From a virus: DNA of 46,406 bases. Made by a program: the position numbers and the translations under genes. A model generated the notes under the pieces. The model saw only the letters and a program-made list of their open reading frames with translations. It ran no database searches and had not been told where the DNA came from. The DNA lies in IMG/VR virus record IMGVR_UViG_3300030098_004171, positions 1 to 46,406 of that record; one strand, written 5' to 3'. Positions 1 to 46,406 of the stretch are shown piece by piece (the stretch's first letter is position 1; each line of letters opens with the position of its first letter).

Positions 1-79
1 AATTCAATTCAAATAGCGAACGATGGGGCGGTCAAGGCAACCTCTGCCACCAGCACTAACCTCAAGCAAGTCGCACGGG
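1..79. repeat. 79-bp exact direct repeat of 45765-45843
   Basis: Bases 1-79 are identical to 45765-45843 in the fibre gene, and the match stops abruptly at base 80. This joins the two ends of the window into a circular map. The length is close to a typical assembly k-mer, which suggests an assembly bubble edge rather than a biological repeat. Confidence 0.85.
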
Positions 80-378
80 TTGAATCTGATCAAGTTACAT
101 GGCCAAACAATACGGCAGCTAATGTTGCTTTTAGAATTGATCACGGCCTAGGGGTGGACGCTCCCATTGTCCAAGTTTACGAAGATGCTGCACCTTACGG
201 TTTAGTGGACGTTGAAGTTCGCCAAGGCGATTGGATAGGTGCTGATGTTGGAGCAGTAGGAACAGAGCAGGGAGCGTCTGAATCAGTTAAAGATGCAAAC
301 AGGATTCGTTATGTAACCGTTGTGTTTGCAAAAAATCCCGGTTGGAATACTAAATGGAATTATAGGGTAACAGGATAA
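1..378 (+). CDS. Tail fibre C-terminal end, left-edge allele (partial, 5' end missing)
   Basis: Frame 1 is open from the first base to the TAA at 376-378, so this is the 3' end of a longer gene. Its first 26 codons are identical to residues near the C-terminus of the large fibre encoded at 39669-46169. After the shared LKQVAR the sequence changes to a different tip of about 99 residues containing FRIDHGLG, where the right-edge copy has FRLNHALG. The role by context is the receptor-contacting tip of the tail fibre. It overlaps the next start codon in a TAATG junction. I read it as an alternative allele of the same fibre gene rather than a separate gene; a real tandem partial duplication remains possible. 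Confidence 0.75.
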   Translation, partial: NSIQIANDGAVKATSATSTNLKQVARVESDQVTWPNNTAANVAFRIDHGLGVDAPIVQVYEDAAPYGLVDVEVRQGDWIGADVGAVGTEQGASESVKDANRIRYVTVVFAKNPGWNTKWNYRVTG

Positions 379-613
379 TGGCAGGGAAAAAAATATTAAC
401 TCAATTCGCTCTCCCCGTTGGATCAACCAGCGGGACAGTAGGCAATGGAACTGCTGGTCAAGTGCTGGCTACTGGTGGGGCAAGTGCCAGTATGTATTGG
501 GCGAATGCTGGAGGTGGAGTTGCCTGTCAGAAGTTTACTTTGACTTGGAGAAATGCAAACGACCAATTGTTTACTGGCAGCGCAAGGGGCGATGGTGAAA
601 GTGGTAAATTCGC
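378..613. repeat. 236-bp imperfect direct repeat of 46171-46406
   Basis: Bases 378-613 align without gaps to 46171-46406. Differences cluster in the first 110 bases; 485-535 and 537-613 are identical. The 77-base identical terminal block is the counterpart of the 79-base block at the left edge. Confidence 0.85.
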
Positions 614-869
614 TTTTGTCGGTTCAGACAACTGGACTAATACTGATGTAATTCGCTTCACACATGATTTAGGAACTGGGTATTTGTCTGTATCTATAAT
701 GGACGTAAACAATGTTTATGGTGGAGGGGCAAACACTTATGTGGATATGGGTAATGACATTATTGCCAAATATGTTGGAGACGATATTACTGAAATAGAC
801 TTTGGCCAAGGCGGCTCTCCATCAAGCGGTAATGTTTTTAAGATAGTATTTATAGGGCAAGAGGACTGA
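378..869 (+). CDS. Tail fibre tip / accessory adhesion protein
   Basis: Protein of 163 residues starting in a TAATG overlap with the fibre gene, so translation is probably coupled. The N-terminal third contains the segment TAGQVLATGG...MYWANAG, which is common in short fibre-associated phage proteins. The C-terminal half contains RFTHDLGTGYLSVSIMD, the same H-x-LG...V-S-V pattern seen at the ends of the large fibre (HALGTQFIHVSVIE) and of the fibre at 38921-39667. This suggests a shared small beta-rich tip fold. The likely role is a secondary adhesin or a cap on the fibre. A second, slightly different 5' part of this gene ends the window at 46171-46406. No catalytic motif is visible. Confidence 0.7.
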   Translation: MAGKKILTQFALPVGSTSGTVGNGTAGQVLATGGASASMYWANAGGGVACQKFTLTWRNANDQLFTGSARGDGESGKFAFVGSDNWTNTDVIRFTHDLGTGYLSVSIMDVNNVYGGGANTYVDMGNDIIAKYVGDDITEIDFGQGGSPSSGNVFKIVFIGQED

Positions 870-1087
870 TGAAACCAAAGCTAGGCAGAGTATATAAGGT
901 GGAAAACGCAAACCCAAAATGGGGTGCTAACACCGCATATAAATATCTTAAAGTGCGGGACAGTTGGGGCGTTGAAATGGATTTGATGTTTACAGATCGG
1001 GAACTACTGGCAGCGGAGAAACGTGCCGGTAAAAATCCAGAGGATAAGGTGCGGAGGATTAGTTTTAAGGAGTGGCTGAAACGGTGA
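869..1087 (+). CDS. Small hypothetical protein, basic
   Basis: A 72-residue protein starting in a TGATG overlap with the upstream gene, so it belongs to the same transcription unit. It is rich in Lys and Arg, has no membrane segment and no cysteine pair, and ends in SFKEWLKR. I do not recognise the family. Its 3' end carries the AAGGAG Shine-Dalgarno (1067-1072) of the next gene. Its place between tip proteins and an MscS-like gene does not say whether it is a virion or an infected-cell protein. Confidence 0.55.
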   Translation: MKPKLGRVYKVENANPKWGANTAYKYLKVRDSWGVEMDLMFTDRELLAAEKRAGKNPEDKVRRISFKEWLKR

Positions 1088-1536
1088 ATACGAACGAACT
1101 TACAAACCTACTGAACCAAGGCGGCGAAGCTGCTGCCAAGAATCTAATTGGTGAATATGGATGGATGTTTGTGGCGGCATTTATCGCCTTAATGGCCAAA
1201 GATTTATTAATGAACATGGTTAGCGGCTTTGTTGTTTTCATCGGGAATGAATGGAAAAACGACGAAATTTTATATCTCTCAGGACGAAAAGCACGGGTTA
1301 TTCGTAAGGGGCTACTCATAACCACGTTTCAGATGGAGGATAGGCAATCCAGCATGTCCATACCTAATTCCCAGCTAAAAACATTAACCGTAGAACGTAA
1401 GTTACCGAATGGTCATGCGGATATTTATTTGCCTACTGGTGGGGAGATGCAAGGCCCGATGGAGGTTAAAATTTTAGAAACTGATAAACCTAAACCCGTT
1501 GCAAAAAAGAAAGCTGCCCCAAGGAGAAAGCGATGA
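1084..1536 (+). CDS. MscS-like small membrane protein
   Basis: Protein of 150 residues. I chose GTG 1084 because AAGGAG (1067-1072) lies 11 bases upstream and the start overlaps the previous stop as GTGA; a GTG at 1072 would overlap the Shine-Dalgarno itself. One hydrophobic segment (about residues 21-50, GWMFVAAFIALMAKDLL onward) is followed by a beta-rich stretch with GNEWKNDEILYLSG, KARVIRKGLLITTFQM and SIPNSQLKTLTVER. This matches the layout of the last transmembrane helix plus beta domain of MscS-type mechanosensitive channels, including the IPN signature. The N-terminal MscS helices and the C-terminal alpha/beta domain are missing. A Lys/Arg-rich tail ends the protein. A role in envelope tension or channel modulation is inference. 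Confidence 0.6.
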   Translation: MNTNELTNLLNQGGEAAAKNLIGEYGWMFVAAFIALMAKDLLMNMVSGFVVFIGNEWKNDEILYLSGRKARVIRKGLLITTFQMEDRQSSMSIPNSQLKTLTVERKLPNGHADIYLPTGGEMQGPMEVKILETDKPKPVAKKKAAPRRKR

Positions 1537-1853
1537 GCCGATTTAATTACAATCCCAATTCTATGTTCCCAAAAAAACCAAAACGAAAGGGAGTGGATAA
1601 AGATAAAGTAATTAGGTGGGCATTAATTGTTTTTCTGGTAGTGCTGATCGCTTGGCTCAGTAGCGGGTGTAAGTCGATGCCATATATGACCGAACTGGAC
1701 ATCAGTATCACAGGCGTCGAAATTGAATTTGAACCTCAAACACAAAAAGTGGATGAAGGGTTGTTTGGAAACTTTCAATACATCACCAACAAGATGATTC
1801 ACGCACCTACGCCTGTCTCATTCCCGTTGTTGATGGAAATGAACACAAAATAA
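1533..1853 (+). CDS. Putative lipoprotein / single-pass membrane protein
   Basis: A 106-residue protein preceded by AAGGAG and overlapping the upstream stop. A basic N-terminus (KKPKRKGVDKDK) is followed by a hydrophobic helix WALIVFLVVLIAW and LSSGC, a lipobox-like site with Cys at about residue 46. The long N-terminal extension is unusual for a secreted lipoprotein, so a simple inner-membrane anchor is the alternative. The rest is a soluble 60-residue domain with alternating beta-like segments. It could be an outer-membrane-directed lysis or exclusion lipoprotein next to the MscS-like protein. The family is not recognised. Confidence 0.55.
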   Translation: MSRFNYNPNSMFPKKPKRKGVDKDKVIRWALIVFLVVLIAWLSSGCKSMPYMTELDISITGVEIEFEPQTQKVDEGLFGNFQYITNKMIHAPTPVSFPLLMEMNTK

Positions 1854-1857
1854 TATC

Positions 1858-2337
1858 ATGGCGAACATAAGCTATAATGTAACACGTTGGGACGTTTCTT
1901 GCGAATCGTCAGACCTGTCAAAAGTTTGTTCAGTTGTGCTGGGCATTACTGCGGAAGATTCTGAATCTGGAAAATCTGCATATAAAGACGAACGAATTTC
2001 TGTTCCTTGCCAAGACCTTGCTGAATTTGAGGCAGGGGCAGAGGCATTCATTGAGGGAGTACTTGGAAGCCAAGGTTGGTATCTTGAATTGCAGACCAGA
2101 ATTGCCAACCAAATGACTGCACCAGTAGCCGCGCCAGAGGATCGAGAGAAACCAGATTTTTCCTCGATGACGATTGGTGACGGATACCGTGACTTGCCGA
2201 GCGAGGAATCAAGCGAGGAACCGGCTGAAGAATCCAGCGAAGAATCCAGCGAGGAAGAGTCTAGCGAAGAATCAAGCGAGGAGGAATCAAGCGAAGAATC
2301 CAGCGAGGAATCGTCTGAAGAATCTGGAGGTGAATAG
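1858..2337 (+). CDS. Hypothetical protein with acidic Ser-Glu repeat tail
   Basis: Protein of 159 residues. Residues 1-105 form a folded-looking domain with four cysteines. From about residue 110 to the end it is a low-complexity tail built from SSEE/ESSEE units. At DNA level these are imperfect 12-15 bp repeats of AGCGARGAATC type between about 2200 and 2335. Such polyacidic tails occur in phage proteins that mimic DNA or stay flexible, but no family is recognised. It starts five bases after the lipoprotein gene and is followed immediately by another gene, so it is part of the same operon. Confidence 0.6.
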   Translation: MANISYNVTRWDVSCESSDLSKVCSVVLGITAEDSESGKSAYKDERISVPCQDLAEFEAGAEAFIEGVLGSQGWYLELQTRIANQMTAPVAAPEDREKPDFSSMTIGDGYRDLPSEESSEEPAEESSEESSEEESSEESSEEESSEESSEESSEESGGE

Positions 2338-2347
2338 TCCGATTGGC

Positions 2348-2704
2348 ATGGCAGCGCAATGGCAGGGACGCGATGATTTTCATCGTGTTCTCGGTTGGCA
2401 TCTTTCTCATGGTTATGTGTGGAGTGGTGCTGATTCTTTCATTGTGGGCCGTCCAATCCCTCGGGATGCTTTGGGGCAAGCTGATGAGTTTATTGCCTAC
2501 GATAAAAAGATAAGCGATGTCTGGTTTGTTTGGTTGGCGGCGGGGAAAGGAGCATTTGCAAGATTTTTAGAGGTAGCACCTTTCAAGCTGCCGTATGTGG
2601 CTTGGCACAGAAACAAAGGAGAAAATCAGAAGTTAAAAGTATGGAGTTGGGATCAGTACGATCGAGTAACACAAAGATTTAGGAGAAATAACAATGGGAA
2701 CTAA
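2348..2704 (+). CDS. Conserved-looking phage protein of unknown function
   Basis: Protein of 118 residues beginning MAAQWQGRDDF. The frame stays open upstream through the acidic-repeat region, but that is an out-of-frame reading of the repeats. ATG 2348 has GGAGGTGA (2326-2333) upstream at loose spacing, and GTG 2330 is an alternative start. The protein is rich in Trp and Tyr (WFVWLAAGKGAF, LPYVAWHRN, WSWDQYDRV), which resembles a compact single domain. Placement directly before the ejection-like protein and portal suggests a virion or assembly role. No lysozyme or peptidase motif was found although the position would suit an endolysin. Confidence 0.6.
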   Translation: MAAQWQGRDDFHRVLGWHLSHGYVWSGADSFIVGRPIPRDALGQADEFIAYDKKISDVWFVWLAAGKGAFARFLEVAPFKLPYVAWHRNKGENQKLKVWSWDQYDRVTQRFRRNNNGN

Positions 2705-3527
2705 AGTAAAAAGTCCGCCCGCTAGGGATTACGGGAGAGAAACACGGGATACTTTGAATGAGCAAATTAGGCTAATGCCGGATTTGCTTAAAGCCGAGCA
2801 AGAGTTTCAACCGCAGTTTGCGCAGTTGCAGATGGATATTGCTAAAAGTATCACCCCGCAACTGCTTGATATGTATGAGGAAACTCAGCCGCGTTTAGCG
2901 GCAATGGATCGTCAGACATTAGCTGCGCAGCGTGAGGCAGACATTGCCGCCGTGGAGGATTTGGGGCCAAGAGCAATGGAAGCTCTCGACCAAATGGACA
3001 CGCAAAAGTCCGGGCTAATGAAAAAGCTAATGAAGTTAGCAGAGGAAGAAGTAGATGCAGGCGGCAGAATGACTGATAGGGAATCGAGGCAATACTCGCA
3101 AAACATTAGGAGTGTGTTGGCAGCAAGTGGATTGGGGCATGGCCCGTCCGATGCCGCTTATGAAGCTGCGGAATTGCAAATGGGAAGTGAAAGGAGGAAA
3201 GCGCAGCGGCGGCAAAATGCGATGCAAACGCTTGCCATGCGTCAGGCGACTACTGCTGATCCGTTCATGGCAATTCTTGGGAGGCCGAGTGCGGTGAATC
3301 CGATGGCGGCGGCGGCGGTGGCAGGGCAGGGGCAAGGCTACACGCCGGGGCAACTGTTCAATCCGGAGAGTGGATATGCCAATGCAATTCATGCAGGCAA
3401 CTACCAAGGTAAACTAGCAGCAAGATCGGCAACTGCGGCTAACAGGGGTGCAATGTGGGGGGCAGGGTTAAGTGCATTAGGGTCGTTTGCTGGTGCTGGG
3501 GTTGGTGATGGTGGTCGATGGAGTTAA
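2694..3527 (+). CDS. Putative internal virion / ejection protein
   Basis: Protein of 277 residues overlapping the preceding gene by 11 bases. Residues 20-190 are strongly helical and rich in Gln, Glu and Ala (for example QPQFAQLQMDIAKS, KKLMKLAEEEVDAG). The C-terminal third turns Gly/Ala-rich (NPMAAAAVAGQGQGY, AMWGAGLSALGSFAGAG), typical of ejection or pore-forming virion proteins of short-tailed phages. It sits directly upstream of the portal gene. The C-terminal Gly-rich segment could associate with membrane during DNA entry. This is an assignment by composition and context only. Confidence 0.55.
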   Translation: MGTKVKSPPARDYGRETRDTLNEQIRLMPDLLKAEQEFQPQFAQLQMDIAKSITPQLLDMYEETQPRLAAMDRQTLAAQREADIAAVEDLGPRAMEALDQMDTQKSGLMKKLMKLAEEEVDAGGRMTDRESRQYSQNIRSVLAASGLGHGPSDAAYEAAELQMGSERRKAQRRQNAMQTLAMRQATTADPFMAILGRPSAVNPMAAAAVAGQGQGYTPGQLFNPESGYANAIHAGNYQGKLAARSATAANRGAMWGAGLSALGSFAGAGVGDGGRWS

Positions 3528-3531
3528 GACA

Positions 3532-5601
3532 ATGGCTAAAGAATACGAACTAGATTTAGAGGGGTTGTACGATGAGTACACCGAGTCCATCCACTCAACG
3601 CTACTGACTCGGCGCGAGGAAAATCGGCAGCAACGGTTCAACGAATGGCCGGGGCAAAGTGGCGATGGTCGTAAATGGAAACGGAACACGGGCAAGGTGC
3701 CGGTACCGTTTGATGGGTGTAGTGACTCGCGGGTTCCGTTGGTTGATTCCTATGTGCAGGAGGATGTGGATATGCTGATGACTTCCCTGCGGCAGATGAA
3801 GGTGACGGCAAGCCCGACTGAAAGCGGGGATGCGAAGCGGGCCTTTTTAGTCAGCAATTTGCTTCGGTGGATGATGGATAACCAGATGGATGAGTTTTAT
3901 CACGAAGCTGAGTTAGCCGCGAATTACTACTGCGAGAACGGGTTGAGTGTTGTCTCTGTTCTTTGGCAGCAGGAAACGACCGCTGCCTATCGTGAGATCG
4001 ACATGGAGACGATCATGCAATGGGCGCAGCAACAACCAGAAGGCACGGCAGGGGCAAGGTTGCCTGACATTATTCTCGATCCGGAGCTAGAGGAACAAGC
4101 GATGGAGCTTGGCCGCGATCTGCTTGAGGCACCCCTTAAAGACAAGGCGATGCGCAGGATGCTTAAAGATTTGCGAGAAAAGGGGAGCGCGGTCTACACA
4201 ATGCCCGAATTGGTAAAGAACCGTCCGGAGATCAAGAGTCTGCGTGTTGGTGAGGATTTCTTTTTTCCGCAGGACACTACGGATTTGCAATCTGCACGCC
4301 GGTTGTTTTGGCGGCAGTACATGACAGCGGAGCAACTTAAAGATGCCAAGGAGGTTCGGGGTTGGGATGCGAAGTGGGTTGATGAAGTGTTGGATCGCGC
4401 CGAGGGCATGAGTAATTCTGAATGGTCAGGTGCAACTCAGCGCATCCGACATACTCGACCTGGACTGACAGATTTGGATACACGCAAACTGTATGAAGTT
4501 GTTCATGCTTTTGAGCGGCGGTGTGATGAAAACGGGGTTCCCGGTATCTACTACATTGTGTTTTCTCCGCATTGCAGATCGACCGATGGAGGCGAGCAGA
4601 TTGTGGGGCGTGAGGAATTGCTGAACTACGCGCACGGGCAGTATCCGTTTGTGGCTTTACGCCGGGAGCATTTGTCTCGTCGCCTCGATGACAGTCGCGG
4701 GTACGGTGAGGTTGCCTCTACTTGGCAGCGTCAGATCAAGCAGGAATGGGACGGTCGAACTGATCGATCCTATCTCTCGACAATGCCTCCACTCATGCAC
4801 CCTGTTGGGCGTGCGCCCAGCAAGTGGGGGCCGGGAGTAATGGTGCCGAGAATGCGACCGGATGATTATGAGTATGCTGACGCTCCCCGTGTCGATAGTG
4901 GCTCAAAGGAGATCGAGCAGACGGTGCAAGAAATGGCAGATCGATACTTTGGCAGGCCGATCGGCAAGGAGAACCAGTTTTACTCCCGCATGAGGCAGCA
5001 AGGAATGGTTGCCAAGTGGTTGAAGTATTGGTCAGAGGTTTGCGATCAATGCTTTCAGTTGGTTCAGCAATTCATGCCTGACGAAATGTTTTTCCGTGTG
5101 GTTGGTTCGCGGCAAGCCGAGCCGATCCGCGTAGGCAGGGATGAAATCCAAGGCCAATACGATGTTCAGATTAACTACAACGTGGCTAATCTCGACATGG
5201 AGTTGGTGAAAGAGAAGTTAGGTCTACTGAAACTGGCGATTGAGTTTGATGTAAACGGAGTGGTGGATCGGACAACGGCAATGGAAGTGTTGTTTGAGTT
5301 TATCGATCCGCAGCTAGGCGAACGTATGTTGCGACCGCAGGAGGAAGCGAGTCAGCAGGAGATCGAGGACGAGCGTACTGCGTTTGCACAGATCGCAGCG
5401 GGTGCCGATGTGGACATTAAGCCGGGGCAGGCACATCAGTTGCGATTGCAAGAGTTGCAACAGTTGGCGAGCAGTCCAACGGCACAGCAGGCGATGCAAA
5501 ACGATCCAAGTTTGCAGGAGAGAGTCATTAAACGTGCGAAACAGCATGAGCATCAGCTTCAGCAGGCTCAAAATGCGCAAATAGGACGTTTAGGGGCATA
5601 A
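3532..5601 (+). CDS. Portal protein
   Basis: Protein of 689 residues starting MAKEYELDLEGLYDEY; ATG 3532 is preferred because 3487-3531 would encode a hydrophobic run overlapping the upstream gene. The N-terminal region has WPGQSGDGRKWKRNTGKV followed by PFDGCSDSRVPLVDSYV, the typical portal entry with a substrate-like SRVPL stretch. Length and the long helical, Gln-rich C-terminus (from about 600) match portals of P22-like podoviruses. A dodecameric ring at the capsid vertex is the family role: it threads DNA during packaging and binds the head-tail adaptor. It is unusual that this gene lies some 20 kb from the terminase genes and is separated from the capsid genes by the fibres. Confidence 0.75.
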   Translation: MAKEYELDLEGLYDEYTESIHSTLLTRREENRQQRFNEWPGQSGDGRKWKRNTGKVPVPFDGCSDSRVPLVDSYVQEDVDMLMTSLRQMKVTASPTESGDAKRAFLVSNLLRWMMDNQMDEFYHEAELAANYYCENGLSVVSVLWQQETTAAYREIDMETIMQWAQQQPEGTAGARLPDIILDPELEEQAMELGRDLLEAPLKDKAMRRMLKDLREKGSAVYTMPELVKNRPEIKSLRVGEDFFFPQDTTDLQSARRLFWRQYMTAEQLKDAKEVRGWDAKWVDEVLDRAEGMSNSEWSGATQRIRHTRPGLTDLDTRKLYEVVHAFERRCDENGVPGIYYIVFSPHCRSTDGGEQIVGREELLNYAHGQYPFVALRREHLSRRLDDSRGYGEVASTWQRQIKQEWDGRTDRSYLSTMPPLMHPVGRAPSKWGPGVMVPRMRPDDYEYADAPRVDSGSKEIEQTVQEMADRYFGRPIGKENQFYSRMRQQGMVAKWLKYWSEVCDQCFQLVQQFMPDEMFFRVVGSRQAEPIRVGRDEIQGQYDVQINYNVANLDMELVKEKLGLLKLAIEFDVNGVVDRTTAMEVLFEFIDPQLGERMLRPQEEASQQEIEDERTAFAQIAAGADVDIKPGQAHQLRLQELQQLASSPTAQQAMQNDPSLQERVIKRAKQHEHQLQQAQNAQIGRLGA

Positions 5602-5729
5602 CTGGAAAATTTATGGCGCGAGGATTCGATCTGAGGGCTTTTTAATTAGTGGTGAATATGGTTGGTGCGGAGAAAGTTAAGATTACTCAAGCGTAATGCT
5701 GGGGTGCAAGACAACGAAAAGGCAAATAA

Positions 5730-6920
5730 ATGGCAAGATACAGTTACTTTAGTGGTGGGGGGAGCGGGATTTCACCGTTGCCACCTAATTTTGCGCAGTT
5801 AGCGACTGCGGGGCCAGCGGCGATCGCGCAAGGCATGAAAGAGGCAAGCCAAGCCATTGGTGATGCGCTTAAAGAAAAGCAGAAGGCGGCAAAGCTAAAA
5901 AAGAAGGAGGCAACGTCAGCGGTAAATTTAATAAAAGCGCATTTAGCTAATGAGTCACAACTCGCATCATTAAAAGGAATAGATATTGATGATCTCGATA
6001 ACATGAGTAGTGATGACCAAATTGCTTTGGGTGGGCAAGTGGCAGCAGAAAGGCAGGCTCAAATTACTCAATCATCTTTAGATACTGCCGAGCAAAATCG
6101 ATTAAGCGCGGTGGCAGCGCAAAACGAAAAGGCCGACACAAACCGCATGATAAATGAGATCATGCGAAATCCAGATGCTATGCAGGCGATATTGCCAATG
6201 GCAGGAGATGCAAATATGGCTCAAGTGTTGCAGGCTAGATTAAGTCAGGCGGCAGGCGATCGTGCGCAAGGTACTTACGGAATGGCAGTAGGTGCCGATG
6301 CTAGGGATGCCGAAGCACACGCAAGGGCGGGTGAAAAGCACGCCAGAGAGATTGCAGCTTTAGATGCAGCAGCGGCAGGGCCAAAAGCAGGGACAACTTT
6401 TACTGATCCAAGTGTGCCGGGTTTTGTTGGTATGCACACAGGAACAGGGGCGGTGACTACTGTTAGAGGTGGCGATAGGCAAGTTCCTGAATCCGCTTTA
6501 GACGCAGCTAGGAGGGTAAAAATAGAAACAGAAACTGGTTTAATAAAACAAATTTATGGTGATCCAAGTACGGTAGATGAGCAAAGATTAAATCTGTCAG
6601 CAAGTGATAAAGATAGGGTTAAAAGTTTGAAGGCAGATTTGCAAATTGCTGAAGATAATTTAGCCATGATTGAAAAACTCGGTAATGATGCCCCGTTTGT
6701 TAATTATGATGGTGATCTAATCAATGAGGATAAGAGCAAAAGGCAACAGAGTGACGCTGAAACATGGACATGGGGTGAAATGTCGTCCTCGGCAGCCAAA
6801 ACAATGGAAGAAAGAAAAGTAAGAGATTTAAAACGTCAAATAGCTGAAATCACCGGGCAAGCAATAGCTGAAGAGTTGGAAGAGGAAGATGAAAACGACA
6901 GGATGGGATTATATCGATGA
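5730..6920 (+). CDS. Putative internal virion protein
   Basis: Protein of 396 residues. After a Gly-rich start (FSGGGSGISPLPP) it is nearly all helical, rich in Ala, Gln, Lys and Glu, with coiled-coil-like stretches at about 35-60 (ALKEKQKAAKLKKKEA), 100-135 and 290-315. It ends in an acidic run (EELEEEDEND). Such proteins between portal and a giant ejection protein are usually packaged inside the head and delivered with DNA. The gene overlaps the giant gene in an ATGA junction, supporting co-production. No enzyme motif is visible. The 128-base gap upstream holds no supported gene. Confidence 0.6.
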   Translation: MARYSYFSGGGSGISPLPPNFAQLATAGPAAIAQGMKEASQAIGDALKEKQKAAKLKKKEATSAVNLIKAHLANESQLASLKGIDIDDLDNMSSDDQIALGGQVAAERQAQITQSSLDTAEQNRLSAVAAQNEKADTNRMINEIMRNPDAMQAILPMAGDANMAQVLQARLSQAAGDRAQGTYGMAVGADARDAEAHARAGEKHAREIAALDAAAAGPKAGTTFTDPSVPGFVGMHTGTGAVTTVRGGDRQVPESALDAARRVKIETETGLIKQIYGDPSTVDEQRLNLSASDKDRVKSLKADLQIAEDNLAMIEKLGNDAPFVNYDGDLINEDKSKRQQSDAETWTWGEMSSSAAKTMEERKVRDLKRQIAEITGQAIAEELEEEDENDRMGLYR

Positions 6921-9900
6921 GTGATGTAATTGAAAGAGTACGCAAAAAGTATCCTGAGTACGATAAAGTAAGTGATGAAGAGTTAACTTATCGTGTAGGT
7001 AAAAAGTATCCAGAATACTTAAAGCGCGATCCTCAATTCAATGAGGATTTTAAAAACATAGACCGTCGTGTTCGTAAGATTCAGTTGGAGCATGAGATGC
7101 GGGAAGTGCGCAAGCAGGGTTTGCGTCAAGATTTAGCAATTGACTTACAGTTTCCAGAACCGACTGAAGAGGGGAATGCCTTATCACAACTTGGCTACGG
7201 TCTTTACGGTGGGTTAGTGAGGGGTGCCGAGGGTATGTACAAAATAGCTGAGTCTGGTGAGCGTGCGCTGGGGAACGAGCGGAGGGCTAATTTCTGGAAG
7301 CAAATGGCAGCGGAACGCGGAGAAATTGCTGCTGACATTGATACAGTAGCCAGAGCGACAAAAGGTGCGCCTTTTGCTAGATCGCTTGGGCAGGGTATAA
7401 CGAGTTTGGCTCCGACATTGGTAGCGGCACCAACCGGCCCGTGGGGTATGGCAATCGCAGCGGGAGCGCAGTCTTATGGTCAAGGATTGGCCGATGCCGA
7501 GCGTGCGTACAAAGCGCAAGGACTGTCAGATGAAGAGGCATTTAAGAAAGCGCAAGGCCCCGCGTTATTTCAAGGTTTGGGAACGGCATTAATCACTCGC
7601 GGCTTTATGAAAGCCGGGGGTGGTTTTGAGGAAGCACTTTTGATGAGTGCTGTTGGCCGCGCCACTTTTAAGGAGATAGCCAAAGGTGTTTTCAAGCATG
7701 GAGGTTTGGAGGCAACGGAAGAATCATGGAACCAATTGTATGATTCTATTGTTCGTAAAGCTACCTATCAGCCAGACCTTACTTTTGAAGAGGCAATCGA
7801 GCAGATCGGTGAAGCGGGAGAGATTGGCGGCATACTGGGTGCCAGTATGTATGGTGTTCGCCAAATTGATGCTGCGCGGCAAGGTAAAGCGGCAGCAGCA
7901 GCAGAAAGTGAGGTAATAAAAACAATTTCCGATGCGGAAGCATTGGAGCGATCAATGCCAGCAGGATTTGCTGGTGAGCCAGAGGCAACGCTTGATACAC
8001 CGAAATGGAAGGAAGCAGGAACGAGTTTACTTGAAGGGGTGCCGGTGCCAGAGAAGTTGGGCAAGGGCGAAACCTTTACTGTTAAATTTAAGAATGAAAG
8101 TGGGCAGGACGGAGTTATTGAGTTTGGCGATCAAGCTACGCGATTGACGATCGAGCGTGGATTAGCTGCGTCTGGTGCCAAGGAAATTACGGAGGTAAAC
8201 CAGTTTACGCCGCCGACAGAAGAAGAAGCTAAAGCAGCAGAACCAGCACCGGAGCCTGCCCCGGTAGCGGAACCAGAACCGGAGCCTGTCCCGGCAGCGG
8301 AACCAGAACCGGAGCCTGCGCCAGTAGCAGAACCGGAACCGGAGCCTGCCCCGGTACCGGAAACCCAAGAAGAGGTGGAAGATGATTATGAGCTTACTCC
8401 GGAAGAAGCGGCGTTGGAGGCTGAAGCGTATGCGGATGAGGTTGCGCAGGATGTTGAGCCTGAGCCTGTTAAAGAGGAAACGGCTTTTGAAAGATTTGAA
8501 AGAGGATCAAGAAACAACATTGAGAAAGCAGGGGACGATCCAGCCCGCAAGGCGCAAGCAGCATTCGTAGTTAGAGAAAGCTGGAAGTTTGAAAATACTA
8601 CTCAAGAATTTCAGGATTACGTTAACGGCATAATAGAACAAGCGGAGAATCTTGGTCTCGAAATTAGGGATGCGTTTGGCGAGAAATGGGTAGAAGGAAT
8701 TGTTGCTGAAGCTGAATTTGTACCAGCGTCAGAAAAAGATGAGCATCTGCGCCTTGAGGACGGCGAACACAGAGTTGTTAAAAGAGTCTTTAGGCCTGCA
8801 ATATTTCAGGATGGTAAGTTAATGGGGGGTAGTTTACTGCCTTATTACGAGGTGATAGTATTTGGGCCGAAAGCGCAACCAGAAGAAGATAAAATTTCAG
8901 AAGAAGAGACTGATGAGCGAATTGAAGATGATGGATCTCCCGTGGTGGAGCAGCAGGCTGGAACATCTGAAGGAGATGGAACCGGAGCTACTGAAGCACC
9001 TTTGGGAGAGCAACAAACTGACGGAACACCTCGACCAGACGACGAGGCGAGCGCAAGACCTGTATCAGACACTCCAGAACAGGGGGCAACGGTCGAACGA
9101 GGCGAGGGAGATCGTCCAAGCGGAGATCGTGAGTCCCGATCCGGAGAGGGACGAGATCGAGCCACTACCGGAGAACCTACTGCGTCAGATCGAGGCGTGG
9201 GAGGACAACCTGAGCAGTTAAACAACTACGTTATTCCGGAAGGAGAAGAAACATCTCCAACGGGTAAGGTTTCCAAGGCGCGGGCCAACATTAAAGCAAT
9301 CAAATTGCTCAAGCAACTTGAGCAGGAGAACCGCGCAGCGACAAGTGATGAGCAAAAGGTTTTAGCGCAGTATTCCGGATGGGGGCCAATCCAAGAAGCG
9401 TTTTCCACAAAAGGAGTAACCGGGGAGAGCGATAGTTGGAACAGGCAATGGAAACCCATTTATAAGGAGTTAATTGAATTACTTGATAACAATGAATACA
9501 AGGCAGCGCGAAACTCTCTTTTAAATGCACACTACACATCCACCAAGGTCATAGGTGAAATGTGGAAGGGGTTGCGTCACCTTGGTTTTAAGGGAGGGCG
9601 TGTGCTTGAGCCTAGTGCTGGGGTGGGGCATTTCTTTGGGATGATGCCGCAGGACATGGCATCTAATTCTAGGTTGTGGGGTGTTGAACTGGATTCAATT
9701 TCTGCGCGTATCCTTAAAAAGTTGTATCCCAATGCGCAGACCTTTGAGGGAGGGTTTCAAGATGCAAACATCAAGAACAACTCAATGGACTTGGTGATTG
9801 GAAACGTGCCGTTTGCCAAGGAGGGTGTTCAAGACAGTCGTTATCCGGATTTCAGTTTGCATAATTACTTCTTTGCCCGATCGGTTGACGCTTTGAAGCC

Positions 9901-12900
9901 GGGAGGGTTGATGGTTGCGATTACTTCTGAATCAACAATGGATGCTCCAATATCCAAAGAGGCTAGGGAGTACATTGCTGAACGTGCTGATTTGGTTGGG
10001 GCAATACGCTTGCCTAACACGGCATTTAAGGAGAATGCGCAGACGGAGGTAACAACTGACATACTGGTGTTTCGTAAGAAAACGGGTCAGCAATTTAAGC
10101 AGGCGAACGATTTTATTGATCTTGTCATGGTTAAGACGCAGGACGGTACCAATAAAGATTTTCCCGTTAACGAATACTATGCCAAGAAGCCAGAGATGTT
10201 GCTGGGACGCTTGAGCCTTGAAGGGAAACTGTATGGCAGGCCGGGGGATCAGCGTGCCTTGTTGCCGTTTGAACAGGAACCAGAACTTCCTCCGTTAATT
10301 GAAGAGGCATTTCAGAAGATGCCAAGGGCAGTAGTTGCGGAAGAGACTCACTCATACGAGAATGAAACTGAATTTGTTGAAGCAGACAAGGAAGTGGTTG
10401 GTCGAATTGGTGCCTTGGTGCAAGTACCGGATGCAAAGAATCCAAAATTAACACACTTAAAAATCCAAGGTGAAAACACTTTGTTGGATTTGCCAAAAGA
10501 CGCATACAAGAACTCGGCACAGTTAAAGAGGTTGAATGATTATGTTGTTCTTAAAAATGCGGCACAAGCGATGGTCAGGGGTGAGCTTGATCCGGAGAAA
10601 ACCACAGAGGAGCTTGATGTTTTAAGAAAGAATTTAAATGCGGAGTACGATAAATACTTTAAAAAGCATGGATCGGTTAATGGCAGGAAGAGTGCGTTTA
10701 TTTGGCAAGTAGACGTTGATTTCCAGCAAGTTGCTGGGCTTGAAGATGTTCGCACCGAGTTTGTGGAGCAGACAAAGGATGGTGTAACGAAGGTTGTGAG
10801 CAATGATGTGGTTAAGAAGATGCCAATCTTTGAAAAGCGCACCAATTTCCCGCGCAAAGCCCCGGTTACGGCTGAAACTCCCGCTGACGCTTTAACAATC
10901 AGCATGAGCTACAAGAATCATGTTGATGAAAATTATGTCGGGCAACTGCTGAATACGACACCGGAAGGTGCGCGGGCGAAGTTGTTGGAAGAGGAATTGG
11001 TGTTTGAAAATCCCATAAGTGGATTATTGGAAACTCCTAGTGAATATCTTTCTGGCAACGTAAAGCGTAAATTACGGGAGGTGCAGGCGGCAGTTGAGTC
11101 GCAACCGGAACTGGCGCGAAATGTAACTGCTCTTACCGAGGTGCAACCGGAACCTATTCCGGTTGAGCAAATTGGGTTTAGGTTAGGCAGCACATGGATC
11201 GATCCAATGATCGTAAGTCGGTTTTTGCGTGAGGTGTTGGATGTGTCTGGTGATGCCCATTACATTAAGGAAACAGGAAAATGGCGTTTAAACATATTTA
11301 ACCGGTATAGTGAAACGAACCAGAAGGTTTATGGTTTTTCAGAAGGGGGATTAGATGGTGCGGAATTAGTTCAGTATGCTTTAAATCTGAAAGAACCAAC
11401 TGTTTACGATCCTCCTGCCGATGGGAAGAAAGGCAGGGGTACAAAGAATGCGCAGAAAACCATTCAAGCTGCGCAAAAGATACAAGACATTCAAGCTGCC
11501 TTTAAGGAGTGGGCGTTAAAGGATCGCGAAGCAGCAAAGAGTATTTTTGAAACCTACAATGAAAATTACAACGGAACACGTTTACGTGAGTACGATGAAC
11601 CAGATTTTGATTATTACCCCGGTGCAACAACGGAATTGCAGTTACGTCCGCACCAGAAGCGTGCTGTAAGTCGGATTTTGCAGGGTAGCACATTGCTGGC
11701 TCATTCTGTTGGCACGGGCAAAACCTTCATTATGGCTACTGCTGCAATGGAGATGAAGCGACTTGGAATGGCAAATAAGCCGATGATCGTTACATTAAAT
11801 GCTGCCCTCGATCAGTTTACCAAAGAGTTTAAGCAACTCTATCCAGCGGCAAACATAATGATGCCAAACAGCAAGCAAAGAGATGCAAAGAATCGGCAGC
11901 GTACAATGGCACAGATTGCCACGGGTAACTGGGATGCTGTTATCATTCCGCAGTCTTTTCTGGATATGCTTCCTGACGATCCAAAACGGGAAGCGGAATA
12001 CTTGGAAAAGGAATTGGTCAATCTAGCCACGGCAAGAATCAAAGCCGCACAGGAGGAAGGTAAATCCTCTCCAAAAGTGAAAGACTTGGTAAAAGCAGAG
12101 CAGCAATTAGAAGCAAAAATTAAAGATTTAAAATCGTTAAAAATTAAAGATCGAGGAATGACGTTTGAGGAAACTGGTGTTGATGCGTTGCTTGTTGATG
12201 AAGCCCATCGATACAAGAAACTCCAGTTCCAGACTCAAATGGGCAACATTAAGGGGATAGATAGAAGCGCAAGTAAACGTGGCTTGTCCATGTTGATGAA
12301 AACGCGATGGGTGCAGGAAAACAATGACGGTAAAAATGTTGTTATGGCAACCGGCACGCCAATATCCAACACGGTGGCTGAAGCGTGGAACTTCATGCGA
12401 TATATCAATCCCAAGATGTTAAAAGAATATGGGATGGAAAACTTTGACAGTTTTGCGTCTTTATTTGGGGATACGGTGTCAGGCATGGAGTTGACCGCTG
12501 GAGGCACATGGAAAGTGGTGCAACGATTTGCCAAGTACACGAACGGGCCTGAGTTGATTGCTGCGTTTAGGACGATCGCAGACGTTATCACACAGGAAGA
12601 GGTGCCGGGGTTGAATTTGCCGCCATTAAAAGGGGGGGAGCCTACGAACATCATTGTGCCTCAAACAGATGGTGTTGCGGAAGAGATTGCAGACATTCGG
12701 CTTCAGTTGGAGAAGTTTGAAAAGATGTCTGGTCAGGAAAAGAAAGATAACAGTCATATTCCGCTTGTCTCGTTTACGAGGGCAAAGAAGGCGGCGATTG
12801 ACATAAGGTTAATCAATCCGCTTGCAGAGGATGAGCCAGATTCAAAGGTAAACAGGGCAGTAGATAAGATTCTTGAGATTTACCATGCTGAAGAGGCGAA

Positions 12901-15900
12901 TAAAGGCACGCAGCTTGTTTTTTCTGATGTTTACCAAAGTCATGTAGAGGGATTAACAGAGAAGGAGCAGTTTAATGTCTATGATGATTTAAAAAGTAAA
13001 CTGGTTGCTGCTGGGGTGCCTGAAAACAGTATTGCCACGCTTGGGCCAAAGATAACTGAAGGGCAAAAGAAAATCATAGGTGAAGGCATAAAATCTGGAG
13101 AGATACGAATTGCGATAGGTTCAACTGAAAAGTTGGGGACAGCTTTAAATATGCAGGATCGGATGGCAGCGTTGCATCATTTGGACGCACCGCCGCGCCC
13201 GATGGATATTGAGCAAAGGAATGGACGTATTTTGCGGCAGGGTAATCTTTATGGTGAAAGAGATGAAAACCAAAACTTAAAGTACGGTGGGATTGAGATT
13301 GTTACCTATGGCATGGAGAACACATTGGATTCAGCCATGTTTCAAAAGTTAGCCACCAAGCAAAAGTTCATTAATCAGATATTGCGTGGGGATTTGCAAG
13401 GCAGGGATTTTGAGGATGCCGCCAATGAAACTAGCCTAACATTTGAGGAACAGATGGCAGCGTTTAGTGGTGATCCTGCTGCGATGCAACGTGTTGCTTT
13501 GGATCACGAAATACGATCGCTAGAAGCGTCCAGAAACACATTCGTAAGAAGTAAGCGTGAGGCTAGGGAAACACTAAATGAATTAGTTGAAGAAAAGATA
13601 CCGCTACTGGAGAGGCAGATAGAGGAAGCGAAAGAGATCGCTGAAAAGATGCCATCGAGCGTTGAGGAAATTGATGGGTTAGGTCGCGTCACAACTGATC
13701 CTAAAAAGTTTTCAAAGGAATTTGATAGAATAATTGCAGCAGCACTTGTTGATGCGCACGAATCAGCTAGAAAGAAGGGGTACACCATTAAGTCTGCTCA
13801 TTTTACCAAGGGGCCGACATTGCAGATCAATGGTTTTGAAGTGACAACTTCAGTAAAAGGCACATGGGATGGTAAAAACAATGATTGGGTAAAAGACACA
13901 ACGCCGCAGCTTCAATGGAGGTTTACGCATAAATTACTGGAAAACACGATTGGAGCAGCAACTACGGGTGTTGGTTTGTTGAGTAGTTTAAACGGCAAAA
14001 TAAAGCCTATTGAAAATTTGCCAGCAATTAAGGAGGCGGCACTTGAAAGGGCTAAACGTGACAAGGTGGCGTTGGAGGATACGGTAGACAAAGAATGGCC
14101 CAAGCAGGCTGAGTACGATAAAGCGCAAGGTGATCTCGCTCGATTGGATGAAGAGTTAAGGAAAAGAGGTGAAGACCAGCAAGAAATTAATGATGCGGTA
14201 GATCGAGGGAATGAGGCATTGGATCAAGAAGAGAAACCCAAGGGTATGCAAATCAAACCCCGCCCAGGTGGTGGGCAAGGAGGTTTCATTCGTTTGGATG
14301 TGATTCGTGATCTTGGCATCAAGGGTAAGGATTTATTTAAGAAAGGTTTCACCGTTTTTGCTGGTTGGGCCAAGGCGATGAAAAGTGTGTTTGGAGATCG
14401 TGTTGGCAAGTATCTCGATAAAGTTTGGAACAGGATAAAGCGCGATGAATTTGCCGATGAAAACAATTTGAGTCCGGATGGAGTTGCGGCAAAGCATCGG
14501 ATCGAGGGAACTGAAAAGGTTGATGAAGAGAAAAAGCCAAACTACGCGACCCCGTTAAAAACCAGACTGTTGGAACCGTTTCGCAGGCAATCCACCAAGA
14601 TTGTCTACTACGGTAGCGAGCAACTCCTGCGTGAGAAGCAGGGTTTGGAAATGATGGGGATGTACCAAGCTGCCGCCATTAAGCAGCAGGCAGACACTTT
14701 GGAGAAGAAGCTATGGGAAAGTCGCCCCGATGAATCCGGATGGTCGCTACCTGACTTTTTGCGCAAGGGAGCGTGGGCATCGAGGATCAAGGAGTTTAAG
14801 GGTAAAGCGTTGCCTCTGGCGGCACATCTAAACGTCACGGGCATTGATGAGGATAAGAAATTCATTTTCACGGACTTTGAAATGCGTGCCGGGATAATGA
14901 GTGCCAAGCAGTTTAAAAAGGGGGAGCATAATGTTGGCGATGTAATCATGGTTAAAAACCCGTTGACCGGTGAGCAGGATCAACTGGTTATTGATAATTT
15001 CATTGAGACTAGAGACGGGAGGCGCGGTTATCAGTTGTTGCGTGAAATGCCTGCTGATTTGCAGGAGGAACTCTACAATCACTACACGCAAGTCGAGTAT
15101 CCGGAGTTTGCGTGGTTTATCGATACGTTCATTGATCCCGGCTTGAAGGATGTGAGGCAGGAAGTGGCAGGCGTCGAGGTGCCGGTGTTCAACCGTTTTT
15201 CTTTAGCCTCAATGCTGGCTGAAGGCACGGGAGAGTTTAATGCCATTGATGCGTACACGCCCGATGTGGTTGTGTCGCGTAGTTTATGGGGTGCGGCGCG
15301 GCAGGCATTAAGACTGCGATCCGGAGTGCGATCTGCCGGGAGACGGTACAAGACGGGTAAATCACGGGAAGAGGGCAAGGTGCTTGATCTGTTAAGTGGT
15401 TTTAATGTGCGTGCCTTGCAAGCTGCGCAGGAAAAGTCGCGTAAACGGTGGTTAAAGTCGGTAGTGGAAAACGCTCGATCTTTTAAAGGTGAAACGCCAC
15501 CGGAAGGTTATGTAGACCTTGAGTCGGGCCTGACGGAGATTTGGAAGGCGATCAAGGCAGTCCGAGGGTGGAATATGCCGGTCGATCCAAAGACCGGTGA
15601 GCGAGTGTTTCCGGAGACGGAGGATCGTTTGCAGGAGAAACTCGATAAAGAGGCATTTGAAGCCTTTAAGAAGGAAGCGTTTAAACTGGCAGGAGGCAAG
15701 AAAGCGATTCCGAAACCGTTGATGGATGCTTTAGTGAAGCAGTACGCGCAACAGCAATCGCCTCACGCGATTTTAAAGGTAATGGGGTATCTGCTTCGGC
15801 AGTCGAAAGGATTGTTCCTGTTCGATCCTGTTACGGTTGTGGGTAACTTGGGTGCTAATGAGTTTTTTGCTTTGGAAGCTGAATTTCATGCCGTCACCAG

Positions 15901-17608
15901 CGGGATGATAAAGGCAATGTCAGGAGACTTGCAGGGGGCAGGGCAGAAATTGAGATTTGCCCGTAATCTTTTCGCGGGTCAGTTAATCAATAGATTTATT
16001 GGGGCGAGAAAATATCTTCCCGGTAGAATCGGTAAAAACAGTCATTACTTGGACGCGATCCAGACGGTGTTACCGGATGAACTGTTTGCTGATTCCACGC
16101 GGTTATCTGATTTCAATGTCAGGTTTGACCAGAAATGGCATGAAATGTTGAGGCAGGGTGAATTAGCCGGTGCTGCCTTGCAGATGATTCAATACGGCAA
16201 CATCGATGTTCGGGCTAAACAACGTGTAGCCTACGCGATGCTTAAAGCCTCGGCAGTTACCAAGGGCAGGGCAAAGAAACTCCGTGGGCGCGATTTACGG
16301 GCCTATGTGACGGAGTACATGAAGAACCCGCCCGTGCAGGACAGATTGCAGGCAGTCAATGCTGCGCAGTTTGAAATGTTAAACTACGCAGATTCTCCCG
16401 ATGCAATTAACAAGTTGGTCACGAATGATTTTGGTGCATTGATCTCTGCGTTTCCCCGTTTTGGTGCTGCTTTTATGGCCAAGCAAAAGGATCGATTATC
16501 CGCGCTTAAACTGTTCATGGGCAAAGTGCCAAAGGGTCAAAGGGCAGATGCTTTTGCAGATATTTTAACGGTGGGAATGTTTGGGCTTGGTGGAAGTGGT
16601 GCCGTTGTGATGGCACTACGAGCTTTACTAGGTGATGAAGAGGAGGATGATCCTCGATCATATATTGGATCAGCAACCAAGATCGTGGATAAAGGTTACG
16701 GGCCTGAGCGTGAACGGTTTGAACCAGAACTCATAACTGCTAATCGTATGAATCTGTCCTACTGGGCTAGGTTGGCAGGGATCGATGATGGGGATGATAC
16801 CGATTTTTGGATGCGAACGAGGCAATATCCTGCCATCGGAATGGCCGGTGCTTTAATCATGGGCTGGAATGACGCAAAGCGTTACGGGGCTGATGTAGGT
16901 TTGCAAACATGGGGTCAAATGGTTGGGGAACTTGGGGGTGAGTTTATTTCGTTTGGAGCAGGAGTGCGTGTTCCAATTAAAGGAATTATGGATTGGCAAT
17001 CGGGTTTTGATCGACCGGTAGCGACTCCGGTTGATCCGTTTGCTGGATCGGTGCCGTTTTCTTTTTACATCACGGACGAATTCATGGGGGCGTTTATTCC
17101 CGGTCAACGGCAGTTTGACAGATTGGTAGCTTACGTTGATCCAATTTATCGCAGGCCAACGAGATCGAAGGAACTTGGGTATGATCCCGGCGTGATCGAA
17201 GCGTTTCGCGCAAGTCATTTCACCGGGCTTTTAGATCGGATCGCAGTACAGCAGGGGTTGATTGATCCGTTGCCGCCAAAGGGTGCCGTCGAAACCGTGA
17301 GTAAGTTTCCTAGTTTTAATTTGGATTTTAACTCACGAAAGCGTGCTGAATTGTTTGAAGAATCACGAAGGAGTCAAACTACACGCGATTACACGAAGTT
17401 TACCAAGCGGCAAGATCGGTATGGGGATGAATATCTAACGCAGCAGAATTTAAATGCGTTTATTCCGGAAGAAAACATTAGACGTATGCCGTGGGAAACG
17501 CAGGCATCGAGTTTAGGTGGCTTTAACATTCGACCGTATCCGCGCTCGGAGATCGAAGAGGCATTGAAGTCGAAACAATTGCCGGTGCGGCCAAGTTTAC
17601 TTCGATAA
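6917..17608 (+). CDS. Giant polyvalent protein: DarB-like N6-adenine methylase + SNF2 helicase fused to ejection-protein regions
   Basis: A 3563-residue protein, 23% of the genome. Residues 1-50 carry the RKKYPEYDKVSDEELTYRV type of motif found at the start of phage ejection proteins. Gly/Ala-rich hydrophobic stretches lie at about 160-235, a PEPEP proline repeat at about 440-485, and acidic linkers to about 770. The methylase core has VLEPSAGVGHFF (896) and GNVPF (963-966 NVPF), followed by GAIRLPN. The helicase has GTGKT (1599-1603), DEAH (1761-1764), ATGTP (1811-1815) and QRNGRILRQG (2100-2109). The C-terminal 1100 residues resemble large polyvalent protein domains, for example near 2459-2495 and 2957-2985, with a hydrophobic segment near 3217-3240. 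In phage P1, DarB is packaged and injected to protect DNA from type I restriction. That function here is inference from architecture and neighbours. Confidence 0.85.
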   Translation: MSDVIERVRKKYPEYDKVSDEELTYRVGKKYPEYLKRDPQFNEDFKNIDRRVRKIQLEHEMREVRKQGLRQDLAIDLQFPEPTEEGNALSQLGYGLYGGLVRGAEGMYKIAESGERALGNERRANFWKQMAAERGEIAADIDTVARATKGAPFARSLGQGITSLAPTLVAAPTGPWGMAIAAGAQSYGQGLADAERAYKAQGLSDEEAFKKAQGPALFQGLGTALITRGFMKAGGGFEEALLMSAVGRATFKEIAKGVFKHGGLEATEESWNQLYDSIVRKATYQPDLTFEEAIEQIGEAGEIGGILGASMYGVRQIDAARQGKAAAAAESEVIKTISDAEALERSMPAGFAGEPEATLDTPKWKEAGTSLLEGVPVPEKLGKGETFTVKFKNESGQDGVIEFGDQATRLTIERGLAASGAKEITEVNQFTPPTEEEAKAAEPAPEPAPVAEPEPEPVPAAEPEPEPAPVAEPEPEPAPVPETQEEVEDDYELTPEEAALEAEAYADEVAQDVEPEPVKEETAFERFERGSRNNIEKAGDDPARKAQAAFVVRESWKFENTTQEFQDYVNGIIEQAENLGLEIRDAFGEKWVEGIVAEAEFVPASEKDEHLRLEDGEHRVVKRVFRPAIFQDGKLMGGSLLPYYEVIVFGPKAQPEEDKISEEETDERIEDDGSPVVEQQAGTSEGDGTGATEAPLGEQQTDGTPRPDDEASARPVSDTPEQGATVERGEGDRPSGDRESRSGEGRDRATTGEPTASDRGVGGQPEQLNNYVIPEGEETSPTGKVSKARANIKAIKLLKQLEQENRAATSDEQKVLAQYSGWGPIQEAFSTKGVTGESDSWNRQWKPIYKELIELLDNNEYKAARNSLLNAHYTSTKVIGEMWKGLRHLGFKGGRVLEPSAGVGHFFGMMPQDMASNSRLWGVELDSISARILKKLYPNAQTFEGGFQDANIKNNSMDLVIGNVPFAKEGVQDSRYPDFSLHNYFFARSVDALKPGGLMVAITSESTMDAPISKEAREYIAERADLVGAIRLPNTAFKENAQTEVTTDILVFRKKTGQQFKQANDFIDLVMVKTQDGTNKDFPVNEYYAKKPEMLLGRLSLEGKLYGRPGDQRALLPFEQEPELPPLIEEAFQKMPRAVVAEETHSYENETEFVEADKEVVGRIGALVQVPDAKNPKLTHLKIQGENTLLDLPKDAYKNSAQLKRLNDYVVLKNAAQAMVRGELDPEKTTEELDVLRKNLNAEYDKYFKKHGSVNGRKSAFIWQVDVDFQQVAGLEDVRTEFVEQTKDGVTKVVSNDVVKKMPIFEKRTNFPRKAPVTAETPADALTISMSYKNHVDENYVGQLLNTTPEGARAKLLEEELVFENPISGLLETPSEYLSGNVKRKLREVQAAVESQPELARNVTALTEVQPEPIPVEQIGFRLGSTWIDPMIVSRFLREVLDVSGDAHYIKETGKWRLNIFNRYSETNQKVYGFSEGGLDGAELVQYALNLKEPTVYDPPADGKKGRGTKNAQKTIQAAQKIQDIQAAFKEWALKDREAAKSIFETYNENYNGTRLREYDEPDFDYYPGATTELQLRPHQKRAVSRILQGSTLLAHSVGTGKTFIMATAAMEMKRLGMANKPMIVTLNAALDQFTKEFKQLYPAANIMMPNSKQRDAKNRQRTMAQIATGNWDAVIIPQSFLDMLPDDPKREAEYLEKELVNLATARIKAAQEEGKSSPKVKDLVKAEQQLEAKIKDLKSLKIKDRGMTFEETGVDALLVDEAHRYKKLQFQTQMGNIKGIDRSASKRGLSMLMKTRWVQENNDGKNVVMATGTPISNTVAEAWNFMRYINPKMLKEYGMENFDSFASLFGDTVSGMELTAGGTWKVVQRFAKYTNGPELIAAFRTIADVITQEEVPGLNLPPLKGGEPTNIIVPQTDGVAEEIADIRLQLEKFEKMSGQEKKDNSHIPLVSFTRAKKAAIDIRLINPLAEDEPDSKVNRAVDKILEIYHAEEANKGTQLVFSDVYQSHVEGLTEKEQFNVYDDLKSKLVAAGVPENSIATLGPKITEGQKKIIGEGIKSGEIRIAIGSTEKLGTALNMQDRMAALHHLDAPPRPMDIEQRNGRILRQGNLYGERDENQNLKYGGIEIVTYGMENTLDSAMFQKLATKQKFINQILRGDLQGRDFEDAANETSLTFEEQMAAFSGDPAAMQRVALDHEIRSLEASRNTFVRSKREARETLNELVEEKIPLLERQIEEAKEIAEKMPSSVEEIDGLGRVTTDPKKFSKEFDRIIAAALVDAHESARKKGYTIKSAHFTKGPTLQINGFEVTTSVKGTWDGKNNDWVKDTTPQLQWRFTHKLLENTIGAATTGVGLLSSLNGKIKPIENLPAIKEAALERAKRDKVALEDTVDKEWPKQAEYDKAQGDLARLDEELRKRGEDQQEINDAVDRGNEALDQEEKPKGMQIKPRPGGGQGGFIRLDVIRDLGIKGKDLFKKGFTVFAGWAKAMKSVFGDRVGKYLDKVWNRIKRDEFADENNLSPDGVAAKHRIEGTEKVDEEKKPNYATPLKTRLLEPFRRQSTKIVYYGSEQLLREKQGLEMMGMYQAAAIKQQADTLEKKLWESRPDESGWSLPDFLRKGAWASRIKEFKGKALPLAAHLNVTGIDEDKKFIFTDFEMRAGIMSAKQFKKGEHNVGDVIMVKNPLTGEQDQLVIDNFIETRDGRRGYQLLREMPADLQEELYNHYTQVEYPEFAWFIDTFIDPGLKDVRQEVAGVEVPVFNRFSLASMLAEGTGEFNAIDAYTPDVVVSRSLWGAARQALRLRSGVRSAGRRYKTGKSREEGKVLDLLSGFNVRALQAAQEKSRKRWLKSVVENARSFKGETPPEGYVDLESGLTEIWKAIKAVRGWNMPVDPKTGERVFPETEDRLQEKLDKEAFEAFKKEAFKLAGGKKAIPKPLMDALVKQYAQQQSPHAILKVMGYLLRQSKGLFLFDPVTVVGNLGANEFFALEAEFHAVTSGMIKAMSGDLQGAGQKLRFARNLFAGQLINRFIGARKYLPGRIGKNSHYLDAIQTVLPDELFADSTRLSDFNVRFDQKWHEMLRQGELAGAALQMIQYGNIDVRAKQRVAYAMLKASAVTKGRAKKLRGRDLRAYVTEYMKNPPVQDRLQAVNAAQFEMLNYADSPDAINKLVTNDFGALISAFPRFGAAFMAKQKDRLSALKLFMGKVPKGQRADAFADILTVGMFGLGGSGAVVMALRALLGDEEEDDPRSYIGSATKIVDKGYGPERERFEPELITANRMNLSYWARLAGIDDGDDTDFWMRTRQYPAIGMAGALIMGWNDAKRYGADVGLQTWGQMVGELGGEFISFGAGVRVPIKGIMDWQSGFDRPVATPVDPFAGSVPFSFYITDEFMGAFIPGQRQFDRLVAYVDPIYRRPTRSKELGYDPGVIEAFRASHFTGLLDRIAVQQGLIDPLPPKGAVETVSKFPSFNLDFNSRKRAELFEESRRSQTTRDYTKFTKRQDRYGDEYLTQQNLNAFIPEENIRRMPWETQASSLGGFNIRPYPRSEIEEALKSKQLPVRPSLLR

Positions 17609-17613
17609 GATAG

Positions 17614-17642
17614 TTGACAGAGTTACTGTCCTGCGGTTTGAT
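17614..17642 (+). promoter_or_regulatory. Candidate sigma70-type promoter for tRNA-Tyr
   Basis: A perfect TTGACA (17614-17619) is followed after 17 bases by TTTGAT (17637-17642), four of six matches to the -10 consensus. Transcription would start about 10 bases before the tRNA at 17660. It lies just after the stop codon of the giant gene. Confidence 0.45.
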
Positions 17643-17659
17643 GCCCGCCCTTCGATCTC

Positions 17660-17744
<85 letters not shown>

Positions 17745-17747
17745 TTT

Positions 17748-17942
17748 TCAAAGGGATTTTGCGTTACGGTGCGCTTTAAACTCATCTACGGCCTCAAGCA
17801 TGGCAGTTTCGACTTCTGCAGCACTTTTTAATTTAAGTTTTCGCTCAATGCACCTCGTTAAAATTTGCTGCTCGTCCAAATCAACAAATTCTGAAGCTAA
17901 TTGAAGCGAACGGTTTGCAAGCGTTTCAATTTGGTTGTTCAT
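17748..17942 (-). CDS. Small hypothetical protein in lysogeny region
   Basis: Minus-strand protein of 64 residues ending four bases from the tRNA. It is helical and charged (LASEFVDLDEQQILTRCIERKLKL), possibly a small DNA-binding or regulatory protein, but no family is recognised. The upstream side contains an 18-bp perfect palindrome at 17992-18009 that could control it. No clear Shine-Dalgarno precedes its ATG. Confidence 0.45.
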   Translation of the reverse strand: MNNQIETLANRSLQLASEFVDLDEQQILTRCIERKLKLKSAAEVETAMLEAVDEFKAHRNAKSL

Positions 17943-17991
17943 ACGGTTAAGGTAGAGGGGTTTTGTAATGCAAAATCTTTACGGTCAACAA

Positions 17992-18009
17992 CAAATTGTT
18001 AACAATTTG
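17992..18009. promoter_or_regulatory. 18-bp perfect palindrome, candidate operator or recombination core
   Basis: The sequence CAAATTGTTAACAATTTG is a perfect inverted repeat. It sits in the gap between two small minus-strand genes and between the tRNA and the integrase, where an operator or a recombinase core-type site would be expected. Confidence 0.4.
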
Positions 18010-18020
18010 ACATTCATAAA

Positions 18021-18269
18021 TTAGAATTTACCAATGCTTTTCTCAATTTTCTCGATTTCAGCTTTCAAATCTTCGGTTTGCTTTAGGACTTGGAGTAGTT
18101 GGGAATCATCGATCTCATTTCGATGACGGATCACTCGTCCAAGATGTTCGCTGATCGCCTCAATTACGATTTGAGTCGGTTTGACGTTGCGGATGTTTGC
18201 TTCAGCGACCACATGATTCCACATTCGATCTTCTAAGCGAAAGGTGCGGCTAGTTTTTTTGTCAGACAT
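18021..18269 (-). CDS. Ribbon-helix-helix-like DNA-binding protein
   Basis: Protein of 82 residues starting MSDKKTSRTFRLEDRMW. The beginning fits a ribbon-helix-helix fold: a short strand (SRTFRLED) followed by two helices (NHVVAEANIRN, PTQIVIEAISEHLGRV). The C-terminus LLQVLKQTEDLKAEIEKIEKS is a coiled coil for dimer formation. The frame remains open upstream to 18386, giving 121 residues, but the extra part does not look like part of the domain. A role as a regulator of integration or lysogeny is inferred from position. No good Shine-Dalgarno decides between the starts. Confidence 0.55.
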   Translation of the reverse strand: MSDKKTSRTFRLEDRMWNHVVAEANIRNVKPTQIVIEAISEHLGRVIRHRNEIDDSQLLQVLKQTEDLKAEIEKIEKSIGKF

Positions 18270-18409
18270 AATAATTTTGTAAGTTTCATTGCCGATCTTA
18301 ATATTTGCGGTAATTAGATAATTAGTATTTAACGCAAGTAATCGGCCCGGTCTTGCTACCATGTCTTGCGGCATGAAGAAACGCATAAGTTATGTTTTTT
18401 ACCATAAAT

Positions 18410-18433
18410 AATTTGCACAAATTTTGCACACGC
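18410..18433. repeat. 24-bp direct repeat, copy 1 (TTTGCACA motif)
   Basis: Identical to 18697-18720. Contains TTTGCACA and a second TTTGCACAC in the same orientation about ten bases, roughly one helical turn, later, as expected for a protein binding site. Confidence 0.7.
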
Positions 18434-18696
18434 CAAAAATTAACTACACTTTACCCCTATTTTTATTGGGTTTTATGATTGGTGCGTTACGGACTGTAAA
18501 TCTGCTCCTTTTGCTATTTTCTCAATAAATCTTCACTTTTCATTTTTCTCCCTTTTTCCTAATAAATTTGCACATTCTGGTGTGGTTTTTTGCGTTTATT
18601 AACCGTTTATTAGCAAACGGAGAAGATTATTAGTTTGCGCAAATCCCAAAATCATGGTCTTAATTGCGGCGGTTTACGGCGGGTTATACCCGTGAA

Positions 18697-18720
18697 AATT
18701 TGCACAAATTTTGCACACGC
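18697..18720. repeat. 24-bp direct repeat, copy 2, abutting integrase start
   Basis: Identical to 18410-18433. It ends five bases before the integrase ATG and occupies the place where a Shine-Dalgarno would be, so a bound protein could block transcription or translation initiation. Confidence 0.7.
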
Positions 18721-18725
18721 TTTTT

Positions 18726-19958
18726 ATGACCAAATACAACAAAAACAAATCCTTCAAATACAAAGGTATTACTATTCCACTACAAGATCGTAAGGGAACT
18801 TATTCGATTAACAAGATGATCGAGGGGGAACATATCCGTCAATCGCTTGGCACATCGGATTTTGAGACTGCAAAGCAGTTGGCGATGAAGCTGATCCAAG
18901 CCCGGTTGAATCCGGATGGTGTGCAGGACGCGCCGATAAAGCGGAAACGGCGAGAACCGACAACTGCAACTTTCCAAGAGGTTTGGGATTGCCTTGTTAA
19001 CGCCGAATCTCTCGATTGGAGTAAAGATACCAAGCGTGCCTACTACACGAATGTTCGCGGGATAATTCATTATTCAACTGGACTCGATTACGATGAGTGC
19101 TTTAAGCAACGACTTTCAATAATGACGAAGAAATCTTTTTTTGTTAACGCGCAGGACAACATACTGCGCGGCGTGACGGACAAGCTGGAACGTGATTCTA
19201 AAAAGGAATCGATGAACTCGATGTTGACGGGCCTACGGTCTTGGTTCGGTAAGAAGGTCATGGCCAAGGGTATCCTCGATGATTTGGTGCTGCCCGATCT
19301 GACGGTGCTGCGCTCGATCCCTAAACTTCCTGTGTTCAAAAAAGACACTTACACAATGCCCGATCACAAACTGATGAAGGACATTGTGAGCAGATTGCCT
19401 GAGTTGCTTGAAACGTATCCCCGCGCTTGGGTTGCGTTCCACACAACAATGGATACGGGTTTGCGTAAGCAGGAGGTTAAAGATCGTAAATTTGGTGATT
19501 TTATTGAAGGTGAAGATGGTAATTGTTTTCTTCGATGTGGTCACACAATCGATCATATCAATAAGGGAAAGAAGGAGCGGTTGATTCCTGTTTCTCCCAC
19601 ATTAAAAACTAAAATTCAGCAAGTTCATTTGTCGAACGGTTGGCCATGTACTGATGATGATTATATTTTACCGATCGGGAAACGTGGTGGCAAAAACACA
19701 ACCAATTTTAACGACGACGAACAGGGCGAACGCGGTTTCCGTAGGTTGGCTCAATTTATGAAAGAATGCGGTTGGACGCGGAAGCAGAAGGCACATGAAT
19801 TGCGTAAGATTTACGCTTCATGGGCGTGTCGTGAGCATGGGGTGTATGCGGTTAAAGAGGCAATGGGGCATAGTAATCTATCCACGACTGAGCGTTATGC
19901 TGAAAAGCCACGGGTGGGTGTTACGGAGGTTGGCTTGCAATACGTTCAATCAGCTTAA
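18726..19958 (+). CDS. int: Tyrosine-type site-specific integrase
   Basis: Protein of 410 residues. ATG 18726 (MTKYNKNKSFKYKG) is used; an earlier TTG at 18711 lies inside the direct repeat. The N-terminal region resembles arm/core-binding domains (GEHIRQSLGTSDFETAKQLA). The catalytic set is visible: Arg247 in DTGLRKQE, a Lys in KKERLIPV, His357 and Arg360 in HELRK, His382 in GHSN, and the nucleophile Tyr391 in TTERYAE. The protein would recombine attP with the bacterial attB to integrate and, with an excisionase, excise the phage. Direct repeats upstream may be its own binding sites, which would allow autoregulation. A strong bidirectional terminator follows. Confidence 0.93.
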   Translation: MTKYNKNKSFKYKGITIPLQDRKGTYSINKMIEGEHIRQSLGTSDFETAKQLAMKLIQARLNPDGVQDAPIKRKRREPTTATFQEVWDCLVNAESLDWSKDTKRAYYTNVRGIIHYSTGLDYDECFKQRLSIMTKKSFFVNAQDNILRGVTDKLERDSKKESMNSMLTGLRSWFGKKVMAKGILDDLVLPDLTVLRSIPKLPVFKKDTYTMPDHKLMKDIVSRLPELLETYPRAWVAFHTTMDTGLRKQEVKDRKFGDFIEGEDGNCFLRCGHTIDHINKGKKERLIPVSPTLKTKIQQVHLSNGWPCTDDDYILPIGKRGGKNTTNFNDDEQGERGFRRLAQFMKECGWTRKQKAHELRKIYASWACREHGVYAVKEAMGHSNLSTTERYAEKPRVGVTEVGLQYVQSA

Positions 19959-19992
19959 ATCCGCTGGGGTGTTACCCTTCGGACAAAATAAA

Positions 19993-20028
19993 AAGCCCTC
20001 AGAAGTGAATCTGAGGGCTTGTTTTTTT
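19993..20028. terminator. Bidirectional intrinsic terminator
   Basis: An 11-bp perfect stem AAGCCCTCAGA / TCTGAGGGCTT with loop AGTGAA (20004-20009), followed by G and seven T on the plus strand. The upstream A-rich run acts as the T-tract on the other strand. It separates the integrase from the converging minus-strand operon. Confidence 0.92.
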
Positions 20029-20045
20029 ATGATTTCGGAGAATTG

Positions 20046-20300
20046 CTAGTTTTTCGCGGCTTTCCTGTTTTCGTGCGCATCAATCACATTATTCATACCC
20101 ACTTCAAACATATTGCGCATTGTTTTTAATCCTACATCTTTACCAAGTGCATTTATCGCGTGCTGCAATCCAATCATCATAATAATCATAATGATTTGTT
20201 GCTCTTTAATTTTAAGATCGCTAACAGTTGCATCAAGTAATTCTGAGATTGCGACAAAATCTCCAAATTTAAGATCATCGAATATGTGTTCTTCTTCCAT
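20046..20300 (-). CDS. Small hypothetical protein with hydrophobic segment
   Basis: An 84-residue protein, last gene of the minus-strand operon. It begins with an acidic stretch (MEEEHIFDDLKFGDF) and has a hydrophobic run QQIIMIIMMIGLQHAINALG at about 34-53, which may be a buried helix or a weak membrane segment. The next gene upstream ends directly next to its start. It is not recognised. A membrane-associated exclusion factor would fit a lysogen-expressed operon, but that is speculation. Confidence 0.5.
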   Translation of the reverse strand: MEEEHIFDDLKFGDFVAISELLDATVSDLKIKEQQIIMIIMMIGLQHAINALGKDVGLKTMRNMFEVGMNNVIDAHENRKAAKN

Positions 20301-20513
20301 TTATTCCCTTACTGTTGACAGTTCGTAAACTTCGCCGCTCTCACATTCTTCAACTAAATACTTAACGACTGCTTCCCAAGTAGGGAACTTGTTACCGTCA
20401 TCATCGTAATTATCGAGGAACTCTTCCTCCATGTATTTTGAGTTAACAATAAATGAACAGGCAGTTTTTAAGTTGCCGATGCATTGTGTTTTTCCTGCGT
20501 AATAATCACTCAT
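20301..20513 (-). CDS. Small hypothetical protein
   Basis: A 70-residue acidic protein with aromatic residues (MSDYYAGKTQCIGNL, FPTWEAVVKYLVEECESGEVYEL). The second half resembles the small helical folds of phage-encoded hypothetical proteins that have a W-x-x-V-V-x-Y-L-V pattern. It overlaps the upstream gene by eight bases, so it is co-translated in the minus-strand operon. No function can be given. Confidence 0.5.
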   Translation of the reverse strand: MSDYYAGKTQCIGNLKTACSFIVNSKYMEEEFLDNYDDDGNKFPTWEAVVKYLVEECESGEVYELSTVRE

Positions 20514-20937
20514 AAGTATTTAAAATATGTTCCCACTTCGTGAGCATTGTTTCGGAAATTTTAAACTTAAAATAATCTAATTTGTATCGCGGCTCGGACA
20601 CTTTAAATACATCGAGGATGGTCGCGCATTGATTCACAATATCATACGCTTTGCCTGTCAATGTAATGTCTAAACCATGCAATGAATCATTACCGCGTGA
20701 TCTGCTAACATGATCCAGCCTTGGAACGTATTCGTCTTCGATTACTTCCATCATATTGCATGATGCGACTACTTCTATATCGTCACCTCCAAAATCGCAT
20801 AGGCACGTTATCACGGCCAAGCAATCGAGCTTCCCTTCACGAAGTAAAATGCGGCTTACTAATTCATCCAAATCACTAGCCCCAATTTGGGGCTGGTGAA
20901 ATGAATTGTCCGTTAAATGTAATGTGGAAATTTCCAT
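20506..20937 (-). CDS. Hypothetical protein
   Basis: Protein of 143 residues in the minus-strand operon. It is acidic with several cysteines (LDCLAVITCLCDFGGDDIEV). Predicted alternating strands and helices suggest a single compact domain. It lies one base after the 193-residue gene. No known domain is recognised. Confidence 0.5.
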   Translation of the reverse strand: MEISTLHLTDNSFHQPQIGASDLDELVSRILLREGKLDCLAVITCLCDFGGDDIEVVASCNMMEVIEDEYVPRLDHVSRSRGNDSLHGLDITLTGKAYDIVNQCATILDVFKVSEPRYKLDYFKFKISETMLTKWEHILNTYE

Positions 20938-20938
20938 A

Positions 20939-21520
20939 TCAATCGTGTGGGTCGGTGGTTATGTCCGTGCGTGGATTTTTTAGTTTTGGCGCGGCCAAGT
21001 CTAAACTATCGCAAATGATAAGATGGTCGTAATCCCAGCCACGATCGGAGTCTAATGTGTGGTTGCATTGGAATAATGCGATGCTCCAATCGAGTCTCCC
21101 GTCCGTCCAGCGTTCGTTATCCGATGCGATCTCGATCTCGTAGTAAGTCTCGCCGGGATCGAGGTGCTGAAATGAATTAACTGCGAACCTAAACCTATGG
21201 CCATCCATGCCGTTTGTTATGCCTAGCTCGTCCAAAATTTGGGTGCTGCCGTCTTTGATGGTGTGAAAAGATTCAAACCAATCCTCGATGTGCAACCTGA
21301 CATTATCGAGCGATGGCTCAATGCCTTCCGAGTGAATTGTTGCGTGAAGATAATCAGCGATAAATCCGTAGGTCATGGTTGCAACATCCAAAGCTAATAG
21401 GTTGCTCATAAATGGGGTCTGCGGTAGATACCCATCTAATTTTTTTGCCGCCGCTTTTTCGTATTTTTCAGCGAGCATTTTGGATTGCTTATGGTGCAAG
21501 GTGAATCTAGGCATTTGCAT
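20939..21520 (-). CDS. Hypothetical protein, largest of the minus-strand operon
   Basis: Protein of 193 residues. The N-terminus is basic and helical (TLHHKQSKMLAEKYEKAAAKK). The middle has acidic and aromatic positions (HIEDWFESFHTIKDG), and the C-terminal part is rich in His, Asp and Trp (DGRLDWSIALFQCNH, RGWDYDHLIICDSLDL). Clustered His/Asp could bind a metal, but no nuclease signature is clear. It overlaps the upstream gene by 14 bases. Divergent expression from the lytic operon suggests a lysogeny-phase product. Confidence 0.5.
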   Translation of the reverse strand: MQMPRFTLHHKQSKMLAEKYEKAAAKKLDGYLPQTPFMSNLLALDVATMTYGFIADYLHATIHSEGIEPSLDNVRLHIEDWFESFHTIKDGSTQILDELGITNGMDGHRFRFAVNSFQHLDPGETYYEIEIASDNERWTDGRLDWSIALFQCNHTLDSDRGWDYDHLIICDSLDLAAPKLKNPRTDITTDPHD

Positions 21521-21704
21521 CCTCCCATAGTTGAATCACGGATTGTAGGTGGCGTTGTAACCCCATAGGAATGAAACGATCGCACAAGCGACGCTGTGCA
21601 TAGGTTGCAGCACCTTTAAGCTTCGTTCGATCCGGTTGGGACAGGGAAAGGCCGCGATCCAATATGGATCGAATCGCGGATTTTTTTTCGGCTGAAATAT
21701 ACAT
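21507..21704 (-). CDS. Small hypothetical basic protein
   Basis: A 65-residue basic protein (MYISAEKKSAIRSILDRGLSL). It is helical throughout with an Arg-rich central part (YAQRRLCDRF), which may contact nucleic acid. It overlaps both neighbours, sharing one base with the upstream zinc-ribbon gene. The family is not recognised. Confidence 0.5.
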   Translation of the reverse strand: MYISAEKKSAIRSILDRGLSLSQPDRTKLKGAATYAQRRLCDRFIPMGLQRHLQSVIQLWEDANA

Positions 21705-21889
21705 TACGCCAACCTCCTTGGTTCGTGGATCGGTTCAATTACTCCGGCAGTAGCTTGGGAGCAGTCGTCGCAAAGCACTTGAAGCGGCATCATTGATCCC
21801 GGTATGTCGGCCGGTGGAATTACGACTTTCGAGCCGCAGCCATAACAAGCCTCGCGCTTGGTTAGTTTTGTGGTTTTATTAATTTTCAT
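21704..21889 (-). CDS. Small zinc-ribbon protein
   Basis: A 61-residue protein starting MKINKTTKLTKREACYGCG. Two CxxC pairs (CYGC and CDDC) separated by about 25 residues form a zinc ribbon. A frame extension to a TTG at 21901 is possible but unlikely. It is the first gene of the minus-strand operon. Its start lies three bases from the GCAAGACA palindrome, so a bound regulator would block this operon directly. Such ribbons often act in nucleic-acid binding or as adaptors; the specific role is unknown. Confidence 0.55.
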   Translation of the reverse strand: MKINKTTKLTKREACYGCGSKVVIPPADIPGSMMPLQVLCDDCSQATAGVIEPIHEPRRLA

Positions 21890-21892
21890 AAT

Positions 21893-21911
21893 GCAAGACA
21901 ATGTGTCTTGC
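21893..21911. promoter_or_regulatory. Operator palindrome GCAAGACA-ATG-TGTCTTGC
   Basis: Two perfect 8-bp arms with a 3-base spacer, located in the gap between divergent operons, adjacent to the start of the minus-strand zinc-ribbon gene. Single arms recur at 21942-21949 and 22029-22036 in the same gap. This is the pattern of a phage immunity operator region. Confidence 0.65.
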
Positions 21912-21941
21912 GGTCGCGATTACATGATGCCCGACAACGAT

Positions 21942-21949
21942 GCAAGACA
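21942..21949 (+). promoter_or_regulatory. Operator half-site GCAAGACA
   Basis: Exact copy of one arm of the palindrome at 21893-21911, in the divergent control region. The second arm is not preserved. Confidence 0.45.
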
Positions 21950-22028
21950 ATTCGGCAATCTTTTTTATTTTTTTTGGGAGGATAATTACGGTGGATTGCG
22001 GCGTTGAATGCTCAAATGTAATCAAAAA

Positions 22029-22036
22029 TGTCTTGC
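22029..22036 (-). promoter_or_regulatory. Operator half-site (inverted) TGTCTTGC
   Basis: Exact copy of the palindrome arm in the opposite orientation, 39 bases before the ATG at 22075. It would place a regulator at or near the promoter of the plus-strand operon. Confidence 0.45.
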
Positions 22037-22074
22037 GCCTTTTTTTTCGTTTTGGGACATTCCCGGCCAGTAAT

Positions 22075-22272
22075 ATGGCAAGGCCAACTAACCACATCGA
22101 TCGAAGATTTTATCCGGTGAAAGAGATCGCTGATCTTTTGAACATGGACGTTAAATGGGTTCGGGAGCGGATCAATAGCGGAGACTTCCTAGCCTTCAAG
22201 CGTGGCACGAAGTTTCGCGTGTCCGGAGCCAGCGTGAATCGCTGGATCGACAAGCACCTCGTTGCCGCCTGA
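22075..22272 (+). CDS. Excisionase-type helix-turn-helix protein
   Basis: A 65-residue protein with the winged HTH pattern of excisionase/MerR-like regulators: RRFYPVKEIADLLNMDVKWVRERINSG then LAFKRGTKFRVSGASVNRWID. It could serve as Xis, directing excision with the integrase, or as a Cro-like switch protein. It is the first gene of the plus-strand early operon and faces the minus-strand operon across the operator region. A GTG at 21991 in the same frame has a well-placed GGGAGG nine bases upstream and would give 93 residues; the ATG fits family length better. Which start is used is open. Confidence 0.7.
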   Translation: MARPTNHIDRRFYPVKEIADLLNMDVKWVRERINSGDFLAFKRGTKFRVSGASVNRWIDKHLVAA

Positions 22273-22307
22273 GAGATAGAGCAGGGATAAAAGAAAGGAG
22301 CAGTTGA

Positions 22308-22625
22308 ATGGGTCAGATCACGGGCGAAAATTTGGCAAATAAGCGTGGGCAGCGGAGTATTGATCCGCTAATCATGCCCGAAAACACTAACAAATACGGC
22401 AATTTGTGCAATTTGTGCAAATTATGTGCAAATTTGGCGGCGATCCATCAACAAATGCGAGCCGCGCTGCCGAAGCTCCGCTGCTTTCTTAATTGGTGGG
22501 GGAGGGGGTCGCGCAGTTTTCGCTGCGCGGGGTGTATTGATGGATTACGCCTCACAGAAAATATCGTAAATGCGGCTTTAGCCTCGGTTCGTTCTCACCA
22601 AGCCCTGTCCCTCACAGGCTCATAG
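22308..22625 (+). CDS. Hypothetical early protein
   Basis: Protein of 105 residues with a strong AAAGGAG seven bases before the ATG. The middle part (GNLCNLCKLCANLAA) is produced by a run of TTTGTGCA-type DNA repeats at 22401-22434, so coding and binding-site functions overlap. The end of the frame includes a GC-rich hairpin at 22510-22529 and looks less like ordinary coding sequence. No family is recognised. A shorter product or a non-coding regulatory stretch cannot be ruled out. Confidence 0.42.
   Translation: MGQITGENLANKRGQRSIDPLIMPENTNKYGNLCNLCKLCANLAAIHQQMRAALPKLRCFLNWWGRGSRSFRCAGCIDGLRLTENIVNAALASVRSHQALSLTGS
22401..22434. repeat. Iterated TTTGTGCA motif (inverse of TTTGCACA)
   Basis: Three direct copies of ATTTGTGCAA-like sequence (the third is ATTATGTGCAA). 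They are the reverse complement of the motif repeated upstream of the integrase, suggesting the same protein binds both loci. Confidence 0.55.
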
Positions 22626-22630
22626 TAATA

Positions 22631-22774
22631 ATGGTTCTTAAAAAAATAAAAAAACGGGCCGGGGTAATTTTGGAATTACGGGGTAAAGATTCCTTATTAA
22701 GACAGGGCATTAACGGGGAGGAGTGGTTTCCCTCGGTCATTGATCGCCCCGTAGTTCCTTTTAAATCTCTATGA
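22631..22774 (+). CDS. 47-residue small protein
   Basis: A short frame starting MVLKKIKKRAGVILELRG and ending PFKSL. Its TGA overlaps the next gene's ATG as ATGA, the same coupling used by many genes here, and the frame codes a balanced sequence (GINGEEWFPSVIDRP). The N-terminus is basic. No Shine-Dalgarno is evident. A small inverted repeat GTAATT-TTGG-AATTAC (22664-22679) lies inside. The function is unknown. Confidence 0.5.
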   Translation: MVLKKIKKRAGVILELRGKDSLLRQGINGEEWFPSVIDRPVVPFKSL

Positions 22775-23013
22775 ATAATCGCAATGAAATACAGCTTTTA
22801 GCTCAAGAGATTAAAAGAATTAAAAGTAATTACGCTCATCTTGCTGGAGGGTACAAATCTGATTATGAGGCAAAAAGCATAGTCAAAGAGCTTTTAAAGC
22901 AAATAAAGAATTTAGATAAAGATAATTACAGAGTTGTTCATGTGAATGAAGATACGGGTTTTGGAAGGAAAATGATTCCACTCCCTATTGGCACACACGT
23001 TCGTAAATCGTGA
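22771..23013 (+). CDS. Small hypothetical early protein
   Basis: An 80-residue protein, helical and charged (LLAQEIKRIKSNYAHLAGG, AKSIVKELLKQIKNLDKDN) with a beta-like C-terminus ending in IPLPIGTHVRKS. It is coupled to the preceding 47-residue gene by ATGA. It is probably part of the early regulatory and replication operon. No family is recognised. Confidence 0.55.
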   Translation: MNNRNEIQLLAQEIKRIKSNYAHLAGGYKSDYEAKSIVKELLKQIKNLDKDNYRVVHVNEDTGFGRKMIPLPIGTHVRKS

Positions 23014-23032
23014 CCAGATAGTTAATAATTTT

Positions 23033-23479
23033 ATGAAAGAAATCCTAGAATCTGATTTAGCGAAAAAAATAGGCGTTTCTAGGTCTGTCATTAAAGGACA
23101 CCGAAATCGCCTGCTAAAGCACGGTGAGCATTGGCAAAAAAAAGGCCGCGCCAACGTGTATTCAGAGGAAGGTGCCAGTTTGATTATGGAAGCGGCAGGG
23201 GTGCCTACCCCTCCGGATGAAATAAAAGCCATTGTGGACGATTCTGAGGCCAAAAAAGCCGATGAAGAAACACTTACCTACGTCCACGCAAAATACGCAA
23301 ATACAAGAGTCATCAAGGCCCGCCGTGATAGCGGGGAAATCGTTATTGTCAGAGTTAAAACATCTGAAAATTTCCGTCCAGCGGATCATCAAGGGAATCC
23401 AATGACTTTCCCTGCTCGATGTGAAGGAGGCGTGTGGACAATTACACGCCCGTTACCCCGCTGGGCGGGTAGATGGTGA
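23033..23479 (+). CDS. HTH-containing early protein
   Basis: Protein of 148 residues from ATG 23033; a TTG at 22988 would overlap the previous gene. The N-terminus has a helix-turn-helix, ESDLAKKIGVSRSVIKGHRNRL, followed by a wing-like GEHWQKKGRANVYSEEG. The C-terminal half (YANTRVIKARRDSGEIVIVRVK) is beta-rich. A DNA-binding regulator or replication accessory protein next to the initiator gene is likely. It overlaps the following gene by seven bases. Confidence 0.6.
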   Translation: MKEILESDLAKKIGVSRSVIKGHRNRLLKHGEHWQKKGRANVYSEEGASLIMEAAGVPTPPDEIKAIVDDSEAKKADEETLTYVHAKYANTRVIKARRDSGEIVIVRVKTSENFRPADHQGNPMTFPARCEGGVWTITRPLPRWAGRW

Positions 23480-23718
23480 AAAAAGAGTGGAGAAAAACAT
23501 CCTTAAAAGCACTCGACAGGCTGATTTATCGCCAAAAGAAGAAACTTCGTTGGCGATGGGCAAAAGTCAGTCAGGATCGCAAGGTGAAAGTTCACCTAGT
23601 CGATCCGCAGGGGCGTTTATGGGAGTTCAAGTTGCAGGGCGGTGCTTATGTTCGACCGGCTTGGCTACAAGATGAGCCTAAAGCTGGAAAAAGAAGCGTT
23701 TGCGCTGCTGTTGGATGA
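23473..23718 (+). CDS. Small basic early protein
   Basis: An 81-residue, highly basic protein (KKEWRKTSLKALDRLIYRQKK, LRWRWAKVSQDRKVKV) with a beta-hairpin-like centre (VKVHLVDPQGRLWEFKLQGG). It overlaps the initiator gene by about 70 bases in another frame. It may bind nucleic acid. The family is not recognised. Confidence 0.55.
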   Translation: MVKKEWRKTSLKALDRLIYRQKKKLRWRWAKVSQDRKVKVHLVDPQGRLWEFKLQGGAYVRPAWLQDEPKAGKRSVCAAVG

Positions 23719-24274
23719 TCCAATAGCCAAACTGTTACTTGTGGCAATGTGCCACCTTTCCGCGCAAGGAGAGGTGTACGCTAGTCGTTTGACCTTACGA
23801 CGAATGACCGGAATGAACGACAGAGCGATCAGCCGTAAAAGAAATTTACTTATAGAAAAGCAGATACTTAAAAAAATTGGACGCGATCATTATTTTATAA
23901 ATTTAGACAAGGACACGGAGCCTGTTGAAAAGGACACCATGTCCATTGAAAAGGACACCATGTCCATTCAAAAGGACACCATGTCCATTCAAAAGGACAC
24001 CATGTCCATTGAAAAGGACACCATGTCCTTTCCCCTATATAAGAACGGAACTAACGGAATTAACGGGGAAACCGATATACTCCCAATACCTGTTTTGGTT
24101 TCCCAGTTAAACCAAATGTTTCACCGGAAAAAGCAACATCCCGGCAATCCAGATTTACCAGATGCAGTAGACCGAGATCACCCTGACAGGCAGGAGTTCT
24201 GGAAGTTGTGCAAACTAGAAAAATCTATGCAGGCCGCATTGGATGAACGAATGCAGCAGGCAACACAAAAATGA
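23648..24274 (+). CDS. Replication initiator with internal iterons (lambda O-like arrangement)
   Basis: Protein of 208 residues; ATG 23672 is an alternative start. Residues about 25-85 look like a winged HTH (RLTLRRMTGMNDRAISRKRNLLIEKQILKKIG). Residues 93-127 are five heptads of KDTMSIE/Q type, encoded by a 21-bp DNA repeat with the palindrome GGACACCATGTCC. The C-terminus is helical and charged. The next gene, overlapping by ATGA, is a DnaB-type helicase. In lambda, protein O binds iterons inside its own gene and recruits the helicase; the same logic is proposed here. The repeat-encoded linker may have no structural role beyond carrying the DNA sites. Confidence 0.7.
   Translation: MFDRLGYKMSLKLEKEAFALLLDDPIAKLLLVAMCHLSAQGEVYASRLTLRRMTGMNDRAISRKRNLLIEKQILKKIGRDHYFINLDKDTEPVEKDTMSIEKDTMSIQKDTMSIQKDTMSIEKDTMSFPLYKNGTNGINGETDILPIPVLVSQLNQMFHRKKQHPGNPDLPDAVDRDHPDRQEFWKLCKLEKSMQAALDERMQQATQK
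23932..24028. repeat. Five 21-bp iterons, candidate replication origin
   Basis: GGACACCATGTCC starts at 23932, 23953, 23974, 23995 and 24016, exactly 21 bases apart (two helical turns), so all sites face the same side. Each has arms GGACA/TGTCC around CCA. The sequence following, from 24029, includes an AT-rich CCCCTATATAAG stretch that may serve for melting. Confidence 0.75.
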
Positions 24275-25668
24275 AAATAGTAGAAACCATAGAAAATAAA
24301 GAGGCAGAGATCGGGGTACTCGGTTGCTGTCTGTTAGAACCACATATTCGGGTATTTGAAGTACATGATGCTCTTGGAAGCGATGCAATAGACCTTTTTA
24401 CGGGTGAGCATTTTAGGGCTATTTGGCAGGCTTTACTGCAAATATTGGAGAAAGGAACAACTATCGATGATCTTCAAGTATCGATGGTTTTAAAAAATCG
24501 TGCCGATGTAAATGAACCAGAAAACGGTTGGATTTTATTGATCCACCATTTGCAGGATCAAGTCCCATCTGCCGCTAATTTATCTTATTACTTGGAAGCT
24601 GCGCAAAATGCGCAATTAGCCCGCAAAGCGGGTGCGTTATTTACCAAATTTTACGAAAAATTGGGCGAGGGGGGTAATTCCAGAGAGATATTGCAGCAAG
24701 CGGAAGCTGAGTTAATGGCGATCAATTCTGATCCGGTTGGCCGAGAGTTGCATAAGTTGGGCGATCTTATTCCTCCGATATTAACGCAAATCGAAGAGTA
24801 CAAACGTGGAGGGGCGCAGCTTACCGGTTTATCAACTGGATTTGATTACTTTGACAAAATGCTGGGAGGCATGAGAGGTGGTGAAATGTTGGTTGTTTGT
24901 GGTCGTCCCGGCGAAGGAAAAACTGCTTTTGGAATGAATATCGCAGCGCAAGTTGCTTTGCGTGATACCCCGGTTTTAATTTTTAGCCTTGAGATGAGCG
25001 CGTTGGAATTGGCGCGAAGAGTGGTTTTTGCGGAAGCAGATGCCGATATGCAGATGTGGAGAACGGGATTTGCCGATGCTTCAATGATTCCGGATTTAAC
25101 GGAAACCATCAACGAATTATCGGACATTCCAATGTATATCGATGAGCGTCCTGCTCTGACAATGAACCAAGTCAGAAGCAAGGCTAGGCAGGCGAAGTTG
25201 TTGCACAATATCGAGTTGATTGTAGTCGATTATTTACAGTTGGCCAAAGGTGAAGAGGGGCGGCACGCCAGTTATTCCCGCGAGCAGGAAGTGGCAAGTG
25301 TAAGTCGCGGCATCAAGCAAATGGCAAAGGAATTGGATGTTCCGGTAATTGCCTGCGCACAGCTAAACCGGAATGCTGCTCAATCTAAAAATCAAAAACC
25401 AACCCTAGCTGATCTTCGTGAAAGTGGGCAGATCGAGCAGGACGCAGACATGGTTGCGGCGTTATGGCCGGTGCCAATTACAGAGGAAAATTCGCAGGAG
25501 CAAGTTGGTTGGAGCAAGCACACTACACGCACCGATTTACTTGTCTTAAAACAAAGAAGCGGGCCAACGGGCCATGCTGAGTTTGTGTTTAAGAAAAGTA
25601 GTGTTCGATTTTTTCCATACGAAAAATCAGCCGAAGAATTAGCTAGAGAAGAAGGGTTAACTCGATGA
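24271..25668 (+). CDS. dnaB: DnaB-type replicative helicase
   Basis: Protein of 465 residues, the usual length for DnaB. The N-terminal domain (EIGVLGCCLLEPHIRVFE) is the helical primase-interaction region. The RecA-like domain has Walker A GRPGEGKT at 211-218, Walker B in VVDYLQLAKG (D320-L324), and AQLNRNAA and DLRESGQIEQDADM, the classic DnaB motifs. It unwinds DNA ahead of the host polymerase. Loading would be by the initiator encoded just upstream, since no helicase loader is seen. It starts in an ATGA overlap with the initiator gene. Confidence 0.95.
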   Translation: MKIVETIENKEAEIGVLGCCLLEPHIRVFEVHDALGSDAIDLFTGEHFRAIWQALLQILEKGTTIDDLQVSMVLKNRADVNEPENGWILLIHHLQDQVPSAANLSYYLEAAQNAQLARKAGALFTKFYEKLGEGGNSREILQQAEAELMAINSDPVGRELHKLGDLIPPILTQIEEYKRGGAQLTGLSTGFDYFDKMLGGMRGGEMLVVCGRPGEGKTAFGMNIAAQVALRDTPVLIFSLEMSALELARRVVFAEADADMQMWRTGFADASMIPDLTETINELSDIPMYIDERPALTMNQVRSKARQAKLLHNIELIVVDYLQLAKGEEGRHASYSREQEVASVSRGIKQMAKELDVPVIACAQLNRNAAQSKNQKPTLADLRESGQIEQDADMVAALWPVPITEENSQEQVGWSKHTTRTDLLVLKQRSGPTGHAEFVFKKSSVRFFPYEKSAEELAREEGLTR

Positions 25669-25751
25669 TGAGTATGGAGGAATTAGTGTTTTGGGTTTTT
25701 ATCGCGAGTGCGATGGGAACCATATTAATGATCGGAATAGAAATAGAGTAA
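25665..25751 (+). CDS. 28-residue membrane micropeptide
   Basis: A short frame starting in an ATGA overlap with the helicase stop. It encodes MMSMEELVFWVFIASAMG followed by a second hydrophobic stretch to GIEIE: one membrane helix with an acidic end. The position at the end of the helicase gene and the coupling support expression. The function is unknown. Confidence 0.42.
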   Translation: MMSMEELVFWVFIASAMGTILMIGIEIE

Positions 25752-25812
25752 TTGGCAAATATTTACTTAATAGCCACAACTAATAACAAAATAAACTGAA
25801 AGGAAAAACAAA

Positions 25813-26820
25813 ATGCCAAGAGGTAGAATAAAAAATATGTCAGCAGAAGAGTTAGTTAAGGAAATTGATAACTTAAAAAACCGTAACAATAATATTCATC
25901 AACAATTAGTGGAAACTGCTGATTTAAAACATAGGTTTCATAGTCCTGTTATGAATACTATTTATACGGAAATCACCCCACGCGAGGCGGCAGAAATTTT
26001 AAATAGTTACAATGGTGGTACTGGAGATGAAGCTACAAATAGAACTATGTCTAGGAATTACGCATATAAACTATCGGTGGATATGAAAGCGGGTAATTTT
26101 CATGGGGATGTAAATACAATAGTATTTGACGATGAGGGAATACTAATGGACGGGCAAACTAGGTTAAATGGATTATTAATGTCAAAACAACCATGTAAAA
26201 TGCACGTTCTAATGGGTGTTTGCAGAACTGGTATGGTGAAAATGGATATTGGTAGAAAAAGAACAAATGCAGATCGTTTCAGACTAGCAGGCGAATTTGG
26301 CAAAATATCTAATGCACAAGCTAAAAAATTAGAACTTTGGTCAAGAATGTCTGTTGCTGCTGGCAGGCCCGATGGGAGTAGAGAGCATAAACCGTTTTCA
26401 AAGGTAAAATGGATAATTACAGATGAAGCGATAATTGAAGAATCCAGAAGATTGCGAGAGCCTTTTCAATATATAATGGATAATCCTGCCTCCTTAAAGG
26501 AACTGACATGGTTTCCCATGATAGTGGGTATTGCGCAATGGTGGGTTGAATGTGATTCGGCAGGTGTTGAGCAAGTGGAAGAGGCAAAGCAGTTTTATGA
26601 TACGATTAAAAGTGGATTAGGTCTTACAGCAGGTGATCCTATTTCTGTCTTTCGAGAAAAAATGATAGAAACTGATTGGAATAATTCTCCAATGCCACAT
26701 CCTTTAAGATATGCACTTGCTTATGGTTGGACTATTTTTACAATTAACAGACATACCAATGCTGTGCCGATGAAACAATTAAGGAAAAACAGCGTCCAAT
26801 ACGAATTGGATTTATTATAA
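25813..26820 (+). CDS. ParB/sulfiredoxin-fold-like DGQ protein
   Basis: Protein of 335 residues with Shine-Dalgarno AAAGGAAAA. Residues about 55-150 show a pattern known from phage and bacterial ParB/Srx-like proteins: ITPREAAEILNSY, SRNYAYKLSVDMKAGNF, FDDEGILMDGQTRLNGLL, then GMVKMDIGRKRTNADRF. The DGQTR box corresponds to the DGQHR nucleotide-binding/nuclease box. The rest is helical. Such proteins are often early phage genes of uncertain activity (nuclease, NTP-dependent clamp or DNA modification). It has its own 60-base upstream gap, so it may have a separate promoter. Confidence 0.65.
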   Translation: MPRGRIKNMSAEELVKEIDNLKNRNNNIHQQLVETADLKHRFHSPVMNTIYTEITPREAAEILNSYNGGTGDEATNRTMSRNYAYKLSVDMKAGNFHGDVNTIVFDDEGILMDGQTRLNGLLMSKQPCKMHVLMGVCRTGMVKMDIGRKRTNADRFRLAGEFGKISNAQAKKLELWSRMSVAAGRPDGSREHKPFSKVKWIITDEAIIEESRRLREPFQYIMDNPASLKELTWFPMIVGIAQWWVECDSAGVEQVEEAKQFYDTIKSGLGLTAGDPISVFREKMIETDWNNSPMPHPLRYALAYGWTIFTINRHTNAVPMKQLRKNSVQYELDLL

Positions 26821-26922
26821 ATTAAAACTCGCGTTATCGTTGGTCGTTTCAGCAAAAAATTAGCCACAACCCCTCCGCTGACTGTGACTCAATAAATTGT
26901 TACAGGATAAACAACGATAAAT

Positions 26923-27258
26923 ATGTACCTAGATAACGTATATCAAGCAACAGGAAGGTTGGGGAGAGATCCGGAACTGAAGGAAACAACGAGCGGCAAT
27001 GTGGTTAATTTTTCCATTGCAGTATCAAACGGTAGAGACAAGGACGGAAACGATAAAGACCCGACTTGGATCGATTGTTATTGCTGGAGTGAAAAAGCTG
27101 ATAAAATTGCTGCATGGTTTAAAAAGGGAAGTCTCATAAAAGTGATGGGGCCATTGACTCCAGACACTTACACGCGGGGAGATATGAAAATATCCAAGCC
27201 TAAATTGAACGTCAGAGAGTTTGGTTTTGTGCCGCGCAATGGTGGGTCTAACGACTAG
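26923..27258 (+). CDS. ssb: Single-stranded DNA-binding protein
   Basis: Protein of 111 residues with the OB-fold SSB signature: YQATGRLGRDPELKETTSG, VVNFSIAVSNG, TWIDCYCWSEKADKIAAWFKKGSLIKVMG. It coats single-stranded DNA during replication. It ends right after the OB fold (FGFVPRNGGSND), without the acidic DDIPF-type tail that recruits host partners. A 100-base gap upstream, sharing TAGCCACAAC with the gap before the ParB-like gene, may carry a promoter. The following gene overlaps its 3' end. Confidence 0.92.
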   Translation: MYLDNVYQATGRLGRDPELKETTSGNVVNFSIAVSNGRDKDGNDKDPTWIDCYCWSEKADKIAAWFKKGSLIKVMGPLTPDTYTRGDMKISKPKLNVREFGFVPRNGGSND

Positions 27259-27460
27259 AGAAGTTCAGCAGATATTTGCCTGTTGTGCAGGCGATCCGGT
27301 TATGGAGTGGAACATTCTGGAATACTTGTATGCGCATAAAAAAATGAGGCGTGGAGATACGTTTCATAATTTAAGTAAGACCGTACACAAGGAGATTGTT
27401 TCTGATCCATACGGGTTTAAACAAAAAGTAAAAAATTGGACGAAAGATGGCAAAAGTTAA
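27239..27460 (+). CDS. Small hypothetical protein
   Basis: A 73-residue protein from ATG 27239, overlapping the SSB gene by 20 bases. It contains LTTREVQQIFACCAGDPV and a basic C-terminus (KQKVKNWTKDGKS). Helical content and the LTxRE start hint at a DNA-binding or adaptor protein; it is not recognised. It is in the run leading to the terminase genes. Confidence 0.5.
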   Translation: MVGLTTREVQQIFACCAGDPVMEWNILEYLYAHKKMRRGDTFHNLSKTVHKEIVSDPYGFKQKVKNWTKDGKS

Positions 27461-27656
27461 AACATTTGCAGGAAAAACAGGGGTTAATGTTTATGAGGGT
27501 GATCCAGTTGGTGAAATTGGAACGCAACACATTGAAGGCAGCAAAGATGCCATTGATGCAGGGTTCAATCGTTTTTGGGCCAAGCGTGGAATAGACGATA
27601 CCACGCACGGTTACAATTATGGGTCAAAAGCAGGAAAGCCTAAAAAAACAAAGTAA
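27447..27656 (+). CDS. Small hypothetical protein
   Basis: A 69-residue protein overlapping both neighbours. It has an N-terminal beta-like stretch (KTFAGKTGVNVYEGDPVGE) and a basic tail (SKAGKPKKTK). No family is recognised. Its position before the small terminase suggests late or packaging-linked expression. Confidence 0.5.
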   Translation: MAKVKTFAGKTGVNVYEGDPVGEIGTQHIEGSKDAIDAGFNRFWAKRGIDDTTHGYNYGSKAGKPKKTK

Positions 27657-28197
27657 CTCTGCCGAGCAGGGTGAAATGTTTGCTCTTGCAGAAGTGCAAG
27701 AGAACACCAAGGAAATGCTCAAGGCTTACGAAGCGAAGCCGGGGCAGTTTAGTGGCGCGATCATCGAGCGCAACAAGGAGAAGGTTGATGCGATACTTGA
27801 GCTATTAGCGCAACCGGATATGACTCACAAAAAAATATCCAAGATATTTAAAGTGAGTCGCAACACGGTCGCAGCGTTGGAACGCCGCGCCGAAGATGAT
27901 GGCCGACTAGCAGCATACACGCAGCGTCTAACAAACAAGCTGCGGTATGCTAGTCGGGCATCGTTGGATAGTTTGATCGAATCTATCGAGAAGGATGAAT
28001 TAAAGGGTAAGGATAAGGGAATTGTTACCGGTATCCTGCTGGATCATCTCGGCAAACTGGAAGGCAGGCCAACATCGATCGTGGAAACCCGGCGCGAAAT
28101 GAGTGCTGATGAATTTAAGGAATACATGGACGATATTATGGCTAATTTGGATGAAAAAGAAGCGGATGTGATCGAGGTAACAGAAAATGAAGATTGA
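27619..28197 (+). CDS. terS: Terminase small subunit (probable)
   Basis: Protein of 192 residues. A helix-turn-helix, MTHKKISKIFKVSRNTVAALERR (about 72-94), is followed by a helical region (ASLDSLIESIEKDELK) and an acidic C-terminus (DEKEADVIEVTENED). This matches small terminase subunits: DNA recognition, oligomerisation, and contact with the large subunit. It immediately precedes and overlaps the large subunit gene. The family role is to recognise the packaging site and stimulate the motor ATPase. The sequence is divergent, so the call rests on context and layout. Confidence 0.7.
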   Translation: MGQKQESLKKQSNSAEQGEMFALAEVQENTKEMLKAYEAKPGQFSGAIIERNKEKVDAILELLAQPDMTHKKISKIFKVSRNTVAALERRAEDDGRLAAYTQRLTNKLRYASRASLDSLIESIEKDELKGKDKGIVTGILLDHLGKLEGRPTSIVETRREMSADEFKEYMDDIMANLDEKEADVIEVTENED

Positions 28198-29866
28198 GTT
28201 TACCCAAACGGATCATCCGACAATTCCGAAGATTTCGGATGAGCGCATGGTGGAGATTGCGCAGAAAAAGGGATTAAAATTTTTACAGCAATTTCTCGAA
28301 AAAAGAGAAATGACCATTGAGCGGGTTAATCACGATCCGCTCCGCTACGGGGTGCGGCTTCAGTCGTGGGATGACTGCGATAAGTTGTTGGAAAATTACG
28401 AGGAAGTTTTGGTCTTGGGTGGCAACCGTAGTGGAAAGACAGAGTACGCAGCTTACAAGACTGCAAAGACAATTTCGGAAAGTGGAAACAAGAATGTTTG
28501 GTGCCTTCACTCAACGCTGCCCAGTAGCATTGAAATGCAGCAACCGGTTGTGCGGAACTATCTACCACCGGAATGGCGAAACATTGGTAAGCAGGGGCAA
28601 ACGACGAACGTGCGCTGGACGGACAAGGCTGGATTTGCCGATCAAGTTTTCATTCTTCCCAACGGGAGTAGAACACGTTTTCTAAACTACTCGATGGATG
28701 AAAAAGTGTTTGAGGGTGGTGAACTTGATTTGATTTGGGCAGATGAGTTGATTGGTTATGAACTGGTAAAAACGCTCCGCTATCGAATCGTCACGCGCAG
28801 CGGTAAACTGCTAATTACGTTCACTCCAGTTAAGGGCTACACGATGACCGTTAAGGAATATCTTGCAGGCTCAAAAGTGATCGAAAGCAGGCCCGCAGAG
28901 TTATTGGAACAAGACCGCATACACGTTCCCGGTTGTAAGCCTGGGGAGATGCCCTACATCATAGAATCGCGCAGTAGAAGTGCTGCCATCATTTGCTTTC
29001 ATTCAATTTGGAATCCTTTTGGTGGATACAAAAACATCGTCAAGATGTTGGAGGGAAAAACGAGTGAGGAAGTAAAAATCCGTGCCTACGGATGGGCTGA
29101 ACGGTTGGAAGGAAAAGCGTTTCCAAAATTTAATGAACACGTTCATGTGGTTGATCCAAAAGACATTCCTACCACGGGAACGCGATATTGCAGTTGTGAC
29201 CCCGGCGGGAGTAAAAACTGGTTTTTAAAATGGTACATAATGGACGATTTGGGTCGCGTGTTTCTGTATCGAGAATGGCCCGATCGAAAAACATTTGGTG
29301 AGTGGGCATTGCCATCAGACAAACCTGACGGCAAAGCGGGAAGTGCGCAGACCAGTTTGGGGTTGTCGATTATTGGATACAAAAAGTTGCTACAAAAACT
29401 GGAAGGCGATGAACACATATTTGAGCGTGTGATCGATCCCCGTGGCGGCGGGGCCGAGGTGCCTAACGTGAAGCAGGGGCAATCCATCATATCTATGATG
29501 GAAGAGGAACAGTACAACCAAGAGGATGAACTGGTTGGCCCAAGTTACATTTGGCACGCGGGGCCGGGAGGCGATGTGGAGGATGGAATCATGGTTATCA
29601 ACGATATGCTTGATTATGACGATTCCCAACCGGTTAGTGCCATGAATCATCCCAAGTATTTTATCAGTAGCGAATGTGAGCAAAGCATCTATGCCTACGC
29701 GGAATATACTGGATTAGATGGGCAAAAGGGTGCGCTCAAGGATGTAATCGATCCAGACCGTTATCTTTTCAAGCGCGGAATCTACTACATCGATGAACAC
29801 AATATGCAGGCTACCGGTGGTGATGCCCCTGTTTTAGACAATTTACCTTTCTACAATGAAATTTGA
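28187..29866 (+). CDS. terL: Terminase large subunit
   Basis: Protein of 559 residues. The ATPase domain has Walker A GGNRSGKT (78-85) and a Walker B-like LIWADE with Asp186 and Glu187, followed by the coupling-type LLITFTPVKG. The C-terminal nuclease domain has CDPGGSKNW with Asp338 and later DPRGGG and DDSQ acidic positions, as in RNase H-like terminase nucleases. It would power DNA packaging through the portal and cut the concatemer. It overlaps the small subunit gene upstream and a small HTH gene downstream. Confidence 0.93.
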   Translation: MKIEFTQTDHPTIPKISDERMVEIAQKKGLKFLQQFLEKREMTIERVNHDPLRYGVRLQSWDDCDKLLENYEEVLVLGGNRSGKTEYAAYKTAKTISESGNKNVWCLHSTLPSSIEMQQPVVRNYLPPEWRNIGKQGQTTNVRWTDKAGFADQVFILPNGSRTRFLNYSMDEKVFEGGELDLIWADELIGYELVKTLRYRIVTRSGKLLITFTPVKGYTMTVKEYLAGSKVIESRPAELLEQDRIHVPGCKPGEMPYIIESRSRSAAIICFHSIWNPFGGYKNIVKMLEGKTSEEVKIRAYGWAERLEGKAFPKFNEHVHVVDPKDIPTTGTRYCSCDPGGSKNWFLKWYIMDDLGRVFLYREWPDRKTFGEWALPSDKPDGKAGSAQTSLGLSIIGYKKLLQKLEGDEHIFERVIDPRGGGAEVPNVKQGQSIISMMEEEQYNQEDELVGPSYIWHAGPGGDVEDGIMVINDMLDYDDSQPVSAMNHPKYFISSECEQSIYAYAEYTGLDGQKGALKDVIDPDRYLFKRGIYYIDEHNMQATGGDAPVLDNLPFYNEI

Positions 29867-30056
29867 TGAATTACCTTTATTGTTGAAATTTGGCGATGTA
29901 GCCAGATACACCGGTTTAAAACGCAAAAAGATCGATGTTTTGGTCGAAATTGGGGTTTTGAAGGTTGTTGCGACCGGGGGTGGGCATCGTTTGTTTACCC
30001 GTGAAAGTGTCAAAAAGTTCTTAAACATTGAAGGAAACGAAGAAATTCCCACCTGA
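29856..30056 (+). CDS. Small MerR/excisionase-like HTH protein
   Basis: A 66-residue protein: LLLKFGDVARYTGLKRKKIDVLVEIGVL followed by ATGGGHRLFTRESVKKFL, the short winged-HTH layout of HTH_17/MerR-like proteins. It overlaps the terminase gene by 11 bases. It may regulate late genes, or could be a second Xis candidate, though its position in the packaging operon argues for late expression. Confidence 0.6.
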   Translation: MKFDELPLLLKFGDVARYTGLKRKKIDVLVEIGVLKVVATGGGHRLFTRESVKKFLNIEGNEEIPT

Positions 30057-30231
30057 CAAATGCTTTATTTGCGGTAAATCCGTTTATTTAGTCAATAAAT
30101 CAAGGTGGTTTGTCATGGAATGCAAACGGTGCAACGTATCGTCGCGCCATAGTGATCCTGCGATTTTAATGGAAAATTGGATCAATTTTCGTAAAGGAAT
30201 GGAAAAAAGGAGTAAAAATGGAAATACATGA
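30028..30231 (+). CDS. Small zinc-ribbon protein
   Basis: A 67-residue frame starting at TTG 30028. Two pairs, CFIC and CKRC, are separated by 17 residues (C-x2-C-x17-C-x2-C), typical of a zinc ribbon. The C-terminal part (DPAILMENWINFRKGMEK) is helical, similar to short zinc-finger proteins of phages that have a Trp-containing end. It overlaps the HTH gene upstream and the next gene downstream. The TTG start is the only suitable upstream one. Confidence 0.5.
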   Translation: MKETKKFPPDKCFICGKSVYLVNKSRWFVMECKRCNVSSRHSDPAILMENWINFRKGMEKRSKNGNT

Positions 30232-30475
30232 ATACCAACGGAATATCTCAGCGCGAAACGCAGATATTAAAACACTTATGGGTGATCCGAGATTTAACGC
30301 GGTTTTAGCGTTAATTAGATCATTACGCGAAGAACAAGTGGTTTGGGCGGCAAGTCCGACAATATCTAACGAATCGGGCAAGACGGCTCACAGTCTAGGA
30401 GGCGTTTATGCCTTGTCGCAGATCGAGCATCATTTATTTGCTGCGGCGGTGGTTGATGAAGATTCTGATGAATAA
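30218..30475 (+). CDS. Small hypothetical protein
   Basis: An 85-residue protein with a strong AAAGGAG just upstream. The sequence is helical (RFNAVLALIRSLREEQVVW) and ends acidic (VVDEDSDE). The IRSLREEQV segment resembles short phage proteins near terminase genes. It is the last gene before the repeat and terminator region. No function is assigned. Confidence 0.55.
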   Translation: MEIHEYQRNISARNADIKTLMGDPRFNAVLALIRSLREEQVVWAASPTISNESGKTAHSLGGVYALSQIEHHLFAAAVVDEDSDE

Positions 30476-30479
30476 CCAC

Positions 30480-30551
30480 CCGACAAACCCGACAAATCCG
30501 ACAAACCCGACAAATCCGACAAACCCGACAAATCCGACAAATCCGACAAAT
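30480..30551. repeat. Eight tandem copies of a 9-bp unit CCGACAAAY
   Basis: Eight head-to-tail 9-bp units differ only at the last base (C,T,C,T,C,T,T,T). They begin just after a stop codon and end before the terminator region, in non-coding DNA about 600 bases after the large terminase gene. Possible roles are a protein binding array, a packaging-site element, or simple slippage expansion. Confidence 0.85.
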
Positions 30552-30632
30552 TAAATGATGAAATACACTAAAATATCTCCCTAGATAATCCTTCGTACAC
30601 CTAGCGTACCCAAGTCGGTTGCGCGTACCGGC

Positions 30633-30674
30633 AAAGTCCATGTTACCTCTTCGGAGTTCATGGGCTTTTTCTTT
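30633..30674 (+). terminator. Intrinsic terminator with UUCG loop
   Basis: AAAGTCCATG pairs with CATGGGCTTT (one G-T pair), with an inner CTC-TTCG-GAG hairpin and a run of TTTTTCTTT. It separates the terminase operon from the scaffold and capsid genes. A 9-bp inverted repeat (30611-30619 with 30700-30708) encloses it. Confidence 0.75.
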
Positions 30675-30721
30675 GATTTGCCCTCAAAAAATCAATGTCA
30701 CCGACTTGCAAGGTTAAAAGC

Positions 30722-31792
30722 ATGAGTACAGTTGCAGAACAACAAGAAGGCGCACCATCAGCCGTTAATGATGCGGACAACATTGGTTTTGAGGGATTGC
30801 GGGCCATGTTGAACCAAGAGCCGTCCCAAGACGAAAACGGAGAGGCTAACGAGCAGGCCGATCCGGTCGCAGAGGATTCTGAAGAGGTAGAGACACAGGA
30901 GGTCGAGCCAGAAGGAATTGAGGAACAACCGGCTGAAACCGAAACCGAAGAGGAAGCAGATGATGAATCTGATGAAGCGGAGGCTACGGACGGTCTGGAT
31001 GAGCAAGCGCAGCATCGCATTAACAAGCGGATTGGGAAACTAACATCCCAAAAGAAAAAAGCTGAAGAAGCATTAAGAGACAGCCAATCTCAGCTTGAAA
31101 ATGCGCAAGAGGAAAACCGTAAGTTGCAGGAGTTGCTTGATAAACAGGGAACGGAGCGTTTACAGGCCAATGATCCATTGGCATCTGTAATGACCAAACG
31201 GGAACTGGGGGAGCAACGAAAGCAATACAAGGATTGGCAGCGTTGGGCTAGGCGTAACCAAAGCGGAGGCGAATTTCAGTTTCCCGATGGTAAAACCGAG
31301 CATTACGATGCCGATCAAGTAGAGAATATATTGTCCTACGCGGAGGATATGTTGGAGGAACACATTCCGAAAAGGGAAAGTTGGCTGAACAATTATACAA
31401 AGATTGATGGTTTAGCAGCACAACATTTTCCTGCTTGGGGTAAAACATCCTCCGATCAACACGCGCAGTATCAAGAAATTCTACGGGAAATGCCCGAGCT
31501 AAAACGCTTCCCCAACTATAAACAGTTGGTGGGGGTGTTTCACCTTGGGTTGACTCAATATAATGCCAACATTGCCGGTCAGACTAAAACGCCCGACAAA
31601 CCTCAAGCCAAAAAGGTTAAGACTCCAACTCCTACCGATGTGGTTTCTCCCGCAAGCGCACCGCCACCCGCGAGCGCAGTTAAGGCATCAGTAAAAGTAT
31701 CTGATGCCCAAAAGTATGTGGAGGAATCCAACGGAAGTCCCGATGCGGTTATGCAACTGCTCAATGCTAGGAGAGCCGCAAACGCGGCTTAA
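30722..31792 (+). CDS. Capsid scaffolding protein
   Basis: Protein of 356 residues. ATG 30722 with AAGG eight bases upstream is preferred over ATG 30695. Residues 20-100 are extremely acidic (VETQEVEPEGIEEQPAETE). Residues 100-150 form a coiled coil (KKKAEEALRDSQSQLENAQ), and the C-terminus is Pro/Ala-rich (SPASAPPPASAVKASVK) with a short helix. This composition and the position just before the major capsid gene match phage scaffolding proteins, which guide prohead assembly and then leave. Confidence 0.82.
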   Translation: MSTVAEQQEGAPSAVNDADNIGFEGLRAMLNQEPSQDENGEANEQADPVAEDSEEVETQEVEPEGIEEQPAETETEEEADDESDEAEATDGLDEQAQHRINKRIGKLTSQKKKAEEALRDSQSQLENAQEENRKLQELLDKQGTERLQANDPLASVMTKRELGEQRKQYKDWQRWARRNQSGGEFQFPDGKTEHYDADQVENILSYAEDMLEEHIPKRESWLNNYTKIDGLAAQHFPAWGKTSSDQHAQYQEILREMPELKRFPNYKQLVGVFHLGLTQYNANIAGQTKTPDKPQAKKVKTPTPTDVVSPASAPPPASAVKASVKVSDAQKYVEESNGSPDAVMQLLNARRAANAA

Positions 31793-31807
31793 ATGGAGAT
31801 AACATAA

Positions 31808-32845
31808 ATGGCTAGTGCAAATAGTTATTCTTCGCCCGGAACAACCGGTGGTAATCGTGAAGATTTAAGGGACATATTAACGATCCTTGAACCAGAGCAG
31901 ACCCCCGTTGTTTCCGCGATGCGAAAGGGGCCGGGGCCGAAAGGTACTTATACCGAGGTTCTGGCAGACGAGTTAGACGCACCGAGTACGGCGGGTCAAC
32001 CTGAAGGTAGAGACATTACTTCGTTCTCTAATAAAGCAGTTAAACGTCAACGGTTTGGTAACAACATCCAAATTGTTTCACGCGACTACGGTGTTTCTGA
32101 TGTTCAACAGTTGGTTGATACCGCTGCGGTTTCTTCAGAAATCGAATACGCAAAGATGAAAACATTGCGCGAAATGAAGCGCGATATTGAAGCGGTTGTG
32201 TGTTCCAACAACGAACGGCAATCCGGTAATGGGACTGACGCATGGAAAACACGCGGTTTGTTCCGTTGGACGGGTAGTGGTCGTGCTACCGGTTCAGATG
32301 GTGGTGAAAGTTCAGATCAAATGGTTCGTACTGCTCCGGATGATGTTCCTACTGATTACCGTACTCCTGCTGCGCAGGATATTGATGCTGCTGGTGATCT
32401 TACTGAAGGCGCATTGAACGGGGTTCTTCAATCTCTCTTTGAAACTCATTCTGCCAAGAAAACCTACATGGGTGTGTTTGGTACAGAAGTAGTGGAGAAA
32501 GTTGACAACTTCACACGTTTGTCAGGAGACACAAGTAACGAGCGTTACACGTTAAATGATAACATGGATAAGAAAACTATTAACTTGGAAGTTAAAGTTT
32601 TCAATTCCTCGTTTGGTCGCGTGAACGTGATTCCTTCCGTTTTCCTTAACCACAACGGTACCGTTGGAGATAAGGATGCAGGATTGATTCTCGATCTTGA
32701 TCTTCTGGAGCTTCAATACATGGAAGCATTGCATCTCCGTGACTTGGATGATGAAGGCGGCGGGCCGCGCGGATACGGGAAGTGCATCTTCTCGGTCATG
32801 TGCAAAAACCCGAAGGGACTTGGGGCAATCGATGACGGTGCTTAA
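31808..32845 (+). CDS. Major capsid protein
   Basis: Protein of 345 residues with GGAGA upstream. The start NREDLRDILTILEPEQTPVVSAMRKG is typical of the HK97-fold capsid family named DUF5309 (N-arm, then E-D-L..I..I.P..TP). The central part has the E-loop-like RQRFGNNIQIVSRDYGVS and the C-terminal LHLRDLDDEGGG stretch of the A-domain. No protease or maturation gene is seen nearby. It would form the icosahedral shell. Confidence 0.88.
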   Translation: MASANSYSSPGTTGGNREDLRDILTILEPEQTPVVSAMRKGPGPKGTYTEVLADELDAPSTAGQPEGRDITSFSNKAVKRQRFGNNIQIVSRDYGVSDVQQLVDTAAVSSEIEYAKMKTLREMKRDIEAVVCSNNERQSGNGTDAWKTRGLFRWTGSGRATGSDGGESSDQMVRTAPDDVPTDYRTPAAQDIDAAGDLTEGALNGVLQSLFETHSAKKTYMGVFGTEVVEKVDNFTRLSGDTSNERYTLNDNMDKKTINLEVKVFNSSFGRVNVIPSVFLNHNGTVGDKDAGLILDLDLLELQYMEALHLRDLDDEGGGPRGYGKCIFSVMCKNPKGLGAIDDGA

Positions 32846-32866
32846 TACAGAAAGGAATATACTGAT

Positions 32867-33400
32867 ATGAGACATTATCGTTTAACAAACCAAGAGGCAG
32901 CAGGAACGGGTTTTACCGATCAATTTGTGATCGAGGCATCTGAACTAAATGCTGCTGCGCAAAGTCAGGCGTTTGTGCTTAAAACGCTAGGTGCGGCAGG
33001 CAAATACGCCATAGTTGATGATGTAGCAGTCATCCGTGTCGATGAAGCCTTTGCTGGAACAGCGGGTGCTAATCTTAAAGCTGAATTAGGCCATAACGCA
33101 TTGAATGGTTCGGGTAGTGCTGATCCAAATTACTGGGTCGATCAAAGCGACATTAAAGCTACTGCTGGTACATTGTACGGGTCGGTTTCGGTTGCTGAAG
33201 ATGTAGCTACACCGAGGGTTACAACCTTGAATGGAACCGTTGCCGGTGCTGCCGTTACAGAGATCGATTGTACGATCACTACGTCAGGTGCGGGTGCGGC
33301 TAACTTCAGTACAACAACTGCTTCGCATACAGGTAAAATATCAATCTTTATGCGGATTGTTATGACTGATGACTTGGGGACTCAGCGTTCGCAGTCTTAA
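32867..33400 (+). CDS. Putative head decoration protein
   Basis: Protein of 177 residues with AAAGGAATA upstream, directly after the capsid gene. The sequence is Ala/Gly/Thr-rich and beta-strand-like (YAIVDDVAVIRVDEAF, AAVTEIDCTITTSG), with no long helix. Proteins in this position usually decorate or stabilise the capsid. No catalytic residues are visible. It ends in a TAATG overlap with the next gene. Confidence 0.6.
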   Translation: MRHYRLTNQEAAGTGFTDQFVIEASELNAAAQSQAFVLKTLGAAGKYAIVDDVAVIRVDEAFAGTAGANLKAELGHNALNGSGSADPNYWVDQSDIKATAGTLYGSVSVAEDVATPRVTTLNGTVAGAAVTEIDCTITTSGAGAANFSTTTASHTGKISIFMRIVMTDDLGTQRSQS

Positions 33401-33717
33401 TGGCTGAAATTCTGATACCAAAATTCGGGAAGCACGGGCGGGCTGCCGCCCGTGCTGACCGTATGTTGCGTGATCCGGAGGTTCATCAAAAGTATGTTGA
33501 AGCTGAAAAGATCAAGTACAGAGGTAAAGCCGCAAATATCTTCAAAAAATATAGAGGCTATAAACCTAATCTTAAATCTGAGTTAAGATTAGAGGGGGTT
33601 GTCGATTTGCGCACATGGTTTAGGTGGCAGCAACAAGACCCCTACTTTTGGCACGACGATAAAAACGTCAAAAAGTTTTTTAAAGACAACAAGGAAACGC
33701 AACCGTGGAAACGATAA
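33400..33717 (+). CDS. Hypothetical virion-region protein
   Basis: A 105-residue, strongly basic protein (KHGRAAARADRMLRD, IKYRGKAANIFKKYRGYK) with a Trp/Phe-rich end (RTWFRWQQQDPYFWHDD). It lies between the decoration protein and the head-tail adaptor and overlaps both. A small head-completion or DNA-contacting protein is plausible. The family is not recognised. Confidence 0.55.
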   Translation: MAEILIPKFGKHGRAAARADRMLRDPEVHQKYVEAEKIKYRGKAANIFKKYRGYKPNLKSELRLEGVVDLRTWFRWQQQDPYFWHDDKNVKKFFKDNKETQPWKR

Positions 33718-34733
33718 GATATAGTGATTTACTGAAGCGTGTTGTTTCCTTGTCTCAACGTGTTTACGAGGAATTAAGTGCCGACGATAATGCGGCAATC
33801 AAATCCTATCTCGATACACGACTTAAACAAATTTGGGAATTTTACCCGTGGCCGGACTTAACCCGTGTTGAGAAGCGTTATTTTCGATTGCTTTATAACG
33901 CCTCTACAAGCTACGCGGCGGGCGCGGAGGTATATTATCCTACCGAGAAAAAATACTACCAAGCCATTCAGTCCACCACGGGTAATACCCCAACTACTTT
34001 AACGCATTGGGCTGAATCCAAACAAAAGTACAATGCCGATCTTTGGGTGGCGGGTGCCGCCTATGCTGCCGGTGATATTGTTGAGTATGCCTCTGATGGG
34101 CTTTTCTACGCCTGCCACACGGCACACACATCGAGCGGCACTTTGATTCCCACCGCGACAAGCGGCAATGCCCGATGGGGCGTGCTTACTGAACTGGATA
34201 AGTACGTTGCTTGGGAGCAGGACGGGAATAACCAAATAGGGGATGTAATCGAGGTTTGGGACGCTGATCCGCGTACCCATACAAAAGCCGAGACAGAGAA
34301 TTTCTTTCAGAGTGAAAACGGTGTTCAAGTCATTGACGGGCCTAACATTGTTTACATCGAGTATAGGCAAGTGGTGCCAAATATATTCTATGATAGTTGG
34401 GTGAGCGGAACTGATTACAAAAAGACTAACGCAGTAAGGTGGCCAACTACTGGTGCAGACTTTGATTTGTACGAGGCAAAGACAGTCCATACCGCATCAA
34501 GCAGTAATGATCCCGGTGATGGAACTGCGGATTGGGGTATTGTGAATATACCAAGGGATTTTAGGTCGTTTCTCGCGCACGGTGCTGCCGCTGATATTTT
34601 AATATCCGATGAAAAGGAAAGACTTGCCGGTATTCAACAAAGTCTGGCTGATAAGGCATTGGCAGACTTGGTGGATAAATTTGAAAGGCAGGAGGGTCAA
34701 ACACGGCAAATGCGTGTGAAGATTTACCGTTAA
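33705..34733 (+). CDS. Head-tail adaptor / tail tubular A-like protein with inserted chitin-binding-like repeats
   Basis: Protein of 342 residues. The N-terminus (YSDLLKRVVSLSQR, DTRLKQIWEFYPWPDL) and C-terminus (PRDFRSFLAHGAAADILI, GIQQSLADKALADLV) match adaptor proteins of short-tailed phages that bind the portal. Three modules are inserted at about residues 68-105, 114-157 and 232-277 (YAAGAEVYYPTEKKYYQA; WVAGAAYAAGDIVEYASDGL; WVSGTDYKKTNAVRW). Their W-x-x-G-x-x-Y-x-x-G-D-x-V pattern is that of CBM5/12 chitin-binding repeats. They could project from the tail collar and bind host polysaccharide. Confidence 0.75.
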   Translation: METIRYSDLLKRVVSLSQRVYEELSADDNAAIKSYLDTRLKQIWEFYPWPDLTRVEKRYFRLLYNASTSYAAGAEVYYPTEKKYYQAIQSTTGNTPTTLTHWAESKQKYNADLWVAGAAYAAGDIVEYASDGLFYACHTAHTSSGTLIPTATSGNARWGVLTELDKYVAWEQDGNNQIGDVIEVWDADPRTHTKAETENFFQSENGVQVIDGPNIVYIEYRQVVPNIFYDSWVSGTDYKKTNAVRWPTTGADFDLYEAKTVHTASSSNDPGDGTADWGIVNIPRDFRSFLAHGAAADILISDEKERLAGIQQSLADKALADLVDKFERQEGQTRQMRVKIYR

Positions 34734-34739
34734 TTTCTT

Positions 34740-34973
34740 ATGTCACCACTACAACAACTAAAAGCAATCCTAAATGGATTATATGTAGCAACCCGCACGG
34801 CGGGGATGAGTGCCGATGAGCATGAACGCGCACGGCAAGGAGCAGAAACCCTTATGAGGTTTCTTGAAAAGCAACCCGAAGAATCTGTAACAGCAGATGA
34901 TGTTGCAGGCAGCGGAGGGGTTGTGGCTAATCAGTCCGCTGAAACTGCTGACGATAACGAAGAGGGGGCTTAA
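34740..34973 (+). CDS. Small hypothetical protein
   Basis: A 77-residue protein. The first half is helical (PLQQLKAILNGLYVATR, DEHERARQGAETLMRFLEK) and the second half acidic and disordered. It sits between the adaptor and the lysis genes. Its TAA stop lies in the loop of an intrinsic terminator. The function is unknown. Confidence 0.55.
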   Translation: MSPLQQLKAILNGLYVATRTAGMSADEHERARQGAETLMRFLEKQPEESVTADDVAGSGGVVANQSAETADDNEEGA

Positions 34974-34987
34974 TGCCCCCTCTTTTT
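34961..34987 (+). terminator. Intrinsic terminator overlapping a stop codon
   Basis: AGAGGGGGC (34961-34969) and GCCCCCTCT (34975-34983) form a perfect 9-bp stem with a 5-base loop that contains the stop codon of the preceding gene, followed by a T-run. It would reduce transcription into the holin-spanin and tail genes. Confidence 0.85.
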
Positions 34988-34996
34988 AATTTAGGT

Positions 34997-35170
34997 ATGA
35001 AATCGAGTAAAACAGTATTAACGGCAGTCGCGGCAATTTTGTCTGCGGCTGGAGCATATTTAAGCGGCGAGCTTGAATTAAGTGCAGCACTAAACATAGG
35101 GGTAACATCAATCCTTGCGATCTTCCTTCGTCACGGCGTGAAGAAAGCAGAAACAGCAGCAAAAGGTTAA
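34997..35170 (+). CDS. Holin-like small membrane protein
   Basis: A 57-residue protein from MKSSKTVLTAVAAILSAAG. An upstream ATG at 34973 would give 65 residues but lies in the terminator stem. Two hydrophobic stretches (VLTAVAAILSAAGAYL and ALNIGVTSILAIFL) are separated by a short acidic turn (GELELSA), ending in basic HGVKKAETAAKG. This layout is common to small phage holins. It would open the inner membrane at the end of infection. It is followed by spanin-like genes. Confidence 0.65.
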   Translation: MKSSKTVLTAVAAILSAAGAYLSGELELSAALNIGVTSILAIFLRHGVKKAETAAKG

Positions 35171-35442
35171 TGGGAATCATCAAGGCAATCGCGACCTTGA
35201 TAAACGCTTTTCCCGGCTTGCTAAAGCTGTTTGAAAAGTTGCACCAAACTATTAAAGAACAAAATGCAAAGGAACGGTGGGAGCATAAAAAAACACTCAT
35301 TGCTACTGCTGTTCGTGATTCTCAGTATGTCGTTGGGGTGCAGGCAGACGAAGCTAAATTCGGTGGAGCAATTTCTGAAGCACCCGGAATTTCCGAGGGC
35401 AGCGTTTCACGCCCCACAATTCACAGAGGAAGTGCTGAATAA
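35170..35442 (+). CDS. Inner spanin-like / lysis accessory protein
   Basis: A 90-residue protein. The N-terminal hydrophobic amphipathic helix (GIIKAIATLINAFPGLLKLF) is followed by a charged helical stretch (EKLHQTIKEQNAKERWEHKK), and a lipoprotein frame is embedded in its 3' part. This resembles small genes downstream of holins in related phages. The typical i-spanin periplasmic coiled coil is short, so the assignment is tentative. Confidence 0.5.
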   Translation: MGIIKAIATLINAFPGLLKLFEKLHQTIKEQNAKERWEHKKTLIATAVRDSQYVVGVQADEAKFGGAISEAPGISEGSVSRPTIHRGSAE

Positions 35443-35479
35443 GCTCGCAGAGTATGAATATGAATTGGAAAGAAGGTAA
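35264..35479 (+). CDS. Outer spanin-like lipoprotein (overlapping frame)
   Basis: A 71-residue protein starting MQRNGGSIKKHS, embedded out of frame in the previous gene, as Rz1 genes are in Rz. The signal SLLLLFVILSMSLGC ends in a lipobox with Cys at about 26, followed by a soluble domain (QFTEEVLNKLAEYEYELE). It would be the outer-membrane spanin that joins with an inner protein to disrupt the envelope. A TTG start at 35231 is possible but less likely. Confidence 0.6.
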   Translation: MQRNGGSIKKHSLLLLFVILSMSLGCRQTKLNSVEQFLKHPEFPRAAFHAPQFTEEVLNKLAEYEYELERR

Positions 35480-37824
35480 TGCCAGAATACATAACAGATG
35501 GGGATCAAGGATTTTACGGAGTCAATATGCGGCTCGATCCCGCCCTTCTTTCGCCGGGGGTAGCATCCGAAGCTAAAAATAAACGATTTGTAAACGGATC
35601 GGCACAAACACGCCCCGGTGTAGTCATCATGCCTTGGGGAAATAAGGCGGGAGCAGACTACGATCATAAAGTTTACGCCGCAAATGAGATCGTAAGGTAT
35701 AGCGGTAAAAAGCGTAGATGGGTATGTAGCGATGATTCATACAATAACCAAACAGCTTGTGAGGCGGCAGGAGAAACTTGGGGAGTAGATTCCTTTGTCG
35801 CAACTGGAATTACAAACGGTAATTTTGCTACTGACTCTGTTTGGACTAAAGGCACCGGTTGGGACATAAATGGAAACCAAGCATTCATTACTAATGCGGT
35901 ACAGAGTGATTCTTCAAATCTGTACCAAGATTTTGGAGCAACCGTAGGACACGTTTATTTTGTTAAATTCACCATCGATGAAATTAACAACACCGGCAGT
36001 ATAAAGGTTTTTGTTGGTCACGATCAGGCTTCAAGGCCGACATTTACAACAGTTGGCACCCATGAGTGCATTGTTACCTCTGCTGGTAACGAACCGCAAA
36101 GATTGTTGCTTCAAGCTAACGCAACTTTTGTTGGTAAAATTTCAAATGTGTCCGTTTCTGAACCGGCTAATGTTCAGATAAACGCGACACAAGGCCCGAT
36201 CAGTAACAACGATAAAGGCCCGTACTTCCAAAGAAACTCTACAAACGCAGGAGCGGTAATCGCCCCGTTAGATGGTTCCGGTAATGTCAATTCCGGTTGG
36301 ACAGAACTTACGGGGCAAAGGTTGTTTTCTTTTGGGACGGTGCATGGGGTTGGTGTTTATTCTGATCCGAACAGCATCGAGTATTTGATCGTTGCCGCAA
36401 GTGACGGTGTTTACGCCACGCGAGAGGGAATGATGGCATTTAAGCTAAATGGTCTGCATCCCGATGGGCCGGTTAATTTTGTTCAAGCGTTCCAGAATCT
36501 TTTAATGTTTCGAGGTGATGATAAAGAACCTTACATTATGGATGATTTGGATGAGGGTTTTAAAGAGATTGCCCCAGCAGAAACAGATGAAGATTTAGAA
36601 GAGAACGAGGATGGAACCGGGCTTGAGCCAATCCCCAACACCGGCTACGGAGCAATCTATTTTCAGAATCGTATGCTGATTCCTCATTCACGCGATCTTG
36701 TAAGCGCATCAGATTTTTTAAACGTAACAAGGTATCAGCCTGTTCTGGCATCGTTTCGCATCAATCAAGGGAGTGCCGATAAACTGGTTGCCCTGCACAA
36801 GTTCGATCGCACAACTGTATTGTGCTTTAAAGAGCAATCCATTTTTGCCGTAAGAAACATTTACGGCAATCTCGGTGATCTGGTATTGGATCAGTTAACG
36901 AGTTCTTATGGGTGTGCTTCTCCAAAATCGATTGTCAGCGTAGGGCGAGATGTTTGGTTTCTTTCGGATCAGCGCGGTGTTTGTAGTTTGCAGATTACAG
37001 AGAGTGGTGCGGTGCAGGGGGTAGACGTTCCTCTTTCCGATCCGATCCAGCCGTTAATTGATCGCATTAACTGGGATAAGTCAGACAACGCCACCGCCGC
37101 GTTTATCAATAACCGATATTATCTTTCCGTTTGTTTGGATGATTCCGCAGACGGAAACAATAATGCGGTGCTTGTGTATGATTTTCTTAATCAAGCATGG
37201 TCAGGATATGACACGCTTGTCGGTGTAAAGGAATGGGTAAAGGTCACGGTTTGGGGGAAACAAAGGCTTTGTTATTTAAATTATGACGGTGCCATCGGGT
37301 TGTACGATGATGGAGAGTTGGGTGGGCTAAAAGATGAAGCACTTACGGGTAATCAAATCACTCAATCTGTTATTACCGATAAACTCGTTACCAGAGGCTA
37401 CAACCTAAAAACCACAGATCGTAAACATTGGCATGAGGCTAGAGTCAATGTTCAGACGTTAGATAGTGCTTTTAACACCGAGGCAACCGTTGACGGGGCA
37501 AAGGAAACGGTATCGGTTAAGTCGGTCACTTTTGATCGAACAAAGTATTACAAACCGTTTTATGCCGCCGACTACGACACGACAAACGTCAATGATGATT
37601 TTAATACTCCGTACCGACAGGACTATGCGGTAATCGGAGATTTTCGGCCAAAGACAAACGGAGTGTTTCCCGATCTGCATCAGGAAAGTAGTCACAAATT
37701 ACGCTTAAACGAGAGAGGTCGGTTCGCCCAGGTGGTGGTTAACGGCACCAAGGGAAGCACAAAGGTAACAAGTATAGTTGTAGACGGTTTACCTAGTACA
37801 CAGTTTTTTAGAAAGGACACTTAA
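35479..37824 (+). CDS. Tail beta-propeller (tail tubular B / nozzle-like) protein
   Basis: Protein of 781 residues. The start MRLDPALLSPGVASEAKNKRF is typical of phage tail beta-propeller proteins. Repeated blade-like strands follow (VYDFLNQAWSGYDTL, RLCYLNYDGAIGLYDDGEL). At about residues 81-97 there is a WVCSDDSYNNQTACEAAGET motif. Residues about 112-230 look like an inserted CBM_4_9-type jelly roll (TNGNFATDSVWTKGTGWDI ... ISNVSVSE), the same module type as in the large fibre. It would form the tail tube or nozzle below the adaptor. Confidence 0.72.
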   Translation: MPEYITDGDQGFYGVNMRLDPALLSPGVASEAKNKRFVNGSAQTRPGVVIMPWGNKAGADYDHKVYAANEIVRYSGKKRRWVCSDDSYNNQTACEAAGETWGVDSFVATGITNGNFATDSVWTKGTGWDINGNQAFITNAVQSDSSNLYQDFGATVGHVYFVKFTIDEINNTGSIKVFVGHDQASRPTFTTVGTHECIVTSAGNEPQRLLLQANATFVGKISNVSVSEPANVQINATQGPISNNDKGPYFQRNSTNAGAVIAPLDGSGNVNSGWTELTGQRLFSFGTVHGVGVYSDPNSIEYLIVAASDGVYATREGMMAFKLNGLHPDGPVNFVQAFQNLLMFRGDDKEPYIMDDLDEGFKEIAPAETDEDLEENEDGTGLEPIPNTGYGAIYFQNRMLIPHSRDLVSASDFLNVTRYQPVLASFRINQGSADKLVALHKFDRTTVLCFKEQSIFAVRNIYGNLGDLVLDQLTSSYGCASPKSIVSVGRDVWFLSDQRGVCSLQITESGAVQGVDVPLSDPIQPLIDRINWDKSDNATAAFINNRYYLSVCLDDSADGNNNAVLVYDFLNQAWSGYDTLVGVKEWVKVTVWGKQRLCYLNYDGAIGLYDDGELGGLKDEALTGNQITQSVITDKLVTRGYNLKTTDRKHWHEARVNVQTLDSAFNTEATVDGAKETVSVKSVTFDRTKYYKPFYAADYDTTNVNDDFNTPYRQDYAVIGDFRPKTNGVFPDLHQESSHKLRLNERGRFAQVVVNGTKGSTKVTSIVVDGLPSTQFFRKDT

Positions 37825-37826
37825 AT

Positions 37827-38921
37827 ATGCCATTAGCAGTAACAGTAGAAGCAGGAGAAAATTTTCCAGATAATGAAGCAGTCACGTTAGCGAGGTTGCG
37901 CAAAGGGGCAAAACCATCAGTAGCAATTACCGGCACGGTAAGTGCCGTGGATATGCAGGATGGTGCGATCACAGGAGCAAAGTTAGCTGATACAACCATC
38001 CCGGCATCGAAGATGGGCAATGCCGTCACTACCGGAGAATCGGGTGCTGGTAATAAGGGGGTCATATTAGCAAGTGATGGCACAGATAAATTTAACGAGT
38101 TATACGCAGGAAAGCGAAATGCGTTTCTTATCGGTTCTTCCACTAAAACTGGGGAAGAGTGGGCAGATGAATATCTGTTAAAAAGTAAAACACTCAATAC
38201 TGAATCCACTTTAGAAGTTACAGATCAAACGGCAAATGATTTTACCTTAAAAGTTGGAGATGGCAAAATAGTTAAAAGTATGTTGGCAAATGATGCTGTT
38301 GGTAGTGCGGCATTAGGTAATTACTCCGTGGTTATTGATTCTTTTGCTCCCGGCGGTGGTGCTAGTTCAGCCGGGGGTATAGCCAAGGAGAATTCAGATT
38401 TTTGGGGTGGCATAATAGCTTTTAATCCAGAAGATGAATCTGGATCGACAGGATGGCATGGTAAAGCAGAGGCATTGCAACCAGATGGAAAGCATCAAAC
38501 CTTGTATTCTACTTCAATAGGAGAGGAATTAAAATTTGGGTATCATCCCTGTGTCCCAAGAGCATTTTGCATAGTGCAGCAAACAGGAGGAAGTTATTCT
38601 TGGAATGGGGGAGGAACGGATGCCGCATCTCATTTTACTTTTAGAAAAAAATCTGGAATTGAATCTATAAGCAGAACAGGTCAAGGGACATATACTGTTA
38701 AGTTTGAGGAAAATTTATTTGCCGAAAATGATTCTGTTAGTTGCACGGGGCTAGGTCACAATGAAGAACATAGATTAGTTCCTTTAACGGGGACAAATGC
38801 GTATGGAAATACTGATGACGTAGATGCTAATAGAGAAATAACCGTAAAATTTTGGTACGAAGTAGGAACAACATTTACTGAACTGCGAAATGCTAGATAC
38901 TTCACTTTATTTTTCTATTGA
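37827..38921 (+). CDS. Tail fibre protein 1
   Basis: Protein of 364 residues with AGAAAGGA upstream. Shaft-like segments include MQDGAITGAKLADTTIPASK and GNKGVILASDGTDKFNELY, common in phage fibres. The C-terminal half is beta-rich (TFRKKSGIESISRTGQG, NREITVKFWYEVGTT) and likely a globular adhesin. It ends in a TGATG overlap with the second fibre gene, so both are made together. Confidence 0.7.
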   Translation: MPLAVTVEAGENFPDNEAVTLARLRKGAKPSVAITGTVSAVDMQDGAITGAKLADTTIPASKMGNAVTTGESGAGNKGVILASDGTDKFNELYAGKRNAFLIGSSTKTGEEWADEYLLKSKTLNTESTLEVTDQTANDFTLKVGDGKIVKSMLANDAVGSAALGNYSVVIDSFAPGGGASSAGGIAKENSDFWGGIIAFNPEDESGSTGWHGKAEALQPDGKHQTLYSTSIGEELKFGYHPCVPRAFCIVQQTGGSYSWNGGGTDAASHFTFRKKSGIESISRTGQGTYTVKFEENLFAENDSVSCTGLGHNEEHRLVPLTGTNAYGNTDDVDANREITVKFWYEVGTTFTELRNARYFTLFFY

Positions 38922-39667
38922 TGCTTAAAGACGGTGACATTAGCAAGCAGGCAAAGATCAATCCGGCTAAACTTAAACCGGCTGATGAAGCGCAGCTACT
39001 TGTCGCTCAACCAGATGGTAAATTTCAATCAATAACATTAACCGGGGATGCAGAGTTAACGGCTGATGGTAGATTGCTAATTAATGAAGCAATCAAAAAT
39101 CCGGTTGTAGAGGAAAACTCGGCACTAAATGATCCTAGAATTGGAGAAAACCAAATTGCTGTTGGAGATAGAATTGGAACAAAAGCAATCAATCTCGGCA
39201 CCGGATCAAACGCAATCCCGCAACGCGACTCCAGCGGAAACCTTAAAGCCGAAACGGCAGACCAAGCTACTACTGCTACCAACGCCGACAATGCAACCCT
39301 GTTGAACGGTAACAACATGGAGTATTACCGTAACGTGGCTAACCATGTTGCGGAAACTGCGACAACCTCCACCGACTCAAACAACAACGACACAAGTCAG
39401 CAAAGAACCCCTCACAAGGTTTTTGAGTTTGATGTACCAAGTGACTCTGGCAGCTATTCAGCAGCAGGAACAGGCCCGTCAAACTACCCAATCGAATTTA
39501 CACACAACTGCGGTTATATACCCGATGTTTCGGTGTACTATAAAAGCAATAGCGCAGGAGCATCAGACCCGTGGGAAGAGGTAGATGCTGAAGTGCAAAA
39601 CACAACAACCACAACGAAGGTTCAACTTTCCATCCAAGGGGCGAATTTAAAAATTGTAGCAAAGTAA
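38921..39667 (+). CDS. Tail fibre protein 2
   Basis: Protein of 248 residues starting MLKDGDISKQAKINPAKL. It has fibre-like repeats (ELTADGRLLINEAIK; LGTGSNAIPQRDSSGNLKAE; ATTATNADNATLLNGNNMEY). The C-terminus EFTHNCGYIPDVSVYYKSN resembles the H-x-x-G...V-S-V tip pattern of the large fibre and of the 378-869 product. A short fibre or connector between fibre parts is likely. Confidence 0.7.
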   Translation: MLKDGDISKQAKINPAKLKPADEAQLLVAQPDGKFQSITLTGDAELTADGRLLINEAIKNPVVEENSALNDPRIGENQIAVGDRIGTKAINLGTGSNAIPQRDSSGNLKAETADQATTATNADNATLLNGNNMEYYRNVANHVAETATTSTDSNNNDTSQQRTPHKVFEFDVPSDSGSYSAAGTGPSNYPIEFTHNCGYIPDVSVYYKSNSAGASDPWEEVDAEVQNTTTTTKVQLSIQGANLKIVAK

Positions 39668-39668
39668 A

Positions 39669-42600
39669 ATGGCAACGAAAAAAGTTTTTACCAGTTTAGA
39701 GTTTGGCAGCGGGGCGTTGCTCAAAAAGCCAAAAATTGAGTTAGTATCTGATGCGAATGATTTAACAGGAAACGATCCAACATTTTCCGCATCAGCGGGG
39801 CAGTTAGCCTATGCTGGTGATACTAATTTGTATTTAGGTGTTGGGGCGACTTGGTCAAAGTTGCTGCGAGTAGGTCAACCTATATCTACTGCATCTGTAA
39901 TCACTTCCACGTTAGCATCGAATAGCGGAAGCGCACCGCCGTTTGTTGTCGCCTCAACGGACAAAGTCGCAAACTTAAATGCAGATTTATTAGACGGCAG
40001 AGACACCTCTGCTACTGCTGTTGCCAATACGATTCCAATTTACGGAACCGGCGGCGTACTTCCAGTAGCTACCCCAACAGCAGACGGTCATGCGGCTAAT
40101 AAGGGTTATGTAGATACGGCAGTACAAGGGTTGGATCACAAGGAGTCTGTTAAATATGCCACAACAGCAAATCTCAGTTCTATTTCTGGCACAGGCACAA
40201 TATCGGGAGTGGACGGGTCTGTTGCCGCAGGGGATAGAATCCTTGTCAAAAATCAAACGACTTCAGTAGACAACGGAATTTATGTTGCAACTTCCAGCGG
40301 CAATTGGAACAGAGCAACTGACGCTGATGAATCTGGCTATTCCAACCTAGTAGATTTCACAAGCGCAGGGACAAGTAGCGGATGGTCTGCAACAGACTCG
40401 GACACGGCAGTTTGGAACGGCGGCAGTCAATCAAGTGGGACTTACTATTTTACGCCAGTTACTCCCACGTTAGTTGCCGGTAAAACTTACAAGGCGACTT
40501 TAACCATTACTAATTATAGTGGTACTGGTGCGTTTGGAATGAGTAGTTCTGGGGGTGTTGGGTCGTCATTGAGAGGCACAGCTAATACTACCGTTAGTGT
40601 CTATTTTGTAGCGAACGGTGACCCTGTTAAAGCCTTCGGTTTAGACACAAACAATGGCACAATAGATTTAACCATAAAAGAGACTGACCTTACTGAAGGT
40701 GCGTTTGTTTTTGTTGAGTCTGGAGCTACTTTAGCAAACTCAAGTTGGGTTCTGTCGGATATTGTTAACCACCCTCCTGCTCAAACTTGGACGCAATTCT
40801 CTGGTGCTGGGCAGATCACGGTAACTTCAACATCTGGGGCCAGCACAGCAACCGATGGCCCGTTAATTAAAACAGGAGACACAATAGATTTTGGCTACAA
40901 CGCAACTTACTTTGATTTAGACTCAAATAAAAATCTGCAACTCAAGGCAGCAAGCATCCCAACTGGAAGAATACAAGATGACGCAGTAACCGCAGCCAAG
41001 CTGGATGATGACGGTGACTTCACAATGGGCGGGTTGACATCTACTGGCCAAGTGATGCTGTGGTATGATGACCCCGTTCTGCATATTGGCAAAGTTAACG
41101 TCACATCTGGCAACTCTAAACTTCAGTTTAATAGTAAAAACGGAAGTGCCGCAAACGCTTTTTCACTTCAGTACATAAAAGACAGCACCAACGATAGGTT
41201 GACGTTTTTGGGTGGTGGGGCAACAGAAGACTTTACTGTTATAAACGGAGGAAAGGCTGGAATAGGAGCAGACGCAACCAACCCCAGCGGAACCCTGCAC
41301 GTTTCCACGGCGAGGTATGGGGGTGAAGGGGTAACGGATGGAACATTTCCTAACTTTAATAACTGGACACAAACTCCCTCATCAGCGTGGTCGGCCACCA
41401 ACAACACCGCAAGTTGCGATGGCACACAATCTGGTTATGCCAATCTGATTCAAAACGCCGTTTTTACCGCTAACAGAAAATATCGGCTTAAAGTAGAAGT
41501 CACAGTATCTTCTGGTAGTGTCCAAATATGGGCCAACGGATCACAGTCCTTGATTTCTGGGATTAGTTCTTCTCAAAATATAGATCAAGAAGTTTCCCCA
41601 ACCGTAACGGGAACCATTCAATTTGAGTGTAGTAGTAATTTTGTCGGAACTTTTAAAAATATTTCCGTCACAGAAGACTCCCTAGCCTCCGCAACAGGAT
41701 CAGATTTTGCCGTAGCAGACGATCTGGTAATCAACAACGGATTAACACAGGCAGGGATGACGTTGCTTGGATCGGGCGGAGCAAGAATACACTTTGGTGA
41801 GTCTGGAAAAGAAGCGCATTCAAGGATAATTGGCACTTACAATTCCGACAAAGACTCCAGCTTGTTTTTTGCTGCGAGCAATGACGGAACCGCTGCCACG
41901 GTGATGACGTTGTTTGGCAATGATAAGTCAGCGAAGTTTGAGGGTGGAGTTGGTATTAACGGTACGGTAGCGACTGACCCACTCTCTGTTAAGGGTCAAG
42001 CGGCAAACGATTATGTTGCTAGGTTTTATCGCAGCGATAATGGCAATACGTTGGTAGACGTTCATCAAGACAGTAACAATCATGGAGGGCTGTTTGTCCG
42101 AGACTCGTCTGGAACTACAAAGGTTAAACTATTTACGGCTGGAACCTCGTACTTTAACGGCGGCTCAGTTGCGATTGGTGCGACAACTGCCGACGAGAAG
42201 CTACACGTTGTTGGCAATGTTATTTTAAGAGGAGCAAATGATGTTCGGCTAAAAATAGCAAACAACGATAACAACAACTGGGCCGAGATTGGAAACGAAG
42301 GTAGCTCAACCAAGAACACATTAGATTTTTATACAGCAAGTTCCTCCATTCCCTGCTTGTCCCTTGGCGAGGACGATACGCATGACCACAAAGCCAACCC
42401 CATAGTAAACTCCGCTACGGTCGCTGGACTCCAAGACGGAGGTGCTTGCTATTTCTTTAATGGGAGTAGCAGCTATATTACATTTGATTCATTTGCTGGT
42501 GCGCTGGCAACTAACGATGCTTTTACTATTAGCATCTGGTTTAAAAGCCCAAGCGGATTATCTGTCGCTTCTAATTCGCAGATACTAATCTCTGCCCACA

Positions 42601-45600
42601 GTTCGGGTAACTCAAACATTTTGCGAATTGGCGTTGACGCAAACTCCGCAACCGCAACGGGTATTTTTTATTCTGACGGTCAAAGCGGCGATGCAACTTT
42701 AGGCTCACAGAAATATCAAGACGATGAATGGCATCACTTGGTAGTTTCTAGACCAAGCGGAGCAAACGCACAAACTGCTAAATTTTACGTTGACGGAGTT
42801 CAAATTGGGACTGATGACATTGGCCCAACATTTAACGATGTAGCTAAATGGTCTATAGGGCAAGAGTATGACGGAGGTACTTCAGACTTTTTTGACGGCA
42901 GCATTAAGGACGTTAAAATCTTCCCCTCCGAATTAGACGCTGGAGACATTCGCAAACTTTATAGCGGCGAGAATCCGAAAAAGAATAACAATGTTGAAAA
43001 AGTTACTAACGGCGATTTTAGCACTTCTTTTAATGTAACTACTAACGGTGGAAGCGCAGGTGGTTGGACAAATTTTAACTGCACATCAATCAGCACTAAC
43101 AGTAGCGGACAACTTGTTGTAGATGACACAACTAATGTTGGCCCTAATAGTTCTGCGATTCAAAATTTAAACCTAACTTCTACTAAATATTATCTAGTTA
43201 GCCTTGACCTAATTGCATTAGGGGGAACTGGGGCGCAAGGTTTATACGTTAGTGCTAGGGGTACATCTTCTAGTCCCGGCACTTGGAATATCAGCGCAGA
43301 AACCACTCTCGGAACGCATAGATTTATATTTAAAGCGGAGTCAAATTCGTATTTGTGGATATGCGCTAATGCCACATCAACCGTAACAGTAGATAACGTA
43401 TCTGTTGTAGAAGTAGGAACCCTCGTTGACTTCAACCCTCAGTCAGCAAGCAGCACTACATGGAGGAATGAGGCTATCCCTTCGCTATATCATGGCACAG
43501 TCAACAACGCCACGCTTTCGCAGGGTAACTCGTACTGGAATAATATAAGGCAGGACGCTACTGACACTACTGTTTCTGGCGAGCTTACGGTTGTTCCTAC
43601 TGCTTCCGAAAAGGGGTTGACTGTAGGAGATGGGACAAAAGGGGAAGTCCCTCTGATATTTAAAGGAGGTAGTGGCTCATTTTCAATAGGTCAGAATGGT
43701 GAAAACTTTTTTATCAGCGAAACAGGCACAGGAAATCTAGATTCAAGTGCGAGATTATCTACCGATGGGCTGAATGTTAAAATTTATAACAAGCTCGGCG
43801 TTGGGACTGCTGCTAGTACATACCCGCTAGAAGTAGCTGGGGCTGGAAGCCAAAGCATATTAGTTAAAAGTACCAATAGCCATGCGGCAGTCAGAATAGA
43901 TCGCTTTGACACTTCGCAAGATGCCAATTTAATTTTCTTAACGGGAGGCACTAACAAGTGGAGGTTAGCTACTGGGCTTGCTGGCAACGACGAAAAGTTA
44001 TCCATATACGATGACATAGCTGACACCAACATGATGGTCTTTAAGACGGGCGTTGGTGTTGGTGTTGGGTCAGCATTTGGAACCAAGGAACCATTAAAAG
44101 ATTTACACATAGAATATGACAGGAACAGCACAGACATATTAGCGGATGGGCTTGCGGGAGGTAATGCGGGTAGTGGGCTTTTTATACACAACGACAACGA
44201 AACAGCTAATGCGTTTGCAAATATTGATTTCCGATGTGGCAGCGCAGACGGTCGGATAGCTTATGTTGGTGAAGGAAGTAATACGGGGGCTTTTCATTTT
44301 ATTACTGACATAGCGCAAAGCGGCAACCCAACATATACGTTGCAAAGCGTTTTAAAGCTGAACGCTAACGGAACCCAAGACCACAAAGGTAACCGAATTG
44401 TAGATAGCCAGACGGTCAGCGACTCATGGCGATCATCTGAACCGAGTTTAAATTTTAAAGAATTTGACTCTACTAACCATGTAGTAGTTTCTGCTAACAT
44501 TGCGAACAATAATCCATTTGTTGGTGGAGGAACATTATCTGGTTGGGCAATGGCTTTAAGTGGGGGAGGTGCATCTGGTTCGCCTTATGGAAGACTTTGG
44601 CAAAGTGCGGCAACAGGCTGTCACTTGAGTACCATAACTTCAACTGGTGCTAAATTTTATTGGTGGCATTTAGCAAGCACTACTCAAGGTGCGTGGTACA
44701 CAACTGATGAAACAATAACACTTGGCAAATGGTTTCATTGGAGTGTCACTTACAATTCAAGTGATCCTACAACTGCCCCTAAAATTTATATAAACGGAGT
44801 TTCTGTAGCAGTAACTACAAGTACTACTTTAGCTGGAACACCTAACGCAGATACTGGGGCTTGGACGATAGGCAATTCTGGTGCGGGAGCTAATAGACCT
44901 TGGCATGGAGAGATAAAAGATTTCCACATCCACAACCGTGCGTTGGAGGCCGATGAGGTCAAGGGTCTTTATAATGGGGAGAGTACGCCTTGGAAGTATG
45001 CTGATGCTGGGGCTGAATTAATTTCCAATGGAGATTTTAGCGATACGTCTAGTTGGACTCTGCACCAAGGAACAGATGCTACCACTTCATTTGGCAGCGG
45101 CGTAATAACTATAAGTAACGCAAACAGCAGCACAGCTTTTACTGGGTTCCATCAAGATATAACAACTGAAATCGGTAAGATATATAAGATTACATTTACC
45201 GCTACTGTTAATAGTGGTGCGGTTTACCTCAAAGACAACAATTCAAACTCAACTGAAAAATTCCATGACTCGCTACCGATAACAGGAAGTGGGGAGTCAT
45301 ATCCAGTTTTTACGTCAAGCGGGACATATACCAGATACTTTGTCGCTGACTATACAACCACCAAGCCGTTATGGGCGAGAACTACAGCAAACGGTAATAC
45401 CATAAATGTCAGTATTGATAACATAAGCATAGTACAAGTTGGTGAAGTCGCAGCGTACACGCCGAAGTCTATTGGGACAACAGGAGGCAAATGGAGCGAC
45501 ACCACTTCCAACAATAATCACGGGACAATAACGGGAGCTACTAATGTCAACGAAACCGTTTTGGGTGCTTTGCAAATTAAGGGGGCTACGGACAAAAACC

Positions 45601-46169
45601 GTTTGCAAATATTTGGAACAGAATCAACTGCCGAGCGTTTGGAGTTATTCCATGACGGCACAAATGGGTACATTCAGAGTACGGCATCAACTGGGTCACA
45701 TTACGGATTAAATTTCCGAGCTAGGCAGTATTATTTTGCCACATGGCGAGACTCGGCTTGGACTAATTCAATTCAAATAGCGAACGATGGGGCGGTCAAG
45801 GCAACCTCTGCCACCAGCACTAACCTCAAGCAAGTCGCACGGGGTTTTACCACTACAATTGTTCAACCTACAGGCAAAGCATTTACAAGTTTTAGACTGA
45901 ATCACGCTTTGGGAACTCAGTTTATCCACGTTTCGGTTATTGAGTCTGGAGGTACTCAAGAGGTTGTGGAATGTGCAGTCAGAATAGGTTCATGGACGGA
46001 GGGGCAAACAGGAGCAAACATTTCGTCTGCGGGTACGGCGGTGACAGGAGTAACAACTATGGGAACAGAAAACACAAACGCTGCGAACAAGGAAGAATAC
46101 TGCATGGTTAGTTTCGCTACTGCCCCTGCTGTTGGAACGAACTATAAAGTGGTAGTCATAGGAATTTAG
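39669..46169 (+). CDS. Large tail fibre / adhesin with LamG and CBM-like modules
   Basis: Protein of 2166 residues. The N-terminus has the fibre motif PTADGHAANKGYVDTAVQG and the following AAGDRILVKNQTTSVDNGIY. Four CBM_4_9-like jelly rolls lie at about 223-350, 556-674, 1111-1254 and 1781-1927; the last two begin with NGDFS and end in DNVSVVE or DNISIVQ. Two LamG-like domains lie at about 921-1105 (DEWHHLVVSR, FDGSIKDVKIFPSELD) and 1584-1775 (GKWFHWSVTYN, WHGEIKDFHIHNR). Shaft repeats of LGVGTAASTYPLEVAG type separate them. The C-terminal tip from about 2058 (FRLNHALGTQFIHVSVIE) is the part that differs in the left-edge copy. It probably binds host polysaccharide. Confidence 0.88.
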   Translation: MATKKVFTSLEFGSGALLKKPKIELVSDANDLTGNDPTFSASAGQLAYAGDTNLYLGVGATWSKLLRVGQPISTASVITSTLASNSGSAPPFVVASTDKVANLNADLLDGRDTSATAVANTIPIYGTGGVLPVATPTADGHAANKGYVDTAVQGLDHKESVKYATTANLSSISGTGTISGVDGSVAAGDRILVKNQTTSVDNGIYVATSSGNWNRATDADESGYSNLVDFTSAGTSSGWSATDSDTAVWNGGSQSSGTYYFTPVTPTLVAGKTYKATLTITNYSGTGAFGMSSSGGVGSSLRGTANTTVSVYFVANGDPVKAFGLDTNNGTIDLTIKETDLTEGAFVFVESGATLANSSWVLSDIVNHPPAQTWTQFSGAGQITVTSTSGASTATDGPLIKTGDTIDFGYNATYFDLDSNKNLQLKAASIPTGRIQDDAVTAAKLDDDGDFTMGGLTSTGQVMLWYDDPVLHIGKVNVTSGNSKLQFNSKNGSAANAFSLQYIKDSTNDRLTFLGGGATEDFTVINGGKAGIGADATNPSGTLHVSTARYGGEGVTDGTFPNFNNWTQTPSSAWSATNNTASCDGTQSGYANLIQNAVFTANRKYRLKVEVTVSSGSVQIWANGSQSLISGISSSQNIDQEVSPTVTGTIQFECSSNFVGTFKNISVTEDSLASATGSDFAVADDLVINNGLTQAGMTLLGSGGARIHFGESGKEAHSRIIGTYNSDKDSSLFFAASNDGTAATVMTLFGNDKSAKFEGGVGINGTVATDPLSVKGQAANDYVARFYRSDNGNTLVDVHQDSNNHGGLFVRDSSGTTKVKLFTAGTSYFNGGSVAIGATTADEKLHVVGNVILRGANDVRLKIANNDNNNWAEIGNEGSSTKNTLDFYTASSSIPCLSLGEDDTHDHKANPIVNSATVAGLQDGGACYFFNGSSSYITFDSFAGALATNDAFTISIWFKSPSGLSVASNSQILISAHSSGNSNILRIGVDANSATATGIFYSDGQSGDATLGSQKYQDDEWHHLVVSRPSGANAQTAKFYVDGVQIGTDDIGPTFNDVAKWSIGQEYDGGTSDFFDGSIKDVKIFPSELDAGDIRKLYSGENPKKNNNVEKVTNGDFSTSFNVTTNGGSAGGWTNFNCTSISTNSSGQLVVDDTTNVGPNSSAIQNLNLTSTKYYLVSLDLIALGGTGAQGLYVSARGTSSSPGTWNISAETTLGTHRFIFKAESNSYLWICANATSTVTVDNVSVVEVGTLVDFNPQSASSTTWRNEAIPSLYHGTVNNATLSQGNSYWNNIRQDATDTTVSGELTVVPTASEKGLTVGDGTKGEVPLIFKGGSGSFSIGQNGENFFISETGTGNLDSSARLSTDGLNVKIYNKLGVGTAASTYPLEVAGAGSQSILVKSTNSHAAVRIDRFDTSQDANLIFLTGGTNKWRLATGLAGNDEKLSIYDDIADTNMMVFKTGVGVGVGSAFGTKEPLKDLHIEYDRNSTDILADGLAGGNAGSGLFIHNDNETANAFANIDFRCGSADGRIAYVGEGSNTGAFHFITDIAQSGNPTYTLQSVLKLNANGTQDHKGNRIVDSQTVSDSWRSSEPSLNFKEFDSTNHVVVSANIANNNPFVGGGTLSGWAMALSGGGASGSPYGRLWQSAATGCHLSTITSTGAKFYWWHLASTTQGAWYTTDETITLGKWFHWSVTYNSSDPTTAPKIYINGVSVAVTTSTTLAGTPNADTGAWTIGNSGAGANRPWHGEIKDFHIHNRALEADEVKGLYNGESTPWKYADAGAELISNGDFSDTSSWTLHQGTDATTSFGSGVITISNANSSTAFTGFHQDITTEIGKIYKITFTATVNSGAVYLKDNNSNSTEKFHDSLPITGSGESYPVFTSSGTYTRYFVADYTTTKPLWARTTANGNTINVSIDNISIVQVGEVAAYTPKSIGTTGGKWSDTTSNNNHGTITGATNVNETVLGALQIKGATDKNRLQIFGTESTAERLELFHDGTNGYIQSTASTGSHYGLNFRARQYYFATWRDSAWTNSIQIANDGAVKATSATSTNLKQVARGFTTTIVQPTGKAFTSFRLNHALGTQFIHVSVIESGGTQEVVECAVRIGSWTEGQTGANISSAGTAVTGVTTMGTENTNAANKEEYCMVSFATAPAVGTNYKVVVIGI
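45765..45843. repeat. 79-bp exact direct repeat of 1-79
   Basis: Identical to the first 79 bases of the window. It lies in the fibre gene just before the variable tip, marking the left border of the allelic region. Confidence 0.85.
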
Positions 46170-46170
46170 A

Positions 46171-46406
46171 ATGGCAGGAAAAAAGATATTAACTCAATTC
46201 GCCTTACCCGTTGGATCAACCAGCGGATCATTCGGCAACGGCACGGCGGGACAAGTGCTTACTACTGGTGGGGATTCTGCCAGTATGTATTGGGCGAATG
46301 CTGGAGGTGGAGTTGCCTGTCAGAAGTTCACTTTGACTTGGAGAAATGCAAACGACCAATTGTTTACTGGCAGCGCAAGGGGCGATGGTGAAAGTGGTAA
46401 ATTCGC
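46171..46406 (+). CDS. Tail fibre tip / accessory protein, right-edge allele (partial, 3' end missing)
   Basis: First 78 codons of the gene seen complete at 378-869, starting MAGKKILTQFALPVGSTSG. Codons 20-37 differ at several positions (for example GSFGNG for GTVGNG and TTGGDSAS for ATGGASAS), then the two copies become identical. It begins one base after the fibre stop. It is cut by the window edge; in a circular genome it would continue at base 614. Confidence 0.75.
   Translation, partial: MAGKKILTQFALPVGSTSGSFGNGTAGQVLTTGGDSASMYWANAGGGVACQKFTLTWRNANDQLFTGSARGDGESGKF

Follow-up and report, generated by a model that had tools for sequence, protein, structure and literature searches.

In JC1, CsCl-purified virions yielded 51 unique peptides of the giant DarB-like protein gp69 (PMC9144972), and P1 DarB is located in the head, the N-terminal 30 residues of the protein being sufficient for capsid targeting (PMC9024508). 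P1 DarB has also been reported to protect DNA in cis, and the class as a whole was proposed in 2017 to be co-injected and to work by a methylase-motor mechanism (PMC5512222). The locus described here belongs to the virus record IMGVR_UViG_3300030098_004171, the 46,406 bases of which are the window of this work. It is dominated by a single gene for 3,563 residues at 6917–17608, taking up 10,692 of the 46,406 bases (23.0%) in one uninterrupted frame, as the preliminary description had stated. The frame is kept in a second virus, G006, with 51% identity over 2,945 aa, and the giant is therefore not a chance ORF. The features of the locus are the following.

2694..3527, + strand: 277-aa protein, the locus marker, kept in relatives
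3487..5601, + strand: probable portal, 704 aa; homologues lie between TerL and the major capsid protein (MCP) gene in L100–L118 and L138
5730..6920, + strand: 396-aa protein directly upstream of the giant; its first ~60 aa are conserved in all payload types
6917..17608, + strand: giant DarB-like gene, 3,563 aa, with an ATG start, a single ORF without internal stop
6917..7087, + strand: N-terminal tag, aa 1–57, a compact helical segment (HMM, leave-type-out test, pLDDT)
7097..8206, + strand: lineage-specific helical N-terminal body, aa 61–430, only in the window, G006 and L156
8207..9223, + strand: Pro/Glu-rich linker region, aa 431–769 (sequence)
9224..10276, + strand: LPD36-like and N6-adenine methylase domain, aa 770–1120 (alignment, M.TaqI match; end approximate)
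9605..9634, + strand: methylase motif I, LEPSAGVGHF, aa 897–906 (alignment of 92 relatives)
9800..9814, + strand: methylase motif IV, GNVPF, aa 962–966 (same alignment)
11624..13531, + strand: SNF2-type ATPase/helicase, aa 1570–2205 (Pfam, PHROG, alignment, PDB profile; limits approximate)
11702..11725, + strand: helicase motif I, HSVGTGKT, aa 1596–1603 (alignment of 92 relatives)
12194..12208, + strand: helicase motif II, VDEAH, aa 1760–1764 (same alignment)
13214..13243, + strand: helicase motif VI, QRNGRILRQG, aa 2100–2109 (same alignment)
13697..17605, + strand: C-terminal module, aa 2261–3563, no family match (iterated search, Pfam, PDB)

The record contains an SU10 major capsid protein, TerL, a head-closure-like protein, a DnaB helicase and an integrase, and by its gene content appears to be a temperate podovirus whose capsid is of the SU10 type. 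The giant is encoded among virion genes, in the same orientation as the 396-aa gene, the end of which is overlapped by its start by four bases (6917–6920). The position directly after a portal and an internal protein, given in the preliminary description, was confirmed in the order portal, 396-aa protein, giant; a profile search gave no match for the portal, which is assigned by its position in relatives, and the 396-aa product is a probable companion ejection or internal protein. The probable portal gene has been relocated: G006-type and other relatives have it between the TerL and MCP genes (11925–13991 in L138), the window lineage between the 277-aa and 396-aa genes, more than 20 kb from TerL. 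An intact tRNA-Tyr(GTA) (17660–17744), possibly an attachment-site tRNA or a cargo tRNA, is found between the giant and the integrase gene (18711–19958); L147, L149 and L155 likewise have an integrase homologue behind their giant. The product of 39669–46169 (2,166 aa) contains a Laminin_G_3/lectin-type domain (E = 1e-34) and, in its N-terminal part, a head-decoration-like stretch; it is probably a tail protein or one that binds surfaces. Just after the capsid gene (33705–34733) a 342-aa protein is encoded with a weak match to the carbohydrate-binding family CBM_5_12 (E = 7e-5, below the cut-off). Portal relatives (27–33%) were also present in genome contigs, with no related giant in the contigs examined, and their MAGs (Verrucomicrobiota, Opitutae, Lentisphaerae and Deltaproteobacteria) do not fix the host.

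Residues 659–2425 of the giant match PHROG 10089, 'DarB-like antirestriction' (E = 0, 1,466 bits), the Pfam families Eco57I methylase, ResIII and SNF2 all exceed their curated cut-offs, and a PDB search with a profile of ten relatives returned M.TaqI (6e-8) and ISWI-type remodellers (8e-6). The order of the dyad, a TaqI-type N6-adenine methylase followed by an SNF2 ATPase, is that of DarB-like polyvalent proteins, and across the core (aa ~770–2260) the identity to the giant DarB-like proteins found in many podoviruses is 31–38%. Helicase motif III (ATGTPISNT) and motif V are also present, as is a threonine cap, HYT(S), without the proline, at aa 871–875; the LPD36-signature region aligns but reads GWGP, GWG[GAS] being found in 87 of 92 relatives. 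Among the 92 aligned relatives, motif IV is N[VIF]PF in 47 and NPPF in 45; the NVPF form, common to about half of them, is thus no sign of decay. PHROG, Pfam, PDB and motif evidence therefore bear out the complete N6-methylase core with GNVPF and the SNF2-type helicase with all main motifs that had previously been read in the giant. The fusion of the two is likewise real but not novel, since it is of a known kind, published in Bcep22-like phages, JC1, Parlo and others and present in hundreds of viral contigs: the core is matched by 115 records of isolated phages, in 51 cases across 80% or more of its length, and by at least 558 relatives in viral contigs.

The regions outside the core behave differently in searches. 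Isolated phages, searched with the window giant at the DNA level and with its end regions, gave no match for either end, and single-sequence peptide scans of the N- and C-terminal regions against viral and genome contigs returned nothing; residues 178–314 show weak similarity to the VvAW1 giant (E = 5e-4), and no relatives of residues 541–700 were found. Relatives of the locus were reached with the neighbouring portal, TerL and 277-aa genes as bait, the ends of the giant finding none. The closest of them in viral contigs, with the portal as bait, have portal identities of 75–81% and the same order as the window (277-aa gene, portal, a gene of ~280–420 aa and a giant). None of the giants of these sisters (G001, G002, G003 and G008) contains the DarB methylase/SNF2 core. 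Those of G001, G003 and G008 represent one type, with an HExxH motif and, as read by Pfam in G003, a Strawberry-notch-like helicase and RadC; the G008 protein is complete at 3,282 aa, that of G003 is longer than 2,919 aa, and that of G001 is split into pieces of 521 and 2,759 aa, which lie at contig ends. The G002 (L096) giant, of 2,549 aa, combines HExxH with a C-terminal LPD38 and has a middle part without assignment; its reading by eye as an ADP-ribosyltransferase was not confirmed in later checks and was dropped.

The more distant G006 (portal 58%, TerL 65%) carries a giant of the window type, whose N-terminus and upstream genes could be read from L156 and L168, contigs of the same species (99.9% DNA identity). 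A tree of the portals joins the window to the G002 group (100/100) and these to the G001/G003 group (86/84), leaving G006 outside. The payload type thus does not follow the portal, and this distribution requires that one payload replaced another, whichever the direction, a claim that covers six viruses (the window, G006, G002, G001, G003 and G008), all represented by contigs and not by isolates. In wider relatives, for which the 277-aa gene served as bait (L165, L166, L170 and L173), the slot holds a giant of 1,383–2,101 aa after 277-aa-type and ~500–670-aa genes, with LPD38 in three of the four. A weak ART-PolyVal match and HELFH occur in the L170 giant (8076–13562), and HESFH in that of L167 (12801–15020); there are probably more kinds of payload than the three treated here. 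What the lineage conserves is the slot and not the DarB payload, sister phages holding other payloads there, and what is new is the architecture, the slot and the short tag being shared with the closest relatives but the payload not.

When the giants of all three payload types were aligned, only the first ~50–57 residues were common to them. A profile built from six of these tags and searched against the 22,281 ORFs of all loci fetched gave significant matches at the N-termini of giants only, and recovered one sequence from outside the building set, the N-terminus of the DarB giant L049, which belongs to a separate lineage (E = 1.8e-5). A profile made without the window type ranks the window tag over all unrelated ORFs (E = 0.0036, versus 4.5 for the best false hit), and the reverse test holds more weakly (E = 0.011–0.37, versus 0.52). 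Among isolated phages the tag gave no significant match. AlphaFold predicts short helices for aa 1–50 (pLDDT 80–85) and low confidence for most of the next 310 residues. As to the 'ejection-protein-type ends' attributed to the giant in the preliminary description, a link to other giants was found for the first ~50 residues but not for the C-terminal end. The last ~1100 residues had been called polyvalent-protein-like, a label without support from profiles: the C-terminal ~1,300 aa gave no match to Pfam LPD, PHROG or PDB profiles. An iterated search with the module found only G006/L156, so that it is found in two virus species in all. The zincin HExxH, LPD38 and LPD39, which other members carry, were sought in the window giant and not found. 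A kinship of the module with LPD38, LPD39 or the sister C-termini was rejected, hhalign showing no relation, a match to a Microcystis phage giant (E = 0.06) was not accepted as evidence, and the AlphaFold model of the C-terminal 1,134 aa was unusable (pLDDT 34).

The last ~1,100 aa of the G002 giant have 37 homologous targets, among them the C-termini of DarB giants such as VvAW1, L049 and BcepIL02 and those of the non-DarB giants L165, L166 and L173. From these homologies it follows that the tag and DarB core occur with two C-terminal modules (window and L049), and that one C-terminal module occurs with and without the DarB core. To judge from these sequence relationships, the slot would be modular, with an N-terminal tag, an interchangeable enzymatic middle and an interchangeable C-terminal module.

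Taken together, these data make it fairly likely that the giant is a polyvalent, virion-packaged and ejected protein of a modular slot, the SNF2/methylase dyad of which, or simple occlusion, blocks restriction. Packaging and ejection are suggested by the late-gene slot, the shared tag and the published mass spectrometry of homologues; the giant may serve antirestriction, as its homologues and slot indicate, with DNA methylation as the putative protective step. The reading is weakened by the missing zincin, LPD38 and LPD39 parts, by the GWGP signature and by the absence of significant tag matches among isolated phages. The first ~50 residues would direct the giant into the procapsid, and its exit from the particle would accompany or precede that of the DNA. 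Once inside the cell, the SNF2 motor would travel along the entering duplex while the TaqI-type methylase modifies adenines or, alternatively, the giant would simply occupy the entering DNA; in either case restriction enzymes (type I, by analogy with P1 DarB) would be unable to cut in the first minutes. A temperate SU10-capsid phage would accordingly have, among its late genes, a slot for ejected giants of variable payload, now holding a payload of the DarB type.

It is unlikely that the giant is packaged while its dyad acts in the capsid, in DNA entry or in transcription and not against restriction; for DNA entry, a translocase would pull the genome into the cell and methylation would be incidental. 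The large N- and C-terminal modules unrelated to catalysis agree with such a role, and one sister type swaps the dyad for another DNA translocase, the Strawberry-notch-like helicase, so that a genome-internalising motor fits as well as antirestriction. Nevertheless, the G002-type giant has no recognisable translocase, so the slot seems not to require one, and P1 DarB is known for antirestriction and not for growth as such. It is very unlikely that the likeness of the tags reflects convergence or a common helical motif, with unrelated giants merely occupying one hotspot. The modest E-values of the leave-type-out tests (0.002–0.4) and the unrelated remainder of the N-terminal bodies would be compatible with it, but tag-bearing giants outrank all other of the 22,281 ORFs in both directions and always at the N-terminus, the upstream genes are homologous across types, and the independent L049 was recovered at 1.8e-5. 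Least probable of the three is a cytoplasmic, early or prophage-expressed giant that is not packaged and modifies phage DNA or hinders competitors: the gene does lie at the edge of the late module, adjoining the tRNA and the integrase, but it is co-oriented with, and directly follows, the probable portal and the 396-aa gene with the four-base overlap, its homologue JC1 gp69 was detected in virions, and its N-terminal tag is conserved.

A further proposal, to which we give somewhat less than an even chance, is that one conserved ~50-residue N-terminal address loads and injects interchangeable giant enzymes (methylase-SNF2, Strawberry-notch-like helicase with RadC, and others) from a single late slot, the window version having a new 1,300-residue C-terminal module. 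If true, this would be a natural plug-in protein delivery system. A tag acting as packaging or ejection address would offer a direct view of the way in which podoviruses bring very large enzymes into their heads and out through a narrow tail, and of the match between payloads and the host defences they are directed against. The same payload with varying ends, and one tag with varying payloads, constitute a natural experiment separating delivery from function.

Among known systems, the giants of Bcep22-like phages (BcepIL02 gp70, JC1 gp69), LASTA, PEp14 and VvAW1 resemble that of the window in the core (32–38% over ~1,500 aa), and those of LASTA, BcepIL02, PEp14, VvAW1, a Bacteroides phage and others, of 3,640–5,553 aa, mostly follow a ~300–650-aa gene in the late module, as the window giant does. 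The N- and C-terminal modules, however, cannot be aligned to the Bcep22-like, LASTA, PEp14 or VvAW1 giants, and in contrast to these giants the N-terminal 769 aa of the window giant have no domain match and the C-terminus has neither LPD38 nor LPD39. P1 DarB, compared by domain order, shares the methylase followed by an SNF2-type domain, likely the antirestriction role, and offers a precedent for an N-terminal packaging signal; it differs in being a ~250 kDa protein of a myovirus with DarA, Hdf, DdrA, DdrB and Ulx, none of which was found among the window proteins scanned with PHROGs, a scan that covered part of the small ORFs. The N4 virion RNA polymerase (gp50) is likewise a ~3,500-aa enzyme that travels in the particle of a podovirus and has distinct regions for injection and for encapsidation, although the enzyme itself differs from that of the window giant. 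As in the polyvalent proteins of Iyer et al. 2017 (PMC5512222), a multi-domain giant with mosaic domains is encoded near virion genes and predicted to be co-injected; unlike them, the window giant matches no LPD domain in Pfam, and beyond them, sister phages show payload exchange at a single locus while sharing the tag.
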